Assembly (NCBI RefSeq): GCF_003337575.1
Contig: NZ_QPJM01000016.1
Coordinates: 1-64,000, forward strand
DNA from: Phyllobacterium bourgognense
Lineage (GTDB): Bacteria > Pseudomonadota > Alphaproteobacteria > Rhizobiales > Rhizobiaceae
Length of the DNA: 64,000 bases
Reading direction: 5' to 3'
In this document: positions 1-64,000 of the stretch, one piece after another
How positions within the stretch are numbered: position 1 is the stretch's first letter
Layout of the letters: each line of letters opens with the position of its first letter
Program-made: the position numbers and the translations under genes
Notes under the pieces: model-generated
What the model saw: only the letters and a program-made list of their open reading frames with translations
What the model was told of the DNA's origin: nothing
The model's database searches: none

Positions 1-123
1 CGCGGCATGGGTTCCGGTTATGCCGGCGTCGAGAACGAACTGTTCTTCCGCGACAACACCATGATGCTCTTCGCCGACGCCAAGAAAATGGTCGAGAATA
101 TCGTCAAGGCACTCGATCACTGA
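1..123 (+). CDS. pntB: NAD(P) transhydrogenase beta subunit, C-terminal end (partial)
   Basis: The window opens inside a reading frame that closes with TGA at 121-123 and gives about 40 residues, including [15 protein letters not shown] and MLFADAKKM. This matches the conserved end of the NADP(H)-binding domain III of PntB, the membrane subunit that couples hydride transfer between NAD(H) and NADP(H) to proton movement across the inner membrane. Only the last part of domain III is visible. The rest, and presumably pntA, lie to the left. The next gene starts 56 bp downstream on the same strand. Confidence 0.85.
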
Positions 124-179
124 CAACCGGCGGCGGCAGAAGAAAAGATCCGCACTTTGCAAAATGGAGGATAGACAAA

Positions 180-953
180 ATGGCTCAATGGGTACGATTT
201 GACGATGAGGGCATGGAGGGCTTCGGCCTTCTGCAAGGTAAGGATATCGTCGTTTATCAAGGCAGCATGTTCGAGCAACCCATCGCCACCGACATGCGGC
301 TGCCGCTTGCCTCGGTTCGCTTGCTGGCGCCTTGCGAGCCTTCCAAGATCATCGCGCTGTGGAACAATTTCCATCAGCTCGCCGCCAAACTCGATGTCGC
401 GAAACCCGACGAGCCACTCTATCTTTTGAAGGCCCTGTCGAGTGTCGCGTCTCCGGAGGCTGTCGTCCGCCGCCCGCCTTCCTACACCGAACGCGTCGGC
501 TATGAAGGCGAACTTGGCATCGTGATTGGCAAGCGCTGCAGCAATGCCTCGGAAAAGGAAGCCGCAGCCGCTATTTTCGGTTACACCTGTGTCAACGACC
601 TGACGGCGAGTGACATCATCGCCCGCGACAAGACCTTTGCACAATGGGCCCGCGCCAAGAGCTTCGACGGTTTCTGTCCGTTCGGTCCGGTCATCGCCAC
701 CGATATCGATCCGACCGAATGCAGTGTCAAAACCGAGCTCAACGGCGCCCTGCGCCAGGATTATCCCTTGAGCGATATGATCTTTCCCCCGGCAATTCTT
801 GTCAGCGCCCTGTCCAAGGACATGACGCTTGAGCCCGGCGATCTGATCTGCTGCGGCACGTCGCTCGGCGTCGGCTCGATAAAGGATCCGACCAACACTG
901 TCCGCGTCACCATCGAGGGTATCGGCACCTTGTCGACCACATTCGTTCAGTAG
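180..953 (+). CDS. Fumarylacetoacetate hydrolase (FAH) family protein
   Basis: 257 residues, the usual length of short FAH-fold proteins. A small N-terminal domain (about 1-50) precedes the catalytic FAH domain, with the typical segments YEGELGIVIGK (metal-ligand Glu residues), FGYTCVNDLTA, KSFDGFCPFGP and PGDLICCGTSLGVG. Family members are Mg-dependent hydrolases, decarboxylases or isomerases of 2-oxo/enol acids such as 5-oxopent-3-ene-1,2,5-tricarboxylate, fumarylpyruvate or acylpyruvates; the substrate here cannot be read. TGGAGGA lies just before the ATG. It is separated from the ligase genes on the other strand by a strong terminator at 966-998, so it is probably transcribed alone or from upstream. 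Start confidence is good. Confidence 0.85.
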   Translation: MAQWVRFDDEGMEGFGLLQGKDIVVYQGSMFEQPIATDMRLPLASVRLLAPCEPSKIIALWNNFHQLAAKLDVAKPDEPLYLLKALSSVASPEAVVRRPPSYTERVGYEGELGIVIGKRCSNASEKEAAAAIFGYTCVNDLTASDIIARDKTFAQWARAKSFDGFCPFGPVIATDIDPTECSVKTELNGALRQDYPLSDMIFPPAILVSALSKDMTLEPGDLICCGTSLGVGSIKDPTNTVRVTIEGIGTLSTTFVQ

Positions 954-965
954 GCCTAAAATGAG

Positions 966-998
966 AGAATACCCGGAAGCCAAGGTTCCGGGTATTCT
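966..998. terminator. Bidirectional rho-independent terminator
   Basis: A perfect 13-bp inverted repeat, AGAATACCCGGAA (966-978) and its complement (986-998), around a 7-nt loop. A pyrimidine-rich TCTTCTATC follows on the plus side. It lies between the convergent FAH-family gene (+) and the SucD-like gene (-), so it can serve both. Confidence 0.8.
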
Positions 999-1063
999 TC
1001 TATCAAACCGGCATTGGATGTTTCAGCGCTCTATCCAACTCCGGCCAGACACGTCATATTCTT

Positions 1064-1945
1064 TCAGGCCGCTGCGGCCATCGCCTCGCGGATGGTTTCG
1101 CCGACGAGATGCGGGCTCTTGGCGATAATCACGCCGGCATCCTTCAGCGCACTGATCTTGTTCCCGGCATCGCTGGCAGCACTTTGTGCAAAGGCACCGG
1201 CATGGCCCATGCGGCGTTCCGTCGGCGCATAACGGCCGACTACGAGCCCGACGACCGGTATCTCCGGTTTTATCCCGGCAAGAAACTCCGCCAGCTCCTG
1301 CTCTTCCGATCCACCGATCTCGCCGATCGCGATCACACCGCGCGTATCCTGGTCAGCAAGGAAAAGCTCCATGCAGTCGCGCATACTCAAGCCGTGAATG
1401 GCGTCACCGCCAATGCCGACTGTTGTCGACTGGCCCAGTCCCGCCGCACTTACCTGGGCGATAACCTCGCTGGTCAGCGATGCCGATCGCGACAGGATGC
1501 CGACGTGGCCCTTTCGCTCGCTGCCCGTTGCCATCACGCCGATCTTGCAGACGCCCGGCGAAAGGATGCCCTGCGAGTTTGGACCGACGAGAACCGTCGA
1601 GCTCTGCTTCAGCGCCGCGCGCACGCGCAACATGTCCTGTACAGGCACCCGCTCCGTCAGAGCCACGACAAGCGGCATACCTGCCTCGATGGCCTCGATC
1701 ATTGCTGCGGCAGCGTTTTCCGGCGGCACGAAAATCATGCTGGCATTGGCGCCAGTCTCCTTCATCGCTTCTGCAACCTCGTCAAAGACCGGGAGGTTCA
1801 GATGGTAGGTTCCGCCCTTGCCGGGCGTGACGCCACCCACGATCCGGGTTCCATATTCCATCATGGCGGCCGAATAATGCGTTCCCGCCCAACCGGTCAT
1901 GCCCTGGCAGATCACACGGGTGTTCTGATCAACGAGAATGGTCAT
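1064..1945 (-). CDS. Divergent succinyl-CoA ligase alpha-like (NDP-forming acyl-CoA ligase alpha subunit)
   Basis: 293 residues with SucD architecture: an N-terminal CoA-binding Rossmann domain (VICQGMTGWAGTHYS, GGVTPGKGGTYH) and a C-terminal ligase domain with the phospho-histidine loop RRMGHAGA. It is clearly a paralogue of the 12360-13277 gene, but where SucD has GPNCPGI it reads GPNSQGI, and the following loop (VMATGSERKG) also differs. A different acid substrate is therefore possible; malate, oxalate or another small acid cannot be told apart by eye. The start at 1945 gives MTILVDQNTR and overlaps the beta-subunit stop by 4 bp (ATGA), so the two subunits are translationally coupled. Upstream in-frame codons encode non-homologous residues and were excluded. 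Confidence 0.85.
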   Translation of the reverse strand: MTILVDQNTRVICQGMTGWAGTHYSAAMMEYGTRIVGGVTPGKGGTYHLNLPVFDEVAEAMKETGANASMIFVPPENAAAAMIEAIEAGMPLVVALTERVPVQDMLRVRAALKQSSTVLVGPNSQGILSPGVCKIGVMATGSERKGHVGILSRSASLTSEVIAQVSAAGLGQSTTVGIGGDAIHGLSMRDCMELFLADQDTRGVIAIGEIGGSEEQELAEFLAGIKPEIPVVGLVVGRYAPTERRMGHAGAFAQSAASDAGNKISALKDAGVIIAKSPHLVGETIREAMAAAA

Positions 1946-3117
1946 GATCTTTCTCCATGCGCAGCGGAAACGGCGCGGTTGACTGCCGTCCACATGTCGG
2001 GACAGTCGATCACCTTGCAACCGAAATTGGCGAAGCGGAACCGGGCATATTCGGCATTGTTGCCCGCCAGACGAACGACGACGGGACACGAGCGGCCCGT
2101 GCGCCGCATCGCGATGCCAAGACCGTCGGCTATGGTATCGCAGGGCTGCATACCGCCCCCATGCACATTGACGAGAATCGAGCGCACGGCCGGATTGTTG
2201 AGGAGCAGCGTGAAACCATGCGCGACATCGAGGCTGGTGGCCGTCGTGCGGATATCCATGAAGTTTGCAGCGCTGCCATTGGCTGCACGCACCATGTCGA
2301 GCGTTGCGAGGCCAAGCCCTGCCCCATTAACCGCCAGACCGATATTGCCGTCCATCCGCAGGTAGTTGAGCCGGCGATTCTGCGCGACAAGCTCGATTTC
2401 ATCGCCGTCATGCTCTTCGCGCAGGGCCACCAGCTCGGGATGCCGGAACAGCGCGTTGTCGTCGATAATCATCTTGACGTCGATCGCAACGAACTTGCCC
2501 TCGTCTGTCACCACCAACGGGTTGAGCTCGATGAGCGTTGCATCGAGTTCGACGAAGGCGAGGCGCAACTGATCGACAAGCGAAGCAAAGGTGGAGTGAA
2601 GGCCGGAACCAAGGCCAAGACGCTGGGCCAGGCCAGTCACGGCCGCTTTCTCCAGTGCATCTCCGGTACCGAGAGAAAGCCTCTCCAGACGGGTTTCGCC
2701 CGATTGGAGCCGCTGCTCGATATCCTCGCTTCCTTCAGCACCGGCAAGGATGGCAATTTCGGCCCTTGCGGCATCAACGAGCAACGATAAATAGAGGCTG
2801 CGGACAGGACGAACCGCCGTTTCGATCAACACCCTGTTGACGCGGCAACCCGCGGGTCCCGTCTGTTCGGTTATGAGAGTGCGCCCCAGCATCGCGGCCG
2901 CAGCGGCTTCGACCTCGCCTGCAGATGAGACCAGACGAACGCCGCCTGCAAGGCCACGGCCTCCCGCCAGAACCTGCGATTTCACGGCGATCCTGTCCAC
3001 GCCCAAAGCCTCTGCTGCTTCGCGGGCCTCTCCGGGGGTCAGCGCCACCCGGCCTTCGGGGACATTGATGCCTCTGATGGATAAGAGTGCTTTCGACTGA
3101 AACTCATGAAGCTTCAT
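1942..3117 (-). CDS. Divergent succinyl-CoA ligase beta-like (NDP-forming acyl-CoA ligase beta subunit)
   Basis: 391 residues beginning MKLHEFQSKALL, with the ATP-grasp fold of SucC: KSQVLAGGRGLAGGVRL (nucleotide-binding loop), EQTGPAGCRVNRVLIE, ELNPLVVTDEG (metal ligands) and a C-terminal CoA-ligase domain. The second domain has lost the canonical NIFGG signature and reads NVHGGGMQPCD, whereas the second SucC in this window keeps [10 protein letters not shown]. The start at 3117 has an excellent GGGAGGAGG ribosome site; longer upstream reading is non-homologous. A GntR-type operator lies 78 bp upstream (3195-3211), so the pair has its own regulated promoter and need not depend on frc readthrough. 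It is likely an acyl-CoA synthetase for an acid handled by the neighbouring CoA-transferase and ThDP enzyme. Confidence 0.85.
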   Translation of the reverse strand: MKLHEFQSKALLSIRGINVPEGRVALTPGEAREAAEALGVDRIAVKSQVLAGGRGLAGGVRLVSSAGEVEAAAAAMLGRTLITEQTGPAGCRVNRVLIETAVRPVRSLYLSLLVDAARAEIAILAGAEGSEDIEQRLQSGETRLERLSLGTGDALEKAAVTGLAQRLGLGSGLHSTFASLVDQLRLAFVELDATLIELNPLVVTDEGKFVAIDVKMIIDDNALFRHPELVALREEHDGDEIELVAQNRRLNYLRMDGNIGLAVNGAGLGLATLDMVRAANGSAANFMDIRTTATSLDVAHGFTLLLNNPAVRSILVNVHGGGMQPCDTIADGLGIAMRRTGRSCPVVVRLAGNNAEYARFRFANFGCKVIDCPDMWTAVNRAVSAAHGERS

Positions 3118-3194
3118 AGCCGCCTCCTCCCTGAAGCGATTAGGCTGATGTGCGGCGGGGCTTGCGCCGTGAGCCGCACTTGTCGTCAAGCGAC

Positions 3195-3211
3195 TGGAAT
3201 ACATAATGCCA
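3195..3211. promoter_or_regulatory. Putative GntR operator 1 (upstream of SucCD-like pair)
   Basis: TGGAATACATAATGCCA, a 17-bp site with half-sites TGGAAT and ATGCCA around 5 bp. It is one of six copies of TGGNAT-N5-ATNCCA in this window, all upstream of genes in the acyl-CoA island. It sits 78 bp before the minus-strand start at 3117. Confidence 0.65.
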
Positions 3212-3299
3212 GTAAAAACACATGCTGTCAATCCGTAGCCGGATTAAGATTGCTGCACAAACAACATCACGCACGTTGTTTGAAAAGCAATGGAGGTCT

Positions 3300-3427
3300 G
3301 TTGATATCCATGTCAGGCGAGTCGAAAACGGTGGTTTTCGAGCCCCGGAGCGCAGCGTACATTTGGTACGTGAGCACCGGAGCGCAGAAAAACGCCGTTT
3401 GCAGGCCGCCATGGCGTGAATATCGAC
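3300..3427. repeat. Palindromic intergenic repeat, family A copy 1
   Basis: About 128 bp, nearly palindromic around GCGTACATTTGGTACGTG. It matches the copy at 47679-47808 in reverse orientation along almost its whole length, with about four in five positions identical by eye. It also shares the central 40-50 bp with copies at 17622-17737 and 52614-52741. It lies directly after the frc stop codon, between frc and the SucC-like gene, and could fold into a long hairpin in the transcript. Confidence 0.8.
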
Positions 3428-3432
3428 AGACC

Positions 3433-4710
3433 CTACTCGGCAGCGAGTTGCTGCGGAGTTCCGAGTGCACCGCTTTTCTGCAGTTCGTCGATCGTCCGCT
3501 CATCGAACCTAAGAACGTCGCGCAGGATTTCGTCCGTGTGCTCTCCCAAGAGCGGGGAACGCGTAACGTCTGTCGGACTGTCGGAAAGCTTGATGGGGTT
3601 ACCAACCGAAAGATAGTTGCCGCGCTCCGGATGCTCCACCTCGACGATCGTGCCCGTAGCTCTCAGCGATTGGTCTTCGGCGATCTCTTTCATCGACAGG
3701 ATAGGACCGCACGGGATGTCCCTGTCGTTGAGGATTGCCATCGCCTCGAACTTGTCCTTGGTCATCGTCCATTCCTCGATGCGGGCAAAAATCGCGTTGA
3801 GGCGCGGCAGACGGGCCACAGGTTTTGCATAATCGGGATGGGTCTTCCATTCCGGCTCGCCGATCACGTCGCAAATCGCCTCCCACACCGGCGCCTGGGT
3901 AATGAAGTAGATATAGGCGTTGGGGTCTGTCTCCCAGCCCTTGCACTTCAGGATGCGCCCGGGCTGGCCGCCGCCCGAGTCATTGCCGGCGCGGGGCACG
4001 CTCTCGCCGAACTCGATACCCTCGCCATATTGGCTGTATTCGTTCAACGGACCATGTGCCAGCCGTTGCTGGTCCCGCAGCTTGACGCGGCACAGATTGA
4101 GAACGCCATCCTGCATTGCTGCCGAGACTTTCTGGCCGCGCCCTGTCTTGGTGCGTTGGAAAAGCGCCGTGACAATGCCGAGGCAAAGATGCAGACCTGT
4201 GCCGGAATCGCCGATCTGTGCTCCGGTAACCAGCGGCAAACCATCGCGGAAGCCTGTCGTCGAGGCCGCACCGCCGGTGCATTGCGCGACGTTTTCGTAA
4301 ACCTTGCAGTCCTGATAGGGACCGGGGCCGAATCCCTTGATCGACGCAACGATCATTGCCGGATTGAGTTCCTGGACACGCTCCCACGTGAACCCCATGC
4401 GATCGAGCGCACCCGGAGCGAAATTCTCCACCAGCACATCGCAATTTTTGATCAGTTCTTCCAAAACGGCCTTCCCGCTCTGGTTCTTGGTATCGAGCGT
4501 GATCGAACGTTTGTTGTGATTGAGCATGGTGAAATAGAGGCTATCCACCTCGGGGACGTCGCGCAGCTGGCCGCGCGTAATATCACCAACTCCCGGGCGC
4601 TCGACCTTGATGACATCGGCACCAAACCAGGCAAGAAGCTGTGTGCATGTCGGCCCAGACTGAACATGGGTGAAATCCAGGATGCGAACACCCTCCAAAG
4701 CTTTCGTCAT
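3433..4710 (-). CDS. frc: Formyl-CoA:oxalate CoA-transferase
   Basis: 425 residues, the size of class III (CaiB/BaiF) formyl-CoA transferases. It converts formyl-CoA plus oxalate to oxalyl-CoA plus formate in the cytosol. Highly characteristic segments are [15 protein letters not shown] (conserved Gln near residue 17), [10 protein letters not shown] (nucleophilic Asp168, matching Asp169 of the Oxalobacter enzyme), [20 protein letters not shown] (the mobile glycine loop) and GIPCGP-like [12 protein letters not shown]. It resembles known Frc closely along its length, so the assignment is stronger than for a generic CaiB protein. It lies 95 bp downstream of the ThDP enzyme gene on the same strand, almost certainly in one operon. 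A palindromic repeat follows its stop. Confidence 0.93.
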
Positions 4711-4805
4711 TCTTTTCTTCCCTTTTTCTGGCGCGGAACTTGTTCCTTCGTTCTGCTCTCTGTCGATTGGAGCCGGCGGCCCTTATGACCGCCGGGCTTT
4801 TGTCG

Positions 4806-6560
4806 TTATTTGTACATCGTCTGGTTTTTGGTCCCGGGCGCATACTCATTCGGATCGACCCAGATATTGACGACCGCCGACCGGCCCGTCTTGGCTATGG
4901 CCTCGCGGGCGCGCAGCAGCGCCGGCTGAATTTCGGACGCTTCGCGAACCTCCTCGCCATGATTGCCGAGCATGTGCGCGAATTTGGAGAACTCGACGTC
5001 GCCAAGCTTGTTCCCGACATTGCCGCGTTCCTCGCCATATTTTGCAACCTGGCCATAACGGATCTGGTTCATCGAGGAGTTGTTGCCGATAACCGCAAGA
5101 TAAGGCGCGTTGAACCGGTCACAGGTTTCCATGTCGAAGGCCGTCATCGAGAACGCGCCGTCACCATAATAGCAAAGCACTTCCTTTTGCGGATGAGCCA
5201 GCTTGGCTCCAAGCGCGAAACCTGTCCCGACGCCCAGCGAACCAAGCGCACCGGGATCCATCCACTGGCCTGGATTGCGCGGGCGCACTGCCTGAGCCGA
5301 GATGGTCACCACGTCGCCGCCATCGCCGATGTAGATCGTATCCTCGCCGAGGAACTCGTTGAGCTCGTATGCAACACGGTAAGGATGGATCGGGCTTTGG
5401 TCCGACTTGAGAAGCGGCAGCACCTTCTCATAGGCGATGACTTCCTGCTGCTCGAGCGTCTTCATCCACTCGCGGCGTGCCTGGCGCTTGCCCTTGTCGA
5501 TCCGGGCGGATGCGGCCTGCAGGACCGCCGAAAGTATGGCGCCCGGATGGCCAACCAGACCCAGATCGATATCGCGGTTCTTGCCGACGGTGCGATAATC
5601 CTGATCGATCTGCACCAGGGTAAGGTCCTTGGAAATCCGCTTGCCGTAGCCCATGCGGAAATCGAACGGCGTGCCGATTACCACGATCACATCGGCATTG
5701 TTGAATGCAAAGCCGCGTGTGCGGTCGAAGTGATGAGGGTCACCAATCGGCAGTGTGCCGCGGCTTGCGCCGTTGAAGTAGCCGGGAATATCCAGCCCGC
5801 GTAGCAGCTCGACCGCAGCCTGCGTGCTGCCCGACGTGAAGACCTGCTGACCGAATAGAACTGCCGGGCGTTCGGCGTTGACCAGAACATCAGCCAGTTT
5901 TTCGATATCCGCGGGATCGCCGATTGAATATGTCGAAGCCCTGTATTTGCCCGGCTGCGGTATGACGGCCTTTTCAATAGGGATTTCGCGGTCCAGAACA
6001 TCACGCGGAATTTCCAGATAGGAAGGTCCGGACGCACCGGAGAAACACTCTCGCGCCGCCATCGAAATCATATCGGCAATACGTTCGGTCGATGAAACAC
6101 AGGCAGCAAACTTCGTGATCGGCGTCATCATATCGACATGCGGCAGATCCTGCAGTGAGCCCATCTTGTGCTGGGTCAAGGCGCCCTGCCCGCCAATATG
6201 AAGCACCGGGCTTTCCGAGCGGAACGCCGTGGCGATACCAGTCACCGCATTGGTGCAGCCTGGACCCGCCGTCGTGACAACGCAGCCCATCTTGCCTGTC
6301 TGGCGGGCATAACCATCGGCCGCATGAGCGGCGACCTGCTCATGGCGCACATCGATAATTCGGATGCCTTCATCGATGCATCCGTCGTAGATGTCGATGA
6401 TGTGGCCGCCGCAAAGCGTGAAGATAGTGTCGACGCCTTCATTCTTCAGCGCCCGCGCCACCAGATGGCCGCCGGACACCACGCTCCCGTCGCGTACCTT
6501 CCGCTTCAATGTGTCTTCAGCCGTTGATGTGGCCTTCTCAACCTTTGTGACGATTGTCAT
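4806..6560 (-). CDS. ThDP-dependent oxalyl-CoA decarboxylase / 2-hydroxyacyl-CoA lyase family enzyme
   Basis: 584 residues with the three ThDP-enzyme domains. The catalytic Glu74 lies in DVRHEQVAAHAADG; the central domain is about 200-350; the ThDP/Mg motif GDGAFSMTAFD...NN spans about 466-494. Position next to frc and near an OFA transporter suggests oxalyl-CoA decarboxylase (oxalyl-CoA to formyl-CoA and CO2). The sequence, however, lacks OXC hallmarks: where OXC has the Tyr-Glu pair in GDYEEMDQ this protein has GSLQDLPHVD, as in 2-hydroxyacyl-CoA lyases (GAFQEFPQVE in human HACL1), and its C terminus ends GTKNQTMYK. It may therefore cleave or form 2-hydroxyacyl-CoA via formyl-CoA. The start at 6560 lies just after an AGGAGGAAAG ribosome site. 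An operator lies 227 bp upstream. Confidence 0.75.
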   Translation of the reverse strand: MTIVTKVEKATSTAEDTLKRKVRDGSVVSGGHLVARALKNEGVDTIFTLCGGHIIDIYDGCIDEGIRIIDVRHEQVAAHAADGYARQTGKMGCVVTTAGPGCTNAVTGIATAFRSESPVLHIGGQGALTQHKMGSLQDLPHVDMMTPITKFAACVSSTERIADMISMAARECFSGASGPSYLEIPRDVLDREIPIEKAVIPQPGKYRASTYSIGDPADIEKLADVLVNAERPAVLFGQQVFTSGSTQAAVELLRGLDIPGYFNGASRGTLPIGDPHHFDRTRGFAFNNADVIVVIGTPFDFRMGYGKRISKDLTLVQIDQDYRTVGKNRDIDLGLVGHPGAILSAVLQAASARIDKGKRQARREWMKTLEQQEVIAYEKVLPLLKSDQSPIHPYRVAYELNEFLGEDTIYIGDGGDVVTISAQAVRPRNPGQWMDPGALGSLGVGTGFALGAKLAHPQKEVLCYYGDGAFSMTAFDMETCDRFNAPYLAVIGNNSSMNQIRYGQVAKYGEERGNVGNKLGDVEFSKFAHMLGNHGEEVREASEIQPALLRAREAIAKTGRSAVVNIWVDPNEYAPGTKNQTMYK

Positions 6561-6786
6561 GAACGTCTTTCCTCCTATTGAATTTTTGTCGTCTCTTATC
6601 GTTGGCGCTTGGCCGTCCGCCTTAACGCTCGTTGAGATCGATGGGCCCTGTCTTCCCCCTGCCCCCGGATTGCCGCCTCAAGACGCAACCAGCGGAGACA
6701 GTCGAAAGAGAAGAGCCGGATTTACAAAGTCCGCACCGCTTCCCTACCCGTGTGTCGGGTCAGTTAAAGTCCTCTTGCAGAATTTC

Positions 6787-6803
6787 TGGCATAATAAATA
6801 CCA
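6787..6803. promoter_or_regulatory. Putative GntR operator 2 (upstream of ThDP enzyme-frc operon)
   Basis: TGGCATAATAAATACCA matches TGGNAT-N5-ATNCCA. It lies in the 463-bp gap between the divergent ThDP enzyme gene (start 6560, minus) and the small ORF at 7024 (plus), 227 bp before the former. Apart from this site and operator 3, I see no other feature in that gap. Confidence 0.6.
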
Positions 6804-6966
6804 TAAGTCAAACACCCTTCTTAAAGATAATCGCCGAGCGGGAAAAACCGGTTGAGGGCCGTAAAAAACATAGAAACAAAAGGGCTGCCCGAGGCGTTAT
6901 AAGGGTGTGCAGTGCACAACCTATGCAAAAATGGGATGCTGATATGCATCTGGCGCCGTTGCGAAC

Positions 6967-6983
6967 TGGGATATGGTATGCCA
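6967..6983. promoter_or_regulatory. Putative GntR operator 3 (upstream of small ORF)
   Basis: TGGGATATGGTATGCCA, with half-sites TGGGAT and ATGCCA around a 5-bp spacer, 40 bp before the ATG of the small gene at 7024. The second half contains an extra overlapping TGGTAT. Confidence 0.6.
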
Positions 6984-7023
6984 GATAAGAGCCATCTTAA
7001 ACGGTAAACAGGAGTGTCAAATC

Positions 7024-7161
7024 ATGCCGGCACGTGCAGAAATAGCCAATTCAGCCGATCGTACCGCCCGCCGCGGTATCATCGAGACGATTCTTGCCTT
7101 CCTCGACAGCGTTGCACGCACAAATGCACGCAACAAAAATAACGAACCGTTCGGCCTTTAA
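7024..7161 (+). CDS. Small conserved-looking hypothetical protein (45 aa)
   Basis: 45 residues starting MPARAEIANSADRTARRG and ending NNEPFGL; no family recognised. There is a short hydrophobic or amphipathic stretch (IIETILAFLDSV, about 19-30) flanked by Arg/Asn-rich ends, with no signal peptide or Cys motif. Three features support a real gene: AGGAG at 7010-7014 with about 9 nt spacing, a regulon-type operator 40 bp upstream, and a 9-bp-stem terminator right after the stop (7188-7224). A longer in-frame start at 6973 overlaps the operator and lacks a ribosome site, so 7024 is preferred. Role unknown; the context suggests co-regulation with oxalate/acyl-CoA genes. Confidence 0.5.
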   Translation: MPARAEIANSADRTARRGIIETILAFLDSVARTNARNKNNEPFGL

Positions 7162-7187
7162 TCGCTGAAAAGTTACTTTTCCTCCCC

Positions 7188-7224
7188 TTAAACGGCTGCC
7201 GGATCACCTCCAGCGGCCGTTTAA
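7188..7224 (+). terminator. Hairpin terminator after small ORF
   Basis: TTAAACGGC (7188-7196) pairs with GCCGTTTAA (7216-7224). The loop can extend the stem through GCTG/CAGC-type pairing. A short CATTTTG follows. It separates the small gene from the transporter promoter. Confidence 0.6.
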
Positions 7225-7287
7225 CATTTTGAATACATTCAGTTTTTACAAAAGTTGTAGAGCAATACAAGCTTGGCTCTTGTCTTT

Positions 7288-7304
7288 TGGTATAACAGAT
7301 ACCA
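7288..7304. promoter_or_regulatory. Putative GntR operator 4 (upstream of oxalate/formate transporter)
   Basis: TGGTATAACAGATACCA, the most symmetric of the six sites: perfect 6-bp half-sites TGGTAT and ATACCA with a 5-bp spacer. It lies about 60 bp before the transporter start. Confidence 0.7.
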
Positions 7305-7363
7305 GTATGTCTCGATCAGCGCATGGCATTATAGCTACATAAAAGGCGTAGAAAGGGATGAAC

Positions 7364-8656
7364 ATGACTCAAGCGGTAAAAGAGGAGTTCCGCTCGCGGC
7401 AGGTCAGCGACGGATTCAGATGGATACAGTTGGCAATTGGCGTGATCTGTATGGTCATGATCGCCAACCTGCAATATGGCTGGACGTTCTTTGTTCCGGA
7501 AATTACCAAACAATTCGGTTGGGGGCGTGCGGAAATTCAATGGGCTTTCACGCTCTTCGTCCTGTTCGAAACATGGCTGGTTCCCATCGAGGGCTGGTTC
7601 GTCGATAAATACGGCCCGAAGATCGTCATCATTTTCGGCGGGGTGCTCTGCGCCATCGGGTGGGTGATCAATTCACAAGCCGAAACCCTGTTTGCATTCT
7701 ACATCGGCCAGATTGTTGCCGGTATCGGCGCGGGCGCGGTCTACGGTACCTGCGTGGGCAATGCATTGAAATGGTTCCCCGATCGGCGCGGCCTTGCAGC
7801 GGGCATCACGGCAGCCGGATTTGGCGCGGGATCCGCACTGACGGTCTGGCCCATCCAGGCCACGATCGCGAACTATGGCTTCCAGAGTGCTTTCCTGACC
7901 TTCGGCATCGGCCAAGGCGTTGTTATCGTTATCCTTGCGTTCTTCCTGCTGGCCCCGAAGCCAGGTCAGGTGCCGGAACCGACAAACAAGGGCCCGATCA
8001 TCCAGAGTCGCCGGCAGTACTTGCCGTCTGAAGTGGTCAAGCACCCTATTTTCTGGCTCATGTATGCCATGTTCGTTGCGGTGGGTGCCGGTGGCCTCGT
8101 TGTAACGGCCAATCTTGCACCGATGGCCAAGGATTTCGGTGTTGCGGATATTCCGATGTGGCTGGGCATACCGGCTCTTACACTGGCTGCTACCCTCGAC
8201 CGTCTTCTCAATGGCCTGACGCGACCCTTCTGCGGCTGGGTGTCGGACAAGATAGGGCGCGAGAACACCATGTTCATCGCCTTCGGTATTGAGGCGATCG
8301 GTATCTACATGCTCTATCTCTACGCGGGCAATCCGGTGATGTTCGTCATCCTCAGCGGTTTGGTGTTCTTTGCCTGGGGCGAAATCTATTCTCTGTTCCC
8401 GTCAACCTGCACCGATACATTCGGCTCCAAATTTGCAGCCACCAATGCGGGACTGCTCTACACCGCCAAAGGTACAGCAGCGCTTCTCGTCCCATTTGGC
8501 ACCGCGATGGCGGCAGATGGCAACTGGAACTCGGTGTTTATCATCGGCGTCGTCCTGAATGGCGCTGCAGCCCTTCTGGCTCTGTTCGTACTCAAGCCAT
8601 GGCGTGCGGGCATTATTCGCAGGACGGAAGAAAACGTTCTGCAGCCTGCCCAGTAA
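7364..8656 (+). CDS. oxlT: OFA-family MFS transporter, probable oxalate/formate antiporter
   Basis: About 430 residues with a 12-helix MFS pattern. It begins with a short cytoplasmic tail, then FRWIQLAIGVICMVMIANLQ (TM1) and the OFA-like QYGWTFFVPEITKQFGW loop, and ends with a short charged tail. OFA proteins exchange oxalate for formate, or import related mono- and dicarboxylates, at the inner membrane. Family plus neighbouring frc make oxalate/formate the best guess; acetate or glycolate-type substrates remain possible. GAAAGGG at 7351-7357 suits the ATG at 7364 better than the ATG at 7358, which abuts it. A regulon operator lies upstream and a strong hairpin follows (8673-8699). Confidence 0.8.
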   Translation: MTQAVKEEFRSRQVSDGFRWIQLAIGVICMVMIANLQYGWTFFVPEITKQFGWGRAEIQWAFTLFVLFETWLVPIEGWFVDKYGPKIVIIFGGVLCAIGWVINSQAETLFAFYIGQIVAGIGAGAVYGTCVGNALKWFPDRRGLAAGITAAGFGAGSALTVWPIQATIANYGFQSAFLTFGIGQGVVIVILAFFLLAPKPGQVPEPTNKGPIIQSRRQYLPSEVVKHPIFWLMYAMFVAVGAGGLVVTANLAPMAKDFGVADIPMWLGIPALTLAATLDRLLNGLTRPFCGWVSDKIGRENTMFIAFGIEAIGIYMLYLYAGNPVMFVILSGLVFFAWGEIYSLFPSTCTDTFGSKFAATNAGLLYTAKGTAALLVPFGTAMAADGNWNSVFIIGVVLNGAAALLALFVLKPWRAGIIRRTEENVLQPAQ

Positions 8657-8672
8657 TATCCCGACAGCATTC

Positions 8673-8699
8673 GCCTGGGCTGGATGATCCAGCCCAGGC
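8673..8699 (+). terminator. Strong hairpin after oxlT-like gene
   Basis: A perfect 12-bp stem, GCCTGGGCTGGA with its complement, and a 3-nt loop, 17 bp after the transporter stop. No U-run follows, so it may act as an mRNA 3'-end stabiliser or a weak terminator. Confidence 0.6.
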
Positions 8700-8759
8700 A
8701 TTCAGCTTCAGACACTCAATCAGCATCGAAGCAAACAGCTACCAACCAGAGATCAGGAC

Positions 8760-8792
8760 TTGACAGTACTTTTTCTGGTATACAATATGCCA
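8760..8792 (+). promoter_or_regulatory. Promoter with GntR operator 5 upstream of acyl-CoA synthetase
   Basis: A TTGACA -35-like hexamer (8760-8765) and a TACAAT -10-like hexamer (8781-8786) are 15 bp apart. The operator TGGTATACAATATGCCA (8776-8792) covers the -10 element, a layout expected for repression. Confidence 0.6.
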
Positions 8793-8895
8793 ACGTGGGC
8801 GGCAAAGACAACTCTACCAGTACGCCCCGCTGGCAAACCAGGCCACATCAATGCCGCTGTCACCGGGAGTGCACGCGGCCATCACGGAGGAAATC

Positions 8896-11022
8896 ATGCT
8901 CGATAAAACCGTTGTCCGTAACGTACTGGAAGCGGCGCGGGCCGAAGGCCGCCAGGCACTCACCGCACCCGAAGGCAAGCTTATTTGCGATGCCTATGGC
9001 ATAGCAGTTCCGCAGGAGGGCGTTGCCATAAGCGCCGGGGAAGCCGCCTCGCTTGCATCGTCCATGGGCTTTCCGGTGGTCATGAAGATCGTCTCTCCGG
9101 ATATCCTGCACAAGACCGAAGCAGGCGGCGTTATCGTCGGCGTCAAATCTGCCGAGGAAGCCAGGGCCAGTTTCGACAAGATCATCGCCAATGCGCAAGC
9201 CTATAAGGCCGATGCGGAAATCGTCGGCGTGCAGGTCCAGCAAATGCTGACCGGCGGCCTCGAAGTCATTATCGGAGCGGTAACCGACGACAGCTTCGGC
9301 AAGCTCGTTGCCTTTGGCCTTGGCGGCGTTCTCGTCGAAGTCCTGAAGGACATCACCTTCCGTCTTGCACCGGTGACGCACGACGAAGCCCTGTCGATGC
9401 TCGACAGTATCCAGGCAGCGGAAATGTTGAAGGGCGTGCGCGGCGGTGAGCCGGTCAATCGTATCGCGCTTGCCGATATGATTGTGCAGGTCTCCAAGCT
9501 TGTCGACGACTATCCGGAAATCTCCGAACTCGATCTCAACCCGGTTTTCGCCACCAGGGAAGGCGCGATCGCCGCCGACGTGCGCATCGTCATCGATTAC
9601 GATCAGGCCAAGCCCCGTCACCGTCCGAGCCAGGACGAAATCCTCAAATCCATGAACCGCATCATGCGCCCGAAGGCGGTAGCCGTGATCGGCGCTTCGG
9701 CAGAGGATGGCAAGATCGGCAATTCGGTGATGAAGAACCTCATCAACGGCGGCTACAAGGGGCAGATCTATCCGATCCATCCGAAGGCCGAAGAGATCCT
9801 CGGCTACAAGACCTACAAGAGCGTCAAGGATGTGCCGGGCGATATCGATACGGCTGTCTTTGCCATTCCCGCCAAACTGGTTGCCGGCGCTCTTGCCGAA
9901 TGCGGCGAGAAGAAAATTCCCGGCGCAGTCCTCATCCCCTCGGGCTTCGCTGAAGCCGGAGAACCGGAACTGCAGGACGAAATCGTCAAGATCGGCCGCA
10001 AATACAATATCCGCCTGATGGGCCCGAACATCTACGGCTTCTACTACACGCCGGAAAATCTCTGCGCGACATTCTGCACGGCCTACGACGTCAAGGGCTC
10101 GGCGGCATTGTCGTCACAGTCCGGCGGCATCGGTATGGCGATCATCGGCTTCTCCCGCTCGGCCAAGATGGGCGTGTCGGCGATTGTCGGTCTCGGCAAC
10201 AAGTCGGATATCGACGAGGACGACCTGCTCACCTTCTTCGAGCAGGATGACAATACGCGCATCATCGCCCAGCATCTCGAGGATCTGAAAGACGGCCGTG
10301 CCTTTGCCGAAGCGGCAAAACGCGTCTCCCAGAAGAAGCCTATCGTCGTCCTCAAAGCGGGGCGCACCTCCGCCGGTGCCAAAGCGGCCTCGTCCCATAC
10401 GGGCGCGCTTGCCGGTAACGACAAGATCTACGAGGACGTGTTCAAGCAGGTCGGCGTCATCCGCGCCCGCTCGCTGCGGCAGCTCCTCGAATTCGCCCGC
10501 GGCATCCCGGTCATGCCAACGCCGAAGGGAGAAAATGTCGTCATCATCACCGGCGCGGGAGGCTCGGGCGTGCTTCTCTCCGATGCCTGCGTCGACAATG
10601 GCCTCAGTCTCATGGCAATGCCGGACGATCTGGATGCGGCCTTCCGCAAGTTCATTCCGCCCTTCGGTGCCGCGGGCAATCCCGTCGACATCACCGGCGG
10701 CGAACCGCCCCTCACCTACAAGAATACGGTCAAACTCGGCCTCGAGGACGATCGCATCCACGCGCTGATCCTCGGTTACTGGCACACGATCGTGACCCCG
10801 CCGATGGTCTTTGCCAAGCTCATGGTCGAGGTGAAGGAAGAGATGGCAGCCAGGGGCATCGAGAAGCCGATGGTTGCGTCGCTTGCCGGCGATGTCGAAG
10901 TCGAAGAGGCTGCCGAATATCTCTATCAGCATGGCATCCCCGCCTATGCCTATTCGACCGAGCTACCAGTCGAGGTGCTGGGAGCGAAGTACAAGTGGGC
11001 TAGAGGTGCAGGTCTGCTCTAG
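8896..11022 (+). CDS. NDP-forming acyl-CoA synthetase (acetate-CoA ligase family)
   Basis: 708 residues in one chain, ordered ATP-grasp (about 1-230), CoA-binding (about 255-350) and succinyl-CoA-ligase-like domains (about 360-700). Visible signatures are PVVMKIVSPDILHKTEAGGV, SELDLNPVF, AVIGASAEDGKIGNS, SSQSGGIGMAI and AASSHTGALAG, the last carrying the phospho-histidine. The family makes acyl-CoA from an acid, CoA and ATP/GTP; substrates include acetate, propionate and aryl acids. The start at 8896 has GGAGG 5 nt upstream; the longer in-frame reading from 8851 adds a non-conserved leader. It lies downstream of operator 5 and 138 bp before sucC, probably one unit. It may supply the CoA thioester that primes the CoA-transferase cycle. 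Confidence 0.88.
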   Translation: MLDKTVVRNVLEAARAEGRQALTAPEGKLICDAYGIAVPQEGVAISAGEAASLASSMGFPVVMKIVSPDILHKTEAGGVIVGVKSAEEARASFDKIIANAQAYKADAEIVGVQVQQMLTGGLEVIIGAVTDDSFGKLVAFGLGGVLVEVLKDITFRLAPVTHDEALSMLDSIQAAEMLKGVRGGEPVNRIALADMIVQVSKLVDDYPEISELDLNPVFATREGAIAADVRIVIDYDQAKPRHRPSQDEILKSMNRIMRPKAVAVIGASAEDGKIGNSVMKNLINGGYKGQIYPIHPKAEEILGYKTYKSVKDVPGDIDTAVFAIPAKLVAGALAECGEKKIPGAVLIPSGFAEAGEPELQDEIVKIGRKYNIRLMGPNIYGFYYTPENLCATFCTAYDVKGSAALSSQSGGIGMAIIGFSRSAKMGVSAIVGLGNKSDIDEDDLLTFFEQDDNTRIIAQHLEDLKDGRAFAEAAKRVSQKKPIVVLKAGRTSAGAKAASSHTGALAGNDKIYEDVFKQVGVIRARSLRQLLEFARGIPVMPTPKGENVVIITGAGGSGVLLSDACVDNGLSLMAMPDDLDAAFRKFIPPFGAAGNPVDITGGEPPLTYKNTVKLGLEDDRIHALILGYWHTIVTPPMVFAKLMVEVKEEMAARGIEKPMVASLAGDVEVEEAAEYLYQHGIPAYAYSTELPVEVLGAKYKWARGAGLL

Positions 11023-11023
11023 A

Positions 11024-11067
11024 GCAATTCCAGGAAAAGTGGGAACCGGTTTTCCGTCCGGAATTGC
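11024..11067. repeat. RIME-like intergenic palindrome
   Basis: GCAATTCC (11024-11031) pairs with GGAATTGC (11060-11067) around an interior containing GGAAAA/TTTTCC. I recognise this as the AGAGCAATTCC...GGAATTGCGTAAAAAC motif scattered between genes of many rhizobia-related genomes. It begins at the stop codon of the acyl-CoA synthetase gene. Confidence 0.65.
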
Positions 11068-11160
11068 GTAAAAACAAATACCTCCCCGCCGGGGCCCTGG
11101 CGCAAGCCAGGGTCTGGTGCCCTCATAAAATTTATCACTCTCAAGGAGGACGCTTCTCCA

Positions 11161-12360
11161 ATGCATATTCATGAGTATCAGGCCAAGGGTGTACTGAAGT
11201 CCTTTGGTGTGCCTGTCCCGGAAGGCTATCTGGCTGTGGACATCGAAGGGGCCGGCGAAATGGCTGCAAGGCTTCCTGGTCCGGTCTTTGTCGTCAAATC
11301 GCAAATTCATGCCGGCGGTCGCGGCAAGGGTTCGTTCAAGGAACTGGGCGAAGGTGCAAAGGGCGGTGTCCGCCTTGCCCGTTCGATTGCGGAAGTTCGC
11401 GAACATGCCGCTGAGATGCTCGGCAATACATTGGTGACGATCCAGACCGGCCCTTCAGGCAAACAGGTCAACCGTCTCTATGTCGAGGACGGATCGCAGA
11501 TCGAGAAGGAATTCTACCTCTCGCTTCTTGTCGACCGCGCAACCAGCCGCGTTTCGTTCGTTGTCTCCACCGAAGGCGGCATGGACATCGAAACCATCGC
11601 GCACGACACGCCGGAAAAAATCCTGACGTTCTCGGTCGATCCCGCAACGGGTATCTTGCCCCATCATGGCCGCGCCGTTGCCAAGGCGCTGGAACTTGAC
11701 GGCGATCTCGCCAAACAGGCGCATACACTCGTTGCAAAACTCTATACCGCGTTCACTGCCAAAGACATGGAGATGCTCGAGATCAATCCGCTGATCGTCT
11801 CGAAGGACGGCCAGCTGAAATGCCTCGACGCCAAGGTCAGCTTCGACTCCAACGCCCTCGCCCGTCATCTCGACATTTTCGAAATGCGTGATGAGAGCGA
11901 AGAGGACGCCAAGGAGATAGAAGCGTCGAAATACGACCTCTCCTATATCACGCTCGACGGCAGCATCGGCTGCATGGTCAACGGCGCCGGCCTTGCCATG
12001 GCGACAATGGACATCATCAAGTTCTACGGCGCAGAACCGGCCAACTTTCTTGATGTCGGCGGTGGCGCCACCGCGGAGAAGGTTGCCGCGGCATTCAAGA
12101 TCATCACTGCCGATCCGAATGTAAAAGGCATTCTCATCAACATCTTCGGCGGCATCATGCGCTGCGACGTGATCGCGGAAGGCGTGATCACGGCCGTCAA
12201 GGAAGTGGGGCTGACGGTACCGCTCGTTGTTCGCCTTGAAGGCACCAATGTGAATGAGGGCAAGAAGATCATCGCAGCATCGGGGTTGAACGTCATCCCG
12301 GCTGACGATCTCGACGATGCCGCCCAGAAGATCGTCAATGCAGTCGGAGGCTTGAACTGA
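11161..12360 (+). CDS. sucC: Succinate-CoA ligase (ADP-forming) beta subunit
   Basis: 399 residues, the standard SucC length. It starts [20 protein letters not shown] and carries the ATP-grasp loop [36 protein letters not shown] (metal ligands), [17 protein letters not shown] and [15 protein letters not shown]. It joins succinate and CoA at the expense of ATP, or the reverse in the TCA cycle, as an alpha2beta2-type complex with SucD. AAGGAGG lies about 10 nt before the ATG, and it overlaps sucD by one base. Its place beside an acyl-CoA synthetase and a carboxylate transporter, rather than in an mdh-sucCD-sucAB operon, suggests a second, catabolism-linked copy. I cannot see whether another exists elsewhere. 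Confidence 0.92.
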
Positions 12361-13277
12361 TGTCGATACTGATCAACAAGAACACCCGTCTCCTCTGTCA
12401 GGGCTTTACCGGCAAGACCGGCACCTTCCACAGCGAACAGGCGATCAAATATGGGACCCACATGGTCGGCGGCACCTCCCCCGGCAAAGGCGGAACCTCA
12501 CATCTCGGTCTGCCCGTCTTCGACACGGTAGCGGAAGCACGTGAAGCGACCGGAGCTGACGCCTCGGTTATTTACGTGCCGCCTTTCGGCGCGGCCGACG
12601 CTATCTGTGAGGCGATCCAGGCGGAAATTCCGCTGATCGTCTGTATTACCGAAGGTATTCCGGTTCTCGACATGCAGCGTGTCAAACGAGCATTGAGCGG
12701 TTCGAAATCGCGACTGATTGGCCCCAACTGCCCGGGCATCATGACTGTCGATGAATGCAAGATCGGGATCATGCCCGGCTCCATCTTCCGCAAAGGGTCT
12801 GTCGGCATCGTGTCGCGCTCGGGTACGCTGACCTATGAGGCAGTATTCCAGACCTCGCAACAGGGTCTTGGCCAGACCACCGCAGTCGGCATCGGTGGCG
12901 ATCCCATCAAGGGCACCGAGTTCATCGATGTGCTGGAGATGTTCCTCGCCGATCCCACGACGGAATCAATCGTGATGATCGGAGAAATCGGCGGCTCGGC
13001 AGAAGAAGAAGCCGCGCAATTCCTCGCCGATGAGGCAAGACGCGGACGCTCGAAGCCAACGGTCGGGTTCATTGCGGGTCGCACGGCACCTCCGGGACGG
13101 CGCATGGGCCATGCCGGCGCCATCATCTCCGGCGGCAAAGGTGGCGCAGAAGATAAAATCAGCGCCATGGAAGCGGCTGGCATCCGGATCGCCTCTACAC
13201 CGGCGCGTCTTGGCACCACGCTGGTCGAGCTTCTGAATGAGCGCTCGGTGTCTCCACGCCTGTCGGCAACCGGTTGA
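12360..13277 (+). CDS. sucD: Succinate-CoA ligase (ADP-forming) alpha subunit
   Basis: 305 residues. CoA-binding domain: [49 protein letters not shown] is the canonical SucD loop, and the active-site histidine is in [12 protein letters not shown]. The C terminus carries an extra ten or so residues ([16 protein letters not shown]) beyond the usual end. The start overlaps the sucC stop (TGATG at 12358-12362), giving coupled translation. Because it keeps canonical residues lost in the 1064-1945 paralogue, succinate (or a close analogue) is the likely acid. No clear terminator follows before the peptidase gene at 13456. Confidence 0.92.
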
Positions 13278-13455
13278 TGGATCGAGCGCCGGATCGAACC
13301 GCCATGTCGCTTGAAAAACTCTGTGGCGGCGGCTTATTGGAGCCGAACGCCGCAGAAATATGCATTTCCTGCCCATGATTAAACTTTAGGCGAATTGTCG
13401 AATGCCGCAGAAGCTGAAAGGGTTGTGTGCAATTGTAATCAGGATTTTGCACCCG

Positions 13456-16128
13456 ATGAATTTTCGCTTTTTGCTGCTTTTGGCAGCGCTCGGCCTCAGC
13501 GCCTGCAGTGGCTCCGGTTCTTCCGATTCCTCGACAAAAGCTACGAGCACGTTCGATGCCGAGACGGCTGTGGCACAGGCGAAGCTCGACGGGCTCAACG
13601 CGGAGATCGGTCAAAAGATTGCGGTTTTGACCGCCGCCGGAACCAAACTCACCGAAACCGAACAGGCAGATGCGGCGCTCGGCGCCAAAACCCGCGACGC
13701 CGAAGAAAAACTGGCCGGGCTGCTGGTCGAGGCGGCCGCCAAGACAAAGGATGTCGAAACGGCAGGCGCGACGCTCAAAGACCGGCGGGACGAACTTGCA
13801 GGCCTCGAGGGGCCGGACGGCAGGATCGAGACACTGAACCGGCAAATCGCCGGCCTCGAGGAGACGCGCGATGGGCTTGCCGGCGTCAAGGACGGCGTTT
13901 CGGGCGAGATTGCCACACTGAAAATTGAACGTGACGATCTGCAAAAGCGGCTGCTTGAGCTGAAGGGCGATCCGGACGGCGCGAATGACGAGAAAAAGCT
14001 GGGCACGATCAAACTGGCCGAAAAGGAGCTGTCGGCCCGCACAGACGAACTCATTGCCCTGACGGGGAATCCGAAAGATCCGACAAAACCCGGCACGATC
14101 AAGCTGGCGATGGCCGAATTGGCCACATATAAGGGCAAGGACGGGCTGATCGAGAAGGCCGAGGCAGAACTTGCACGCCTCGACAAGCTGAAGGACGCCG
14201 CACTCGATGATACCAAGGCAGCAAAACTCGACGCCGCGCATATCCGCAGCGACAGTTTGATCGAGACGGGACGGTTTGCCGAGGCGGCGAAAGTCCTCGA
14301 GGCCGCGGGCCTGACAACGGACGGCGCATCGCTTCGTGTCGTCGAGGCTTTCGTCAAGGATGGCAAGATCATCGAGGCAGCGGGCGAATTGACGAAGCTC
14401 GCGCCGCGCAAATCCGTGGCGGCGCTCTACACCCGCGCCGGCATGGACGAGGAGGCCTACAAGCTCTACGCGCCGCCGGATTATGTGCTTGTGGACAACA
14501 CGCACTATAGCGGCTCTGCGGGCGCCAAGCTCACCGCTGCCGTCGATGAGAAGCCTTCGGTCAAACGCCAAAAGATGACGCTGAACGGCAAGACGGTCTG
14601 GTTTACGGCGTCGGCCGGGCACCTTACCGCTTTTGCCAAGAATCCCGAAAAGCGGAGCGCGCAAGCCTCGATCTTCTACACCGCCTATACGCGCGACGAT
14701 CTGCCGAAGGCGGATCGTCCGGTCACCTTCTTCTTCAACGGCGGGCCGGGCGCCTCATCGGTCTATCTGCATCTCGCTTCGTGGGCGCCGAAACATGTCG
14801 TCATCGATGCCCTCAACGTACCGGACGCATGGGCCAACGGCCGTCCGCAGGCATTCGACTTCATCGAGAGCCAGGAATCCCTGATAGACAAGACCGATCT
14901 CGTCTTTGTAGATATCGTCCCAGGCACCGGATTTTCGCAAGCCATTGCCCCGCATACCAACCAGAAGTTCTGGGATACCAGCAAAGATGTCGATCTTTCC
15001 CGGCAGTTCATCACCCGCTATATCAATTTCAATCGTCGGCAGGAATCGCCCAAATATCTCTATGGCGAATCCTATGGTGGCGGCATCCGCGTGCCCAAGC
15101 TTACTCAAGCTTTGGTAGATGCCGGGACCACTGGCTACGAGACAGTCGCGGCAGTCGACAAATCCAGATTCAAGGTGCTCACCGGGGCGGTGTTCCATTC
15201 GCCAGCCTTCGACTACAGCAGCATGGGTCAGGTCGTAGGGGCCTTTCCCACCTTCGCCATGGTCGCTGACGCGCTGGGTAAATCAACCGCGCGGGCCAAG
15301 CAAACATCGGATGTGGACTACGCCGAAACGCTGCGGGGCATCGCCACACAATATTCCGCAGAAGCCGAGTTTACCGCATCGTCCTATACCGGTCTTCCGG
15401 ATCGCATACCTGAGGATTACTGGGGACTGTTTTTCAAGGGGTATATGGAGCAGTTGATGCCCAGCTATAGTTTCAATGCGTATGATGGGAGAATGCACGT
15501 CAAACTAGAAACAGTATCTTTCGACATACCCCCGCAACGATTGGCGGACGTATCCCCCCAAATGTTTTTGAACAGACCCAAGCCATTGTCGTATGATTTC
15601 AATTTCTTCGAAGAAGACGCTCTTTACAACCGGATCACCACCCACCTTCCAGAATACATGAACTACAAGTCAAAGTCGCACTACATCAATGTGTCCTGGC
15701 AAACGACGGATCCGGTTCAAGACAAGGGACCAGAGGTGGCATTCGAGCTATGGAAAGGCCGCGATGGTGCAAGCGGCTTACGAAACATTGTAGCCGCCAT
15801 TGGCATGGATCCCTCGCTCAAGCTTTTGACCGTGCATGGGTATCACGACACGGTAACGCCGTTCCGCCGCTCCGAACTCGATCTCAAGGGTGTGATCATT
15901 GACGCGGCAACAAATCGCACCTTGCTTGACCGGGTTCCGGTCAAGAACTTCGTTGGCGGCCACATGATCTATTACGCGCAGGAATCGCGCAAGCCGCTGA
16001 AGAGGACGCTCGACGAATTCTACGATGCGCCGCCCTATGGCACGGGGCCGACAATTGTCAAAGCCCGCGATCTCGTCGCTGCCGCGCCGGTGCAGCGTGC
16101 ACCTGTCCCAGCCGTAGCCCTGCATTAG
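13456..16128 (+). CDS. Lipoprotein serine carboxypeptidase (peptidase S10) with N-terminal coiled coil
   Basis: 890 residues. A lipoprotein signal (MNFRFLLLLAALGLSAC, Cys17) is followed by about 230 residues rich in Ala, Lys, Glu and Leu, with repeated EIA.LK/LxGL units predicted to form a coiled coil. A short linker leads to a C-terminal S10 peptidase domain of about 500 residues. The catalytic residues are Ser539 in YGESYGG, Asp798 in GYHDTVTPF and His836 in GGHM; the oxyanion segment is FFFNGGPGASS. It should be a membrane-anchored periplasmic or surface peptidase that removes C-terminal residues. The start at 13456 places the lipobox correctly; an earlier ATG at 13402 does not. Bases about 15430-15700 look less GC-rich than the rest. 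Confidence 0.85.
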   Translation: MNFRFLLLLAALGLSACSGSGSSDSSTKATSTFDAETAVAQAKLDGLNAEIGQKIAVLTAAGTKLTETEQADAALGAKTRDAEEKLAGLLVEAAAKTKDVETAGATLKDRRDELAGLEGPDGRIETLNRQIAGLEETRDGLAGVKDGVSGEIATLKIERDDLQKRLLELKGDPDGANDEKKLGTIKLAEKELSARTDELIALTGNPKDPTKPGTIKLAMAELATYKGKDGLIEKAEAELARLDKLKDAALDDTKAAKLDAAHIRSDSLIETGRFAEAAKVLEAAGLTTDGASLRVVEAFVKDGKIIEAAGELTKLAPRKSVAALYTRAGMDEEAYKLYAPPDYVLVDNTHYSGSAGAKLTAAVDEKPSVKRQKMTLNGKTVWFTASAGHLTAFAKNPEKRSAQASIFYTAYTRDDLPKADRPVTFFFNGGPGASSVYLHLASWAPKHVVIDALNVPDAWANGRPQAFDFIESQESLIDKTDLVFVDIVPGTGFSQAIAPHTNQKFWDTSKDVDLSRQFITRYINFNRRQESPKYLYGESYGGGIRVPKLTQALVDAGTTGYETVAAVDKSRFKVLTGAVFHSPAFDYSSMGQVVGAFPTFAMVADALGKSTARAKQTSDVDYAETLRGIATQYSAEAEFTASSYTGLPDRIPEDYWGLFFKGYMEQLMPSYSFNAYDGRMHVKLETVSFDIPPQRLADVSPQMFLNRPKPLSYDFNFFEEDALYNRITTHLPEYMNYKSKSHYINVSWQTTDPVQDKGPEVAFELWKGRDGASGLRNIVAAIGMDPSLKLLTVHGYHDTVTPFRRSELDLKGVIIDAATNRTLLDRVPVKNFVGGHMIYYAQESRKPLKRTLDEFYDAPPYGTGPTIVKARDLVAAAPVQRAPVPAVALH

Positions 16129-16139
16129 GAGAGCGATCC

Positions 16140-16511
16140 ATGACCATTTCACGTACCATCATCATCGCGCTTCTCTTGACCGCAACGGCCGGGTCAGTTC
16201 ATGCTGGCGATCGTATTTGGGACCCGGTACCTGGAGCCAAACCGCAAAAGCAGGATGCGGCTTCGATCCAGAAGTTGCTTGACCAGGAACTGCGGGCCAA
16301 ATTCGACGCGGCGGCGAAGTCCAATCACCTTCTGACGGCTCAGGCCGCTAGCGACGCCGGCTTGGGCTTCGTCGCCGATCATTTTGTACAGATCGACAGC
16401 AATCATGATGGTTATGCCAGTTTCGATGACGTGCAGACTTTCTTCGATGGCCGCTCGCCCTTGCCCGCCGCCAGAGCAAGGGTTGCGGCGAAAGTGCAGG
16501 TGGTGGAGTAA
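16140..16511 (+). CDS. Secreted EF-hand protein
   Basis: 123 residues with a Sec signal peptide (MTISRTIIIALLLTATAGSVHA, cleaved after about residue 22). One well-formed EF-hand loop, DSNHDGYASFDDV (about 84-96), has acidic ligands at positions 1, 3, 5 and 12. A half EF-hand-like segment lies earlier. It starts 11 bp after the S10 peptidase stop with GAGAG before the ATG, so the two are probably co-transcribed. A calcium-binding partner or regulator of the peptidase is an inference from adjacency only. Confidence 0.7.
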   Translation: MTISRTIIIALLLTATAGSVHAGDRIWDPVPGAKPQKQDAASIQKLLDQELRAKFDAAAKSNHLLTAQAASDAGLGFVADHFVQIDSNHDGYASFDDVQTFFDGRSPLPAARARVAAKVQVVE

Positions 16512-16591
16512 GTCACTCAAGAACGATGCCAGAACGGCCGCGTGTTTGTGACAATTCGTCAGCGGTATTGGGTCCGAAACCCCGTATATCT

Positions 16592-16775
16592 GCCTGAGAC
16601 GGCAAGAAGATGCGCGGAGAAGCGTGATGAGCGGGACGAGCCACGGATGGCTTGGCCCCGCGCACGCAGTCTTCAGTCCGTGGCACATGCACTGTTTTGA
16701 GGCGACATCATCGCAGACGTTGAGACCCATTCATCGCCTTTGCTCCTTGTATCCGAACGAAAAGCCTCCTACGCT
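16592..16775. repeat. Dispersed repeat, family B copy 1 (MITE-like, decayed)
   Basis: Its left part (CTGAGACGGCAAGAAGATGC) and right part (CATCGCCTTTGCTCC...ATCCGAAC...GCCTCCTAC) match the ends of the element at 50276-50546 at most positions, while the middle differs. The outer terminal repeats seen in the 50-kb copy are not recognisable here. It fills most of the 309-bp gap before the GntR gene. Confidence 0.55.
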
Positions 16776-16780
16776 AAGCA

Positions 16781-16797
16781 TGGTATTATACATTCCA
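16781..16797. promoter_or_regulatory. Putative GntR operator 6 (upstream of the GntR gene)
   Basis: TGGTATTATACATTCCA fits TGGNAT-N5-ATNCCA, 23 bp before the regulator start. This suggests autoregulation and links the protein to the other five sites. Confidence 0.65.
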
Positions 16798-16820
16798 AAT
16801 ATAAATGGAGATGATCTGAC

Positions 16821-17555
16821 GTGAGCCCGAGAACCCACATGCGTTGGCCGCTGGCCGATGACGTCACCCCGGACCTCGTCCTCGAGCCTTTTGCGGCCGA
16901 GCCGAACTTCAAAACGCGAATCTATGCGACGTTGAAACAGGCCATCGCCAATATGGACATCTATGCTACATCCGAAGACACCTGGCTCGACGAACGGCAA
17001 TTGGCCGATCGGCTTGGTGTTAGCCGTACGCCCATCCGCGAAGCGATCGCGATGCTGGAGCAACAGGGGTTTGTGAAATCCATCCCTCGCCGCGGCATCA
17101 TGGTGTTGCGCAAGACCAAGCGCGAAGTGATCGAAATGATCCAGGTCTGGGCTGCCTTGGAAGCCATGGCCGCCCGCCTCGTCTCACTCAATGCCAGCGG
17201 CAAGGATATCGCGCGCCTGCGGACGCTCTTCGAAAAATTCCATGATGGCCACAAGCCGGCCGATTATCTGGGTGAGTATTCCGAAGCCAATTTGCAGTTT
17301 CACCAGACCCTGATCCAGATGACGGATTCGAAAATTCTCCGGGAAACGACCGAGAACATTCTCCTTCACGTTCGTGGGATCCGGAAGATCACCATCGGCC
17401 GCGACGACCGCGCATCCCAGTCGATCAAGGATCATCTGGCAATCATTGCGGCCTTGGAAAAGCGCGATACCGAGACGGCCGAAAAGCTTTGCCGCGATCA
17501 TACGCTCGGCCTCGCCGCCTACGTGGAGAAGCACAGCGAAGGTATTTTTGATTGA
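16821..17555 (+). CDS. GntR-family (FadR/FCD-type) transcriptional regulator
   Basis: 244 residues. The N-terminal winged helix (about 35-100) has ERQLADRLGVSRTPIREAIAML and IPRRGIMVLRKTKREV. The all-helical C-terminal FCD effector domain (about 105-230) contains ANLQFHQTLIQM and a DHLAIIAAL segment with the metal-ligand Asp/His positions. FCD regulators usually sense small carboxylic acids and repress until ligand binds. It starts with GTG after GGAG, 10 nt away. A copy of the TGGNAT-N5-ATNCCA palindrome precedes it, and five more precede the acyl-CoA and transport genes at 3-9 kb, making it the prime candidate regulator of that island. Confidence 0.88.
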   Translation: MSPRTHMRWPLADDVTPDLVLEPFAAEPNFKTRIYATLKQAIANMDIYATSEDTWLDERQLADRLGVSRTPIREAIAMLEQQGFVKSIPRRGIMVLRKTKREVIEMIQVWAALEAMAARLVSLNASGKDIARLRTLFEKFHDGHKPADYLGEYSEANLQFHQTLIQMTDSKILRETTENILLHVRGIRKITIGRDDRASQSIKDHLAIIAALEKRDTETAEKLCRDHTLGLAAYVEKHSEGIFD

Positions 17556-17621
17556 GAGTCCGTCTGGATGCAACAGAACATGGGGAAGCGAGCGACTTGG
17601 ACTTTTCACTTCTAGAGCCCG

Positions 17622-17737
17622 CTTCGAAAGTCGCTGCGGTGAGGCATATGGCGTGGTTTTCGAGCACCGGAGCGCAGCGTACATTAAGTACGTGAGCACC
17701 GGAAGCGCAGAAAATCGCGTCAGATGACCGCCGCAGT
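17622..17737. repeat. Palindromic intergenic repeat, family A copy 2
   Basis: About 116 bp, palindromic around GCGTACATTAAGTACGTGAG, with GCTGCGGTGAGGC on one side and CGCCGCAG on the other. It aligns best with the copy at 52614-52741 (reverse orientation), forming a subtype distinct from copies 1 and 3. It lies between the GntR gene and the oxidoreductase gene. Confidence 0.75.
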
Positions 17738-17785
17738 AGAGTTTACGAACGGGCTCTTATCCATCCCACATCCGGAGATATGGCA

Positions 17786-18802
17786 ATGATCGGCCTTCCC
17801 GAAAGCATGACTGTAATCGCCATCAGCGAACCTGGCGGTCCCGAGGTTCTCAAAGCGGAACGACGCCCCGTTCCTGCCCCTGCGGAAAACGAAATCGTCA
17901 TTCGTGTTGCTGCCGCGGGTGTCAATCGACCCGACGTGTTTCAGCGTGCGGGTAGCTACCCGCCGCCGAAAGGCTCCTCCGACCTGCCCGGCCTCGAAGT
18001 GGCGGGCGAAGTGGCGGTCGTGGGAACGGGTGTGTCGCGATGGAAGGTGGGAGACAAGGTCTGCGCTTTGACACCGGGTGGCGGTTACGCCGAATACGTA
18101 GCTGTCGACAGCTTGAGTGCGCTACCCATCCCCGACGGGCTTTCGTTCGTTGAGGCCGCCGCCATACCGGAAACATTCTTTACCGTTTGGCATAACGTCT
18201 TCGAGCTTGGCGCCCTGAAGCGGGGCGAGACCCTGCTGATCCATGGCGGCGCATCGGGCATTGGAACGACTTCGATCATGCTTGCCAAGGCATTCGGTGC
18301 GACAGTGATCGTAACCGCAGGGACGGACGAAAAATGCGCCGCCTGCCGCGAGCTCGGCGCGGATACGGCAATCAATTACCGCACGGCGGATTGGTTGGCA
18401 GAGGTCAGGGACGTGACCGGGCGACAAGGTGCCGACGTCATCCTCGACATGGTCGGCGGTCCCTATATCGAGAAAAACTACCAGGCGGCCGCGATCGGTG
18501 GACGGATCGTCAATATCGCATTCCTGCAAGGCTCACGCGCCGATGTCGATTTTATGCGTTTGATGATGAAGCGCCTGACGCACACCGGGTCAACGCTACG
18601 CGCGCAGTCTCTCGAGGCAAAGGCGCGCATCGCCGCCGAGCTTGAAGCCAATGTCTGGCCGCTCCTTGCCGAGGGTAAATGCCGGCCGCTTATCCACGCG
18701 TGTTTTCCATTTACCGAAGCAAGCCAGGCCCACACATTGATGGAGGCCAATACCAATATCGGCAAGATCGTCCTCACAATTGAAAGGACGGGTAATTTTT
18801 AG
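17786..18802 (+). CDS. Zinc-independent quinone oxidoreductase (MDR superfamily, PIG3/QOR-like)
   Basis: 338 residues. A GroES-like N-terminal domain (GVNRPDVFQRAGSYPPPKG, DLPGLEVAGEV) is followed by a Rossmann NADPH domain (LLIHGGASGIGTTSIMLAKA). The zinc-site cysteines of alcohol dehydrogenases are missing, as in QOR/PIG3 proteins that reduce quinones or enoyl compounds with NADPH. GGAG at 17774-17777 spaces well for the ATG at 17786; 17780 is also possible but very close. It is separated from the GntR gene by a palindromic repeat, and no regulon operator is visible, so co-regulation is uncertain. Confidence 0.87.
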   Translation: MIGLPESMTVIAISEPGGPEVLKAERRPVPAPAENEIVIRVAAAGVNRPDVFQRAGSYPPPKGSSDLPGLEVAGEVAVVGTGVSRWKVGDKVCALTPGGGYAEYVAVDSLSALPIPDGLSFVEAAAIPETFFTVWHNVFELGALKRGETLLIHGGASGIGTTSIMLAKAFGATVIVTAGTDEKCAACRELGADTAINYRTADWLAEVRDVTGRQGADVILDMVGGPYIEKNYQAAAIGGRIVNIAFLQGSRADVDFMRLMMKRLTHTGSTLRAQSLEAKARIAAELEANVWPLLAEGKCRPLIHACFPFTEASQAHTLMEANTNIGKIVLTIERTGNF

Positions 18803-18816
18803 AAGCTGGACAGTTT

Positions 18817-18845
18817 TTGCGCAGGATGGTGTGATTCCTGCGCAA
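18817..18845. terminator. Hairpin between convergent genes
   Basis: TTGCGCAGGA (18817-18826) pairs with TCCTGCGCAA (18836-18845) over a 9-nt loop, between the oxidoreductase (+) and guanine deaminase (-) stops. No clear U-run on either side. Confidence 0.5.
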
Positions 18846-18904
18846 GACTTGCCGATTCTGATGCAAGAAATGCCGAAACCCATATGGTTTTTGCAATCGC
18901 AGGT

Positions 18905-20308
18905 TTAAATTTTGGTGTAGTGACGCGAAATCGCGTCGCTACATGTGACCAATCCAGCAGGCTGCAATTCAGGCAAGTATCGAGCACCATGCGACGCGGC
19001 AGCTTTATCAAGTCCGCTCTTCATCGGCTTGCCGGCGACGTAAACCTCTGAAACACAACGATCATCGCCCATGGTCTGGAGGATGAACAGCTCCTCCGCC
19101 AAGGTCGTTGCAGTCCGCATCCGCAGTTCCATCGCCGGCTTGGCACGGCTGTCGAGAATGGTGATATCGGCATCTGCCCCCGCCCGCAGCGAACCGATGC
19201 GATCCTCAAGATCTAGTGCGCGGGCATTGCCAAGCGTCATCATGTAGTAGGAAGCGAATTGCGAGAGGCGCTGTCCCTGTACATGCAAGACCTTGTAGGC
19301 CTCGCTCATCGTCTCCAGCATGGAGAAGCTGGTCCCGCCACCGACATCGGTCGCGACCGAAGTGCGTGCACCAAGCTCTTTGAACCGACCCTGGTCAAAC
19401 AAGCCGCTGCCGAGGAACAGATTGGAGGTCGGGCAGAAAACCGCGACCGATCTCGCCTCGGCCAGAGCCGAAATTTCCCGGTCCGAAAGGAAGATGCAGT
19501 GGCCAAGCAGCGTCTTGGATCCGAGCAGATCATAGTTCGCATAGATGTCGGTATAGTCCTTCGCCGAAGGATAGAGCGAAGTTGCATAGGCAATTTCGTC
19601 TTTGTTTTCAGATAGATGCGTCTGCACGTAACATTCGGGATGCTCGCGCACCAAAGCACGGCTCATGTCCATCTGCTCCGGCGTTGAGGTGATGGCGAAG
19701 CGCGGGCTGATCGCGTAATGTGCGCGGCCGCGGCCATGCCACTTGGCTATCAACGCTTTGGTATCATCGTAGCCTGTCTGCGGTGTATCGCGCAGCGCCT
19801 CGGGCGCGTTGCGATCCATCATCACCTTGCCGCCGATCATCAGCATATTACGCTTCTCAGCGGCAGCAAAATAGGCATCGACGCTTGTCCGGTGAACCGA
19901 ACAATAGGCAGCGGCTGTTGTCGTGCCGTTGCGCAACAGTTCGTCCATGAAGCGGCTTGCGATGAAATCAGCATGCGCTGTGGACGAGAATTTCTGCTCT
20001 TCGACGAAGATATAGGTATTCAACCACTCCAGCAGCTGCGCGCCATAGGAGGCGATCGCCTGCGTCTGCGGGAAATGCAAATGGGTGTCAATGAAGCCAG
20101 GCAGGATCAAATGGGGCCGGTGATCGACGATCTGCGCCTGCGGACCCGCAACCAACGCCAGAGCCGCGTATTCGCCAGCTTCAACAACCTTGCCGTTCTC
20201 GACCAGCACCGCGCCATCCTCGAAATAGCTGTAGGCCGACTGATCATCGATACTCTTCGGCTCGTCGACAAAAGTCAGCACGCGGCCGCGCAGAAGCAAT
20301 TTGCTCAT
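18905..20308 (-). CDS. guaD: Guanine deaminase
   Basis: 467 residues of the amidohydrolase superfamily. Metal ligands are visible in PGFIDTHLHFPQTQ (HxH), the later His in VQTHLSEN and LLGHCIFL, and the catalytic Asp in TDVGGGTSFSML. The guanine deaminase signature PGFIDTHLHFPQ is clear. It converts guanine to xanthine and ammonia in the cytosol, feeding xanthine dehydrogenase. It overlaps the puuD stop by 4 bp (ATGA), so it is translationally coupled to urate oxidase and belongs to the purine catabolism operon. Confidence 0.93.
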   Translation of the reverse strand: MSKLLLRGRVLTFVDEPKSIDDQSAYSYFEDGAVLVENGKVVEAGEYAALALVAGPQAQIVDHRPHLILPGFIDTHLHFPQTQAIASYGAQLLEWLNTYIFVEEQKFSSTAHADFIASRFMDELLRNGTTTAAAYCSVHRTSVDAYFAAAEKRNMLMIGGKVMMDRNAPEALRDTPQTGYDDTKALIAKWHGRGRAHYAISPRFAITSTPEQMDMSRALVREHPECYVQTHLSENKDEIAYATSLYPSAKDYTDIYANYDLLGSKTLLGHCIFLSDREISALAEARSVAVFCPTSNLFLGSGLFDQGRFKELGARTSVATDVGGGTSFSMLETMSEAYKVLHVQGQRLSQFASYYMMTLGNARALDLEDRIGSLRAGADADITILDSRAKPAMELRMRTATTLAEELFILQTMGDDRCVSEVYVAGKPMKSGLDKAAASHGARYLPELQPAGLVTCSDAISRHYTKI

Positions 20309-21546
20309 TGGACTGTTCCTCCCTGAACTGTGGTCTCATACCAGCTGGCGAGCAGCCGGCGCTCCTCGTCGGTAATGCCGCTGACATTCGCCGGCGGCAT
20401 CGCATGTGAGCGCCCGGCCTGCAGATAAATCTCGCGGGCATGCGCCGCGATCTCGCTGTCGGTTTCAAGCACGACACCCTTGGGCGGCACGATGATACCC
20501 TCCCAGCCGGGTTCCTTGGCGTGGCACATCGAGCAGCGTCCGAGGATAGCGTCCTTCACTTTGGGAAAGGCTGCAGCGGAAATGAATGGCTGCTGGATGG
20601 CGGAGACCTTCTCCTGTGCGCCTTCGCCGGAAAGGATTCTCGGTACAGTCGACAGCCACATGATGATGACGAAGAGGATCGCGGTAACCAGCCACGTCCA
20701 CGTCGGTTCACCCTTGCGCGCGTGGCGGGTGTTGAACCAATGGCGGATGGTGACGCCCATCAAGAACACCAGCGAGGCAATGATCCAGTTGTACTTCGTC
20801 CCGAATGCCAGGGGATAGTGGTTCGACAACATCAGGAACAGCACTGGCAGGGTCAGATAATTGTTGTGGGTCGAGCGTTGCTTGGCCTGCTTGCCCAGCG
20901 CAGGATCCGGGACCTTGCCCGCGATCAGGTCGGCAACGACCTTCTTCTGGTTCGGGATGATGATCATAAACACGTTGGCGGACATGATCGTGGCTGTAAA
21001 CGCGCCAAGATGCAGAAACGCCGCACGCCCGGTAAAAAGCTGCGTATAGCCCCATGCCATTCCCACCAGCACGAAATAGAGCAGCACCATCAACTGCGTG
21101 TCGTTTCTGCCGAGCGGTGATTTGCAGATCGCGTCGTAGACGATCCAGCCGCCAAAAATCGAAGCGAGCGAAATCGCGATAGCCACTGGCCGTGACACGT
21201 CGAGTACATGCGGATCGATCAAGTACAGATCAGCGCCTGCATAGTAGACGATGCAAAGCATGGCGAAGCCCGAAAGCCACGTCGCATAGGATTCCCATTT
21301 GAACCATGTCAAATGTTCGGGCATCTGCTCAGGCGCCACCAGATATTTCTGGATGTGATAAAAACCGCCGCCGTGGACCTGCCACTCCTCGCCGTGGGCC
21401 CCGGCCGGAAGGTCTGGACGCTGACGCAAGCCGAGGTCAAGCGCCACGAAATAAAAGGACGAGCCGATCCAGGCAATGCCGGTGATCACATGTAACCAGC
21501 GAACGGCGAAGTTCATCCAGTCCCAGGCAATAGCGTATTCGTACAT
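20305..21546 (-). CDS. puuD: Membrane-bound urate hydroxylase/oxidase with cytochrome c domain
   Basis: 413 residues from the ATG at 21546 (MYEYAIAWDWMNFAVRWLHV). About eight membrane helices come first, with HVITGIAWIGSSFYFVALD and KVVADLIAGKVPDPALGKQ as PuuD markers. A C-terminal periplasmic cytochrome c domain carries the heme motif CSMCH (about 330-335) and an NVSGITDEERRLLASW end. PuuD oxidises urate to 5-hydroxyisourate and passes electrons to the respiratory chain, in place of soluble O2-dependent uricase. It is divergent from the LysR gene (135 bp gap) and coupled to guaD. Upstream in-frame ATGs are less likely because they precede the hydrophobic start. Confidence 0.92.
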   Translation of the reverse strand: MYEYAIAWDWMNFAVRWLHVITGIAWIGSSFYFVALDLGLRQRPDLPAGAHGEEWQVHGGGFYHIQKYLVAPEQMPEHLTWFKWESYATWLSGFAMLCIVYYAGADLYLIDPHVLDVSRPVAIAISLASIFGGWIVYDAICKSPLGRNDTQLMVLLYFVLVGMAWGYTQLFTGRAAFLHLGAFTATIMSANVFMIIIPNQKKVVADLIAGKVPDPALGKQAKQRSTHNNYLTLPVLFLMLSNHYPLAFGTKYNWIIASLVFLMGVTIRHWFNTRHARKGEPTWTWLVTAILFVIIMWLSTVPRILSGEGAQEKVSAIQQPFISAAAFPKVKDAILGRCSMCHAKEPGWEGIIVPPKGVVLETDSEIAAHAREIYLQAGRSHAMPPANVSGITDEERRLLASWYETTVQGGTVQ

Positions 21547-21680
21547 CCGGCTCTCCCTTATATCGCAGGGAGTATGTGCCAAAGCCTATGCTCATGTGAA
21601 ACACCGTAATCGACCCATCTCTTTCAAAAAAATCTTTAAAATGCTAGATCATCAGACAGTGTAAGGCTTCGAGTGAAACA

Positions 21681-22595
21681 ATGTCGTACCTTGATAACCT
21701 TCGTGTTTTCGTTCGTGTCGTCGAACTTGGAAACCTCTCTGCCGCCGGACGCGACCAACGCGCTTCTCCGGCTGTTGCCAGCAATCGGATCAAGGAACTC
21801 GAGCGGCATCTTGGTGTGCGTCTCTTCAATCGTACAACGCGCAAACTGACGCCGACCGAGCACGGCCGCGTATTCTACGAAGGCGCGGTCAAGATCATCG
21901 AGGCCATCAATGAGGCCGAAGCAGCCATTGCCGATCTGTCGAAAAAGCCCAAAGGTGCAATTCGCATCACCGCACCGCTTGGCATTGGCCGGCGCCTGAT
22001 CGCATCCGGCATTCCGGAGTTCCACGACAAGTACCCGGATATCGAGGTGCGGCTGCGATTGTCAGATCACAACGTCGATATCATGAGCGAGGGTGTCGAT
22101 GTTGCCTTCAAGCTCGGCATACTCGAGGACTCCAATTTGCGCATGCGCGGCATCATGAATTGCGAAAGGGTAATCTGCGCGTCGCCCGATTACCTGGAAA
22201 GGCGCGGTACACCCTTAACGCCCGACGATCTGATAGCCGGACATCATGATTGCCTGCTGCTACGCTATCCGGGTTCCAAGGAATATTTCTGGACGCTGCA
22301 GATGCCGGAAGGTACGCGCAAGCTGGAAGTCAGCGGTCCTTATGATTCCGACGATGGCGATGTCCTGACACAATGGGCGCTTGAGGGTCGCGGTATTATC
22401 AACAAGCCGCTGTTTGAAGTGAAAGGCCATTTGAATGACGGAACGCTGAAAGCGATCCTCGAAGACACGCCGCCAGCTAGTATCCAGCTCGCAGCAATCT
22501 ACCCACACAAGCGTTTCCAGGATCCGAAGGTCCGCCTGATGATCGATTTCATGACCGAGCGCTGTCAGCGCCTGGTCAGTACAATGTTGGAATGA
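21681..22595 (+). CDS. LysR-family transcriptional regulator, probable purine-catabolism regulator
   Basis: 304 residues. The N-terminal winged helix (about 3-62: NLRVFVRVVELGNLSAAGRD, RIKELERHLGVRLFNRTTRK) precedes a type 2 periplasmic-binding-like effector domain (about 90-295). It is divergent from puuD-guaD across 135 bp and convergent with xdhC, the usual place for a LysR activator of purine breakdown. The effector could be urate, xanthine or another intermediate; this is inferred from position only. Confidence 0.88.
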   Translation: MSYLDNLRVFVRVVELGNLSAAGRDQRASPAVASNRIKELERHLGVRLFNRTTRKLTPTEHGRVFYEGAVKIIEAINEAEAAIADLSKKPKGAIRITAPLGIGRRLIASGIPEFHDKYPDIEVRLRLSDHNVDIMSEGVDVAFKLGILEDSNLRMRGIMNCERVICASPDYLERRGTPLTPDDLIAGHHDCLLLRYPGSKEYFWTLQMPEGTRKLEVSGPYDSDDGDVLTQWALEGRGIINKPLFEVKGHLNDGTLKAILEDTPPASIQLAAIYPHKRFQDPKVRLMIDFMTERCQRLVSTMLE

Positions 22596-22600
22596 ACGGT

Positions 22601-23458
22601 TCAGGCGTTGACTCGCCTGCGTTCTTTAGGTGCAGCAGCTGGCGAAGGGCGATAATTCAACGCCGAAACCATGATTTCAGCGGCCGCCAGCGCCGCAATG
22701 ACAGTCGGACGTTTGTCCTTCACCGCGGTCCTGCCGACAGGACAAACCAGCCTGTCGAAAAACTCCGGACGACCCAACTCACGTGTCAACCAGCTGCGAA
22801 ACGTTGCGCGTTTCGTCTTCGACCCAATCATGCCAACGTAGGACGCATCATTCCTGCCCAGGGCTTCAGCCGTAATCAAGAAATCCAGTGCATGATCGTG
22901 GGTGAGGATAACGAATGCACTTCCCGCTGGCGCATCACGGACAACCGCTTCAGGCATGGCTGTCAGGCAGGTTTCGATGCCGGGGACCTGCGTGGCGGAA
23001 AGTTCCTCTTCGCGTGTGTCGACCAATATTGTTCGCAGCGGGACCAGTGAAAGCGCCATGGCCAGTGCATCGCCGACATGACCGGCACCAAATACATAAA
23101 CATGCGGCCGCTGGGCCATCTCAAGGTCAACCTTCTCGATCAAAGTCTTGGCCACAGTTCGATCAACACGCTTGAAGCCCAATGAGACGCGGCCACCGCA
23201 GCATTGGCCGATCTCCGGACCGAGCGGGATCGTTATTTCATTCATTTGGGCGCCGCTTTCGAGCGCCCTGCGTGCGTGATCAATTGCCATGAATTCGAGC
23301 TGCCCACCGCCTATGGTGCCAAAAATGCAATCCGCTGCCACCAGCATCCAGGCTCCGGCTTCGCGCGGAGTGGAGCCGTCTGCGGCTCTCACCTCAGCGA
23401 GAACGGCATGCTTGCGTCGATTCAGAAAGTCCCGGATATCGTCGCGATTCGTCGGCAT
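22601..23458 (-). CDS. xdhC: Xanthine dehydrogenase accessory protein (molybdenum cofactor insertion)
   Basis: 285 residues. The N-terminal XdhC/CoxI domain (ADGSTPREAGAWMLVA, FGTIGGGQLEFMA) and C-terminal Rossmann domain (VYVFGAGHVGDALAMAL, ASYVGMIGSKTKRATF) are typical. It binds and sulphurates Moco for insertion into XdhB. It is the last gene of the xdhABC operon, starting 6 bp after xdhB. Its 3' end lies 5 bp from the convergent LysR stop, so the two transcripts must overlap or end inside genes. Confidence 0.93.
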   Translation of the reverse strand: MPTNRDDIRDFLNRRKHAVLAEVRAADGSTPREAGAWMLVAADCIFGTIGGGQLEFMAIDHARRALESGAQMNEITIPLGPEIGQCCGGRVSLGFKRVDRTVAKTLIEKVDLEMAQRPHVYVFGAGHVGDALAMALSLVPLRTILVDTREEELSATQVPGIETCLTAMPEAVVRDAPAGSAFVILTHDHALDFLITAEALGRNDASYVGMIGSKTKRATFRSWLTRELGRPEFFDRLVCPVGRTAVKDKRPTVIAALAAAEIMVSALNYRPSPAAAPKERRRVNA

Positions 23459-23464
23459 GGGATT

Positions 23465-25801
23465 TCACAGCTCCTTGCCCGCCGACCGCAAACGTTCTAC
23501 CGCCATCAATACACGCTCTGGTGTGGCCGGGGCATCCAGACGCGGTGAAATTCGATAGTCCGCTACACTGGCAACTGCCATCGAGATTGCCTCCAGCACA
23601 GAGATTGCCAGCATGAATGGCGGCTCGCCGACGGCCTTGGAGCGGCGGATCGTTTCCTCGCGGTTGACCGACCAGCTCGCGAGATTGACATTGAACGTTC
23701 GGGGCCGATCCGATGCCAGCGGGATCTTGTAAGTCGATGGCGCGTGCGTACGCAGCCGGCCCTTGGCATCCCACCACAATTCTTCTGTCGTCAGCCAGCC
23801 CATACCCTGCACGAAGGCGCCCTCCACCTGGCCTAGATCGAGCGCCGGGTTCAACGACTTGCCAACATCATGGAGAATGTCCGTCCGATCGACCTGATAT
23901 TCGCCGGTCAACGTGTCGATGCTCACCTCGGACACTGAAGCGCCATAGGCGAAATAGTAGAAGGGACGGCCCCTGCCCTCCGCCCGGCTCCAGTGGATAT
24001 TTGGGGTCTTGTAAAAGCCTGCTGCCGAAAGCTGTACGCGAGCGCCGTAGGCGGATTTGATGAATTCCGGGAATGGAATGAGCCGGTCGCCTACCCGCAC
24101 CGTATTGGGCTCGAAGAAGACCTGTTCTTTTGCGACACCATATTGCTCGACGGCAAACTGAACGAGGCGCGCCTTGATCTGCTGAGCTGCATTGGCTGCG
24201 GCCATGCCATTGAGGTCAGAACCGGAAGAAGCAGCGGTAGCAGAGGTATTCGGGACCTTTGCGGTCGTTGTAGCCGTTATCCTGATGCGGTCGAGATCGA
24301 CCTGGAATTCGTCGGCCACAATCTGCGCCACCTTGGTGTTCAGCCCCTGTCCCATCTCGGTACCACCATGATTGAGGTGGATCGAACCATCGGTGTAGAC
24401 GTGAACCAGCGCGCCAGCCTGATTGTATTCGGTCTTGGTGAAGGAGATACCGAACTTGACCGGCGTCAGCGCTATACCCCTCTTGATGATCCGGCTGTGG
24501 CGATTGAAGTTGATAATCGCCTCGCGCCGCGCCGCGTATTCAGACGACTCTTCAAGCTCCGCGATGATCTGCGGGATGATGTTATCTTCGACTGTCTGAT
24601 GGTATGGCGTAAGGTTGCGGCCTTCACCGCCATAGAAATTGGCCTTGCGAATTTCGAGCGGATTCTTGCCAAGTGCATAGGCGATCTCCTCGATCATCCG
24701 CTCGCTGCCAACCATGCCTTGCGGGCCACCGAAACCACGAAAGGCGGTATTTGAAACGGTGTTGGTTTTCAGCGGCCGCGATCGTAGCCGGACATTGGGA
24801 TAGAAGTAGCAATTGTCAGCGTGAAACAATGCACGGTCGGTTACGGGCCCCGAAAGATCAGCAGAAAAACCACAGCGGGCGGAGAATGTCGCATCGACAG
24901 CTTCAATGCGTCCCTCGTCATCGAAGCCCAGTTCATAGGCGACGTGGAAGTCGTGACGCTTGCCCGTTGCAATCATGTCATCGTCGCGATCCGGCCTGAT
25001 CTTCACCGCCCGCCGGTATTTCTTGGCTGCAATCGCCGCAACGGCTGCAAAAAGATTGGCCTGCGTTTCCTTGCCACCGAAGCCACCACCCATGCGCCGC
25101 ACGTTGACGGTCACTGCGTTTGAAGGAATTCCGAGAACATGACCCACCATATGCTGGGTTTCGCTTGGATGCTGGGTGGATGAGAAGAGCGTCACCTCGT
25201 CGTCTTCACCGGGAATGGCGAAGGCAATGTGACCCTCCAAATAGAAATGATCCTGTCCGCCAATGCGCATCTCGCCTTTCAGGCGGTTCTTCGCCCCGGC
25301 GAGGCCAGCGGCAATATCACCGCGCTCAAGCTTCAGCGGATCGATTACCAGCGGATAATTGGCCCTTTCGGCTTCCAGCACGTCGGTGACGTGATCGAGG
25401 TCACGGTACTCGATTTTAACCTTCGATGCCGCCTGACGCGCGATCTGACGCGTTTCTGCAATCACCGCGAAGATGGGCTGGCCGTGGAATTCGACCTTGC
25501 CGATAGCGAAGACGGGATCGTCATGTTTGCCCGCGGGGCTAACGTCGTTGTGACCCGGAATATCATCGACAGTCAGGACGCCTATTACACCGGCGCACGA
25601 CTTCACTGCCTCAAAACCGACGGACAGGATTTCCGCGTGCGCACGCTGCGACAGACCGAGATATGCATGCAGCGTATCGGACGGCTCCGGCATGTCATCG
25701 ATATACTCGGCCGTGCCGGAAACATGTTTATGGCCCGACTCGTGCGGCTGCTTTTCATGGACGCCACCACGTATGCGGGTAATCGGCTGAATTGAATTCA
25801 T
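23465..25801 (-). CDS. xdhB: Xanthine dehydrogenase, molybdopterin-binding subunit
   Basis: 778 residues from the ATG at 25801, preceded by GAGGAG; an in-frame ATG 18 nt earlier has no ribosome site. Order: aldehyde oxidase a/b-hammerhead domain (about 25-135), then Moco-binding domains with STQHPSETQHMVGHVLG, MGGGFGGKETQAN and FRGFGGPQGM. The catalytic Glu is in GEPPFMLAISVLEAI. With XdhA it oxidises hypoxanthine and xanthine to urate, passing electrons via FeS clusters and FAD to NAD+. Gene order is xdhA-xdhB-xdhC with 10- and 6-bp gaps. Confidence 0.95.
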   Translation of the reverse strand: MNSIQPITRIRGGVHEKQPHESGHKHVSGTAEYIDDMPEPSDTLHAYLGLSQRAHAEILSVGFEAVKSCAGVIGVLTVDDIPGHNDVSPAGKHDDPVFAIGKVEFHGQPIFAVIAETRQIARQAASKVKIEYRDLDHVTDVLEAERANYPLVIDPLKLERGDIAAGLAGAKNRLKGEMRIGGQDHFYLEGHIAFAIPGEDDEVTLFSSTQHPSETQHMVGHVLGIPSNAVTVNVRRMGGGFGGKETQANLFAAVAAIAAKKYRRAVKIRPDRDDDMIATGKRHDFHVAYELGFDDEGRIEAVDATFSARCGFSADLSGPVTDRALFHADNCYFYPNVRLRSRPLKTNTVSNTAFRGFGGPQGMVGSERMIEEIAYALGKNPLEIRKANFYGGEGRNLTPYHQTVEDNIIPQIIAELEESSEYAARREAIINFNRHSRIIKRGIALTPVKFGISFTKTEYNQAGALVHVYTDGSIHLNHGGTEMGQGLNTKVAQIVADEFQVDLDRIRITATTTAKVPNTSATAASSGSDLNGMAAANAAQQIKARLVQFAVEQYGVAKEQVFFEPNTVRVGDRLIPFPEFIKSAYGARVQLSAAGFYKTPNIHWSRAEGRGRPFYYFAYGASVSEVSIDTLTGEYQVDRTDILHDVGKSLNPALDLGQVEGAFVQGMGWLTTEELWWDAKGRLRTHAPSTYKIPLASDRPRTFNVNLASWSVNREETIRRSKAVGEPPFMLAISVLEAISMAVASVADYRISPRLDAPATPERVLMAVERLRSAGKEL

Positions 25802-25811
25802 TGCGCGCTCC

Positions 25812-27290
25812 TCACCCAAATGCCACTTCGTAGCGGTTCAACCGGACATGCTCGCCGCCTGTCTCAAGGTAGAAACGGCGCAACAGGTTCTTCGCGACCA
25901 TCAGGCGATAATCGGCAGACGCGCGCCAATCCGTCAGCGGCGTGAAATCATCGGCGAAAACTGCTGCTGCCTTTTCAATGGCACCCTCATCCCAGACGGC
26001 ACCGATCAACGATGCCTCGACCGCACTTGCACGCTTTGGTGTTCCAGCCATACCGCCGAATGCGGCGATTGCGTTTTCCACCCGGCCTCGTTCATCGAGA
26101 GAAATCCGGAATGCGCCACAGACGGACGAAATGTCTTCGTCCAGCCGTTTGGAAATCTTGTAGACACCGTAAAGGTCCCCGGCACCGAGATAGGGGATAT
26201 GGATCGCTTCCACGAACTCGCCGGGTGCACGATCCTGTTTGCCATATTCGATAAAGTATTTCTCAATTGGAACGGAGCGGCGATTCCTACCCTTGCGCAA
26301 TTGAACTGTCGCACCAAGACCTATCAAGGCTGGTGGTGTGTCGCCAATCGGCGAGCCATTGGCCACATTGCCGCCAACCGTACCCATATTGCGGACTTGC
26401 TCACCGCCAATGCGGTTCCAGAGCTCGGTCAACTGCGGGAAATGACGAATGATGACCGGATAGGCCTCCGTGTAGCTGACACCTGCACCTAGCGTCAGGC
26501 CGTCATCGCCTTCGGTGATCAACCGCAGCTCATCGAGATGCGACAGGAAAACGACCGGTCCGATCTCGCGCATGAACTTCGTCACCCAGAGCCCGACATC
26601 GGTCGAGCCCGCGACAATCGTCGCGCCTGGATCGTGCTCGAGCACGTCTGCGAAATCATCGACATTGGCGGGAAGTACAAGCTGTTGCTTCCCCTCACCG
26701 ACGACAACACGCTTGCCATCTTTCAAGCTGAGCAGTTTTTCCGTAACGCGTGCTCGTTCGGAGACGAGCGGATCCCTGTTCAGATCGCCAATCGCGGTAA
26801 CGCTTTCTGCGGCCCGGATGATCGCGGCATAGCCAGTGCAGCGGCAGAGATTGCCCTGCAGAGCCTTTTCGATCTCCTGGATATTCGGCTTCGGATTTTG
26901 CATCCAAAGACCGTAGAGCGACATGACGAAGCCCGGCGTGCAGAAACCGCACTGCGAGGCATGAGTATCAACCATCGCCTGCTGCACCGGATGCAACGTT
27001 CCATCCAATCCAGCGAGTGCCTCGACCGTCACGACATGACAACCATCCAGCGAGCCAACGAAACGAATGCAGGCGTTGACCGATTCATATTTGAGCTGAC
27101 CGTTGAACCGGCGTCCCACGATGACTGTGCAAGCGCCGCAATCGCCCTCCGCACATCCCTCCTTGGTGCCACGCAGTTTGCGGTCAAGTCGGAGAAAATC
27201 GAGGAGAGTTTCGGTCGGAGAAACATCGGTGCGCTCGACAACCTTGTCGTTGAGCAGAAAGCGAACGCAGTTGCGGATCTGGACTTCCAT
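25812..27290 (-). CDS. xdhA: Xanthine dehydrogenase, FeS/FAD subunit
   Basis: 492 residues. The N-terminal plant-type [2Fe-2S] domain (GTKEGCAEGDCGACTV) is followed by a second [2Fe-2S] domain (QCGFCTPGFVMSLY, LCRCTGYAAI). The FAD domain has TIVAGSTDVGLWVTK and GGNVANGSPIGDTPPALIG (about 190-350) and a CO-dehydrogenase-like C-terminal domain. It relays electrons from the XdhB Moco site to NAD+. It begins 6 bp downstream of uraH on the same strand, so uraH-xdhABC form one operon. Confidence 0.95.
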   Translation of the reverse strand: MEVQIRNCVRFLLNDKVVERTDVSPTETLLDFLRLDRKLRGTKEGCAEGDCGACTVIVGRRFNGQLKYESVNACIRFVGSLDGCHVVTVEALAGLDGTLHPVQQAMVDTHASQCGFCTPGFVMSLYGLWMQNPKPNIQEIEKALQGNLCRCTGYAAIIRAAESVTAIGDLNRDPLVSERARVTEKLLSLKDGKRVVVGEGKQQLVLPANVDDFADVLEHDPGATIVAGSTDVGLWVTKFMREIGPVVFLSHLDELRLITEGDDGLTLGAGVSYTEAYPVIIRHFPQLTELWNRIGGEQVRNMGTVGGNVANGSPIGDTPPALIGLGATVQLRKGRNRRSVPIEKYFIEYGKQDRAPGEFVEAIHIPYLGAGDLYGVYKISKRLDEDISSVCGAFRISLDERGRVENAIAAFGGMAGTPKRASAVEASLIGAVWDEGAIEKAAAVFADDFTPLTDWRASADYRLMVAKNLLRRFYLETGGEHVRLNRYEVAFG

Positions 27291-27296
27291 TTGAGG

Positions 27297-27668
27297 TCAA
27301 CTCCCGCGATAGGTTGAATAGCCGAAGGGCGCGACGAGCAGCGGCACATGATAGTGAACGTTCTCGTCATCGATGCCGAAGCGGATCGGGACCACATCGA
27401 GAAACGGCGTCTGGCCATTCGCAGGCTGGCCGCCGAAGTATTCGCCTACATGGAACCGAAGCTCGTAAGCACCCGAGCGCATATCAGCGCCGGTCAATAA
27501 CGGTTTGTTGCAACGTCCATCTTCGTTGGTGCGTGTGCTGTGCAAAGGCTGAAGGCAGTCGCCATCGACGCGAAAGAGATCGATCCGTAAGCTGGCGGCG
27601 GGCTTTCCGCTGGCCGTATCGAGCACGTGGGTCGTCAGGCGGCCGGCAACTTCATCGTGAAGGCTCAT
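27297..27668 (-). CDS. uraH: 5-hydroxyisourate hydrolase (transthyretin-like)
   Basis: 123 residues. The signature N-terminal [15 protein letters not shown] and C-terminal YRGS tetrapeptide define HIU hydrolases as distinct from vertebrate transthyretin; the conserved active-site His lies in HYHVPLL. It hydrolyses 5-hydroxyisourate, the PuuD product, to OHCU. It appears to be the first gene of the uraH-xdhABC operon. It is divergent from the puuE-uraD fusion across a 169-bp promoter region in which I see no clear operator. Confidence 0.93.
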
Positions 27669-27837
27669 GTGTATCCTCCTCCCGCGGAGTACTTCAGTTT
27701 CCGTTGCTCAATGTGCCCCTTGGCATCAGTCCCGGGTAGGCAACGCCTGATTGCAAGACTTTCAAAATTTTCTGGGGGAATGCCTCATCCATTAATTGGG
27801 TATTGAGGGTGGAATAGCGATTTGAGGAGGACCCACC

Positions 27838-29259
27838 TTGGCGAGATATCCGCGCGACATGCATGGCTACGGTGCAAATCCACCGTCGGCCAACTGGCCA
27901 GATAATGCGCGCATCGCCGTCCAGTTTGTCGTCAACTATGAGGAAGGTGGTGAAAATTGCGTCTTGCATGGCGACGCCGGCTCGGAAGCTTTTCTGTCAG
28001 AGATTGTCGGGGCGCAGGCGTGGCCTGACCAGCGCCACTGGAACATGGAATCGATCTACGAGTATGGAGCGCGCGCCGGGTTTTGGCGCCTCCACCGCCT
28101 GCTGACATCGAAGAACGTGCCCGTCACGGTCTACGGTGTGGCGACGGCTCTGCAGCGGTCGCCTTCGCAAGTTCAAGCCATGCTTGATGCAAACTGGGAG
28201 ATCGCATCGCACGGCCTGAAATGGATCGACTACAAGGATTACAGCCCTGACGCCGAGCGTGAACACATGCTCGAAGCGATCCGTATCCACACTGCCGTTA
28301 CCGGTGAACGTCCCCGCGGCTGGTACACCGGCCGCTGCTCGGTGAACACCGTCGATCTCGTCACAGAAGAAGGAGGATTCGACTACGTCTCCGATTCCTA
28401 TGCTGACGACCTGCCGTATTGGCACGAATTCGGCGGCAGGCAGCAGCTCATCGTTCCCTATACGCTCGATGTCAATGACATGCGTTTTGCCACCCCGCAA
28501 GGGTTCAATGCCGGCGACCAGTTCTTTTCCTATCTGAAGGACAGTTTCGATACTTTATACGCGGAAGGTGAAGCCGGTTCGCCCAAGATGATGAGCATTG
28601 GTCTCCATTGTCGTCTCGTCGGCAGGCCGGGACGCATTGCAGCCCTTGCCCGTTTCATCGACTACGTTCAAAGCCACGAGAAGGTCTGGCTCGCTCGTCG
28701 CATTGACATCGCGCAGCACTGGGCCACGAACCACCGCTATAAACCGCAGCGAGTACAGCCATCGACAATGTCCGAGGACGCATTCGTCTATTGCTTTGGC
28801 GGGGTGTTCGAACACTCAGACTGGATTGCAAAACGGGCATACACGGCCGAGCTCGGACCATCCCACGACAACGTCGCTGGCCTGCACGCAGCGCTTTGCA
28901 CAGTATTTCGCAACGCGTCGGACAATGAACGTCTCAACGTCTTGAATGCCCACCCCGACCTTGCCGGCAAACTGGCGCAAGCCAAGCGCCTCACAGAAAG
29001 CTCTGCACTGGAACAGGCATCCGCAGGTCTGGATGAGTTGACCGACAACGAGCGTGAAAAATTCACCGCTCTCAACGCGCGCTATGTCGAAACCTTCGGA
29101 TTCCCGTTCATCATCGCCGTGAAAGGCCGAAGCAAAGACGAGATCCTTTCCAGCTTCAAGTCCAGGATCGCCAACAATCGCCAGACGGAATTCAACGCAG
29201 CGTGCCGGGAAGTGGAGACGATTGCTCTTCTGCGCCTCCAAGACATGCTAGCAAATTGA
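27838..29259 (+). CDS. puuE: Fusion of allantoinase (PuuE, NodB-like) and OHCU decarboxylase (UraD)
   Basis: 473 residues in two parts. Residues 1-310 match cofactor-light allantoinase PuuE of the polysaccharide-deacetylase fold (RYPRDMHGYGANPP, QFVVNYEEGGE, EIASHGLKWIDYK, SIGLHCRLVGRPGR). Residues about 315-473 match OHCU decarboxylase UraD (LNAHPDLAGKLAQAKRLT, NARYVETFGFPFIIAVKGR). The protein would turn OHCU into S-allantoin and then into allantoate. The start is TTG at 27838, with GAGGAGG 7 nt upstream; the first ATG, six codons later, would cut conserved residues. It overlaps no gene and is followed 3 bp later by allantoicase. Confidence 0.92.
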   Translation: MARYPRDMHGYGANPPSANWPDNARIAVQFVVNYEEGGENCVLHGDAGSEAFLSEIVGAQAWPDQRHWNMESIYEYGARAGFWRLHRLLTSKNVPVTVYGVATALQRSPSQVQAMLDANWEIASHGLKWIDYKDYSPDAEREHMLEAIRIHTAVTGERPRGWYTGRCSVNTVDLVTEEGGFDYVSDSYADDLPYWHEFGGRQQLIVPYTLDVNDMRFATPQGFNAGDQFFSYLKDSFDTLYAEGEAGSPKMMSIGLHCRLVGRPGRIAALARFIDYVQSHEKVWLARRIDIAQHWATNHRYKPQRVQPSTMSEDAFVYCFGGVFEHSDWIAKRAYTAELGPSHDNVAGLHAALCTVFRNASDNERLNVLNAHPDLAGKLAQAKRLTESSALEQASAGLDELTDNEREKFTALNARYVETFGFPFIIAVKGRSKDEILSSFKSRIANNRQTEFNAACREVETIALLRLQDMLAN

Positions 29260-29262
29260 GAA

Positions 29263-30282
29263 ATGAAAATGTCAAACACAAATGAAGATATCCCCGCATT
29301 CGCCCGTAACTCGATCAATCTTGCATCGGCTGGCCTCGGGGCAAAGCCGATCTTCGCGACCGATGAGTTCTTTGCACCGCTGGAACGCATGCTGAGCGAC
29401 GAGCCTGCAATTTTTTATCCTGAAAAATTCGACGACAACGGCAAGTGGATGGATGGTTGGGAAACGCGCCGGCGCCGTAGCAGCGGACACGACTACGCCA
29501 TTATACGGTTGGCGGCGGCTGGAACGATTTACGGCTTGGACGTCGATACGGCGCATTTCACCGGGAACTACCCTCCCGCCTGCCGTATCGAAGCTTGCTA
29601 TATAGCGGGTGAACCTGATGAAAGCACCGTGTGGACGGAGGTGCTCGGATTGAGCCAGCTCGGCGCCAGCTCGCACCACTATTTTCCTTGCAGCTCGAAG
29701 CATGTGTGGACCCATGTTCGCCTGCACATACACCCGGACGGCGGCGTTGCGCGCTTGCGTGTTTACGGTCAGCCATCGCTGGACATTGATAGCGTCAATG
29801 GTGAGGCAGTCGATCTCGCATCCTCGCTTCTTGGCGGCCGGGTCGTTGCCATGTCGAATGCGCATTATGGCTATCAGCGCCTGCTCGCACCGGGTCGCGG
29901 CATCAATATGGGCGACGGTTGGGAAACCCGCCGGCGCCGTGAACCCGGCAATGATTGGATCATCGTCAAGCTTGCCGCGCGCGGAACCATTGAAAGCGCA
30001 ATTGTGGATACGGCCCACTTCAAGGGGAACTATCCGGATGCCTGCTCGATTCAGGTCGCCGATCTCGGCGATGCCGGCGAGAGCCTCGACGAATTAGTTG
30101 TCGCTTCGTCCATGTTCTGGGAAGAGATTCTGCCTGTCCAGAAGTTGTCTGCGGACAACATTCATGAATATGGCGGCAACCAGATTAAGCAAAATGGTGC
30201 AGTAACGCATGCTCGCTTCAACATCTATCCGGATGGCGGCGTCAGCCGGTTGCGGCTGCTCGGCAAAATCGCCCGCGGATAA
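29263..30282 (+). CDS. alc: Allantoicase
   Basis: 339 residues made of two homologous allantoicase domains. The motif GWETRRRR...DTAHFxGNYPxAC occurs twice, at about residues 65-110 and 223-255. It splits allantoate into urea and ureidoglycolate. An alternative ATG at 29269 removes only two residues. It sits 3 bp after puuE-uraD and 4 bp before the ureidoglycolate lyase gene, in a compact operon. Confidence 0.93.
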   Translation: MKMSNTNEDIPAFARNSINLASAGLGAKPIFATDEFFAPLERMLSDEPAIFYPEKFDDNGKWMDGWETRRRRSSGHDYAIIRLAAAGTIYGLDVDTAHFTGNYPPACRIEACYIAGEPDESTVWTEVLGLSQLGASSHHYFPCSSKHVWTHVRLHIHPDGGVARLRVYGQPSLDIDSVNGEAVDLASSLLGGRVVAMSNAHYGYQRLLAPGRGINMGDGWETRRRREPGNDWIIVKLAARGTIESAIVDTAHFKGNYPDACSIQVADLGDAGESLDELVVASSMFWEEILPVQKLSADNIHEYGGNQIKQNGAVTHARFNIYPDGGVSRLRLLGKIARG

Positions 30283-30286
30283 TCAT

Positions 30287-30772
30287 ATGCGCGAAATCCT
30301 CATTCAACAGTTGACCCGGGAGGCGTTTGCGCCTTTCGGAGATGTCATTGAGATCGAAGGCGCAAGCAGCTTTCCCATCAATCATGGCATGTGCGTGCGT
30401 TACCATGATCTGGCCAAGGTCGAGACGACCGGAGACAATGCCCGGACCTTGATAAGCCTGCTGCACGGCAAGCCTTACGAACTGCCCCTCAAGCTGGAAA
30501 TGGTCGAGCGGCATCCTTTCGGGAGCCAGGCCTTCGTGCCTCTGTCAAACAATCCGTTTCTTGTCGTCGCAGCGCATGACTACCCGGATGGCCCAGGTGA
30601 CCCTGTCGCCTTTCTGGCGCAACCGGCCCAGGGTGTGAATATTCATCGCGACGTGTGGCACGGCATTTTGACGCCGCTAAAGGGCCAGTCAGACTTTGTT
30701 GTGATCGACAGGGGCGGCGACGGCGTCAATCTGCAGGAACATTTCTATCCCGAAGCGTTTCTCATTCGCTAA
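30287..30772 (+). CDS. allA: Ureidoglycolate lyase
   Basis: 161 residues. The N-terminal LTREAFAPFGDVIE and C-terminal GVNIHRDVWHGILTPL are diagnostic of the cupin-like AllA fold. It converts ureidoglycolate to glyoxylate and urea, the last step of the pathway in this window. The start at 30287 directly follows the alc stop; an in-frame upstream start at 30209 lies inside alc and is rejected. A strong terminator follows 19 bp after the stop. Confidence 0.92.
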   Translation: MREILIQQLTREAFAPFGDVIEIEGASSFPINHGMCVRYHDLAKVETTGDNARTLISLLHGKPYELPLKLEMVERHPFGSQAFVPLSNNPFLVVAAHDYPDGPGDPVAFLAQPAQGVNIHRDVWHGILTPLKGQSDFVVIDRGGDGVNLQEHFYPEAFLIR

Positions 30773-30790
30773 CGCCGAACAACACACACT

Positions 30791-30825
30791 AAAAGGGCCG
30801 CCCTCCTCAGGAAGGCGGCCCTTTT
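30791..30825. terminator. Bidirectional rho-independent terminator
   Basis: A 12-bp stem, AAAAGGGCCGCC with GGCGGCCCTTTT, an 11-nt loop and U-runs in both directions. It lies between allA (+) and the deaminase gene (-), which converge. Confidence 0.9.
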
Positions 30826-30840
30826 TGTGCGATAAAACAA

Positions 30841-31443
30841 TCAGTTCAGCGGAATTGAGTTCTCGTCCTTGCTGGACTGATACTGCTCCGAGAGTTCCGC
30901 ATATTTTGCACTGATTGCCGCAGCGCGTTTGTGCAGCCTATCGCGATCCGGTTCAGGAAGATCGGCAATCATCTTCTGAATGGCATAGCTCTTCCAGAAG
31001 GTATTCTCTTCATTGTAGCCGCCCGGTTCCAGCGTGAAAACTTCCTTCAAGATCTTGAGATCGTGCGGGATTGCAAATGCATCGCGCGAATCTTCGTGAC
31101 TGAAGAAGTAGTAGAAATTGTCAAAACCTGCCCAGGTGATAGCCGAAAGGCACATGGAGCAAGGTTCGTGGGTCGACAGGAAAATCAGCTCGCGGGGATC
31201 TGGACGGGTATCCTTCGCCATCTCAAAGAATCGCTTCAACGCATGAATCTCACCATGCCATAGTGGGTTTTCCGTCTCGTTGTTGGTCTCCGCCAAGACG
31301 AGCGACAGATCCGATTTGCGCAGCAGCGCCGCGCCGAAAATCTTGTTCCCCGCGGCTACACCACCCTCAGTCTTTGGAATAATCCGGCGCTCGATCGTAT
31401 CAAGCAGAACCTCAATCAGGTTGCTCGTGGTCTGCTGTTCCAT
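30841..31443 (-). CDS. Nucleoside/cytosine deaminase family protein
   Basis: 200 residues of the zinc-dependent CDA fold. The HxE motif is in LWHGEIHAL and the PCxxC motif in THEPCSMCLSA. It is longer than typical tRNA adenosine or guanine deaminases, with an extra C-terminal helical region (about 150-200: ADLPEPDRDRLHKRAAA). Substrate unknown; its position beside a purine permease and the urate pathway favours a purine or related base. The start at 31443 has CAGGAAG upstream. It is 91 bp downstream of the permease with a hairpin between. Confidence 0.78.
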   Translation of the reverse strand: MEQQTTSNLIEVLLDTIERRIIPKTEGGVAAGNKIFGAALLRKSDLSLVLAETNNETENPLWHGEIHALKRFFEMAKDTRPDPRELIFLSTHEPCSMCLSAITWAGFDNFYYFFSHEDSRDAFAIPHDLKILKEVFTLEPGGYNEENTFWKSYAIQKMIADLPEPDRDRLHKRAAAISAKYAELSEQYQSSKDENSIPLN

Positions 31444-31489
31444 CGGTGACTTCCTGATCAGAGACTGTTCAATGTTGGAAAATAGCAAT

Positions 31490-31523
31490 GGCGCGGATAC
31501 GACGCAATCGCCGCATCCGCGCC
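31490..31523 (-). terminator. Hairpin between permease and deaminase genes
   Basis: GGCGCGGAT (31490-31498) pairs with ATCCGCGCC (31515-31523). Read on the minus strand it follows the permease stop by about 11 bp and may partly end or protect that transcript. Confidence 0.5.
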
Positions 31524-31534
31524 GTGTCAAAAGG

Positions 31535-32827
31535 TCAGCCCGGAAACAGCGCGAACTTTATGACAAAGAGCGCAGCCACGAGCCACGTAGCGGGGTGTAC
31601 GACACCGGCCTTACCCGTGAATGTCTTCAGCACCACATAGCTGATGAAGCCGAAAGCCAGGCCGTTCGCTATCGAATATGTGAATGGGATCATCAAGGCG
31701 GTTATGGCGGCTGGTGTCGATTCCGTAACATCGTGCCACTCGATATCGACGAGTTCATGCATCATGAGACCCGCCACATAGAGCAACGCCGGAGCAGTCG
31801 CATAGCCCGGTACCGAAGCCGCGAGCGGCGAGATGAACAGCGCTGCCACGAACAGCACAGCAATGGTCAACGCGGTCAAGCCTGTGCGACCGCCAGCTTG
31901 AACGCCCGAGGCACTTTCAACATAGGCGGTTGTGCTGCTGGTCCCGAGCAATGAGCCGGCCACGATTGCCGTGCTGTCGGCAAACAATGCGCGGCCAAGA
32001 TTGTTCGGCTTTCCTTCTTCGATCAACCCGGCACGCTTGCTGACGCCGATCAAGGTTCCAGTCGCATCAAATACTTCGACAAGCACGAATACGAGGATGA
32101 CCTGAAGAAGCCCAGTATGCAGCGCACCCATGATATCAAGCTGGAGGAAGGTTGGTGCCAGACTTGGCGGCGCTGAAAACACGCCCTTGAACTCGCTGAC
32201 CCCAAGGATCATCGACAGGATCGTCACTACAAGAATTCCGATCAGAATTGCCCCGCGGACCTTGAGCGCATCAAGTGCAGCGATGACAAAGAAGCCCAGG
32301 ATGGCAAGCAAGGCCCCTGTACTTCCAAGGTGACCCAAACCAACGAATGTCGCGGGATTTGCGACAACAATGCCGGAATTTTTCAAGGCTATGAATGCGA
32401 GGAAGAGGCCGATACCTGCCGCAATCGCACTCCGCAACGACCTGGGAATGCCTGCAACGAGCCAGCGACGTATTCCGGTTACGGTAAGTAGCAGAAAGAT
32501 GCAGCCCGAGATGAAAACAGCTCCGAGCGCCTGTTGCCAGCTGAACCCCATCGCTGCTACGACCGTAAAGGCGAAGAAGGCATTGAGGCCCATGCCAGGC
32601 GCCATGCCGATCGGCCAATTGGCAACCAGCGCCATCACGCCGGAACCAAGTGCGGCGGCGATACAGGTCGCGACAAACACAGCATTGCGATCCATCCCCG
32701 TCGAGGACAAGATCTCGGGATTGACGAATATGATATACGACATTGTCAGGAACGTCGTCAGTCCCGCCAACACTTCCGTGCGTATCGATGTGTCGTGGTC
32801 GTTAAGCTTGAAAAGCTTTTCGAGCAT
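31535..32827 (-). CDS. NCS2 family (AzgA-like) purine permease
   Basis: 430 residues with about 12-14 membrane helices. AzgA-subfamily motifs are MSYIIFVNPEIL, WPIGMAPGMGLNAFFAF, LVEVFDATGTLIGVS and GTSSTTAYVESASG. AzgA-type transporters take up adenine, guanine or hypoxanthine by proton symport. The start at 32827 (MLEKLFKLNDHDTSIRTE) follows GGGGAGGAA; an ATG 18 nt earlier is rejected. Placed next to guanine deaminase and xanthine dehydrogenase clusters, it likely imports their substrates. The 256-bp upstream gap shows no recognisable riboswitch. Confidence 0.9.
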   Translation of the reverse strand: MLEKLFKLNDHDTSIRTEVLAGLTTFLTMSYIIFVNPEILSSTGMDRNAVFVATCIAAALGSGVMALVANWPIGMAPGMGLNAFFAFTVVAAMGFSWQQALGAVFISGCIFLLLTVTGIRRWLVAGIPRSLRSAIAAGIGLFLAFIALKNSGIVVANPATFVGLGHLGSTGALLAILGFFVIAALDALKVRGAILIGILVVTILSMILGVSEFKGVFSAPPSLAPTFLQLDIMGALHTGLLQVILVFVLVEVFDATGTLIGVSKRAGLIEEGKPNNLGRALFADSTAIVAGSLLGTSSTTAYVESASGVQAGGRTGLTALTIAVLFVAALFISPLAASVPGYATAPALLYVAGLMMHELVDIEWHDVTESTPAAITALMIPFTYSIANGLAFGFISYVVLKTFTGKAGVVHPATWLVAALFVIKFALFPG

Positions 32828-33083
32828 AGTTCCTCCCCTCGGCAAAAGCCTAAGTCTCCGGTTGCCTGGCAGGCGCGCTACGCGTCAATGCAGGCTGCCT
32901 CTTTTGAGTTTTCGATAATTCTCCTATCAGGAGATGGCAGGCATACACTCCTCCGCATACCGCCGCTCCTCAGTGTCGCCACTGCAAACGGGATTGTGCG
33001 ATTTTCGTCGCGGCGATGCTAGGCACCTATTCCGCATTCATTTGCGAAACACCTTCAATATTTTCTTGAGCTTTATGATGGAT

Positions 33084-33860
33084 TTACCGCGTCGCAACGA
33101 TGAATATGCGAGGAAATGGCAACAGCACTACCCCATCATCCATCGGCTCGTAGGATTGAGCCAAACGTTGCCTGTACTTGTCAAGAAAATCTGCGCGTTC
33201 ATCGCTATTGAGCGGAGAAAGGTACGGGCGCAACGCTGAACCGTTGAACCATTCAATGATGCCATCAAGCCCTTGCAGCGGATGATGGTAGATCGTGAGC
33301 CAGATGTCGACATGCTGGTAATGGGGCCGTAGCAATTGATAATAGAATGACGCGGTGCCTATTTCGCTACGGGTGGCATCGGCTTGCGTCATCCTTGCAG
33401 CCCAGCGCTGGTCAGCTGCCACTTCCCGCATGGCCACATGTGTCGCCTCCTGCAGATTATCTGGCATCTGTATCGCCAGAGAACCTCCTGTATTGAGGAA
33501 ACCCATCAGCCGCGAGAATAGCCGGCCATGGTCAGGAAGCCACTGCATGACGGCATTGGCATAGAGAAGATCGAAAGTCTTTTGCGGCTGCCACATATCA
33601 ATGTCGGCGACCGCGAATTCGCAAGCCGGAAGCCGCTCCTTTGCCTTGGCGGTCATATCCGCAGAGGAATCGATCCCAACGATTTCAGCATGCGGATACC
33701 GCTTTACAAGCAGTTCGGTGGAATTGCCCGGGCCACAGCCGAGGTCCACCGCAAATTTCACATCATGATTTGGAACGGCAGAAAGCAGGTCATTTGCCGG
33801 GCGGGTTCGTTCATCCTCGAATTTGAGATACTGGCCCGGCGACCAATCCGTTTTTCTCAT
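33084..33860 (-). CDS. tam: Trans-aconitate 2-methyltransferase
   Basis: 258 residues, class I SAM methyltransferase. The N-terminal WSPGQYLKFEDERTRPA is typical of Tam. Motif I is VDLGCGPGNST; the Tam-type NAVMQWLPDH and W-rich C-terminal half (GIIEWFNGSALRPYL) follow. Tam methylates trans-aconitate, a damage product that inhibits aconitase. An upstream in-frame ATG at 33890 adds a non-conserved leader. It is flanked by unrelated genes on the same strand and is probably monocistronic. Confidence 0.9.
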   Translation of the reverse strand: MRKTDWSPGQYLKFEDERTRPANDLLSAVPNHDVKFAVDLGCGPGNSTELLVKRYPHAEIVGIDSSADMTAKAKERLPACEFAVADIDMWQPQKTFDLLYANAVMQWLPDHGRLFSRLMGFLNTGGSLAIQMPDNLQEATHVAMREVAADQRWAARMTQADATRSEIGTASFYYQLLRPHYQHVDIWLTIYHHPLQGLDGIIEWFNGSALRPYLSPLNSDERADFLDKYRQRLAQSYEPMDDGVVLLPFPRIFIVATR

Positions 33861-33949
33861 ATGCGACTCATGCTCCCTGTCCCTCGCCAAGGCTTAGCAT
33901 GGCTATCACACCAACGGCGCGAAAAGAATGCACCGTTCAATCACACTTT

Positions 33950-35176
33950 CTATTGAATTCGCCGCATAATGTCCGACGCTATCGTCTTCACGATATTCTC
34001 AGGCGTGAGGATGCTGGCCCTGCTTTCCTGGATCTCGTTTTCGGGAGGTTGGGCAGTAAAGTCTGTGGGATTGGCTTCATCCGGGAAAAACGCAGGACCG
34101 ACAGTCCTCACATGTTGATGGGGTGCCTCGTCTTCATGACTGTCTCCCTGAGCAGGTTCTTCCGACAGGGCGTCAACATCTGGTTTTCCAGTATCTTTCA
34201 CCGCTGATATGGTAGGCTTTGATTGGGAAACGGGCGTCCCCGGTGCGGCCGCCATCATGTCGGTTTGAGCATGGCACGTGCAACCCGGCACGGCTTTAAC
34301 CCCCGCCGTGCGGTAGTTGAATGCATTGGGAAGCTCACTATAGGGCTGCTTGTCGGCGACGGATATCATTGCATCCGATTCCTGTTCGGGCACCGCGTGA
34401 TAGTACAATTTCGCGTTCCCAACCGGACACATCGCACTGCAGGCATTTTGATCACGCGCAAAATATTTGGGCTTGGTTGAGAACGAGATCGGGAAATAGT
34501 ATCCATCGCATGTACGTACACAGATGGTTCGAAAACCCTTTTTGACGACGCCGTTCACGCTCGGCTCCGTCCCCTCATAGGTCGCGGCAAGCGTCTCCGG
34601 CGCCGCAGACACCCTGCGATGTGCTTCGCGTTCATCCAGTTGCCGTTTGACCATCATTCTGGAGGCTGGCTTTTCCTCGTCAGCTCGCGTGCCAAACAGG
34701 ACTTCCAGCAGGGATTTGCGCTGGACATTGGATGAATCATTGTTTCTGCCAGTAGAAGCTACCCTGTCATTACAGCCTCTGGCTTCCATTGAGGCTAGAA
34801 TCTGCTGGCGTGAAGGCCGCGATGAACCAGTTCTGTCACTTGCATTTTGCAGCTTTGCGAGTTTGGCGGACATCGCGTCAATGGTTTGAGCATAACGCTT
34901 GCACAGTGCAGGATCCCCGCGAGAAAACAGGAAGCCTCCACAGCCTGCGTTGCTTGCCTTCGCCCGCACCTGTTGGAGCTGCAGCGCTTGTCGCTGCACT
35001 AGAGGGCTGTTCTTCTGTGAAACACTTCTGCCGCTTGAGGCGGCCACCAATTGCCGCTGCAAGGTTGCGCATGCCGCAGGGGCGGCGTGGGCGGTTTTGA
35101 GGGATGTCGGAACAAGCGCCGACATCAACCCGATCACAACTAAAAGTTGAAAGAAAGGAAACAGCCGCGTTGCCAT
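33950..35176 (-). CDS. DUF2865 domain-containing exported protein
   Basis: 408 residues. The signal peptide is MATRLFPFFQLLVVIGLMSA..., cleaved near AHAAPA (about 30). A Cys-rich, Gln-rich N-terminal region (about 32-120) precedes the DUF2865 core, with ICVRTCDGYYFPISFST, CSAMCPVGNAKLYYH and TCHAQTD, whose paired cysteines suggest disulphides. The C-terminal tail is acidic and proline-rich. Function unknown; family members are restricted to rhizobia-like alphaproteobacteria and are probably envelope proteins. The start at 35176 is set by the signal peptide. Confidence 0.8.
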   Translation of the reverse strand: MATRLFPFFQLLVVIGLMSALVPTSLKTAHAAPAACATLQRQLVAASSGRSVSQKNSPLVQRQALQLQQVRAKASNAGCGGFLFSRGDPALCKRYAQTIDAMSAKLAKLQNASDRTGSSRPSRQQILASMEARGCNDRVASTGRNNDSSNVQRKSLLEVLFGTRADEEKPASRMMVKRQLDEREAHRRVSAAPETLAATYEGTEPSVNGVVKKGFRTICVRTCDGYYFPISFSTKPKYFARDQNACSAMCPVGNAKLYYHAVPEQESDAMISVADKQPYSELPNAFNYRTAGVKAVPGCTCHAQTDMMAAAPGTPVSQSKPTISAVKDTGKPDVDALSEEPAQGDSHEDEAPHQHVRTVGPAFFPDEANPTDFTAQPPENEIQESRASILTPENIVKTIASDIMRRIQ

Positions 35177-35664
35177 TTGCAGCCCTCCGAGACGCACCAA
35201 CCTGAAGAAAGCTCAATCGCGCTAGATGACAGAAAAAACGAATGCTTGGCGGAGTTGCCAGACCGCAATACCTCAGAATTCAACGAAACTTTCGATGTGA
35301 GAGTAACTCATTCTTCCATCTCACGTAATCCCAATTGTTTATTTAGCGTGTTAATGTTAATGACGATTTCGTGAATTACTCTCGGGAGCAACTCGGCGGA
35401 TTATTTACCGCTTTTTCGAATTCGACCAACAAGTTTTACACCGATACGCCTGTGCAATCAGAAATCATTACATAATAGATAGCTGGCTACGATTCATTGC
35501 GCTTCTTACATTTGGGTACGGCGAGAAATTGTCGTATAGTTTATTTTTGGCGCACACTAACCTTTAGCATTATCTGCGAATCCCTCTCTACAACACTTAT
35601 GGAATCACATTTTCTGCCGCTAATATTGGTAGAATTTGAATAACGCTCAGCGGGAGGTGACCCA
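35177..35664. other. AT-rich intergenic region between divergent genes
   Basis: 488 bp between the DUF2865 gene (-) and the SH3 gene (+). It is visibly less GC-rich than the surroundings and must hold both promoters. I found no gene with a plausible ribosome site, no operator palindrome and no repeat. Confidence 0.5.
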
Positions 35665-35880
35665 ATGTCCAATAATCTGTTATCAGCCGTTTTGATTAGT
35701 ATCGGATTGTTTGCTTGGCCAGCATCGGCTTTTGCGGACGCCGGCTATACAACCGGAAATGTCAATTTGCGCACTGGGCCGGGAGCCAACTATGCTCGTG
35801 TCGGAACTCTGCCGGAAGGGACACTTATCAACGTTCTGGGGTGTCAGCCGAGTTGGTGCCACGTCGCACTGCAATCTTGA
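35665..35880 (+). CDS. Short exported SH3-domain protein, probably 3'-truncated
   Basis: 71 residues. The signal peptide (about 1-25, ending ASAFADA) is followed by the first two-thirds of a bacterial SH3 (SH3_3) domain: GNVNLRTGPGANYARVGTLPEG, then CQPSWCHVALQS and TGA. Family members normally continue for another 15-25 residues containing a G-W/S-ARYL-like strand, which is absent here. GGGAGG lies 10 nt before the start. It may be a decaying gene, or a minimal version that still folds by pairing with another protein. Homologues are usually periplasmic, involved in cell-wall binding. Confidence 0.6.
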   Translation: MSNNLLSAVLISIGLFAWPASAFADAGYTTGNVNLRTGPGANYARVGTLPEGTLINVLGCQPSWCHVALQS

Positions 35881-35955
35881 GAGAATGCATAATTTTCTAG
35901 ACCGGATGTCGGGATTGGCCATAGTGGATCGTCTTCATACGAGAAGGAAAGATCC

Positions 35956-36330
35956 ATGCTTTACGCCATACTTTGCTATAATCCCGAAGATGTTGTCAGT
36001 TCCTGGACCAAGGAGGAGGATGACGCCGTTATGGCGCGCCTTGCTGTCGTCCAGGACGAGCTTACCAAGCAAGGACGTCTTGGCCCTGTCGCAAGGCTTC
36101 TACCGACTACGGCTGCGACCACCCTGCGTAAAGGTCGTGAGGACCCAATTGTCATAGACGGGCCGTTTGCCGAAACAAAAGAGCAGCTTCTCGGGTTCTA
36201 CATTGTCGATTGTAAGTCGCTGGATGAGGCGCTGGAAACGACGCGAGACCTTGCTCGCGCAAACCCGGGCACCGGCTCCTACGAGATAAGGCCGGTGGGC
36301 ATCTTCAGGCCAGGATCGAGTTTTCCATGA
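35956..36330 (+). CDS. YCII-related (DGPF domain) protein
   Basis: 124 residues of the dimeric alpha-beta barrel YciI/DGPF family: LYAILCYNPED, the name motif IDGPFAETKEQLLGFYIVDC and IRPVGIF. Such genes almost always precede an ECF sigma factor of the ECF42 type, as here, where the stop overlaps the sigma start by 4 bp (ATGA). Function is unproven; a regulatory or enzymatic partner of the sigma factor is the common proposal. Confidence 0.85.
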   Translation: MLYAILCYNPEDVVSSWTKEEDDAVMARLAVVQDELTKQGRLGPVARLLPTTAATTLRKGREDPIVIDGPFAETKEQLLGFYIVDCKSLDEALETTRDLARANPGTGSYEIRPVGIFRPGSSFP

Positions 36331-37568
36331 ATGACACGAACTGGATAGACGCAGCTCTGGTTGCCGCGCGCCCACAGGCAGTCGGCGCATTGCTTCGCTA
36401 CTTCCGCAACCTCGATACGGCAGAGGAAGCATTTCAAGAGGCCTGCCTTCGCGCGCTGAAAAGCTGGGGAAAGAACGGTCCGCCCCGAGATCCCACCGCT
36501 TGGCTGATCTTTGTCGGACGCAATAGTGCGATCGACGTCGTCCGGCGGCAGGTGAAACAACAGCCTCTACCGCCCGAGGAGCTTCTGTCCGACCTGGAAG
36601 ACGCGGAAACCGCTATCGTCGAAAAGATAGACGGTTCCGACTACCGCGACGATATCTTGCGCCTGCTGTTCATTTGCTGTCATCCCGATCTTCCCACCAC
36701 GCAGCAAATTCCCTTGGCGCTCCGAATCGTGTCAGGCCTGTCTGTCCGGCAGATCGCCCGCGCCTTTCTCGTCGGCGAAAGTGCAATGGAGCAGCGGATA
36801 ACACGCGCAAAGGGTCGTATTGGAGCTGGCGAAATACCATTCGAAACGCCTGGTCCGGTCGAACGGGCCGAACGACTCGCAGCAGTCGCAGCCATGGTTT
36901 ACCTGATCTTCAACGAAGGTTACTCGACTGGCGGCACTGAAGCTAAGGCACGATCACCGCTATGTGACGAAGCCATCCGCCTTTCGCGGCTGCTCTTGCG
37001 AATCTTCCCGACTGAGCCGGAGATTATGGGACTGACCGCACTTCTGCTGCTGCAAAGTGCCCGTTCTGACGCCCGCTTTGATACGGACGGCGGTGTGATA
37101 CTGCTGGAAAACCAGGATCGCGACCTCTGGAACCGAAGTATGATCAATGAAGGTTTGGCGCTTATCGACAAGGCAATGCGCCATAGAGCGCCCGGTCCCT
37201 ATCAGGTTCAAGCGGCAATCGCTGCGTTGCATGCTCGGGCCAAGCGCGCCGAGGACACGGATTGGGCCGAGATCGATCTGCTTTACGTAGCACTCGAGAG
37301 GCTGACACCCTCACCCGTAATCACACTCAATCGTGCCGTTGCCGTCGCAAAGGTACGAGGTCCCGCCGAAGCGCTGGCGCTGATCGAGCCTCTGGAGGAC
37401 AGGCTCTCGGGGTATTTTCATTTCTTCGGTGTCAAAGGTGGCCTGCTGATGAAGATAGGTCGTACCAGCGAAGCTCGGGAGGCATTCAATCGCGCAATCT
37501 CTCTCGCTAATACTGCTGCAGAAGCCGCCCATATCCGCATGCATCTTGATAAGCTTGCGCAAGACTGA
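36327..37568 (+). CDS. ECF42-type RNA polymerase sigma factor with long C-terminal domain
   Basis: 413 residues. Sigma region 2 (about 10-80: LLRYFRNLDTAEEAFQEACLRAL) and region 4 (about 120-180: LALRIVSGLSVRQIARAFLV) are followed by a roughly 220-residue helical, TPR-like extension with FNEGYSTGG and LNRAVAVAKVRGPAEAL. This layout is typical of ECF42, which lacks a classical anti-sigma factor and works with a DGPF partner. The C-terminal domain is thought to control activity. The following SnoaL gene (37656) may be a target or part of the module. Confidence 0.9.
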   Translation: MNDTNWIDAALVAARPQAVGALLRYFRNLDTAEEAFQEACLRALKSWGKNGPPRDPTAWLIFVGRNSAIDVVRRQVKQQPLPPEELLSDLEDAETAIVEKIDGSDYRDDILRLLFICCHPDLPTTQQIPLALRIVSGLSVRQIARAFLVGESAMEQRITRAKGRIGAGEIPFETPGPVERAERLAAVAAMVYLIFNEGYSTGGTEAKARSPLCDEAIRLSRLLLRIFPTEPEIMGLTALLLLQSARSDARFDTDGGVILLENQDRDLWNRSMINEGLALIDKAMRHRAPGPYQVQAAIAALHARAKRAEDTDWAEIDLLYVALERLTPSPVITLNRAVAVAKVRGPAEALALIEPLEDRLSGYFHFFGVKGGLLMKIGRTSEAREAFNRAISLANTAAEAAHIRMHLDKLAQD

Positions 37569-37655
37569 TTCCAGCACCACAGATGATTTTCGCGGCCATG
37601 TCGGATCGGCGGTTGTTCATTCGTCCTTGGTTTAGATGTAACGAAGGAGAACAAA

Positions 37656-38078
37656 ATGACCACGCACGACGAGAAAACCGCAGTCGCAACTGTAATAGAG
37701 AACTGGTCCAAAGCAATCAGCAACAAGAACGCCGCGCAAGTCTTGTCTTATCTTGCAGACGATGTTGTACAGTTCACGCTCGCTCCCCCGCTGCGGCAAG
37801 ACGAGGAGGACCTGCAAGGCTGGTTCGATACATGGGACGGATCAATCGGCATTGAATCACGCGACACGGCGATTTCGGCCGGCAGTGACGTCGCTTTCGC
37901 AACAAGTCTCGTCCGCATGACGGGACAGAAAACTGACGGCGAGATGCCTGACCTCTGGTTTCGCCAGACGATCGGTTTGATCAAGCAGAATGGCACATGG
38001 AAAATCGCGCATGAACACGCCTCCGTGCCTTTCTACATGGATGGCAGCTTCAAGGCCGCTATCGATCTGAAGCCATAA
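37656..38078 (+). CDS. SnoaL-like / ketosteroid-isomerase-fold protein
   Basis: 140 residues of the NTF2-like superfamily, with VIENWSKAISNKNAAQVLSYLADDVVQF and WFRQTIGLIKQNGTWKIAHEHASVPF. It starts 87 bp after the sigma-factor stop with GAAGGAG upstream. The fold hosts isomerases, cyclases and many proteins of unknown function. Association with ECF sigma genes is frequent. A strong hairpin follows at 38104-38136, closing the module. Confidence 0.82.
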   Translation: MTTHDEKTAVATVIENWSKAISNKNAAQVLSYLADDVVQFTLAPPLRQDEEDLQGWFDTWDGSIGIESRDTAISAGSDVAFATSLVRMTGQKTDGEMPDLWFRQTIGLIKQNGTWKIAHEHASVPFYMDGSFKAAIDLKP

Positions 38079-38103
38079 CCCCGCCCGTCTTACGCCGGAG
38101 TTC

Positions 38104-38136
38104 GCGCGATACAGGACGTCCATTTCTGTATCGCGC
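38104..38136 (+). terminator. Hairpin terminator of the YCII/ECF/SnoaL module
   Basis: A perfect 11-bp stem, GCGCGATACAG with CTGTATCGCGC, and an 11-nt loop, 26 bp after the SnoaL stop. No clear U-run follows. Confidence 0.6.
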
Positions 38137-38182
38137 ATGCTCGCTTGTGCTTAAGCAATACTTCGTCGGTAGTTCCGTGACT

Positions 38183-38200
38183 TTGTCACGTCCCTGTCAT
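38183..38200 (+). promoter_or_regulatory. PhoB-box-like site
   Basis: TTGTCAC-GTCC-CTGTCAT, two 7-bp direct repeats with a 4-bp spacer. This closely fits the Pho box pattern CTGTCAT-N4-CTGTCAT. It lies 136 bp before the phnM remnant and about 840 bp before the intact phnM, consistent with phosphate-starvation control of phosphonate genes. Confidence 0.6.
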
Positions 38201-38335
38201 GAAAAGCGGGATAAGAACCATTTCGGATTCCCCCAAAGACGCATTGTCACAAGGCAACTAGGTCGCCAATTTTGACTGGCGCGCGCGGCGTCATCGCCGC
38301 CATTCCTGGCTACGGCATTTCGAAGGAAGCACACC

Positions 38336-39030
38336 ATGGACGAATCGATTCTTACGGGCGCCCGCGTCGTGGTCTCGATCATGGAACACATTCCGGGTAA
38401 GCGCCAAAGCCATGATGTGTCGAACTATCTTGACCGGCGAATGAAGGAAACAGGCAAGGATCTGGCAGCTGTCGAAGAAGAAACGCGGGAATTACTGGAA
38501 AGCCTCGAAGCAAGTTCAAGTGAAGTGCGGCACATTTTCGTCGAATTTGCCAGGACGCGTGGCTTGCCCATGTTCAGTCATGACGATCTGACTGTCGAGC
38601 TATCCGCATGGCGCATGCCGAAGGCGTGCGTGTGGCGGAGTTTCCGGTCAGCATCGAGGCTGCGCGTGAGGCGCGGGCGCAATCCATGTTGATTGTGGCT
38701 GGTGCACCGAATGTGCTGCGTGGCGGGTCACAGTCGGGCAATGTGGCCGTAACAGAACTGCTTGCCGAGGGACTGGTAGACATCCTGACTTCGGATTATG
38801 TGCCGCGTTCGATGCTGGATTGCGCGTTTTTGTTAGCAAACCGGCCGGAATTCGACACTGACCTACCTTCTGCGATCCGCATGATGACCAGCGTTCCTGC
38901 ACGAGTCTGCGGTCTTGACGACCGCGGTGAAATCCTTCCGGGCTTGCGTGCAGACCTTATTCGGGTACATCTGGCGGACAATATCCCCGTCATCCGCTCC
39001 GTGTGGCGGCAAGGACGGCTCGTCAACTAA
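38336..39030 (+). pseudogene. phnM: phnM remnant, 5'-truncated and frameshifted
   Basis: Two reading-frame pieces align in order with the central and C-terminal parts of the intact PhnM next door. Piece 1 runs from 38336 (VVSIMEHIPGKRQ, matching LVSLMDHTPGQRQ) to HDDLTVE at about 38599. Piece 2 continues with IRMAHAEGVRVAEFPVSIEAA through GAPNVLRGGSQSGN and DYVPRSML to VWRQGRLVN. A single-base loss near 38600 separates them. The N-terminal roughly 165 residues, including the first metal-binding His residues, are gone. Divergence from the intact copy is high, so this is an old paralogue rather than a recent duplication. Confidence 0.82.
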
Positions 39031-39042
39031 AATGGAAAACTC

Positions 39043-40182
39043 ATGACCGAAATGCTCGTCACCAACGCCCGTCTGGTTCTGGCGGATCGCATCCTCGATG
39101 GGGCCGTGAGCGTTCAACACGGCCTGATCCAGGATATCGGAGAAGGACCGAGCTCCATTGCCGATGCCGTTGATTTTGAAGGCGATTTTCTCATTCCCGG
39201 CTTTGTCGAGCTCCACACGGACAACCTCGAAAAGCATCTGCAGCCGCGCCCCGGAGTCATGTGGCCCTCAAGTGCCGCATCGGTGGTTGCGCACGATGTG
39301 CAGGTTGCCGGCGCTGGAATTACCACAGTATTCGATGCTGTCGCAGTCGGTGAATATTCTTCCGCAAGCGCCCGCCGCCAGATGATCACAACTACAGTGG
39401 AAACTGTTGCCAATCCGCGTGTGCGAGAAGTACTTCGCAGCGAGCATCTGCTGCATTTGCGCTGTGAGTTGGCCGATCCGGCTGTGCTCGATATTTATGA
39501 GCTGATTGCGGACAACCCTTACGTCAAGCTCGTCTCATTGATGGATCATACACCCGGTCAGCGGCAATGGGCAGATCTAGCCAAATGGCGGCAATTCAAT
39601 CGCGACAAGAAGTGGACCGATCTCGAATTCGACCAGATGGTCGCAGATCGAATCGCGGCGCAATCCCAATATGTTAACCGCTATCGAACCGCCGTGATCG
39701 ACCTTGCTCGCGAGCACGGCACCGTGCTGGCCAGCCACGATGACACAACGCCGGAGCACGTAGACCAAGCCATGAACGACGGCATCTCCATTTCGGAGTT
39801 TCCGACAAGTATAGATGCTGCAGCCCATGCCCACCGGCGCGGTATGAAAGTCGTCATGGGTGCACCGAATGTGGTTCGTGGTGGGTCGCATTCAGGCAAC
39901 GTCTCAGCGATCGATCTGGTGCAGCAGGATATTCTTGACGGGCTTTCTTCCGACTATGTGCCTTCAAGCTTGATGCAATCGGTGTTTTTGCTCAATCAGA
40001 GCGTGGGAATTGATCTTGCGAAGGCGGTATCGTTCGTATCAGCCAATCCGGCTCGCATGGTGGGTCTGGATGACCGTGGCGTTATTGAGATAGGCAAACG
40101 GGCCGATTTCAGCAGAGTCCGGCTGATAGATGGTGTTCCGGTCATACTAAGCGTATGGCGGGAAGGAAGGCGCGTCTCCTGA
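39043..40182 (+). CDS. phnM: Alpha-D-ribose 1-methylphosphonate 5-triphosphate diphosphatase
   Basis: 379 residues, full length for PhnM (amidohydrolase fold). Metal site residues: FVELHTDNLEKHLQPRPGV (HxD variant), Lys/Glu in the barrel, and SHDDTTPEHVDQA. GAPNVVRGGSHSGNVSA and LSSDYVPSSLMQS are PhnM hallmarks. It releases pyrophosphate from the triphosphorylated methylphosphonate intermediate of the C-P lyase pathway. The start is 12 bp after the remnant's stop, with AATGGAAAAC before the ATG. Core C-P lyase genes (phnGHIJKL) are not in this window. A stop-overlapping hairpin ends the gene. Confidence 0.92.
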   Translation: MTEMLVTNARLVLADRILDGAVSVQHGLIQDIGEGPSSIADAVDFEGDFLIPGFVELHTDNLEKHLQPRPGVMWPSSAASVVAHDVQVAGAGITTVFDAVAVGEYSSASARRQMITTTVETVANPRVREVLRSEHLLHLRCELADPAVLDIYELIADNPYVKLVSLMDHTPGQRQWADLAKWRQFNRDKKWTDLEFDQMVADRIAAQSQYVNRYRTAVIDLAREHGTVLASHDDTTPEHVDQAMNDGISISEFPTSIDAAAHAHRRGMKVVMGAPNVVRGGSHSGNVSAIDLVQQDILDGLSSDYVPSSLMQSVFLLNQSVGIDLAKAVSFVSANPARMVGLDDRGVIEIGKRADFSRVRLIDGVPVILSVWREGRRVS

Positions 40183-40188
40183 CGCGCC
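40169..40188. terminator. Hairpin overlapping phnM stop codon
   Basis: GGCGCGTC (40169-40176) pairs with GACGCGCC (40181-40188) over a TCCT loop. An AT-rich TATTATCAAGTATTATAC follows, between convergent phnM and the acetyltransferase gene. Confidence 0.6.
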
Positions 40189-40195
40189 AGTATTA

Positions 40196-40825
40196 TCAAG
40201 TATTATACTTCTCGACAAATGCTTCTGCGCTCAAGGCGCGCATATCGGGAAGCGTTTCTCCAAGCTTTTCGTGACTCCAGTCCCACCAAGCGAGAGAGAT
40301 CAACTTCTCCGCAAGTATTTCCGAATGGCGGCGCTTGATGAATTTTGCCGGCACGCCCGCAACGATCGTATATGGCTCGACATCCTTGGTCACGACCGCA
40401 GAAGAGCCAACGACAGCGCCGTCCCCGATAGTAATACCCGGCATGATAACGGCGCCATGACCGAGCCATACGTCATTGCCAATATTCACCTTGTGATCGC
40501 GACGCCATTGGAAGAATTCGTCATCGTCGCCAAGATCAAAACCGAACTGGCGTGAGCGATAACTGTAATGATGCTGGCTGGCGCGCCACATTGCATGATT
40601 TCCCGGGTTGATTCGGGTAAACGCCGCGATCGAACAAAACTTGCCGATCTTTGCGTAAATAATCGAGCCATCATGTACGATATAGCTGTAGTCACCGAAC
40701 TCCGTTTCGGCGATGGCCGTGCGCGCGCCAACCTCGGTATATTGCCCCAATGTGCTATCCCGCACGGTGGCCGTAGGGTCGACTGTCGGGGCAATCCCCA
40801 GCATCTTTTCGCTCATTGTTGACAT
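40196..40825 (-). CDS. Phosphonate-associated hexapeptide-repeat acetyltransferase
   Basis: 209 residues forming a left-handed beta-helix: IGNDVWLGHGAVIMPG, ITIGDGAVVGSSAVVTKDV and YTIVAGVPAKFIKRR. The N-terminal turns and the NPGNHAMWRASQHHYSYRS insert match the acetyltransferase group regularly found in phosphonate (phn) operons. The acceptor is unknown; amino-phosphonates are a reasonable guess from location. It converges with phnM. The ATG at 40825 lies in an AATGAGAGATGTC context with a weak ribosome site; a second ATG three codons in is possible. Confidence 0.85.
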   Translation of the reverse strand: MSTMSEKMLGIAPTVDPTATVRDSTLGQYTEVGARTAIAETEFGDYSYIVHDGSIIYAKIGKFCSIAAFTRINPGNHAMWRASQHHYSYRSRQFGFDLGDDDEFFQWRRDHKVNIGNDVWLGHGAVIMPGITIGDGAVVGSSAVVTKDVEPYTIVAGVPAKFIKRRHSEILAEKLISLAWWDWSHEKLGETLPDMRALSAEAFVEKYNT

Positions 40826-40909
40826 CTCTCATTGTTGCATGAATCGTTTGGCGGCTTTCTAAGCCCCGCATGCGACAACAATATGAATGTATTGAACAAT
40901 TCGGCTTTA

Positions 40910-42538
40910 TCAGGACAGATCGATCGGTGTCTTGTGCGCGGCGATATCGTGCGGAAGGGTGGTTTGGCGCTCGATCATGCGGTGCACGCGCGGTTCCGTC
41001 AGTCCGCGATGCAATGCGCGTATCCGGTCGCCGATGGCGGCGTCAGCCTGGGTTCGGCGCTGATTGTGGCGCACATACTCGACCCAGGTCGGGGTGTGGT
41101 AGCTTTCGGTCCATAACTCAGGGTTCTCCAGATCGCGCATCAGCGCCCAATGCCCTGCCCCATCGCGAATGCGGACGCGCCGCCGGGCAGCCATAACTGC
41201 AAGGAAATCAGGGACATCGTCCTCGGCAATCACATAATCGATCATGATGACGATGGGGCCGCTGCGCGGTTTCAGGTCGAGTTTCAGCAGCGGCTCGCTG
41301 AAGCGATTGAGCGGATCGAGATTGAGCGTTTTAAACTCTGGCAAAGCGTAGCGCAGGCCAACAACCGCGCCGAACAACATGACTATACTTGAAGCAAGCA
41401 GTGCCCTGTCTGCACCATACTCGCCCGCGGCGACACCCCATAACCAGCTGCCGGCAGCTATGCCGCCGAACGTCGTCGTCTGATAAAGTGACAGGGCGCG
41501 ACCCACGACCCAGCGCGGCGTCGAGAGCTGCACTGTCACGTTGAACAGCGAAAGCGCAAGCACCCAGCATGCGCCGGAAAGAAGCAATGCGACATTGGTC
41601 GGCCAGACATTGCCGCTGACTGCGGTGAGACCGGCACTCACTGCGAAGCCAATAAACGCAATGCGAACAATGGCTTCGCTCGACAAATATTCCCGCAGAC
41701 GCGCGCTGATCAATGCACCGGCGATCGCGCCGATGCCGAAGGAGCCGAGCATGACGCCGTAGACCAGCGGGCCGCCATGAACGAGATCGCGCGCCACCAA
41801 TGGTAAAAGAGCGAGAACGGCACTGGCCGAAAGGCCGAAAATGAAGCTGCGAAAAATGACTTTTCCGATGTTCGGGGACATCGCGACGTAGCGCAAACCG
41901 GCCGAAATCGCCCGCCCCAAAGTCTCGCGCGGCAAAGGATTGGCGTCGTATTTCGGCTGCCAGCGGAACAATGCATATATCAATGGCAAATAACTTACAG
42001 TATTGACTGCGAACGCAGCTGCGGCACCAGCTATAGCGACAATCACACCGCCGATGGCCGGGCCAACGCTGCGGGTAATATTGAAGCCCATGCTGTTCAA
42101 TGCGACCGCATTCGGCAAATCATCGCGCGGTACCATATCCCCCACCGAAGCCTGCCATGAAGGGTTGTTCAGCGCCGTTCCGCAACCGATCAAGAATGTG
42201 AAGCAGAGCAACAGCCATGGCGTGATCAGGTTGAAATGAGAAAACAGGGTCAGCAAGACCGATACGCCCAGCATGAAACACTGCGCGACAATCATGACCC
42301 GGCGGCGGTTGAAATTGTCGGCAAGAGCACCGGATACCAACGAAAACAACATGATAGGCAGTGCTGTCGAGGCCTGCACCAGGGCTACCATGTCGACAGA
42401 ATCGGAGATGGTTGTCATCATCCAGGCCGCGCCGACTGACTGGATCAGGGAACCGAAATTGGAGGAAAGACTCGCGAGCCACACGGTTCTGAAAATGTCG
42501 TGTCTGAATGGCGCGAGTGGCGATGCCCGGTCTGTCAC
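40910..42538 (-). CDS. MFS exporter with fused C-terminal ferredoxin-like domain
   Basis: 542 residues. An 11-12 helix MFS domain of the enterobactin-exporter/MFS_3 type spans about 15-400 (WLASLSSNFGSLIQSVGAAW, LVSGALADNFNRRRVMI, GPAIGGVIVA). A soluble C-terminal segment of about 120 residues (IVIMIDYVIAEDDVPDFLAVMAA, RIRDGAGHWALMRDLENPEL, VEYVRHNQRRT) resembles an antibiotic-biosynthesis-monooxygenase-like dimeric barrel. Substrate unknown. It is oriented towards the acetyltransferase gene with an 84-bp gap. The fusion is known in a set of proteobacterial MFS proteins. Confidence 0.85.
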   Translation of the reverse strand: MTDRASPLAPFRHDIFRTVWLASLSSNFGSLIQSVGAAWMMTTISDSVDMVALVQASTALPIMLFSLVSGALADNFNRRRVMIVAQCFMLGVSVLLTLFSHFNLITPWLLLCFTFLIGCGTALNNPSWQASVGDMVPRDDLPNAVALNSMGFNITRSVGPAIGGVIVAIAGAAAAFAVNTVSYLPLIYALFRWQPKYDANPLPRETLGRAISAGLRYVAMSPNIGKVIFRSFIFGLSASAVLALLPLVARDLVHGGPLVYGVMLGSFGIGAIAGALISARLREYLSSEAIVRIAFIGFAVSAGLTAVSGNVWPTNVALLLSGACWVLALSLFNVTVQLSTPRWVVGRALSLYQTTTFGGIAAGSWLWGVAAGEYGADRALLASSIVMLFGAVVGLRYALPEFKTLNLDPLNRFSEPLLKLDLKPRSGPIVIMIDYVIAEDDVPDFLAVMAARRRVRIRDGAGHWALMRDLENPELWTESYHTPTWVEYVRHNQRRTQADAAIGDRIRALHRGLTEPRVHRMIERQTTLPHDIAAHKTPIDLS

Positions 42539-42663
42539 CTCGTCAACTTTCTTCTTTGGAAGACATGAGCGTTACTATCCCGTTATAAGCGAGACTGCAC
42601 CGATTGCCAGTCGTCGAATTCCCCCCACCTGCCAAATTGCGGGTTTCTCACAACTTCATACAA

Positions 42664-42813
42664 TTAGATTGAACGCGCCAGTTGAGATTCTTGCAGCAGA
42701 TTCGAGCTTTCTTGCATGAGATTCCGGCATTCATGTGTGAGAATCGAAAGAAGACGCGCGATATCTGCACCGGAAACAGCTTTCAAAGCCTCGAGAATGG
42801 CAGATTTCGGCAA
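42664..42813 (-). CDS. Possible short ORF or gene remnant
   Basis: An open minus-strand frame of about 54 codons ends with TAA at 42664-42666 and is blocked upstream by a stop at 42826-42828. It has no ATG; a TTG at 42813 would give a helical peptide (PKSAILEALKAVSGADIARL...NLLQESQLARSI). Codon use looks protein-like. It may be the 3' end of a lost gene cut near the inverted-repeat element at 42895. It lies in the 630-bp gap between the MFS gene and fhcC, which otherwise holds only that element. Confidence 0.25.
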   Translation of the reverse strand: MPKSAILEALKAVSGADIARLLSILTHECRNLMQESSNLLQESQLARSI

Positions 42814-42894
42814 TTCGGCGTCAAATTAATTGAACGAGCGTTTCTTTAATTTTTAGTTGGGGTGTGCGGGCCAATTTTTACGTGGCAGATAGAC

Positions 42895-43147
42895 TTGGCA
42901 ACACCGCCATGTGCGTGGTTCGACAAGCTCACCATGAGGGAGGTGGGTTGATTGCAAGTATCCTGAAAGGTTGGCGATGCCGCAAACTTAACGATGCCTC
43001 GAACTTGGCGATGCCGCAAACTTGGCGACGCCTCAAACGTGTCGATACCTCACACCTGTCGATACCTGAACGTTGGCGATTATCATTGCAATCAACCCAC
43101 CTCCTCATGGTGAGCTTGTCGAACCACGCACATGGCAGTGTTGCCAA
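42895..43147. mobile_element. 253-bp element with ~62-bp terminal inverted repeats and an internal tandem array
   Basis: The left arm, 42895-42957 (63 nt, starting TTGGCAACAC), and the right arm, 43086-43147 (62 nt, ending GTGTTGCCAA), are inverted copies differing by one substitution and one indel. Both contain GGTTCGACAAGCTCACCATG. The interior is mostly a 17-bp tandem array. No transposase is present, so it would be a non-autonomous element or a structural repeat. Near-identity of the arms implies recent arrival or active correction. The left end is 69 bp past the putative remnant; the right end is 22 bp from the fhcC stop. Confidence 0.75.
42971..43071. repeat. 17-bp tandem repeat array
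   Basis: Six units, five of 17 bp and a last one of 16 bp: TTGGCGATGCCGCAAAC, TTAACGATGCCTCGAAC, TTGGCGATGCCGCAAAC, TTGGCGACGCCTCAAAC and two more diverged units, with a partial unit after. They are head-to-tail without spacers, so this is not a CRISPR array. Confidence 0.8.
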
Positions 43148-43168
43148 TCGAGATTGCGGCGCGGAAAC

Positions 43169-43984
43169 TCACCTGCCTCGCCGGAACAGAATCTCGCCCT
43201 TGCCGGATACGGCAATGTCACCGCCAAATTTGCCCGGTCTTGCGCCGAGCAGCGGCTTGTCCATGATTTTTTCCCGGATGAGAAACTGGTCGAACACGCC
43301 GGAAAAAGCGATGTCAGTTTCGCCGCAGTCGACAAAGGTCGGGGCAAGATTTTCCGGGCGGCGGTCAAGGAACAGGGAGCCGCGTTTCATCAGGTAACCT
43401 GGCATCGCACCAACGCGGCCGGCGACGACAATCGACCCGGCGATCATGCGGTAGCCGGCATAGTCACCGCAGCCTTTGACAATGGCAATGATGCCGCGAC
43501 GCAATCTTTCGCCTGCATAATTTCCGGCCTTGCCGCGGACAATCAGTAGGCCGCCTTCCATGCCGGTGATTTCACCAGCGAGCGGCCCGCCGAGATAGTC
43601 TCCAGCATTGCCCTTGATCTCAAGCCGGCCATCGACCATGCACGAACCCGCGTGATCGCCGGCGCTGCCGTCAATGAGCAGAGCACCGCCGGACATTTTC
43701 CTGCCCGCCTCGAGACCGACATCGCCGGTGACGCGAATGGCGCCACCGCTCAACCCGGTACCGATTTTGTCGAACCGCGCGCTGCCGCCCTCGAAAATGA
43801 TACTTTGCGGATCTTTGCCGGTGACCTTGAAGACATCGCCCACCAAGGCGGGATTGCGGGTGGTTCCAACGCGCAGCTTTTCTATCTGCACATCTGCCAA
43901 ACCGGCCAGCCCGGCAGGTGTCAGAGCCGACAGGTCGAGACGTTCTTCCGGTTCGGCAAGCAGCGTGAAGGTCAGCGCTTTCAT
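43169..43984 (-). CDS. fhcC: Formyltransferase/hydrolase complex subunit C
   Basis: 271 residues, homologous to formylmethanofuran dehydrogenase subunit C. It shows the repeated glutamate-synthase-like GXGXG beta-helix: SGGAIRVTGDVGLEAGRKM, GGALLIDGSAGDHAGSCM, GNAGDYLGGPLAGEITG. In bacteria the Fhc complex moves the formyl group from dH4MPT to a methanofuran analogue and releases formate. It is the last gene of fhcB-A-D-C, overlapping fhcD by 4 bp. Its 3' end lies 22 bp from the inverted-repeat element. Confidence 0.93.
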   Translation of the reverse strand: MKALTFTLLAEPEERLDLSALTPAGLAGLADVQIEKLRVGTTRNPALVGDVFKVTGKDPQSIIFEGGSARFDKIGTGLSGGAIRVTGDVGLEAGRKMSGGALLIDGSAGDHAGSCMVDGRLEIKGNAGDYLGGPLAGEITGMEGGLLIVRGKAGNYAGERLRRGIIAIVKGCGDYAGYRMIAGSIVVAGRVGAMPGYLMKRGSLFLDRRPENLAPTFVDCGETDIAFSGVFDQFLIREKIMDKPLLGARPGKFGGDIAVSGKGEILFRRGR

Positions 43985-44898
43985 GGCAGCAGATCCTTCA
44001 GGTGATAGTGGAACTTGCCGAGCTTGCCGCCATAATTGCCGGCGCTGATCCGAACCGCACCTCGCTTGGGACCAAGCTCGATGACCGCCTTCAACCCCGC
44101 GCGCATGGCAGCCGCCACAGCGTCGTTGTTTTCGCCGTCGATGACGATCTCCAGTACCGCATTGACCTCCGGCGTCAGCGCGGAGTTGACGACGCCGCGC
44201 AGCGTCGGCGCGAAGGCGTCATTGGTCGAGGCCATCATGCCCTTATATTTGCCGCCGACTTTCGAGCCCGACCGGACGACGCCTCCCGGGAACGGCATGA
44301 TCGCGCCGGGGACCTTTTCGATGGCGGCTACGGCGCGTTCCGCCGCGCGCATGGCCTTGGCGTTATCGGCAGCAAGAAACAGCAGATTGCCGCCGCCGAC
44401 GGCAAGCTTGGTCAGCCCCGTGGTCGCCTCGCAAAGGAACTCGCCATCCATCACCGGCACGCGCCAATAGTGCTTGCCGCCAAACTTCTTCGATATCTGC
44501 CAGCCGTCGCCGAAGTAACGCAGCGCATTGCCGAGATCGAGCGGCGCCGTTCCCTCAAGATCGGCAAAGCAGGCGCTGCCGGGCGATGTCAGCACGCATT
44601 GGCCGAGGCGGTTCTTCAACTGCTTCTGCAATTCGTCCGTGCCCATCGCGAAAATCATGACACGGCAACCCGGCCGGCCATCAGGGGTTTTCGACGCGGG
44701 CAAATCCCTGTCGATGGCCGCCTCGCAACCGCAGCCGATAACCGAGGTCGCATAACCAGTCATGGTGATGGCGGCCTGCCGCGCCCATTTCAACGTCGGC
44801 GCCGTAATGATGATCGCAGTGGCGCGCATCCCGAAGGCTTCGGCAAAAGTATCGTCGATAACGACGCCATTGCGGTTCAACTGATGCATCTGGTTCAT
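43981..44898 (-). CDS. fhcD: Formylmethanofuran-tetrahydromethanopterin formyltransferase subunit of Fhc
   Basis: 305 residues, typical Ftr/FhcD length. Conserved segments are VIDDTFAEAFGMRATAIIIT, PGGVVRSGSKVGGKYKGMMAST and YGGKLGKFHYHLKDLLP. It transfers the formyl group between dH4MPT and the methanofuran-like cofactor. The start at 44898 (MNQMHQLNRNGV) overlaps the fhcA stop as ATGA; the longer upstream reading runs inside fhcA. Confidence 0.94.
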   Translation of the reverse strand: MNQMHQLNRNGVVIDDTFAEAFGMRATAIIITAPTLKWARQAAITMTGYATSVIGCGCEAAIDRDLPASKTPDGRPGCRVMIFAMGTDELQKQLKNRLGQCVLTSPGSACFADLEGTAPLDLGNALRYFGDGWQISKKFGGKHYWRVPVMDGEFLCEATTGLTKLAVGGGNLLFLAADNAKAMRAAERAVAAIEKVPGAIMPFPGGVVRSGSKVGGKYKGMMASTNDAFAPTLRGVVNSALTPEVNAVLEIVIDGENNDAVAAAMRAGLKAVIELGPKRGAVRISAGNYGGKLGKFHYHLKDLLP

Positions 44899-46523
44899 GA
44901 AATCACCTCCGCAAACGGGTCCGGACGCTGGATTGCGGAATCCGGGAAGGTGAACCAATCGAGCGAGAGTCCGTAGCGCTCTTCGTGGTAGGCTTGCATG
45001 CGCTTGACCATCGCCTTGTCCGGTGGCGGGTTGAGACGCAACGTCTTGCCCCAGCGATAATGGGTTACCTTGCCGTTCTTGACGACGAGATCGCCATTCT
45101 TGAAAACCAGCGCCGCCTCGCGGAACATTTTTGCGATATCCCTGCCCTTGCGATAGACCGCGACATCAGCGATGGCGCCTGCCCCGAGATGGCCGCGATC
45201 CTTGAGGCCGAGGAGCTTGGCGGGAGCTGCACGAGTCATGATGGCGATCTCTTCCAGCGTGTATTCGCGGCGCACCGAGGCGAGCGTCGTCAGCCCGAGC
45301 GCCGTTGCATTGAGCTCCGTGGACTTCGCATCGCGGGCATTGCTGCTCATCAAAAGTTCGAAGAGTTCCGGATAAGCGGTGAAAGGCGCGCCGTTCGGGT
45401 GATCGGTGGTGAAATATACGCGCCATGGATCGGTGATGAGCAGGAAAAGCTCGAGGCCTACCGCCCATTGCAGCGAGCCGTAGTAGTCCTGCTTGTAGCG
45501 GTAGGGCACGATGCCGCCGCCGCCATTGCCGTCGCCATCGAGAATCACGGTCTTTTTCGGGCTGGCATTGCCGATCGCCAAATACTGCCGCATCACATCC
45601 GACGAGATGGTCACCGTCTGGCCGAACATCACCTGGCCGATATCTATGGTCACATCAGGGTTGGCGTTGACGGCTTCCGCCAGCCGCGCCGCCTCCGACG
45701 AGAATTTGCGCTTGCCCTCGGTGCCATAGCCATAGAACTGGAGATGGGCGAGATGCAGCGGCACCCCTTCCGTCGCGGCGATTGTCGCGGCGGCCGTATC
45801 GGCGCTGCCGGCAATGCCGAGATTATTGGCGTGTACATGCAAGGGATGCGGCACGCCAAGCCGCGTCACAGATGCCTGCAGCGACTTGACGATCTTGCGC
45901 GAGCTGACGCCATATTCCGGCACGGTGTCATCGAGCGAGAACGAGCGGACATTCTCCTTGAAGGCTGCCGCTGCACCGGCATTGATGACCTTTACGCCCA
46001 AGGCGCGGGTCGAGCCGATGACCCAGGCGACATAATCGTCGAGCATCGCCGAGGACTTGCCATTACGAAGGAGCGACAGGGTAAAATCATCATTGCCAAG
46101 GATCGCAAGCGTCGCCTTGTCGATGATCGGGATGTCGGCGAGTTCGAGATGCGTATGCAAAGCGGTATACGGCGCCATCGCTGGCTCGACAACGGTGGTA
46201 AAACCCATCTGTGCGTAGAGCGTGCCGGTCTGGAAGGTCGACCAGCCGGCGTTGGACAGCGGTGTATTGGCCGGACGCGGCTGATGCGCGCGGTGATGCT
46301 CGGGCAGAAGCAGGCGCGCCGTGTTCACATTGCCGCCGCCGATATGCGAATGGATATCGATGGCTCCGGCCATGACGATGCAGCCGGAGACATCGTGCGT
46401 CTCATCCGCCGTCGCGCCCTTCGGCGCATCGACAAGCAGGCCGTCCCTGATCCAGACGTCGCGCTTGGCGGTTGCGGCGTTGACAGGATCGACGACATCT
46501 CCGCCGGTAAGTCGGATCAACAT
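44895..46523 (-). CDS. fhcA: Formyltransferase/hydrolase complex subunit A (formylmethanofuran hydrolase)
   Basis: 542 residues of the amidohydrolase superfamily, homologous to FwdA/FmdA. Zinc ligands appear in AIDIHSHIGGGNVNTARLL (HxH), the later HVHANNLG and LHLAHLQFYGYG, and the catalytic Asp in FTTDHPNGAPF. It hydrolyses formylmethanofuran to formate and methanofuran. It overlaps fhcB by 7 bp and fhcD by 4 bp, a coupled operon. Starts at ATG 46523 (MLIRLTGGDVVDP). Confidence 0.94.
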   Translation of the reverse strand: MLIRLTGGDVVDPVNAATAKRDVWIRDGLLVDAPKGATADETHDVSGCIVMAGAIDIHSHIGGGNVNTARLLLPEHHRAHQPRPANTPLSNAGWSTFQTGTLYAQMGFTTVVEPAMAPYTALHTHLELADIPIIDKATLAILGNDDFTLSLLRNGKSSAMLDDYVAWVIGSTRALGVKVINAGAAAAFKENVRSFSLDDTVPEYGVSSRKIVKSLQASVTRLGVPHPLHVHANNLGIAGSADTAAATIAATEGVPLHLAHLQFYGYGTEGKRKFSSEAARLAEAVNANPDVTIDIGQVMFGQTVTISSDVMRQYLAIGNASPKKTVILDGDGNGGGGIVPYRYKQDYYGSLQWAVGLELFLLITDPWRVYFTTDHPNGAPFTAYPELFELLMSSNARDAKSTELNATALGLTTLASVRREYTLEEIAIMTRAAPAKLLGLKDRGHLGAGAIADVAVYRKGRDIAKMFREAALVFKNGDLVVKNGKVTHYRWGKTLRLNPPPDKAMVKRMQAYHEERYGLSLDWFTFPDSAIQRPDPFAEVIS

Positions 46524-47611
46524 GGCAAGGCCTTTCGGCCGGGAAGAGCTTGCGCGAGCTGACCTACGATGCTCGAGACGCTCGGAAGCTCCGAGGGCTG
46601 GGCGGCCTGCACCGCCCTGAATGTGCCGGTCCGGCTTGAGTAGGAAACGCCATCATGATCGATGCCGGCCTTGCCGACGGAAATCGTAATTTTGGCGCCC
46701 GACGTTGGACTATTGGTTTTGCTCAGCGATATCAGCGGTATCTTTCCCCCACGGGGGGGAGTTTCGCCGCCCCTCGTCGACATCCAGACATGAAGGTCCG
46801 CTTCCTTGTCGCGGATCATGCGCTGGATGTCCCATCGCCCGGGGTCATAGCTTGGGAGGCTATTTGAGAAACCTGTTCGGGGCGGAAAGCCCGTCATCCA
46901 TAGCGAGGTGAGCGCCGTGCCCCACGCGTCGTCATCGGCGGGCAGAAACACGCTGCTGGCGCGGCCCGTCTTGTTGAGGTCGGCGACCAGGCCCTGCAGC
47001 ATGACGAGGCCGGCGGTCTCGCCCGACGTGCCCGAGAAGACGAACACCGGGAATTGCGCCGTGGTCAGGGCCTTCCTGAAACGGTCGATATTGGTCAAGG
47101 AGGCAGCAATGCGCTGCCCCTGCAGCCCGGCGCGAAGCACGCCAAGCACGGCAGGAAGTGACAGCCCGTCTGCGCCCAGCGGTATCGCTTTCAACTTGCG
47201 GGCGAGCTTGTCAGCTTCGATCGTTTCGGTTCCATCGATATGGAACCAGGTGCGCTTGTGCTTGTCGCCAAGATCCGGCTGCGAACCCGCCCAGGCCTGC
47301 AGAAGTTCGTGATGGGCGACGGGGATTTCGCCGACGATGACGATCAGGCTGGAACGGCGGCGCGCTTCTCCCGGCATCGTGAACATGCCGCCGTGATCGG
47401 TAAACAGCGCGACCTCCTTGGCAAGCACATCGCCCGCGGCATGATCGTAAGCGCCACCTAACCTTTCGGCGAGCGCAATGGCACTGCGCGTACCGTGCAC
47501 ATCCGCATCGAGGGTGAAAACTGGACAACGGCTGGACGCCAGAAGCTTTGCAGCATTCCGAACAGCATCCGTCAAAGGTACCGGCTGGCTGCCAACCCAT
47601 GCAACCGACAT
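46517..47611 (-). CDS. fhcB: Formyltransferase/hydrolase complex subunit B
   Basis: 364 residues, homologous to the molybdopterin/tungstopterin subunit FwdB but much reduced, as in other bacterial FhcB proteins, with no FeS-cluster cysteine motif of catalytic FwdB visible. Segments include SSRCPVFTLDADVHGTRSAIALAER, DHGGMFTMPGEARRRSS and YDPGRWDIQRMI. It probably has a structural role. The start at ATG 47611 (MSVAWVGSQP) is chosen; a TTG three codons earlier is also in frame. First gene of the fhcBADC operon; a palindromic repeat lies upstream. Confidence 0.9.
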   Translation of the reverse strand: MSVAWVGSQPVPLTDAVRNAAKLLASSRCPVFTLDADVHGTRSAIALAERLGGAYDHAAGDVLAKEVALFTDHGGMFTMPGEARRRSSLIVIVGEIPVAHHELLQAWAGSQPDLGDKHKRTWFHIDGTETIEADKLARKLKAIPLGADGLSLPAVLGVLRAGLQGQRIAASLTNIDRFRKALTTAQFPVFVFSGTSGETAGLVMLQGLVADLNKTGRASSVFLPADDDAWGTALTSLWMTGFPPRTGFSNSLPSYDPGRWDIQRMIRDKEADLHVWMSTRGGETPPRGGKIPLISLSKTNSPTSGAKITISVGKAGIDHDGVSYSSRTGTFRAVQAAQPSELPSVSSIVGQLAQALPGRKALPC

Positions 47612-47678
47612 ATTCCGCAACTTTCTGGTGCCAGCCTATACTTAGCGACCTTTTTTTCGAATGTGAACCCTAGGGTGC

Positions 47679-47808
47679 GTCGATATTCACACCATGACGG
47701 TCTGCAAACGGTATTTTTCTGCGATCCGGTGCTCTCGTACTTTGAGTACACTCCGCTCCGGTTCTCGAAAATCACCGTTTTCGCCTCGTCATGATGGCGA
47801 ATCTCAAC
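47679..47808. repeat. Palindromic intergenic repeat, family A copy 3
   Basis: About 130 bp, matching copy 1 (3300-3427) in opposite orientation from GTCGATATTCAC to its far end. Central arms TGCTCTCGTACTTTGAGTACA are less symmetric than in copies 2 and 4. It occupies most of the space between the pterin dehydratase gene (-) and fhcB (-). Confidence 0.8.
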
Positions 47809-47833
47809 ACACCTGCCTGCAAAAAATTTCAGA

Positions 47834-48223
47834 TCAATCGTCGTACTTAACGTAGGCGAAGCGCTGGTCGGTTTGCGGCGTTCCTTCCAGCGATCCCGCC
47901 TCCTTGCCCGGTTGCCAGTGAACGACGCTCTCGATCTTTTTGGCGAGCTCGAAATCCTTGTCGGTGATGCCCTTGGCCGCATGGTTCTGCAGCAGCACCT
48001 CGACCCAGGCGTAGGAGGCCTTCAGATCCGGATGATGCCAGGCAGCCTCGGCGAGATGGCCAACGGTGTTGATCACCATCAGGGTCGACTTCCAGCCATG
48101 GGTCTTGTACTTGCGGCGAATCCAGCCGTTCTCATAGCGCCAGTGCGGCAAATCCGCCTTGAGCTTTTCGTTGATTTCGCTTTCGGAATATACCTTTTCC
48201 TTGGGCTTCTTCTCGTCGGTCAT
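47834..48223 (-). CDS. Pterin-4a-carbinolamine dehydratase family protein (DCoH-like)
   Basis: 129 residues, PCD/DCoH fold. The active-site motif HLAEAAWHHPDLKASYAWVEV (split His-His-Pro) is at about 55-75. A charged N-terminal extension (TDEKKPKEKVYSESEINEKL) and a C-terminal tail extend beyond the usual 100 residues. Such genes are regular members of bacterial dH4MPT islands, where a role in pterin handling or cofactor synthesis is suspected. It is divergent from mptG across 163 bp that hold a 65-bp inverted repeat. Confidence 0.85.
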   Translation of the reverse strand: MTDEKKPKEKVYSESEINEKLKADLPHWRYENGWIRRKYKTHGWKSTLMVINTVGHLAEAAWHHPDLKASYAWVEVLLQNHAAKGITDKDFELAKKIESVVHWQPGKEAGSLEGTPQTDQRFAYVKYDD

Positions 48224-48251
48224 GGGCGATACTCCACTTCTTCACTGATGT

Positions 48252-48316
48252 AGGTCGTCAATTCATAAATCCGATGGCCTCCTACCATTTTCACCGGATT
48301 TATGAATTGACGACCT
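48252..48316. repeat. 65-bp inverted repeat between divergent genes
   Basis: Perfect 22-bp arms (48252-48273 and 48295-48316; inner ends AAATCCG / CGGATTT) enclose ATGGCCTCCTACCATTTTCA. The core ATGGCCTCCTACCATTT is shared with the element at 50276-50546. It could be a minimal member of that repeat family. It lies in the promoter gap of the dehydratase and mptG genes. Confidence 0.7.
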
Positions 48317-48386
48317 CTTGCACCTCGGTCGAAAGACGATATCATAGTGCAGGGCCCGATTTTTGAGATTGTGTAAAGAATAGCAA

Positions 48387-49349
48387 ATGTCGGAATCCGT
48401 CACCATTACAGTCCCGGCGCGCCTTCATCTCGGCTTTCTCGATATACCGCGTTCTGGCACCGACCGCTTTGGCAGCGTCGGCTTGCCTGTGCAGGATATC
48501 GCGACAGTCCTGACGATTTCCCGTTCGGCCGAGACACAGGTTCATGGTGGCGAACAGGCGCGCATCGAACAGCATGTCGCGACTCTGTGCAACCATCTCG
48601 GCATCAAGGCGCAACACCGGGTCAATGTGCAGCGAGCGATCCCGCGGCATATAGGCCTCGGTTCCGGCACGCAGATCGCCCTGGCTGTCGCAGGTGCCAT
48701 CCGCACACTGCATGGTCTGCCGCTCGACGCCGTCAATGACGCTGTCCTGCTCGGACGCGGCTCCCGCTCCGGCATCGGTATTGCTGCATTCGACGAGGGT
48801 GGCGTGATCGTCGATGCGGGCAAAGGCGCTGGCAGCGCGGCACCCACCGTTATTTCGCGCATACCGTTTCCTGAAGCCTGGCGCATCATCCTCGTCTTCG
48901 ACGCCTCGACGCAAGGCATCCATGGCGAGGCCGAGATCGAAGCCTTCCGGACATTACCGCCGTTCCCGGTCGAAACCTCGGCTGCAATCTGCCGCCATGT
49001 GCTGATGGGTATCATGCCGGCGCTGATCGAGCAGGATCTCCCATCGTTCGGCCGCGCTGTGGAAGCGATACAGGCCGAGATCGGCAACTATTTTGCGCCG
49101 GCGCAGGGCGGCGTCTTCACCAGCAAGCATGTCGAAGCCGCCATACGGCAGCTGGCACAGGCGGGTGCTGTGGGCATCGGCCAGAGCTCATGGGGACCGA
49201 CGGGTTTCGCCTTTGCTGCCTCGCAGTCGGAAGCGATGCGCATTGTCGATGCGATCGGGCGGTCGCCCGGCACTACCATCCAGATCGTTGCCGGCCGAAA
49301 CGCGGGTGCGGATATCACGCACACCGCATTAAACTTAGCAACTGCTTAG
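48387..49349 (+). CDS. mptG: Beta-ribofuranosylaminobenzene 5'-phosphate synthase (MptG-like)
   Basis: 320 residues of the GHMP-kinase-like superfamily. VTITVPARLHLGFLDIPRSG is at the N terminus, and the phosphate loop GLGSGTQIALAVAGAIR is at about 90-107. It condenses 4-hydroxy- or 4-aminobenzoate with PRPP in the first committed step of methanopterin synthesis. The ATG at 48387 has only a weak AAAGAA ribosome site. It is followed by mtdB 33 bp later on the same strand. Confidence 0.92.
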   Translation: MSESVTITVPARLHLGFLDIPRSGTDRFGSVGLPVQDIATVLTISRSAETQVHGGEQARIEQHVATLCNHLGIKAQHRVNVQRAIPRHIGLGSGTQIALAVAGAIRTLHGLPLDAVNDAVLLGRGSRSGIGIAAFDEGGVIVDAGKGAGSAAPTVISRIPFPEAWRIILVFDASTQGIHGEAEIEAFRTLPPFPVETSAAICRHVLMGIMPALIEQDLPSFGRAVEAIQAEIGNYFAPAQGGVFTSKHVEAAIRQLAQAGAVGIGQSSWGPTGFAFAASQSEAMRIVDAIGRSPGTTIQIVAGRNAGADITHTALNLATA

Positions 49350-49382
49350 ATTCAGGGCCCATTACCATAAGGAGCGGAAACA

Positions 49383-50279
49383 GTGAGCCGCAAAACCATC
49401 CTTCACATGCTGACACCACTTCGGCAAATGAGCCCGTTCGACGTCAATATGGCGCTCGATGCAGGCTACGACGCCGTGGTTCCCTATACGGATGTCACCC
49501 TTGCCGATGTCGGCAATCTCGTCCAGGACGCGATTTTTTCGCGCCCGCCGGATGCAGGTGTCGCGACAGGCATTTTCCTTGCGGGCAAGGATGCGCCGAC
49601 GGCGCTCGACATGCTCGATGCGGCGAGGAAAGCCATGGTGCCACCCTTCGAAATTTCGGTGTTTGCCGATCCGGCAGGCTCGTTCACCACGGCGGCGGCG
49701 ATGGTCGCCAAGGTCGAAAAGGCGCTGATCAAGCACCATGACCGCGAATTGAACGGAACCTCGGTGGCGGTCTTCGGTGCCACGGGTGTCGTTGGCTATT
49801 GCACGGCGGTCATCGCGGCCGAACAGGGTGCCCGGGTGACGATCGTAGGCCACGATGGCATTGAGCGTGTGCAGGAGATTGCGGCATCGATCAAGCAGCG
49901 GTTCGACGTAACAGTCGAGCCTGCCGACGGCTCGACGGAAGCCAAAAAGGCTGCAATCGTCGAGGGTACGGAAGTCGTGCTGGCTGCGGCTAAGGCCGGC
50001 ATTCAGGTGCTTTCGCAAGCGCAGCTCGGCTCTGCGGGCGGGCTTCTCGTCGCCGCTGATGTGAATGCAGTCCCGCCGGCGGGTATCGAGGGCTTGAAAG
50101 TCAATGCCAATGGCGAGCCACTCGATGCGACGCAGGCTGTCGGCATTGGTCCACTCTCCATTGGCAACGTCAAATACAAGACTCAAGCCGGTTTGTTTGA
50201 ACAGATGATCAAGGCGAAAAAGCCGGTTATCTTTGATTTTCGGGATGCATTCACCCTTGCTCGCGACCTTGCCAATTAG
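49383..50279 (+). CDS. mtdB: NAD(P)-dependent methylenetetrahydromethanopterin dehydrogenase
   Basis: 298 residues. ILHMLTPLRQMSPFDVNMALDAG and the Rossmann signature VAVFGATGVVGYCTAVIAAEQGA match MtdB. It oxidises methylene-dH4MPT to methenyl-dH4MPT. The start is GTG at 49383 after AAGGAG, 8 nt away. The stop codon TAG (50277-50279) lies inside the left terminal repeat of the MITE-like element at 50276, so the element was inserted at the very end of the gene or its sequence now supplies the stop. Confidence 0.94.
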   Translation: MSRKTILHMLTPLRQMSPFDVNMALDAGYDAVVPYTDVTLADVGNLVQDAIFSRPPDAGVATGIFLAGKDAPTALDMLDAARKAMVPPFEISVFADPAGSFTTAAAMVAKVEKALIKHHDRELNGTSVAVFGATGVVGYCTAVIAAEQGARVTIVGHDGIERVQEIAASIKQRFDVTVEPADGSTEAKKAAIVEGTEVVLAAAKAGIQVLSQAQLGSAGGLLVAADVNAVPPAGIEGLKVNANGEPLDATQAVGIGPLSIGNVKYKTQAGLFEQMIKAKKPVIFDFRDAFTLARDLAN

Positions 50280-50546
50280 GGTCAGGACCCATTGATATGA
50301 TCGAAATGGCGCCTGAAACGGCAAGAAGATGCGAGGAGAGATGCGAAGGGCGGGGTCTTTCCCCCGGCCGAGTGGTTCGACACTGCAGCTTGCGGCCGTT
50401 TCGGCGTCCGCAGGATAGGGTCCATTTGCCCGGCTACTTTGTCGCAAAGGCTCGACAATGGATAAACATTGCCATCGCCTTTGCTCCTCTTATCCGAACA
50501 AATGGCCTCCTACCATTTGGATCAGATCAATGAGTCCTGACCCTAA
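50276..50546. mobile_element. MITE-like element (271 bp) with 27-bp terminal inverted repeats
   Basis: The left end (50276-50302, starting TTAGGGTCAGGA) and right end (50520-50546, ending TCCTGACCCTAA) are inverted copies identical at 25 of 27 positions. The interior carries no coding sequence with protein-like character. It contains segments shared with family B copy 1 (CGGCAAGAAGATGCG, CATCGCCTTTGCTCCT, GCCTCCTAC) and, near the right end, a small AAATGG/CCATTT hairpin. It lies exactly between mtdB and the ATP-grasp gene and overlaps both: the mtdB stop is in the left repeat and the downstream start in the right repeat. Confidence 0.8.
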
Positions 50547-51651
50547 TCCCGCGATCCTGATCGCCGCGATTTCCGGACGCTCTCTCGCAGCGGCGGCGCG
50601 GCGTGCCGGTTTCCGGCCGCTGGTCGCCGACCTTTTCAACGATGCCGATACGCTGGCACTGGCGGACCGCGCGTTGAAACTTTCGGGCAGCCTGCAGAGC
50701 GGGATCGAGGAGGAACGGATCACCGGGACACTGGCTGAACTTGCAGGCGGCGACCGGCCGGTGGCTCTGATCTATGGCTCAGGCTTCGAGCGCAGACCGG
50801 AGATGATCGAGGCGATTTCACGCCAGTTCCAGATCGCCGGCAACACTGCACAAACGATCCGCCTGGTGAAGAACCCGGCCGGTCTGGCGCGGCTATGTTC
50901 CGAGCTCTCGATACCGCATCCCGATATTCGCTTCGATGCGCCGGAACATCCGCAATACTGGCTGACCAAGCTCGCCGGTGGTGCCGGTGGTTCGCATGTA
51001 AAGCCCGCCAATGGCAATGCGTCCGGACAAGAGCATTATTTCCAGCGCTTCATTCCGGGCAGGAACCTTTCAGCGCTGTTTCTCGCCAACAGGCAGGAGG
51101 CGCATATTGTGGGGTTCAGCCGGCAATGGTCGTCGCCTTCGAAGCATACGCCGTTCCGCTATGGCGGTGCGGTGCGACTGCGGCGCTACGACAAAAACAA
51201 GGCGGCCCGGATCGAGGAATGGCTGACGGCTTTGACCAGGCGCACCGGCCTTGCCGGGCTCAACAGCGCCGATTTCATCGATGGCGATGCCGGCCTCAAT
51301 CTGATCGAGATCAATCCGCGCCCCGGCGCAACACTCGACATTTTCGACAGCGATCAGACCCCGCTGCTGCGCGAACACTTACGCGCCGTCATGGGATCCA
51401 ACATAACCTTGCCCGCCTATAAGGGTTCGACCGCTTCGGCGATCGCCTACACGGCGAAAGCAATCAGCGCCTTTCCGAAAATCGATTGGCCGGCGCTGAC
51501 GGCGGATCATCAGATGTCAGGAACAACGCTTGCAGCAGGCGACCCTGTCTGCACGGTTTTTGCCACGGCTCCCTCCGCTGCAGCAGCGATGCGCGCCGTG
51601 AAGAGCCGCGTCAAGGAGCTCGCGGTTAACTGGAGGGGGGATTCTCCATGA
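50530..51651 (+). CDS. ATP-grasp family protein of the dH4MPT island (Orf17-like)
   Basis: 373 residues from the ATG at 50530; the ATP-grasp region runs from about 100 to 290 with TKLAGGAGGSHVKP (nucleotide loop) and LNLIEINPRPGATLDIF (metal ligands). It corresponds by position and type to the ATP-grasp gene between mtdB and mch in Methylobacterium (orf17), needed for C1 metabolism and probably for cofactor synthesis; its reaction is unknown. The first codons (MSPDPNP) are encoded by the right terminal repeat of the MITE-like element and have no clear ribosome site, so the native start may have been altered. A longer reading from 50458 lies wholly inside the element. Confidence 0.8.
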   Translation: MSPDPNPAILIAAISGRSLAAAARRAGFRPLVADLFNDADTLALADRALKLSGSLQSGIEEERITGTLAELAGGDRPVALIYGSGFERRPEMIEAISRQFQIAGNTAQTIRLVKNPAGLARLCSELSIPHPDIRFDAPEHPQYWLTKLAGGAGGSHVKPANGNASGQEHYFQRFIPGRNLSALFLANRQEAHIVGFSRQWSSPSKHTPFRYGGAVRLRRYDKNKAARIEEWLTALTRRTGLAGLNSADFIDGDAGLNLIEINPRPGATLDIFDSDQTPLLREHLRAVMGSNITLPAYKGSTASAIAYTAKAISAFPKIDWPALTADHQMSGTTLAAGDPVCTVFATAPSAAAAMRAVKSRVKELAVNWRGDSP

Positions 51652-52601
51652 GGGACGGTCATGCCTATCTGAACAGAAACGCGCAACGCATAGCCGACAG
51701 CATGATCGAGGATGCGGACCGGCTGGGTGTCAGTCACAGTCGCGGCAGCCTTGGCGAACATTTGATCGATGCGGGCGCAGACAGTCCGGGCGGCATCGAA
51801 GCCGCGCTGCGTATCGTCGAAATCTGCCTCGGCGGGCTTGGAACCGTTTCGGCAGGGCTGAACTCGGGCAAGTGGCCCTATTCGGTCGATGTCCGCTCGT
51901 CGCAACCGGTTCTCGCCTGCCTCGCCAGCCAGTATGCCGGCTGGAATCTCTCGCACGAAAAGTACTTCGCCATGGGTTCCGGTCCTGTGCGCGCGCTGGC
52001 ACGGGTGGAGCCGCTTTTCGAGGAAATCGCCTATCGTGAACCCAAGGCTGACTCGTCCGTGATCGTGCTTGAGACCTCGACACCGCCGCCGGCTGCAATC
52101 ATCGAGAAAGTGTCGAAGGCAACGGGGCTTGCTCCTGACAGGCTGACTTTCATCTATGCTCCTACGCAAAGCCTGACGGGCGCAGTGCAGATTGTCGGGC
52201 GCGTGCTCGAAGTCGCGCTGCACAAGGCGCACGACCTTAAATTCCCGCTGGCTGATATTGTCGATGGTGCGGGCCGCGCGCCGATCCCCGCGCCGCATCC
52301 GGACTTCCTGCAAGCCATGGGCCGGACCAACGATGCCATCATCTACGGCGGAACCGTCCAGCTGTTCGTCAAGGGCAGCGCTGAAGCGGCGCGCAACCTG
52401 GCGGAGCAACTGCCGAGCCATACGTCTCGCGACCATGGCCAGCCATTTGCCGATATTTTCAAGAAGTTCAAAGGGGATTTCTATGCCATCGATCCGCGCT
52501 TGTTCAGCCCCGCCGAGGTGATCGTTACAGCGATCGAAACCGGTGACACGTTCCGCAACGGCGGAATTCACGATGCGATGCTGGAACAGTCCTTAGGCTG
52601 A
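51648..52601 (+). CDS. mch: Methenyltetrahydromethanopterin cyclohydrolase
   Basis: 317 residues, full Mch length. Conserved stretches are GVSHSRGSLGEHLIDAGAD, PGGIEAALRIVEICLGGLG, MGSGPVRALARVE, PTQSLTGAVQIVGRVLEVALH and GRTNDAIIYGGTVQLFV. It hydrolyses methenyl-dH4MPT to formyl-dH4MPT. ATGA-type overlap with the ATP-grasp gene (51648-51651) and GGAGGGGG just upstream of the start. A palindromic repeat separates it from the next gene. Confidence 0.95.
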   Translation: MRDGHAYLNRNAQRIADSMIEDADRLGVSHSRGSLGEHLIDAGADSPGGIEAALRIVEICLGGLGTVSAGLNSGKWPYSVDVRSSQPVLACLASQYAGWNLSHEKYFAMGSGPVRALARVEPLFEEIAYREPKADSSVIVLETSTPPPAAIIEKVSKATGLAPDRLTFIYAPTQSLTGAVQIVGRVLEVALHKAHDLKFPLADIVDGAGRAPIPAPHPDFLQAMGRTNDAIIYGGTVQLFVKGSAEAARNLAEQLPSHTSRDHGQPFADIFKKFKGDFYAIDPRLFSPAEVIVTAIETGDTFRNGGIHDAMLEQSLG

Positions 52602-52613
52602 GTGTCCGTCTTT

Positions 52614-52741
52614 AAAGTCGCGGCGGTGGTCATCTGACGCGATTTTCTGTGCTTCCGGTGCTCACGTACTTTATGTACGCTGCGCTCGTCGCAAGGGCGA
52701 CCCCAAAAACCACGCCATCTGACTCACCGCAGCGACTTTTT
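52614..52741. repeat. Palindromic intergenic repeat, family A copy 4
   Basis: About 128 bp with clear end symmetry: AAAGTCGC.GCGG at the left and CCGC.GCGACTTT at the right. The central TGCTCACGTACTTTATGTACG is shared with the other copies. One arm carries an extra CGTCGCAAGGGCGACC stretch absent from copy 2. It lies 12 bp after the mch stop. Confidence 0.8.
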
Positions 52742-52766
52742 CAAGACGAACACCTGAGACATAGAC

Positions 52767-53681
52767 ATGACAGATACGATACTGATCCTTTCGGACCGGC
52801 CCGACCGCCAGGTGAAACAGCTGCGCGCCTCGCTGCGAAAACTCGGCTTAAACGTCCTGGCGCTGCCGTTGGTGGATATCGGCTTCGACAGCCGCTATCC
52901 CTCCGGCATTGCGATCCCGCGCATGAACGGCGCCCTGCCCGCAGCAGTGATCGTGCGATCGATTTCGTCGGGCACATTCGAGGCGATCACCCGCCGTCTC
53001 GGCATCCTGCACGCTTTCGCGCATCTTGGCGTTCCGGTGTGGAACTCGGCCAAGGCCATCGAGCGCTGTGTGGACAAATCCACCACCACATTCCTGCTGG
53101 CACAGGCAGGACTGCCGACGCCGGAAACCTTTGCGGTGGAAAGCATTGCCAATGCCCGGCTGGTCGCGACCCGCGAGCTTGTGCACGGTCCACTGGTACT
53201 GAAGCCGTTGTTCGGCTCTCAAGGCAAAGGCATTCGCCTGATCCGCAGCATCGAGGACCTGCCGGAACCGGAAGAGGTCGATGATGTGTATTATCTGCAG
53301 CGTTTCGTGGCGCGGCCCGGGCCCCCTTATTGCGATTATCGCGTTTTCACCTGCGATGGCGAAGTGCTGGGCATGATGGCGCGCCGGGCTGAAGGCTGGA
53401 TCACCAATATTGCCAAGGGGGCAAAGGCGGAGGCTGTCGAAGGGCCATTGCGCGCCAAGCTGGAAAGTCTCGCGCTTGCGGCTTCCGCAGCCATCGGCAC
53501 CGATTTCGCCGGTATAGACATTATTCCGGCGGCCGACGGCAAATTGCTTGTCCTCGAGGTCAACAGCATGCCCGCCTGGACCGGGCTGCAATCCGTCGTC
53601 CCTGTGCGCATTGCCGATTGCATCGCCCATGCCCTGGCGGCTTGGATCGAGGACGAACTCGACGAGAGACCGGCCGCGTGA
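52767..53681 (+). CDS. RimK-type ATP-grasp ligase of the dH4MPT island (Orf5/MptN-like)
   Basis: 304 residues. The RimK-like ATP-grasp shows KSTTTFLLAQAGLPTPETF, PLVLKPLFGSQGKGIRLI (nucleotide loop), DYRVFTCDGEVLGMMAR and LLVLEVNSMPAWTGL (metal ligands). Its archaeal relatives add glutamate residues to methanopterin or F420. In Methylobacterium the gene after mch (orf5) is of this type and is required for growth on C1 compounds. It probably modifies the side chain of dH4MPT or the methanofuran analogue. GTGA overlap with the next gene. Confidence 0.88.
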   Translation: MTDTILILSDRPDRQVKQLRASLRKLGLNVLALPLVDIGFDSRYPSGIAIPRMNGALPAAVIVRSISSGTFEAITRRLGILHAFAHLGVPVWNSAKAIERCVDKSTTTFLLAQAGLPTPETFAVESIANARLVATRELVHGPLVLKPLFGSQGKGIRLIRSIEDLPEPEEVDDVYYLQRFVARPGPPYCDYRVFTCDGEVLGMMARRAEGWITNIAKGAKAEAVEGPLRAKLESLALAASAAIGTDFAGIDIIPAADGKLLVLEVNSMPAWTGLQSVVPVRIADCIAHALAAWIEDELDERPAA

Positions 53682-54541
53682 CCCCGACGCGCGAACAGAT
53701 AAGGCGCGCCTATATCGATGCCTGTTATCAGGAGATCGACGCACTGAAGCCCGGCAATGTGCATCGTTTTGCCGACGGTCATCGTATGAGTGCCGAGCAG
53801 TTTTTCGAAAGCGCGCAGGCTTCATCGCAGGCGGTGACAGACCCTGCCCTTTCCACCGGACAACGCATTCTCGCGGCGGTCAGAGAGACGCGTCGCAAGG
53901 TCGGAACCAACACCAATCTCGGTATCCTGCTTTTATGCGTTCCCTTGGCCAAAGCGGCGGCAAATGGCGGGGAAGACCTGCAAGGCGGCCTTGCCACGAT
54001 CCTTGAAAAACTGGACATCGACGATGCGCGCGATGTCTTTTCGGCGATCATGCTGGCACAGCCCGGCGGCCTTGGCTCCGCGCCCAAACATGATGTATCG
54101 ACCGTCCCGCAAGTGTCACTGCTGGAAGCAATGGGCGAAGCTGCGGACCGCGACATGATTGCCCGGCAATATGTCAGCGGATTTGCCGATATTTTTGACG
54201 GCGGGCTCACGGCTTATAGAGCCGCTTCAGATCGCGGCGAGCGCGCGATGTGGCCGGTGGTTTTTACCTATCTGTTTTTCCTTTCGGCATTTCCCGACAG
54301 CCATATCGTCCGCAAGCACGGCGGTGCAATTGCCGGAAAAACGCAAAAGCAAGCGCAACAAATTCTGACGCGGGTCGAAGGCCTCGACGATGGCAAAGAG
54401 CGCGAAAAATCGCTTCTTGCTTTCGACGCACAATTGAAAGCCGACAACATCAATCCCGGAACCTCCGCAGACCTGACAGTCGCGACGCTTTTTACGTTCT
54501 ATCTCAACTTGGCCTTGCATAATGACGAGGTAAATGCTTGA
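53678..54541 (+). CDS. CitG-like triphosphoribosyl-dephospho-CoA synthase homologue (Orf7-like)
   Basis: 287 residues starting with GTG at 53678, overlapping the previous stop (GTGA). CitG/MdcB-family segments are ALKPGNVHRFADGHRMS, RKVGTNTNLGILLLCVPLAKA and DNINPGTSADLTVATLFT. The family transfers ribose or phosphate to dephospho-CoA; in dH4MPT islands the homologue (orf7) is thought to act in cofactor synthesis instead, perhaps forming a ribosyl-phosphate linkage. The longer in-frame ATG upstream lies inside the RimK-like gene and is rejected. Confidence 0.87.
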   Translation: MTPTREQIRRAYIDACYQEIDALKPGNVHRFADGHRMSAEQFFESAQASSQAVTDPALSTGQRILAAVRETRRKVGTNTNLGILLLCVPLAKAAANGGEDLQGGLATILEKLDIDDARDVFSAIMLAQPGGLGSAPKHDVSTVPQVSLLEAMGEAADRDMIARQYVSGFADIFDGGLTAYRAASDRGERAMWPVVFTYLFFLSAFPDSHIVRKHGGAIAGKTQKQAQQILTRVEGLDDGKEREKSLLAFDAQLKADNINPGTSADLTVATLFTFYLNLALHNDEVNA

Positions 54542-54694
54542 ATTTCCCCAGCGGATTTCGTCCGCTGCTATCTGGCCAACCGACCCCGCTCGAAGGGTGC
54601 TGTGAACAAGGATAGCTGTCCATCGAGAGTCGTGTCTCGAGGTACGGCGTCTTTGGACAAACCATTGGGAAAACGGTTTAGGAGGAAATTGGCC

Positions 54695-55201
54695 GTGGCA
54701 AAAATCAATAAGGTTATGGTTGGCGAATCGCTCATCGGCGATGGAAATGAAGTCGCGCATATCGATCTGCTGATCGGACCGCGTGGCAGCGCTGTCGAGA
54801 CGGCATTCTGCAATGCATTGACGAACAACAAGGACGGGTTCACCTCGCTTCTTGCGGTTATTGCGCCGAATATGGCGTGCAAGCCGAATACGATATTGTT
54901 CAACAAGGTTACGATCAAGGGCGCCAAACAGGCGGTCCAGATGTTCGGACCTGCACAGCATGCAGTGGCTAAAGCGGTTCAGGACAGTGTTGCCGATGGC
55001 ACAATTCCAGCGGACGAAGCGGACGATCTGTTCATCTGCGTCGGCGTCTTCATCCATTGGGAAGCAGAAGACGACGCGAAGATCCAGGACTTCAACTATC
55101 GTGCAACCAAGGAAGCGCTCCAGCGCGCAGTGACGGGCAAGCCGACTGCCGCCGAAGCAACCGCGCAGCGTGATTCAGTAAAGCATCCATTCAGCGCTTA
55201 G
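54695..55201 (+). CDS. fae: Formaldehyde-activating enzyme
   Basis: 168 residues. [19 protein letters not shown] carries the catalytic His; [20 protein letters not shown] and [14 protein letters not shown] are highly conserved Fae segments. It condenses formaldehyde with dH4MPT to methylene-dH4MPT, the entry step of the pathway. The start is GTG at 54695 with GGAGG at 54681-54685. The 153-bp gap from the CitG-like gene may hold its own promoter, since fae is usually expressed far above its neighbours. Confidence 0.95.
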
Positions 55202-55289
55202 ACACGAGACAACCCCGCACAGAGCACACCCTCTGTGGAACCGGAGGGTCTGTTGCGCCGGTTGGCAAAAAGTCTGGGCTTCTAGACAT

Positions 55290-55313
55290 GAAGAAGGGGG
55301 ACACCCCTTCTTC
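55290..55313. terminator. Hairpin between fae and HisA-like gene
   Basis: GAAGAAGGGG (55290-55299) pairs with CCCCTTCTTC (55304-55313) over GACA, between convergent genes. No long U-run. Confidence 0.55.
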
Positions 55314-55320
55314 CACTGCT

Positions 55321-56034
55321 TCAACCCCGGTTTTCATTCTGCATCAGAGACGAGACCGTCTCGGGTGCCAGCGCACCACTATGCAGCGCCGTTGCCACGA
55401 GTGCCGCCGAGATGCCGATAGCTTGCAACTGCTCGAGATCGTGCGCATCGCGCACCCCGCCGGCGGCTATTACCATACGGTTGCCAGCGCGGCGCTTGAT
55501 CTCTGTCAGCCGTTCGAAATCCGGACCGGAATTGGCCCCGATGCGGCCAAGCGTCATGACGATGATGCGCGATGGCCAGTTGCTGGCGTTTTCAAGAATT
55601 GATGGGGGACCAAGGAACGCGTCGATCCGGAAATCCAGCGAGAGAACGAGACGTGGATCCTCGCGAAAATGCTCAAGCAAAAAATTGTCGGCCTGGGATT
55701 CGGAACCCAGCACCGGCAGTATGCCGTCTGTGGCCAGAGCTTGCTCAATTGTGTGGTGATCGGCAAATCCGGCGTCGAGCCAGACGTCGGATTTGGTGAG
55801 TAAAGGCTTCAATTGTTCCAATGCGCTTCCTGCCGAAGAGCGCCTTTGAATCCTGTCGAGATCAGCGACATAGAAAGCCGAAAAGGGATAGACTTTGCGC
55901 AAGCCAGTCGCGACATCGAGTATATCGGCGGTTGGGCTAAGCGGTGTTTCGATGGGCCGGTAGGAATCGCGATCGCCCAGGCGCGCGCGCACCACGAGAC
56001 CATCTTTTATGTCGAGTACCGGAATGATATGCAC
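55321..56034 (-). CDS. HisA/HisF-like TIM-barrel protein of the C1 island
   Basis: 237 residues with a HisA-like barrel: IIPVLDIKDGLVVRARLGDR at the N terminus, DLDRIQR, and phosphate-binding AAGGVRDAHDLEQL near the C terminus. It is too diverged to be the histidine enzyme. HisA-like genes are recurrent in bacterial dH4MPT islands, where a step in cofactor synthesis is suspected. The start is GTG at 56034. It is divergent from the oxoprolinase-like gene across 27 bp, an unusually tight promoter region. Confidence 0.8.
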   Translation of the reverse strand: MHIIPVLDIKDGLVVRARLGDRDSYRPIETPLSPTADILDVATGLRKVYPFSAFYVADLDRIQRRSSAGSALEQLKPLLTKSDVWLDAGFADHHTIEQALATDGILPVLGSESQADNFLLEHFREDPRLVLSLDFRIDAFLGPPSILENASNWPSRIIVMTLGRIGANSGPDFERLTEIKRRAGNRMVIAAGGVRDAHDLEQLQAIGISAALVATALHSGALAPETVSSLMQNENRG

Positions 56035-56061
56035 TGGTAAACCTTACGGAATGATGCAGCC

Positions 56062-57126
56062 ATGAAATCCCGATTTGCCAACGAAGGAAAGCCCCTGATT
56101 ACCGGCTGGGATATCGGCGGCGCTCATCTCAAGATGGCGCAGTGCCGGGATGGCGAGATCATCTCGGCGAAAATCTTCAAGACATCGCTGTGGCTTGGGC
56201 TGGAGCAGACGCGCGAGGCATTGCGGGAAATCGCTCCACTGCGAAGCGAAGGCAACATCAATGTCTTCACGATGACCGGCGAGTTGTCCGATACATTTGC
56301 CTCGCGCGACGTCGGTATTGCCGCACTTCTGGATTTCATCGAAGAGGAATTCGGAGCCGGGAACACGCTGATATATGCGGGCCGGTCGGGCTTTTGCGAC
56401 CTCAGCACGGCGCGCGGTCTTGGCAGCGATATCGCTTCCGCCAACTGGCACGCCACCGCAAGCCTGAGTGCGAAGCTGACGGGCACAGGCCTGTTTGTCG
56501 ACATGGGTTCGACGACGACGGACATTCTTGCGTTCAGGGATGGCATGCTGGTCAATGATGGATATTCCGATGCCGAGCGGCTTTTGACCGGCGAACTGGT
56601 CTATACGGGGTTTGCCCGTTCCGCGCTTATCGGCATTGCGGCACTCGTTCCGGTGCGTGGGCACATGACGCCATTGATGAACGAATATTTCGCCAATACT
56701 GCCGATCTCGGCCGCATTCTCGGCACGCTGGACGAGGCGGATGACAAATATCCCTCGGCGGACCGGCTGCCAAAGACCGTTGCCGGTTCCATTCAACGCA
56801 TGGCGCGTATGGTCGGGCGCGACAGCGGCGATCTTGAAGAGCACGAATGGATCGATATCGCGCGCTGGTTCAGCGAACATCAGCTGCGCATGATCCATGA
56901 CGGCGCTTTCCGGGTGGCACGCAAACTGGATCACGCTGCGCCGGTCATAGGAGCGGGCATCGGACGGCCGCAAATCAGGCAATTGGCGAAACGCATGGAT
57001 CGCCCTTACGTCGATTTCGGTTCGTTGATTCCTGCCATCGAAGACGCTCGCGACGATGCCAGCAAGGCAGCGCCGGCGGCGGCCGTCGCGTTGCTTGGGT
57101 ACCTGGATCAGCAAACTGGCGCCTAG
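56062..57126 (+). CDS. H4MPT-linked C1 transfer pathway protein (hydantoinase/oxoprolinase-like)
   Basis: 354 residues of the hydantoinase/oxoprolinase N-terminal type, with sugar-kinase-like nucleotide motifs: TGWDIGGAHLKMAQ (phosphate 1), VDMGSTTTDILAF (phosphate 2) and IGAGIGRPQIRQLA. This subgroup occurs almost only in organisms with H4MPT-linked C1 pathways. Its reaction is unknown; cofactor synthesis is likely. It is followed 73 bp later by the toxin-antitoxin pair. Confidence 0.87.
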   Translation: MKSRFANEGKPLITGWDIGGAHLKMAQCRDGEIISAKIFKTSLWLGLEQTREALREIAPLRSEGNINVFTMTGELSDTFASRDVGIAALLDFIEEEFGAGNTLIYAGRSGFCDLSTARGLGSDIASANWHATASLSAKLTGTGLFVDMGSTTTDILAFRDGMLVNDGYSDAERLLTGELVYTGFARSALIGIAALVPVRGHMTPLMNEYFANTADLGRILGTLDEADDKYPSADRLPKTVAGSIQRMARMVGRDSGDLEEHEWIDIARWFSEHQLRMIHDGAFRVARKLDHAAPVIGAGIGRPQIRQLAKRMDRPYVDFGSLIPAIEDARDDASKAAPAAAVALLGYLDQQTGA

Positions 57127-57139
57127 GCCTGCGGGACCC

Positions 57140-57185
57140 TTGTCACGGCGCATTTTTCCTCTATATATGACTACTAAGGTCATAT
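57140..57185 (+). promoter_or_regulatory. Promoter and palindromic operator of the toxin-antitoxin pair
   Basis: A TTGTCA -35-like element (57140-57145) and a TATATA/TATATG -10-like element at about 57162-57169. The inverted repeat ATATGAC-N7-GTCATAT (57165-57185) overlaps the -10, as expected for autorepression by the antitoxin-toxin complex. Confidence 0.55.
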
Positions 57186-57199
57186 TGGAGCATATCCTG

Positions 57200-57445
57200 A
57201 TGAAAGAGATTCAGCTGAAGGATGCCAAGGCAACGTTTTCACATGTCATCGACGATGCTGTTGCCGGCGAAACCGCCGTCATTACACGTCACGGCAAGCG
57301 AGAGGCTGTGATCATCAGTTATAGCGAATATGAACGGTTGAGCCGAGTCCCTTCGCTTGGCTGGCTGCTTACCAATTCACCTTTGGAAAAGGGCGACCTA
57401 CCCGAACGTAAGCCTGCGAAGGCTTTGCGCCGTTCAGCTTTCTGA
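57200..57445 (+). CDS. Phd/YefM-family antitoxin
   Basis: 81 residues. The Phd/YefM DNA-binding fold is visible in IQLKDAKATFSHVIDDAVAGE, AVITRHGKREAVIISYSEYERL (about 3-50), followed by a toxin-neutralising tail (LPERKPAKALRRSAF). TTGGAG lies 11 nt before the start. It binds its partner toxin and its own promoter. It is 2 bp from the toxin start. Confidence 0.9.
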   Translation: MKEIQLKDAKATFSHVIDDAVAGETAVITRHGKREAVIISYSEYERLSRVPSLGWLLTNSPLEKGDLPERKPAKALRRSAF

Positions 57446-57447
57446 TC

Positions 57448-57891
57448 GTGTATCTACTTGACACGAATGTTGTCAGCTTGCTTGCACCAGCAGTCCGCAG
57501 GACCGAAGCTGACGAGAAAGTCGTCGAATGGATCGTTAGCCGTTCGGCGGACCTGTGGCTATCAGTCATCACGGCCGCGGAAATCGAAGATGGAATAGCG
57601 AATGCCGCCCGCAAAGGCGCCACACGAAAATCGCAACACCTCGAAGAGTGGTGGGGGGAAATCCGTCATTACTACGGGAACCGTATTCTGCCGCTTGACC
57701 TCGATACCGCAAGGATCACCGGACATCTGATGACAATAGCGCGTGCGGCCGGCATCAGCCCGGGCTTTGAGGATATTGCGATTGCGGCAACCGGACAAAA
57801 AAATGATTTGACCGTGCTCACGATCAACGAACGAGACTTCAGACCGCTCGGCGTCAAGTATCAGAATCCGTTCAGTACGTTGCCCGCCTAG
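57448..57891 (+). CDS. PIN-domain toxin (VapC/FitB-like ribonuclease)
   Basis: 147 residues. PIN-domain acidic residues: Asp in YLLDTNVVSLL (near residue 5), Glu in TAAEIEDGIA (about 51), Asp in PGFEDIAIAATG (about 111) and LTINERDF near the end. It is a predicted Mg-dependent RNase that cleaves RNA when released from the antitoxin. GTG start. Its stop overlaps the convergent DUF447 gene end by 4 bp. All four acidic positions are present, so it looks intact. Confidence 0.88.
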   Translation: MYLLDTNVVSLLAPAVRRTEADEKVVEWIVSRSADLWLSVITAAEIEDGIANAARKGATRKSQHLEEWWGEIRHYYGNRILPLDLDTARITGHLMTIARAAGISPGFEDIAIAATGQKNDLTVLTINERDFRPLGVKYQNPFSTLPA

Positions 57892-58493
57892 AGCCTGTCA
57901 TGATGATGCACGGCTTCCTTGCCTTTCGCGTCGGCAGCGTCGCGATGATCCTTGACCTTCTCCATCAACCAGGACCATGCCTGATGTTCATCGGGTCCGG
58001 CGGTTTTCTCGATAGCGATTGCGAGATAGGCGATCTCCGCCTCCACCTTTTCCGCTGGCAGCATTGAAAGGCGGCTGACGAGGATTGCAAGTTCAAGCAC
58101 GGCGGCCTTGGCACGGTTCAGCCCGGTAAACGGGGCGTGCGTCGCCTCGGAAACCACCTTGCAAAAGTGGCGCGGGCGCATGGCGTCCTCATCGACGGAG
58201 ACGACCTTGAGCACCGAATGACTGAGCGCTGCCTGCAATCGTGGCACCGGGCAGTTTTTTACCGCAACGGTCGGCCAGTCCTTACGGCCGGTCAGACAGC
58301 CGGCGAAGATCAGCATGTCATCGGTATAATTGGCAATCGCGAACGGAATGGCGGCGAGATTTTCAAGCGTCTTCGACGGCCGGAACGGCGCGATCATCCA
58401 GCCATCCTCGTGCTGTATTATACCGAGCGGCGCAATGTGCGCGACGCCCTTGGTGTCGACAGTAGTGACGATGGTTTCCCTGATATAGGTCAC
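57888..58493 (-). CDS. DUF447 family protein
   Basis: 201 residues. IRETIVTTVDTKGVAHIAPLGI, MIAPFRPSKTLENL and HFCKVVSEATHAPFTGLNRAKAA match DUF447, a split-barrel flavin-reductase-like fold found in methanogens and in bacteria with dH4MPT. The motif order suggests FMN binding. It is the last gene of the minus-strand cofactor operon, overlapping the upstream gene by 4 bp. Reaction unknown. Confidence 0.85.
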   Translation of the reverse strand: MTYIRETIVTTVDTKGVAHIAPLGIIQHEDGWMIAPFRPSKTLENLAAIPFAIANYTDDMLIFAGCLTGRKDWPTVAVKNCPVPRLQAALSHSVLKVVSVDEDAMRPRHFCKVVSEATHAPFTGLNRAKAAVLELAILVSRLSMLPAEKVEAEIAYLAIAIEKTAGPDEHQAWSWLMEKVKDHRDAADAKGKEAVHHHDRL

Positions 58494-59890
58494 GGCGCCC
58501 TGTCCTTTTTCGCTTTCAAAGTGTGCCCTGCCTCCGCCAGCCGCAACCGGTCCTCCTGTTTGCCCGGTACAGCCGCGCCCCAGGAGAGTGGCTCGTCCTG
58601 CGTATAGCGCTTGCCGAGTTTCCAGGCGATTTCCGCCTTGGTCAGCTCTGCACCGAGATAAAACGCGTGCGCGCCGTCACTCTCAACGCCGAGTCCGGGG
58701 AAAAGTTCAAATGCGTCCTGCGCGATCCTGTGGCTCTGGCCGTTGAAGATGTGCACACCATCCGGTGCGGTCATGACACGGAAATTGGCATCGCGCACCT
58801 CGGCGGCGAGCGCGGCAATATCCTCGACGCTGTTCGGATAAGGCTTGCGATCGTGCGCCTGCAGCAGACCGGCATCGTAGCCGCGTGGCAGGGCATGATC
58901 CTCTCTGGCGGCAAACATGGTGCGGCGCGCGCTGTCGTGCTCCTCGACCGTGCGGATCGTATGCGGGCTGACATTGACGACAAGCACATTGCCGATCGCG
59001 AGCTCGGAGCAGATGCCCGCCAGCAGTGCGGTGACACCGGAACTGTCGGCGTCGGTGAGTTCGGTGAGATTGCCGGTCCCCATCATCATCGGGATATCCG
59101 GCCAGCGGCTGCGCGCTTCAAGAAACCGTCCGAGCGAGACCGAAAAGCCGAAATGGATCGGGTCAAGCACCGGATCGGCGATGAAGGCGATATTCGCAGC
59201 TTGAGCTGCAACAATGGCGCGGCCAAGCGAATCCAGATCGCCCGGGTTCGAAGGAATGAGAATGGGCGTGACGCCATATTTGATGGCAAGACCGATGGTA
59301 TGTTCGGTGAGGCTCAGGAGATAGTCCGCACCGGCCGCAGCACCGGTTTCGAGCTCGTCGAGATTGGCCGAGTCGACACTGACTTTCAGTCCTTGATCTT
59401 TCAGGGCACGAACGGCATCGGCCAGATGCGGAAACGGGGTTTCCGGCAGGCAGCCAAGATCGATGACATCGGCACCGGCAGCGGCAAGATGCATTGCACG
59501 CTGCATGAGCGCATCGAGCGACAGCGCCGAAGCATCAACGATTTCGGCAAAGATTCGCATGTCGTGCCTGGAAAGATCGATGGGCTTGCCGACACGCCCG
59601 AGAAAGACAGGAAGATCGGCGACTTCATCGGGACCGCGGACGAATGGAATGCCGAAACGCTGGCTCAAGCTGTCGAGATCTCCGCGATAGCGGCCGGGCA
59701 GGATAACGCGATCGGCGGATATCGGCTGCTTCAGGCGGCGTGCAATGATCTCCTCGGTCATCAGCGCCGCGACCTTCACGCCGATATCGACAATCTCGTA
59801 GGTAAACGTTGTCTTACCGAGATCGGCGAGGATCCTCTCCAGCCGCGCACGGGCAAGATGCCCTGTCAGGAATAGCAGGCGCTCAGCCAT
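58490..59890 (-). CDS. Dihydropteroate synthase-like protein of the C1 island
   Basis: 466 residues. The N-terminal region (about 1-130: LLFLTGHLARARLERILADL) is specific to this subgroup; the C-terminal TIM barrel has DHPS-like motifs (AAGADVIDLGCLPETPFPH, KVSVDSANLDELETGAAAG, DPVLDPIHFG). It is shared with methanogens. It likely acts in pterin or methanopterin cofactor synthesis and is not the sulphonamide-target FolP. Overlaps both neighbours. Confidence 0.85.
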   Translation of the reverse strand: MAERLLFLTGHLARARLERILADLGKTTFTYEIVDIGVKVAALMTEEIIARRLKQPISADRVILPGRYRGDLDSLSQRFGIPFVRGPDEVADLPVFLGRVGKPIDLSRHDMRIFAEIVDASALSLDALMQRAMHLAAAGADVIDLGCLPETPFPHLADAVRALKDQGLKVSVDSANLDELETGAAAGADYLLSLTEHTIGLAIKYGVTPILIPSNPGDLDSLGRAIVAAQAANIAFIADPVLDPIHFGFSVSLGRFLEARSRWPDIPMMMGTGNLTELTDADSSGVTALLAGICSELAIGNVLVVNVSPHTIRTVEEHDSARRTMFAAREDHALPRGYDAGLLQAHDRKPYPNSVEDIAALAAEVRDANFRVMTAPDGVHIFNGQSHRIAQDAFELFPGLGVESDGAHAFYLGAELTKAEIAWKLGKRYTQDEPLSWGAAVPGKQEDRLRLAEAGHTLKAKKDRAP

Positions 59891-60434
59891 CGCCGGAGAT
59901 CACCTTCTGCCGAGCGGTGATCGTTTCAATGAGTTCGGCCAGCGACTCGACGACCCTGGTTCGTTCATAGGTCTTGAGCCGCGCGGTGTTTTCCAGATCG
60001 ATCGGGCGCGGATAGACCTTGACCATGCCGCTGGGCGCCATGGTCTCGAGTTCGGGCGCCGTATCGCAGGCAAAGACGATGGACGGCACAAGGCACTTCC
60101 CCGCCTGCGCATAGACATTGGTGGGTAGTGAATCCGAAATCCCGGCGACGCACTTCGCCACAGTGTTGGATGTGGCCGGCGCGATCACAGCCGTGTGGTA
60201 GACGCCGGTGTAAAACCCGCCAATCGGCACTGAACTCGCCGTCTTGTCGTGCAACACGCGTGTCGTTTCGGGAAAATCCAGCTTGAGCTTGTACATGCGC
60301 AGGACTTCGTTCGCAGCCTTCGAGACGAAAACATCGCAGTGCTCGAGCGTGCGGATCAGCTCGAAACTTTCCACAAAGAAATGGCCCGAACCGGTCAGTG
60401 CCCAGGCCCAGCGCGGCGTATGCAGTCTCGTCAT
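59883..60434 (-). CDS. Flavoprotein, probable dihydromethanopterin reductase (DmrB-like)
   Basis: 183 residues of the flavoprotein (HFCD) fold. FMN-binding segments: WALTGSGHFFVESFELIR, GVYHTAVIAPATSNTVAKCVAGISDSLPTN (split here as quoted parts GVYHTAVIAPATSN and VAKCVAG), and MAPSGMVKVYPRPIDLENTA. Archaeal-type DmrB proteins of this family reduce dihydromethanopterin to the tetrahydro form. Since no DHFR-like DmrA is visible in the window, this is the best candidate for that step. 8-bp overlap with the DHPS-like gene and 4-bp overlap with the kinase gene. Confidence 0.75.
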   Translation of the reverse strand: MTRLHTPRWAWALTGSGHFFVESFELIRTLEHCDVFVSKAANEVLRMYKLKLDFPETTRVLHDKTASSVPIGGFYTGVYHTAVIAPATSNTVAKCVAGISDSLPTNVYAQAGKCLVPSIVFACDTAPELETMAPSGMVKVYPRPIDLENTARLKTYERTRVVESLAELIETITARQKVISGDG

Positions 60435-61066
60435 TGCGCACCCATGGCTTCGGTCTGTCTGTGCCGTATGATCCTGCGTCCCGGGATTGATGCCAAGGGC
60501 AAATCGAGCGTGGCCAATATCCCGGAACCGGCGACATGGAGGCTTGTGCCCTCGCCCAGCATGTCCGGCAGCATGCTATCGACGATGCCGGCGGCGGCAA
60601 GTTCCTGCACGCTTGCGTAACGTGTGTATTCGTCGGTCTGCTTGACCAGCAGCAAGTCGTCGGTGCACAATTGCCGGACCAACCAGGCACCCAAGCTGTC
60701 CGATGTGATCTGCCACGATGGCGGTATATCCGCTGCATCCAAGGTCATCGATGACGGAAGCCAGACCGGCGTTGCGCCGGCGTCCAACACCTCGCCGATC
60801 TGCAATATTGACCGCGCCACCCGCAATTGCGGATGCCGCTCGGCAATGGCGATGCCGAACTGGTCCATGGCAAGGATGGCCATCGCATGCGCCGCATCGT
60901 CAGAGTATCCGAGACGCTTCTGCGAAATCCGCACCTGATCGGCGAAAGGACCGCCGCCCGGCACGATAACCAGCGGAAAGGTTGCGCTCGCCAGAAGGTC
61001 GATCCAGCGCTGCATTTCCGCATGGCCCGCCGTGCTGCCTCCAAGCTTGACGACAAGAGGCTTCAT
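60431..61066 (-). CDS. mfnE: Amino-acid-kinase-family protein, probable MfnE (furan kinase)
   Basis: 211 residues. Kinase motifs are PLVVKLGGSTAG at the N terminus, FPLVIVPGGGPFADQVR and DLLLVKQTDEYTRY. It is similar in size and type to archaeal MfnE, which phosphorylates the aminomethylfuran precursor of methanofuran. Overlaps with the MfnB-FolB gene (4 bp) strongly support the methanofuran role. Confidence 0.82.
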   Translation of the reverse strand: MKPLVVKLGGSTAGHAEMQRWIDLLASATFPLVIVPGGGPFADQVRISQKRLGYSDDAAHAMAILAMDQFGIAIAERHPQLRVARSILQIGEVLDAGATPVWLPSSMTLDAADIPPSWQITSDSLGAWLVRQLCTDDLLLVKQTDEYTRYASVQELAAAGIVDSMLPDMLGEGTSLHVAGSGILATLDLPLASIPGRRIIRHRQTEAMGAQ

Positions 61067-62235
61067 GAGGATTTCCGGCCTCCTTGGACGTGGATCGGCC
61101 GGGGCTTGGCCGATGAATTCTTCACATCGTTTTTCCGCTCAATCTCTACACCGACACCGCCAGGTCCAAGCTCCAGCTTTTCGGCCCGCACGACAACGCG
61201 GGTCACCCGCGGATTTTCCAGAACGAAAGCCGCGACCTGCTCTGCCAGCGTTTCGGCAAGCTCGATATGGCCGCGCGCGACGATGGCGCGAATACCATCC
61301 ATGATGAGATCGTAGGAAACGACGTGGCGCATGTCTTCCGGGTTGCGCGTCACCCGCAAAACATCGGCCGACACATCGAAACGCACCTTCTGCGCCTTGC
61401 CATGCTCGAAACTGTAGGCGCCGATGTGAACGGGCAAAACGAAGTCACGGACGAAGATCTTGTCGGTACCAAGCCCGGCCTCCGCCGGGTCGGGGAAGTA
61501 ACCGCGCGCGGCGAGCAACTTGTAGTCGACACCGGGAGGCGCGCTTGCCTCGAGTGCCTCGGGTATCAGACCGCGAATCTTCGCCGTTGCCTGCGCATCG
61601 ATCGGTGCGGTGCGATCAAGACCTGAACACAGCGCACCGCGGAAACCGAGAAAATCCGGCGCATAGGCCAACAGACGCGGGATATCCGGCGCTTCGAGCG
61701 AGCCGGCAACGCCAACCTTCAATTCGTGCGACTGGCCATCCTTGATGAATTTGCCGATCTGGTCAGGAGTCATGTGGTCGAGCAACCGGCCTTTCGACTT
61801 GTCTGCCGTGTCAATCATCACGCCGTGGAATCCGGCGGACGAGAGCTGCGCAAACAGATTTTCGCTGTAGGTGTTGCGGTAGTCGGCGAAAAGCACTGCA
61901 ATCAATTTTTTGTGTGAGGCAAGCGGCTTCAGCGCTTCCAGACAGCCGGCTAAATTGCCTGACGCGAAGAGCCCGATCTTGATATAGTCCACGCCGGTTG
62001 CGGCGAATTCCTCAACCTTTGTGCGAACGACTTCAGGTTCCATGGGAACATCGCCGCAAGCGGCACTGACGGGCCGCCTTCCCGCAATAAAATCGATAAC
62101 TTCCATAAGCTTGGACGGTGCAACCGCGCCAAGTGCACCGCTCGCCGGGTCCTTCAGATCGATGATATCCGCACCATTCTGGAAGACAATTTCCGCTTCC
62201 TGTACGTTCTGAACGCTTGCCAGCATCTGTGTCAT
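61063..62235 (-). CDS. mfnB: Fusion of (5-formylfuran-3-yl)methyl phosphate synthase (MfnB) and dihydroneopterin-aldolase-like domain (FolB)
   Basis: 390 residues from the ATG at 62235; GTG at 62241 and ATG at 62226 are alternatives. Residues about 1-235 match MfnB/DUF556 (VFQNGADIIDLKDPASGALG, GDVPMEP, GVDYIKIGLF, HGVMIDTADKSKG, DFLGFRGALC), which makes the furan ring of methanofuran from glyceraldehyde-3-phosphate. Residues about 255-370 match dihydroneopterin aldolase (DKIFVRDFVLPVHIGAYSFE, YDLIMDGIRAIV, HIELAETLAEQVAAFVLENP). The chain would thus join methanofuran and pterin synthesis. GGGGGC lies upstream. It is the first gene of the minus-strand cofactor operon. Confidence 0.88.
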   Translation of the reverse strand: MTQMLASVQNVQEAEIVFQNGADIIDLKDPASGALGAVAPSKLMEVIDFIAGRRPVSAACGDVPMEPEVVRTKVEEFAATGVDYIKIGLFASGNLAGCLEALKPLASHKKLIAVLFADYRNTYSENLFAQLSSAGFHGVMIDTADKSKGRLLDHMTPDQIGKFIKDGQSHELKVGVAGSLEAPDIPRLLAYAPDFLGFRGALCSGLDRTAPIDAQATAKIRGLIPEALEASAPPGVDYKLLAARGYFPDPAEAGLGTDKIFVRDFVLPVHIGAYSFEHGKAQKVRFDVSADVLRVTRNPEDMRHVVSYDLIMDGIRAIVARGHIELAETLAEQVAAFVLENPRVTRVVVRAEKLELGPGGVGVEIERKNDVKNSSAKPRPIHVQGGRKSS

Positions 62236-62396
62236 TTGCACAGCCCCCGAGACAGATTGGAAATCTTGCCTGGTGTCAAAGAAAAGTTGACACCTAGGGT
62301 TGAGATTATGGCGGGGTTGTTTAAAAACACTATGGGCACCTCTGTTCTTAAGCGACCGCCATTACGTGAATGGCGGCTAGTCTGAATGGTATGATC

Positions 62397-63629
62397 ATGA
62401 AGAGTACGGTGCCAAACACTCTCTCCGTTTTATTCGGCTTTTTTTTGCTCTTCGTCAACGTGTCCGGAGTATCGGCACAGCAGGCTGCGACGAATAAGCC
62501 TGCAAAACCGGTGGTTGAAACGCGCATTGGCTATCTTCGCGCCTACGAGCCGCAACTGGCACTATCCGTACTCGATATACCGCCCCGCGACGAGGGCGTG
62601 GCCGGCGCCAATGTCGCCATCAACGACAACAATACGACCGGCAAATTTCTGGGCCAGAGTTTTGTGCTGGATGTGACCGAGACGAAATTCGACGCCGACG
62701 TAGTGCCCGTGTTCAAGGAAATGCTCGCCCGCGGCGACAAGTTCGTCCTGACCGACGTTTCCGCCAAGCAATTGTTGTCGATTGCCGATCTCGCCAAGGA
62801 TAGCGGCGTCCTCCTTTTCAATGTGGGCGCCACGGATGACAGCCTGCGCGAGGAGGAATGCCGCGCGAACGTCTTCCACACGGCGCCGACGCGAAGCATG
62901 CTCGCCGACGGTCTGGCGCAATACCTCGTCTGGAAACAATGGCGCAAATGGGTGCTGCTCTATGGCTCGCACGACCGCGACAAGCTCTATGCCGATGCGA
63001 TCCGCCGCGCAGCCACACGTTTCGGCGCAACGATCGTCGAAGAGCGGCTTTACGAGGACAAGGGCACCGCGCGCAGGACTGACACCGGTGTCATCCAGGT
63101 GCAAAAGCAGATGCCGGTATTCACCCAGAACCTGCCGGAACACGATGTGGTCATCGTCGCCGACGAGAGCGAGGTTTTCGGCAGCTACGTGCCTTACCGA
63201 ACCTGGACGCCGCGGCCGGTTGCGGGAACGGCCGGACTGGTTCCCTCAAGCTGGCACCCCGCCAGCGAACAATGGGGCGGATCACAGATTCAGAACCGTT
63301 TCGACAAGGCGACGGGACGGCGGATGCTGTCGAAGGACATGCAGGCTTGGACTGCAGTGCGGATATTGGGAGAGGCAATCACGCGGTCAAAGGGAAACGA
63401 CCCCAAGCAGGTCGAGACCTTCATCAAGGCAGACGACTTTTCCATAGCAGCCTTCAAAGGGCAAAAACTCAGTTTCCGCAACTGGAACTGGCAGCTGCGC
63501 CAGCCGATCCTGATCGGCGATGGTCACGGCGTCGTTTCCACTTCGCCGCAGGAAGGTTTCCTGCATCAGTTCTCGGAGCTCGATACGCTGGGCGTGGACA
63601 GGCCGGAAACCAAGTGCAAGCTTGATTAA
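62397..63629 (+). CDS. Periplasmic substrate-binding protein of a PQQ-dependent alcohol dehydrogenase system
   Basis: 410 residues from the ATG at 62397 (signal peptide through about residue 29, VSGVSAQQ); in-frame ATGs at 62370 and 62391 are also possible and no strong ribosome site decides. The mature part resembles branched-chain amino-acid-type binding proteins but is the divergent type found beside PQQ alcohol dehydrogenases: LRAYEPQLALSVLDIPPRD, GATDDSLREEECRANVFHTAPTRSM (quoted in part: EECRANVFHTAPTRS) and GTAGLVPSSWHPASEQWG. The ligand is unknown; a role in methanol dehydrogenase function or lanthanide/PQQ handling is inferred from the family. Divergent from the cofactor operon. Confidence 0.85.
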   Translation: MKSTVPNTLSVLFGFFLLFVNVSGVSAQQAATNKPAKPVVETRIGYLRAYEPQLALSVLDIPPRDEGVAGANVAINDNNTTGKFLGQSFVLDVTETKFDADVVPVFKEMLARGDKFVLTDVSAKQLLSIADLAKDSGVLLFNVGATDDSLREEECRANVFHTAPTRSMLADGLAQYLVWKQWRKWVLLYGSHDRDKLYADAIRRAATRFGATIVEERLYEDKGTARRTDTGVIQVQKQMPVFTQNLPEHDVVIVADESEVFGSYVPYRTWTPRPVAGTAGLVPSSWHPASEQWGGSQIQNRFDKATGRRMLSKDMQAWTAVRILGEAITRSKGNDPKQVETFIKADDFSIAAFKGQKLSFRNWNWQLRQPILIGDGHGVVSTSPQEGFLHQFSELDTLGVDRPETKCKLD

Positions 63630-63653
63630 GAACAATGTATTGGGAGGACCAAA

Positions 63654-64000
63654 ATGCGACGACGATACATCCTCGCTGCGACCGTAGCGCTGCCATTTCT
63701 TGCACAGCCAGCCTGGGCCAATCTGGTCTATGTCTCGAATGAGAAGGACAACACTGTGACCGTGGTCGATTCAAAGACCATGGAGGTGGTCAAGACGATC
63801 AACGTCGGACAAAGGCCGCGCGGCATAACCATCTCGCCCGATGGGAAGATTATCTACGTCTGCGCCAGCGATGACGACACGGTCGAGATGATCGATACCG
63901 CGACGAATGAAGTCGTGGGATCGCTGCCATCAGGGCCAGACCCCGAGCTCTTCGTCCTGTCGCCCGACGGGCAGACGCTCTATGTCGCCAATGAGGACGA
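63654..64000 (+). CDS. YVTN-type beta-propeller protein, PQQ system-associated (partial)
   Basis: The first 115 residues are visible before the window ends. The signal peptide (MRRRYILAATVALPFLAQPAWA) is followed by repeated propeller blades: NLVYVSNEKDNTVTVVD, RGITISPDGKIIYVCASDDD, LFVLSPDGQTLYVANED. GGGAGG lies 7 nt before the ATG. Such proteins follow the substrate-binding gene in PQQ-alcohol-dehydrogenase clusters; the full protein should have about 300-330 residues. A methanol dehydrogenase (xoxF-like) cluster is expected to the right. Confidence 0.85.
   Translation, partial: MRRRYILAATVALPFLAQPAWANLVYVSNEKDNTVTVVDSKTMEVVKTINVGQRPRGITISPDGKIIYVCASDDDTVEMIDTATNEVVGSLPSGPDPELFVLSPDGQTLYVANED

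Follow-up and report, generated by a model that had tools for sequence, protein, structure and literature searches.

A probable second family of oxalyl-CoA decarboxylases, encoded beside frc in Phyllobacterium bourgognense and other bacteria

Oxalotrophs are commonly sought in genomes through frc and oxc (PMC13184526), the genes for formyl-CoA:oxalate CoA-transferase (Frc) and oxalyl-CoA decarboxylase (OXC). A survey of 1396 OXC sequences reported that they all join a single closed network at 50% identity, and described OXC as highly conserved (PMC7190790). Active-site residues of the O. formigenes enzyme have been listed as Y120, E121, Y483, S553, and R555 (PMC10192776), and the enzyme of M. 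extorquens (MeOXC), in which three of these sites were changed together with A415C, had less than 0.2% of OXC efficiency (PMC8411744). Regarding the 2-hydroxyacyl-CoA lyases (HACL), the acid/base residue of the actinobacterial enzyme AcHACL was described as Glu493, and the E493A mutant as retaining about a tenth of its rate; according to the same report, the decarboxylation step of OXC requires no such proton transfer (PMC8760513).

The window in the present study, which is the whole stretch of DNA that was analyzed, comprises 64,000 nucleotides of Phyllobacterium bourgognense (positions 1 to 64,000 of contig NZ_QPJM01000016.1). The gene of interest occupies positions 4806..6560 on the minus strand and encodes a ThDP-dependent protein of 584 aa from an ATG start; the original prediction, made from the sequence of the window, had given exactly this open reading frame, to which our analysis added the strand. 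The three ThDP-enzyme Pfam domains (TPP_enzyme N, M, and C) all exceeded their cut-offs, and these domains and the activating Glu place the protein in the superfamily of ThDP-dependent decarboxylases. We infer with high confidence that it represents a second, non-orthologous family of oxalyl-CoA decarboxylases, which is most likely an unrecognized kind of this enzyme distantly related to the textbook one.

The prediction that the protein is not a classical OXC was backed by profile scores, active-site residues, and phylogeny. It was 24-26% identical to the three solved OXCs, those of O. formigenes (OfOXC), E. coli (EcOXC/YfdU), and M. extorquens, and scored 202 bits against TIGR03254, the cut-off of which is 739.4; no protein elsewhere in the same genome exceeded the TIGR03254 cut-off. 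Since the family is approximately 25% identical to OXC, it should fall outside the 50%-identity network described above. The classical motifs SGSSERE and GDYEEMDQ were seen in the M. extorquens and O. formigenes chains, with SGSSDRA and GDYEELDQ as the E. coli variants, and GGQGALTQHK and GSLQDLPHVD, which had been named as their counterparts, were both found in the window protein, as was the C-terminal GTKNQTMYK that had been noted with them. The activating Glu (E56 of OfOXC) is kept in the family of the window protein, whereas 0 of the 5 listed OfOXC active-site residues are: the first three positions have L, Q, and N, the fourth mostly N (A or R in 5 of 19 rows), and the fifth T. Considering the absence of these residues and the loss of efficiency in the MeOXC variant, another arrangement must do the work. 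Phylogeny had been proposed as a check against verified OXCs, and the family stood apart from the OXC clade rather than clustering within it: in a tree of 43 proteins, it formed one clade (100/100) and OXC another (100/100), the sister of the latter was the HACL/HACS group, and a joint clade of the family, its sister paralogues, and OXC was rejected (93 log units worse, p-AU 6e-65). The two families share the ThDP superfamily and fold, the Frc operon partner, the activating Glu, and the proposed reaction, whereas they differ in clade, in the five residues that are not kept, and in the C-terminal tail.

The window protein belongs to a conserved family ending in QTMYK. The protein of P. trifolii is 100% identical to it, and that of P. 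zundukense, which is 99.5% identical and encoded between oxlT and frc, is recorded only as a "thiamine pyrophosphate-binding protein". The following positions, all on the minus strand, were located by alignment. Glu74 (6339..6341), the ThDP-activating glutamate, corresponds to E56 of OfOXC and E65 of AcHACL and is invariant. The loop C50-G-G-H53 (6402..6413) replaces GIP of OXC and is matched by Q41-G-G43-H in AcHACL. In L136-Q137-D138 (6147..6155), the first two residues correspond to Y120-E121 of OfOXC and to the active-site pair L127-Q128 of AcHACL. N498-Q499-I500-R501 (5058..5069), which according to the alignment and the structural model is a predicted helix start, has N498 aligned with Y483 of OfOXC and I500 with the acid/base E493 of AcHACL. 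The C-terminal signature YAPGTKNQTMYK (4809..4844) is the presumed active-site lid, and its N579 and T581 align with S553 and R555 of OfOXC. Both L136-Q137-D138 and Q580-T581-M582-Y583 were invariant when the window protein was aligned with those of 58 of the 80 related loci, and this invariance excludes a chance resemblance.

Among solved structures, AcHACL was the best sequence match (34% identity over 508 positions). If the window protein were a 2-hydroxyacyl-CoA lyase, Frc would use formyl-CoA to activate a small 2-hydroxy acid (glycolate, lactate, or 2-hydroxyisobutyrate), and the enzyme would cleave the product to formyl-CoA and to an aldehyde or ketone that feeds C1 metabolism; this reading draws on AcHACL being the closest solved relative, on the Leu-Gln pair and GGH loop common to both proteins, and on the predicted helix starting where AcHACL bears E493. 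The earlier claim that the protein is closer to HACL holds for the loop and the Leu-Gln pair, but not for the acid/base residue, the position of which is Ile500 in all 19 tree rows and all 59 aligned rows. An Ile at this position fits a decarboxylase, but proves nothing alone because of the residual rate of the AcHACL E493A mutant. The family further differs from AcHACL in a Cys at Q41 and in its linkage to frc and oxalate genes; the Frc, antiporter, PanE-type, and formate-THF ligase neighbors fit oxalate, and the exchange between the family and classical OXC within shared Frc lineages, described below, suggests the same reaction. Accordingly ranked, a lyase is a very unlikely reading of this gene. 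The actinobacterial HACL model NF058623 gave 341 bits versus a 600-bit cut-off, and AcHACL itself had a long branch and an unsure place in the 43-protein tree. HACL/HACS enzymes such as DhcHACS (8VZJ) have the ThDP fold and a Gln at the E121 position in common with the window family, but group with OXC (100/100) and away from it.

Predicted structure was less discriminating. The AlphaFold model of the window protein had a mean pLDDT of 79 and a helix at 498-508; with regard to the large C-terminal lid domain of AcHACL, its last residues, 581-584, were modeled with pLDDT <50, and the AcHACL chain compared lacked its tail. In Foldseek and VIA-align 2 comparisons, HACL, OXC, glyoxylate carboligase, and benzaldehyde lyase were all close together. 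Neither OXC nor HACL was singled out from the other ThDP enzymes, and the fold therefore leaves function undecided.

The window protein was below the cut-off for all of the 25 best NCBIfam models shown among the 53 that matched. The best score was obtained with PRK05858 "acetolactate synthase" (433 bits), which could be taken to indicate an acetolactate-synthase-like paralogue located beside frc by chance; however, this score is below the cut-off of 587, TIGR00118 acetolactate synthase gave 302 bits versus a cut-off of 538, frc linkage recurs in Proteobacteria, Acidobacteriota, and Streptomyces, and the window family and OXC are nearly mutually exclusive, such that a chance neighbor is scarcely credible. 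Paralogues at three loci (L154 4011-5669, L155 3983-5641, and L156 4061-5719), approximately 41% identical, formed the sister group of the window family in the tree (100/100), but differ from it in the helix and tail motifs. Their genomes had no Frc above the cut-off; the genes near that of L154 encode a dGTPase, an MBL-fold hydrolase, and TatD rather than Frc, and two L156 neighbors had no NCBIfam match.

The near-textbook Frc and OFA transporter that had been noted beside the gene both scored well above their NCBIfam cut-offs. The frc gene (3433..4710, minus strand) lies 95 bp downstream (TIGR03253, 734 bits; cut-off 504), and Q17, D169, and the GGGQPG loop, known from the solved structures of the O. 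formigenes and E. coli enzymes, are all present in its product. The oxalate/formate MFS antiporter gene of the OxlT type (7358..8656, plus strand) is divergent (TIGR04259, 624 bits; cut-off 335) and is named oxlT in the corresponding P. zundukense region. A scan of named genomes gave 594 candidate stretches, 582 of them coding for relatives, and the loci studied were the best 80 of at least 582. In 72 of these 80 closest loci, Frc followed immediately downstream in the same orientation, with the matches 16-488 nt apart; it was split or cut off in 4 more (L037, L041, L081, and L088), while no Frc was found in the locus DNA examined at 4 (L021, L024, L033, and L051). An operon with Frc is thus a feature that the window family has in common with classical OXC, and the count applies to close relatives because the loci are the closest 80 of at least 582. 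Hosts among them include Phyllobacterium, Labrys, Paraburkholderia, Caballeronia, Cupriavidus, and Filomicrobium, as well as a SAR116 genome, a Spongiihabitans MAG, and two Acidobacteriota MAGs. In Streptomyces fungicidicus, the order is enzyme (67% identity), frc, CoA ligase, and OFA transporter.

Neighboring genes of 81 loci were clustered at 40% identity and 60% length, and each cluster was named by the best models of one representative; some other clusters consisted of antisense or spurious ORFs and were not counted. The clusters comprised GntR regulators (52 loci), ADP-forming CoA ligase (33), oxalate/formate antiporter (29), FAH-family proteins (29), formyltransferase-like proteins (26), PanE/ApbA-type reductase (23), TctA transporters (22), and formate-THF ligase (19). 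PanE2 of M. extorquens has been reported to interconvert glyoxylate and oxalyl-CoA, and ApbA2 of C. necator probably does so too (PMC7486775). This set of neighbors points to oxalate and formate, with the PanE/ApbA-type reductases assigned by type only.

In the window, the ADP-forming acyl-CoA ligase (acetate--CoA ligase family) is encoded at 8851..11022 on the plus strand. It adjoins the module in Phyllobacterium, Burkholderiaceae, and Streptomyces, scores far below its family-model cut-offs, and might, as a guess, supply the first oxalyl- or formyl-CoA that sets the CoA cycle going. Two succinate/malate-CoA ligase-like pairs, detected by profile search, flank the module, one at 1064..3123 on the minus strand (alpha 1064-1969, beta 1942-3123) and a second at 11161..13277 on the plus strand (beta 11161-12360, alpha 12360-13277). 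The second adjoins PEP carboxylase in P. zundukense, and a CoA ligase pair beside PEP carboxylase is an arrangement as in serine-cycle clusters.

The distribution of the two families was compared among genomes that carry Frc. Among 289 genomes of the class of the window genome, Frc was matched in 32 and exceeded the cut-off in 27, which had OXC only (12), the window family only (14), both (0), or neither (1). In the P. kururiensis family, represented by 200 genomes, Frc was present in 109, and the corresponding numbers were 81, 22, 3, and 3. Judging from Phyllobacterium and P. kururiensis, the two samples correspond to Alphaproteobacteria and Burkholderiaceae. Every genome counted with the window family had Frc (14/14 and 25/25). 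Fisher tests of the exclusion gave 7e-7 in the class sample and 8e-17 in the P. kururiensis family sample, values that overstate because the genomes are related, and the Frc tree is therefore the better test. The class sample had 17 window-family matches among the 289 genomes, of which the 14 at ≥62% identity were kept and G043, G108, and G193 (41-43% identity, no Frc above the cut-off) were left out. Regarding TIGR03254, 18 were matched in this sample and the six below the cut-off were left out (G022, G156, G193, G236, G243, and G265), with G156 having the window family plus one HACL-like protein below the TIGR03254 cut-off; in the P. kururiensis family sample, 84 of 85 matches were above it. 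Both the window family and classical OXC were found in G334, G427, and G307, and, among the named genomes, also in G301. Altogether, 24 of the 26 window-family genomes searched were without classical OXC, absence here meaning no match above the curated cut-off in mostly draft genomes. Neither enzyme exceeded the limits in the Frc genomes G202, G360, G371, and G450, the last of which has a partial OXC (701 bits); G202 (L157), G371 (L158), and G360 may represent a third route or a loss.

The Frc tree, a quick tree with SH-aLRT support only, was built from 119 rows, or 107 without identical ones, with some genomes counted twice via overlapping loci. Its 107 proteins (84 beside the window family and 23 beside OXC) needed 9 partner changes, 8 of which were forced by well-supported branches; shuffled labels required 21, and the partner label is thus also clustered on the tree. 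The Frc of Hansschlegelia, which lies beside the window family, was, for instance, sister to one that has classical OXC as its neighbor. Such recurrent switching within a single Frc lineage would be difficult to account for if the two enzymes had different functions. The alternative raised in the original prediction, a distinct OXC lineage, is strongly favored by this near exclusion on the same Frc partner and by the repeated swaps, and further by the oxalate/formate neighbors and the oxalate-degrading strains that have no OXC above the cut-off. The window family appears to replace textbook OXC in many oxalate-eating bacteria.

Concerning these strains, B. kururiensis LMG19447, B. phenoliruptrix LMG22037, and B. 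graminis LMG18924 were reported to degrade oxalate (Kost et al., 2014; PMC3886118), and P. graminis C4D1M (= LMG 18924), P. kururiensis KP23 (= LMG 19447), and C. grimmiae LMG27580 (= R27) were reported as oxalate-positive in 2026 in ISME J (PMC13184526). The genomes of P. kururiensis LMG 19447, P. phenoliruptrix LMG 22037, P. graminis C4D1M, and C. grimmiae R27 (loci L017, L039, L047, and L056) carry the window family and frc, and classical OXC above the cut-off was found in none of the four. Their oxalate phenotypes are associated with the window family by gene presence and are not tied to the window-family gene. OxdC was considered as a source of these phenotypes and was rejected, with no match in the four strains at E 1e-10 or E 1e-60; it exceeded the cut-off in 2 of the 26 window-family genomes, both Phyllobacterium (G289 and G290). 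In the literature searched, which covered titles, the starts of abstracts, and passages, with subscription journals mostly outside, no assay or knock-out of any window-family member was found and no such family was described.

A passage of PMC13184526 states that several oxalotrophs "lacked oxc", which is ascribed there to pathways independent of FRC and OXC; the strains meant may differ from the four in the present study. A second OXC family may explain oxalate degradation in some bacteria without the known gene. If our reading is correct, it would be a direct answer to the oxalate-degrading Burkholderia relatives in that report, and oxalate degradation would have been under-counted in soil, plant-associated, and marine bacteria, behind the name "thiamine pyrophosphate-binding protein".

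For an oxalyl-CoA decarboxylase in this setting, oxalate would enter via the OFA antiporter, and Frc would transfer CoA from formyl-CoA to oxalate. Oxalyl-CoA would then be attacked by the ThDP ylide, which Glu74 activates in the enzyme, with the release of CO2, and protonation of the carbanion/enamine would yield formyl-CoA, to be released and recycled by Frc. Formate would exit by antiport, be oxidized, or, in some relatives, be assimilated through formate-THF ligase. In place of the classical Tyr-Glu/Tyr/Ser network, the enzyme would rely on Q137, the helix at N498-R501, and the C-terminal QTMYK; the candidate residues Q137, N498, Q499, R501, Q580, and T581 are a guess from invariance. This would represent a second active-site solution to oxalyl-CoA decarboxylation, differing where MeOXC was changed into a carboligase.

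Alternatively, Frc and the enzyme could consume oxalate by another reaction, such as one that ligates the carbanion derived from oxalyl-CoA to formaldehyde or glyoxylate. Carboligation was reported to be slow in MeOXC and the main reaction of the engineered variant (PMC8411744), three of the positions changed in that variant also differ in the window protein, and H4MPT C1 genes are present in the same window. On the other hand, a synthase using formyl-CoA or its precursor would presumably deprive Frc of its CoA donor, and the chance that oxalate is consumed in this manner is slight indeed. It would also be a long shot that the decarboxylase, besides releasing formyl-CoA, naturally transfers the carbanion to formaldehyde or glyoxylate to form glycolyl-CoA or a C3 unit, as engineered MeOXC4 does; if so, methylotroph-like hosts, this one included, would assimilate oxalate straight into their C1/C2 metabolism.

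The original prediction had also connected a lyase releasing formaldehyde to a C1 island in the window. This link found no support because no annotated neighbor calls for a 2-hydroxy acid or aldehyde product, and formate is a likelier C1 link than formaldehyde. The island corresponds to tetrahydromethanopterin C1 genes above their cut-offs at 43169-52601, which encode formylmethanofuran dehydrogenase A and C subunits, the formyltransferase FhcD, and methenyl-H4MPT cyclohydrolase; by eye, additional genes up to about 62 kb also seem related. Purine catabolism genes above their cut-offs (guanine deaminase, xanthine dehydrogenase, allantoinase PuuE, and allantoicase) are located at 18905-30282 and are a possible glyoxylate source near the oxalate module.

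HACL-like ThDP enzymes adjoin Frc-like CoA-transferases below the Frc cut-off at two other loci, L149 (ThDP enzyme 1984-3645, transferase 3670-5058) and L150 (2025-3731 and 3712-4941). These ThDP enzymes have the motif FQE and are without the Tyr-Glu pair, Tyr483, or Ser553. Since that of L149 passes PRK09259 "oxalyl-CoA decarboxylase" (574.5 versus 557 bits) despite its HACL-like features, it may be misnamed as an oxalyl-CoA decarboxylase.
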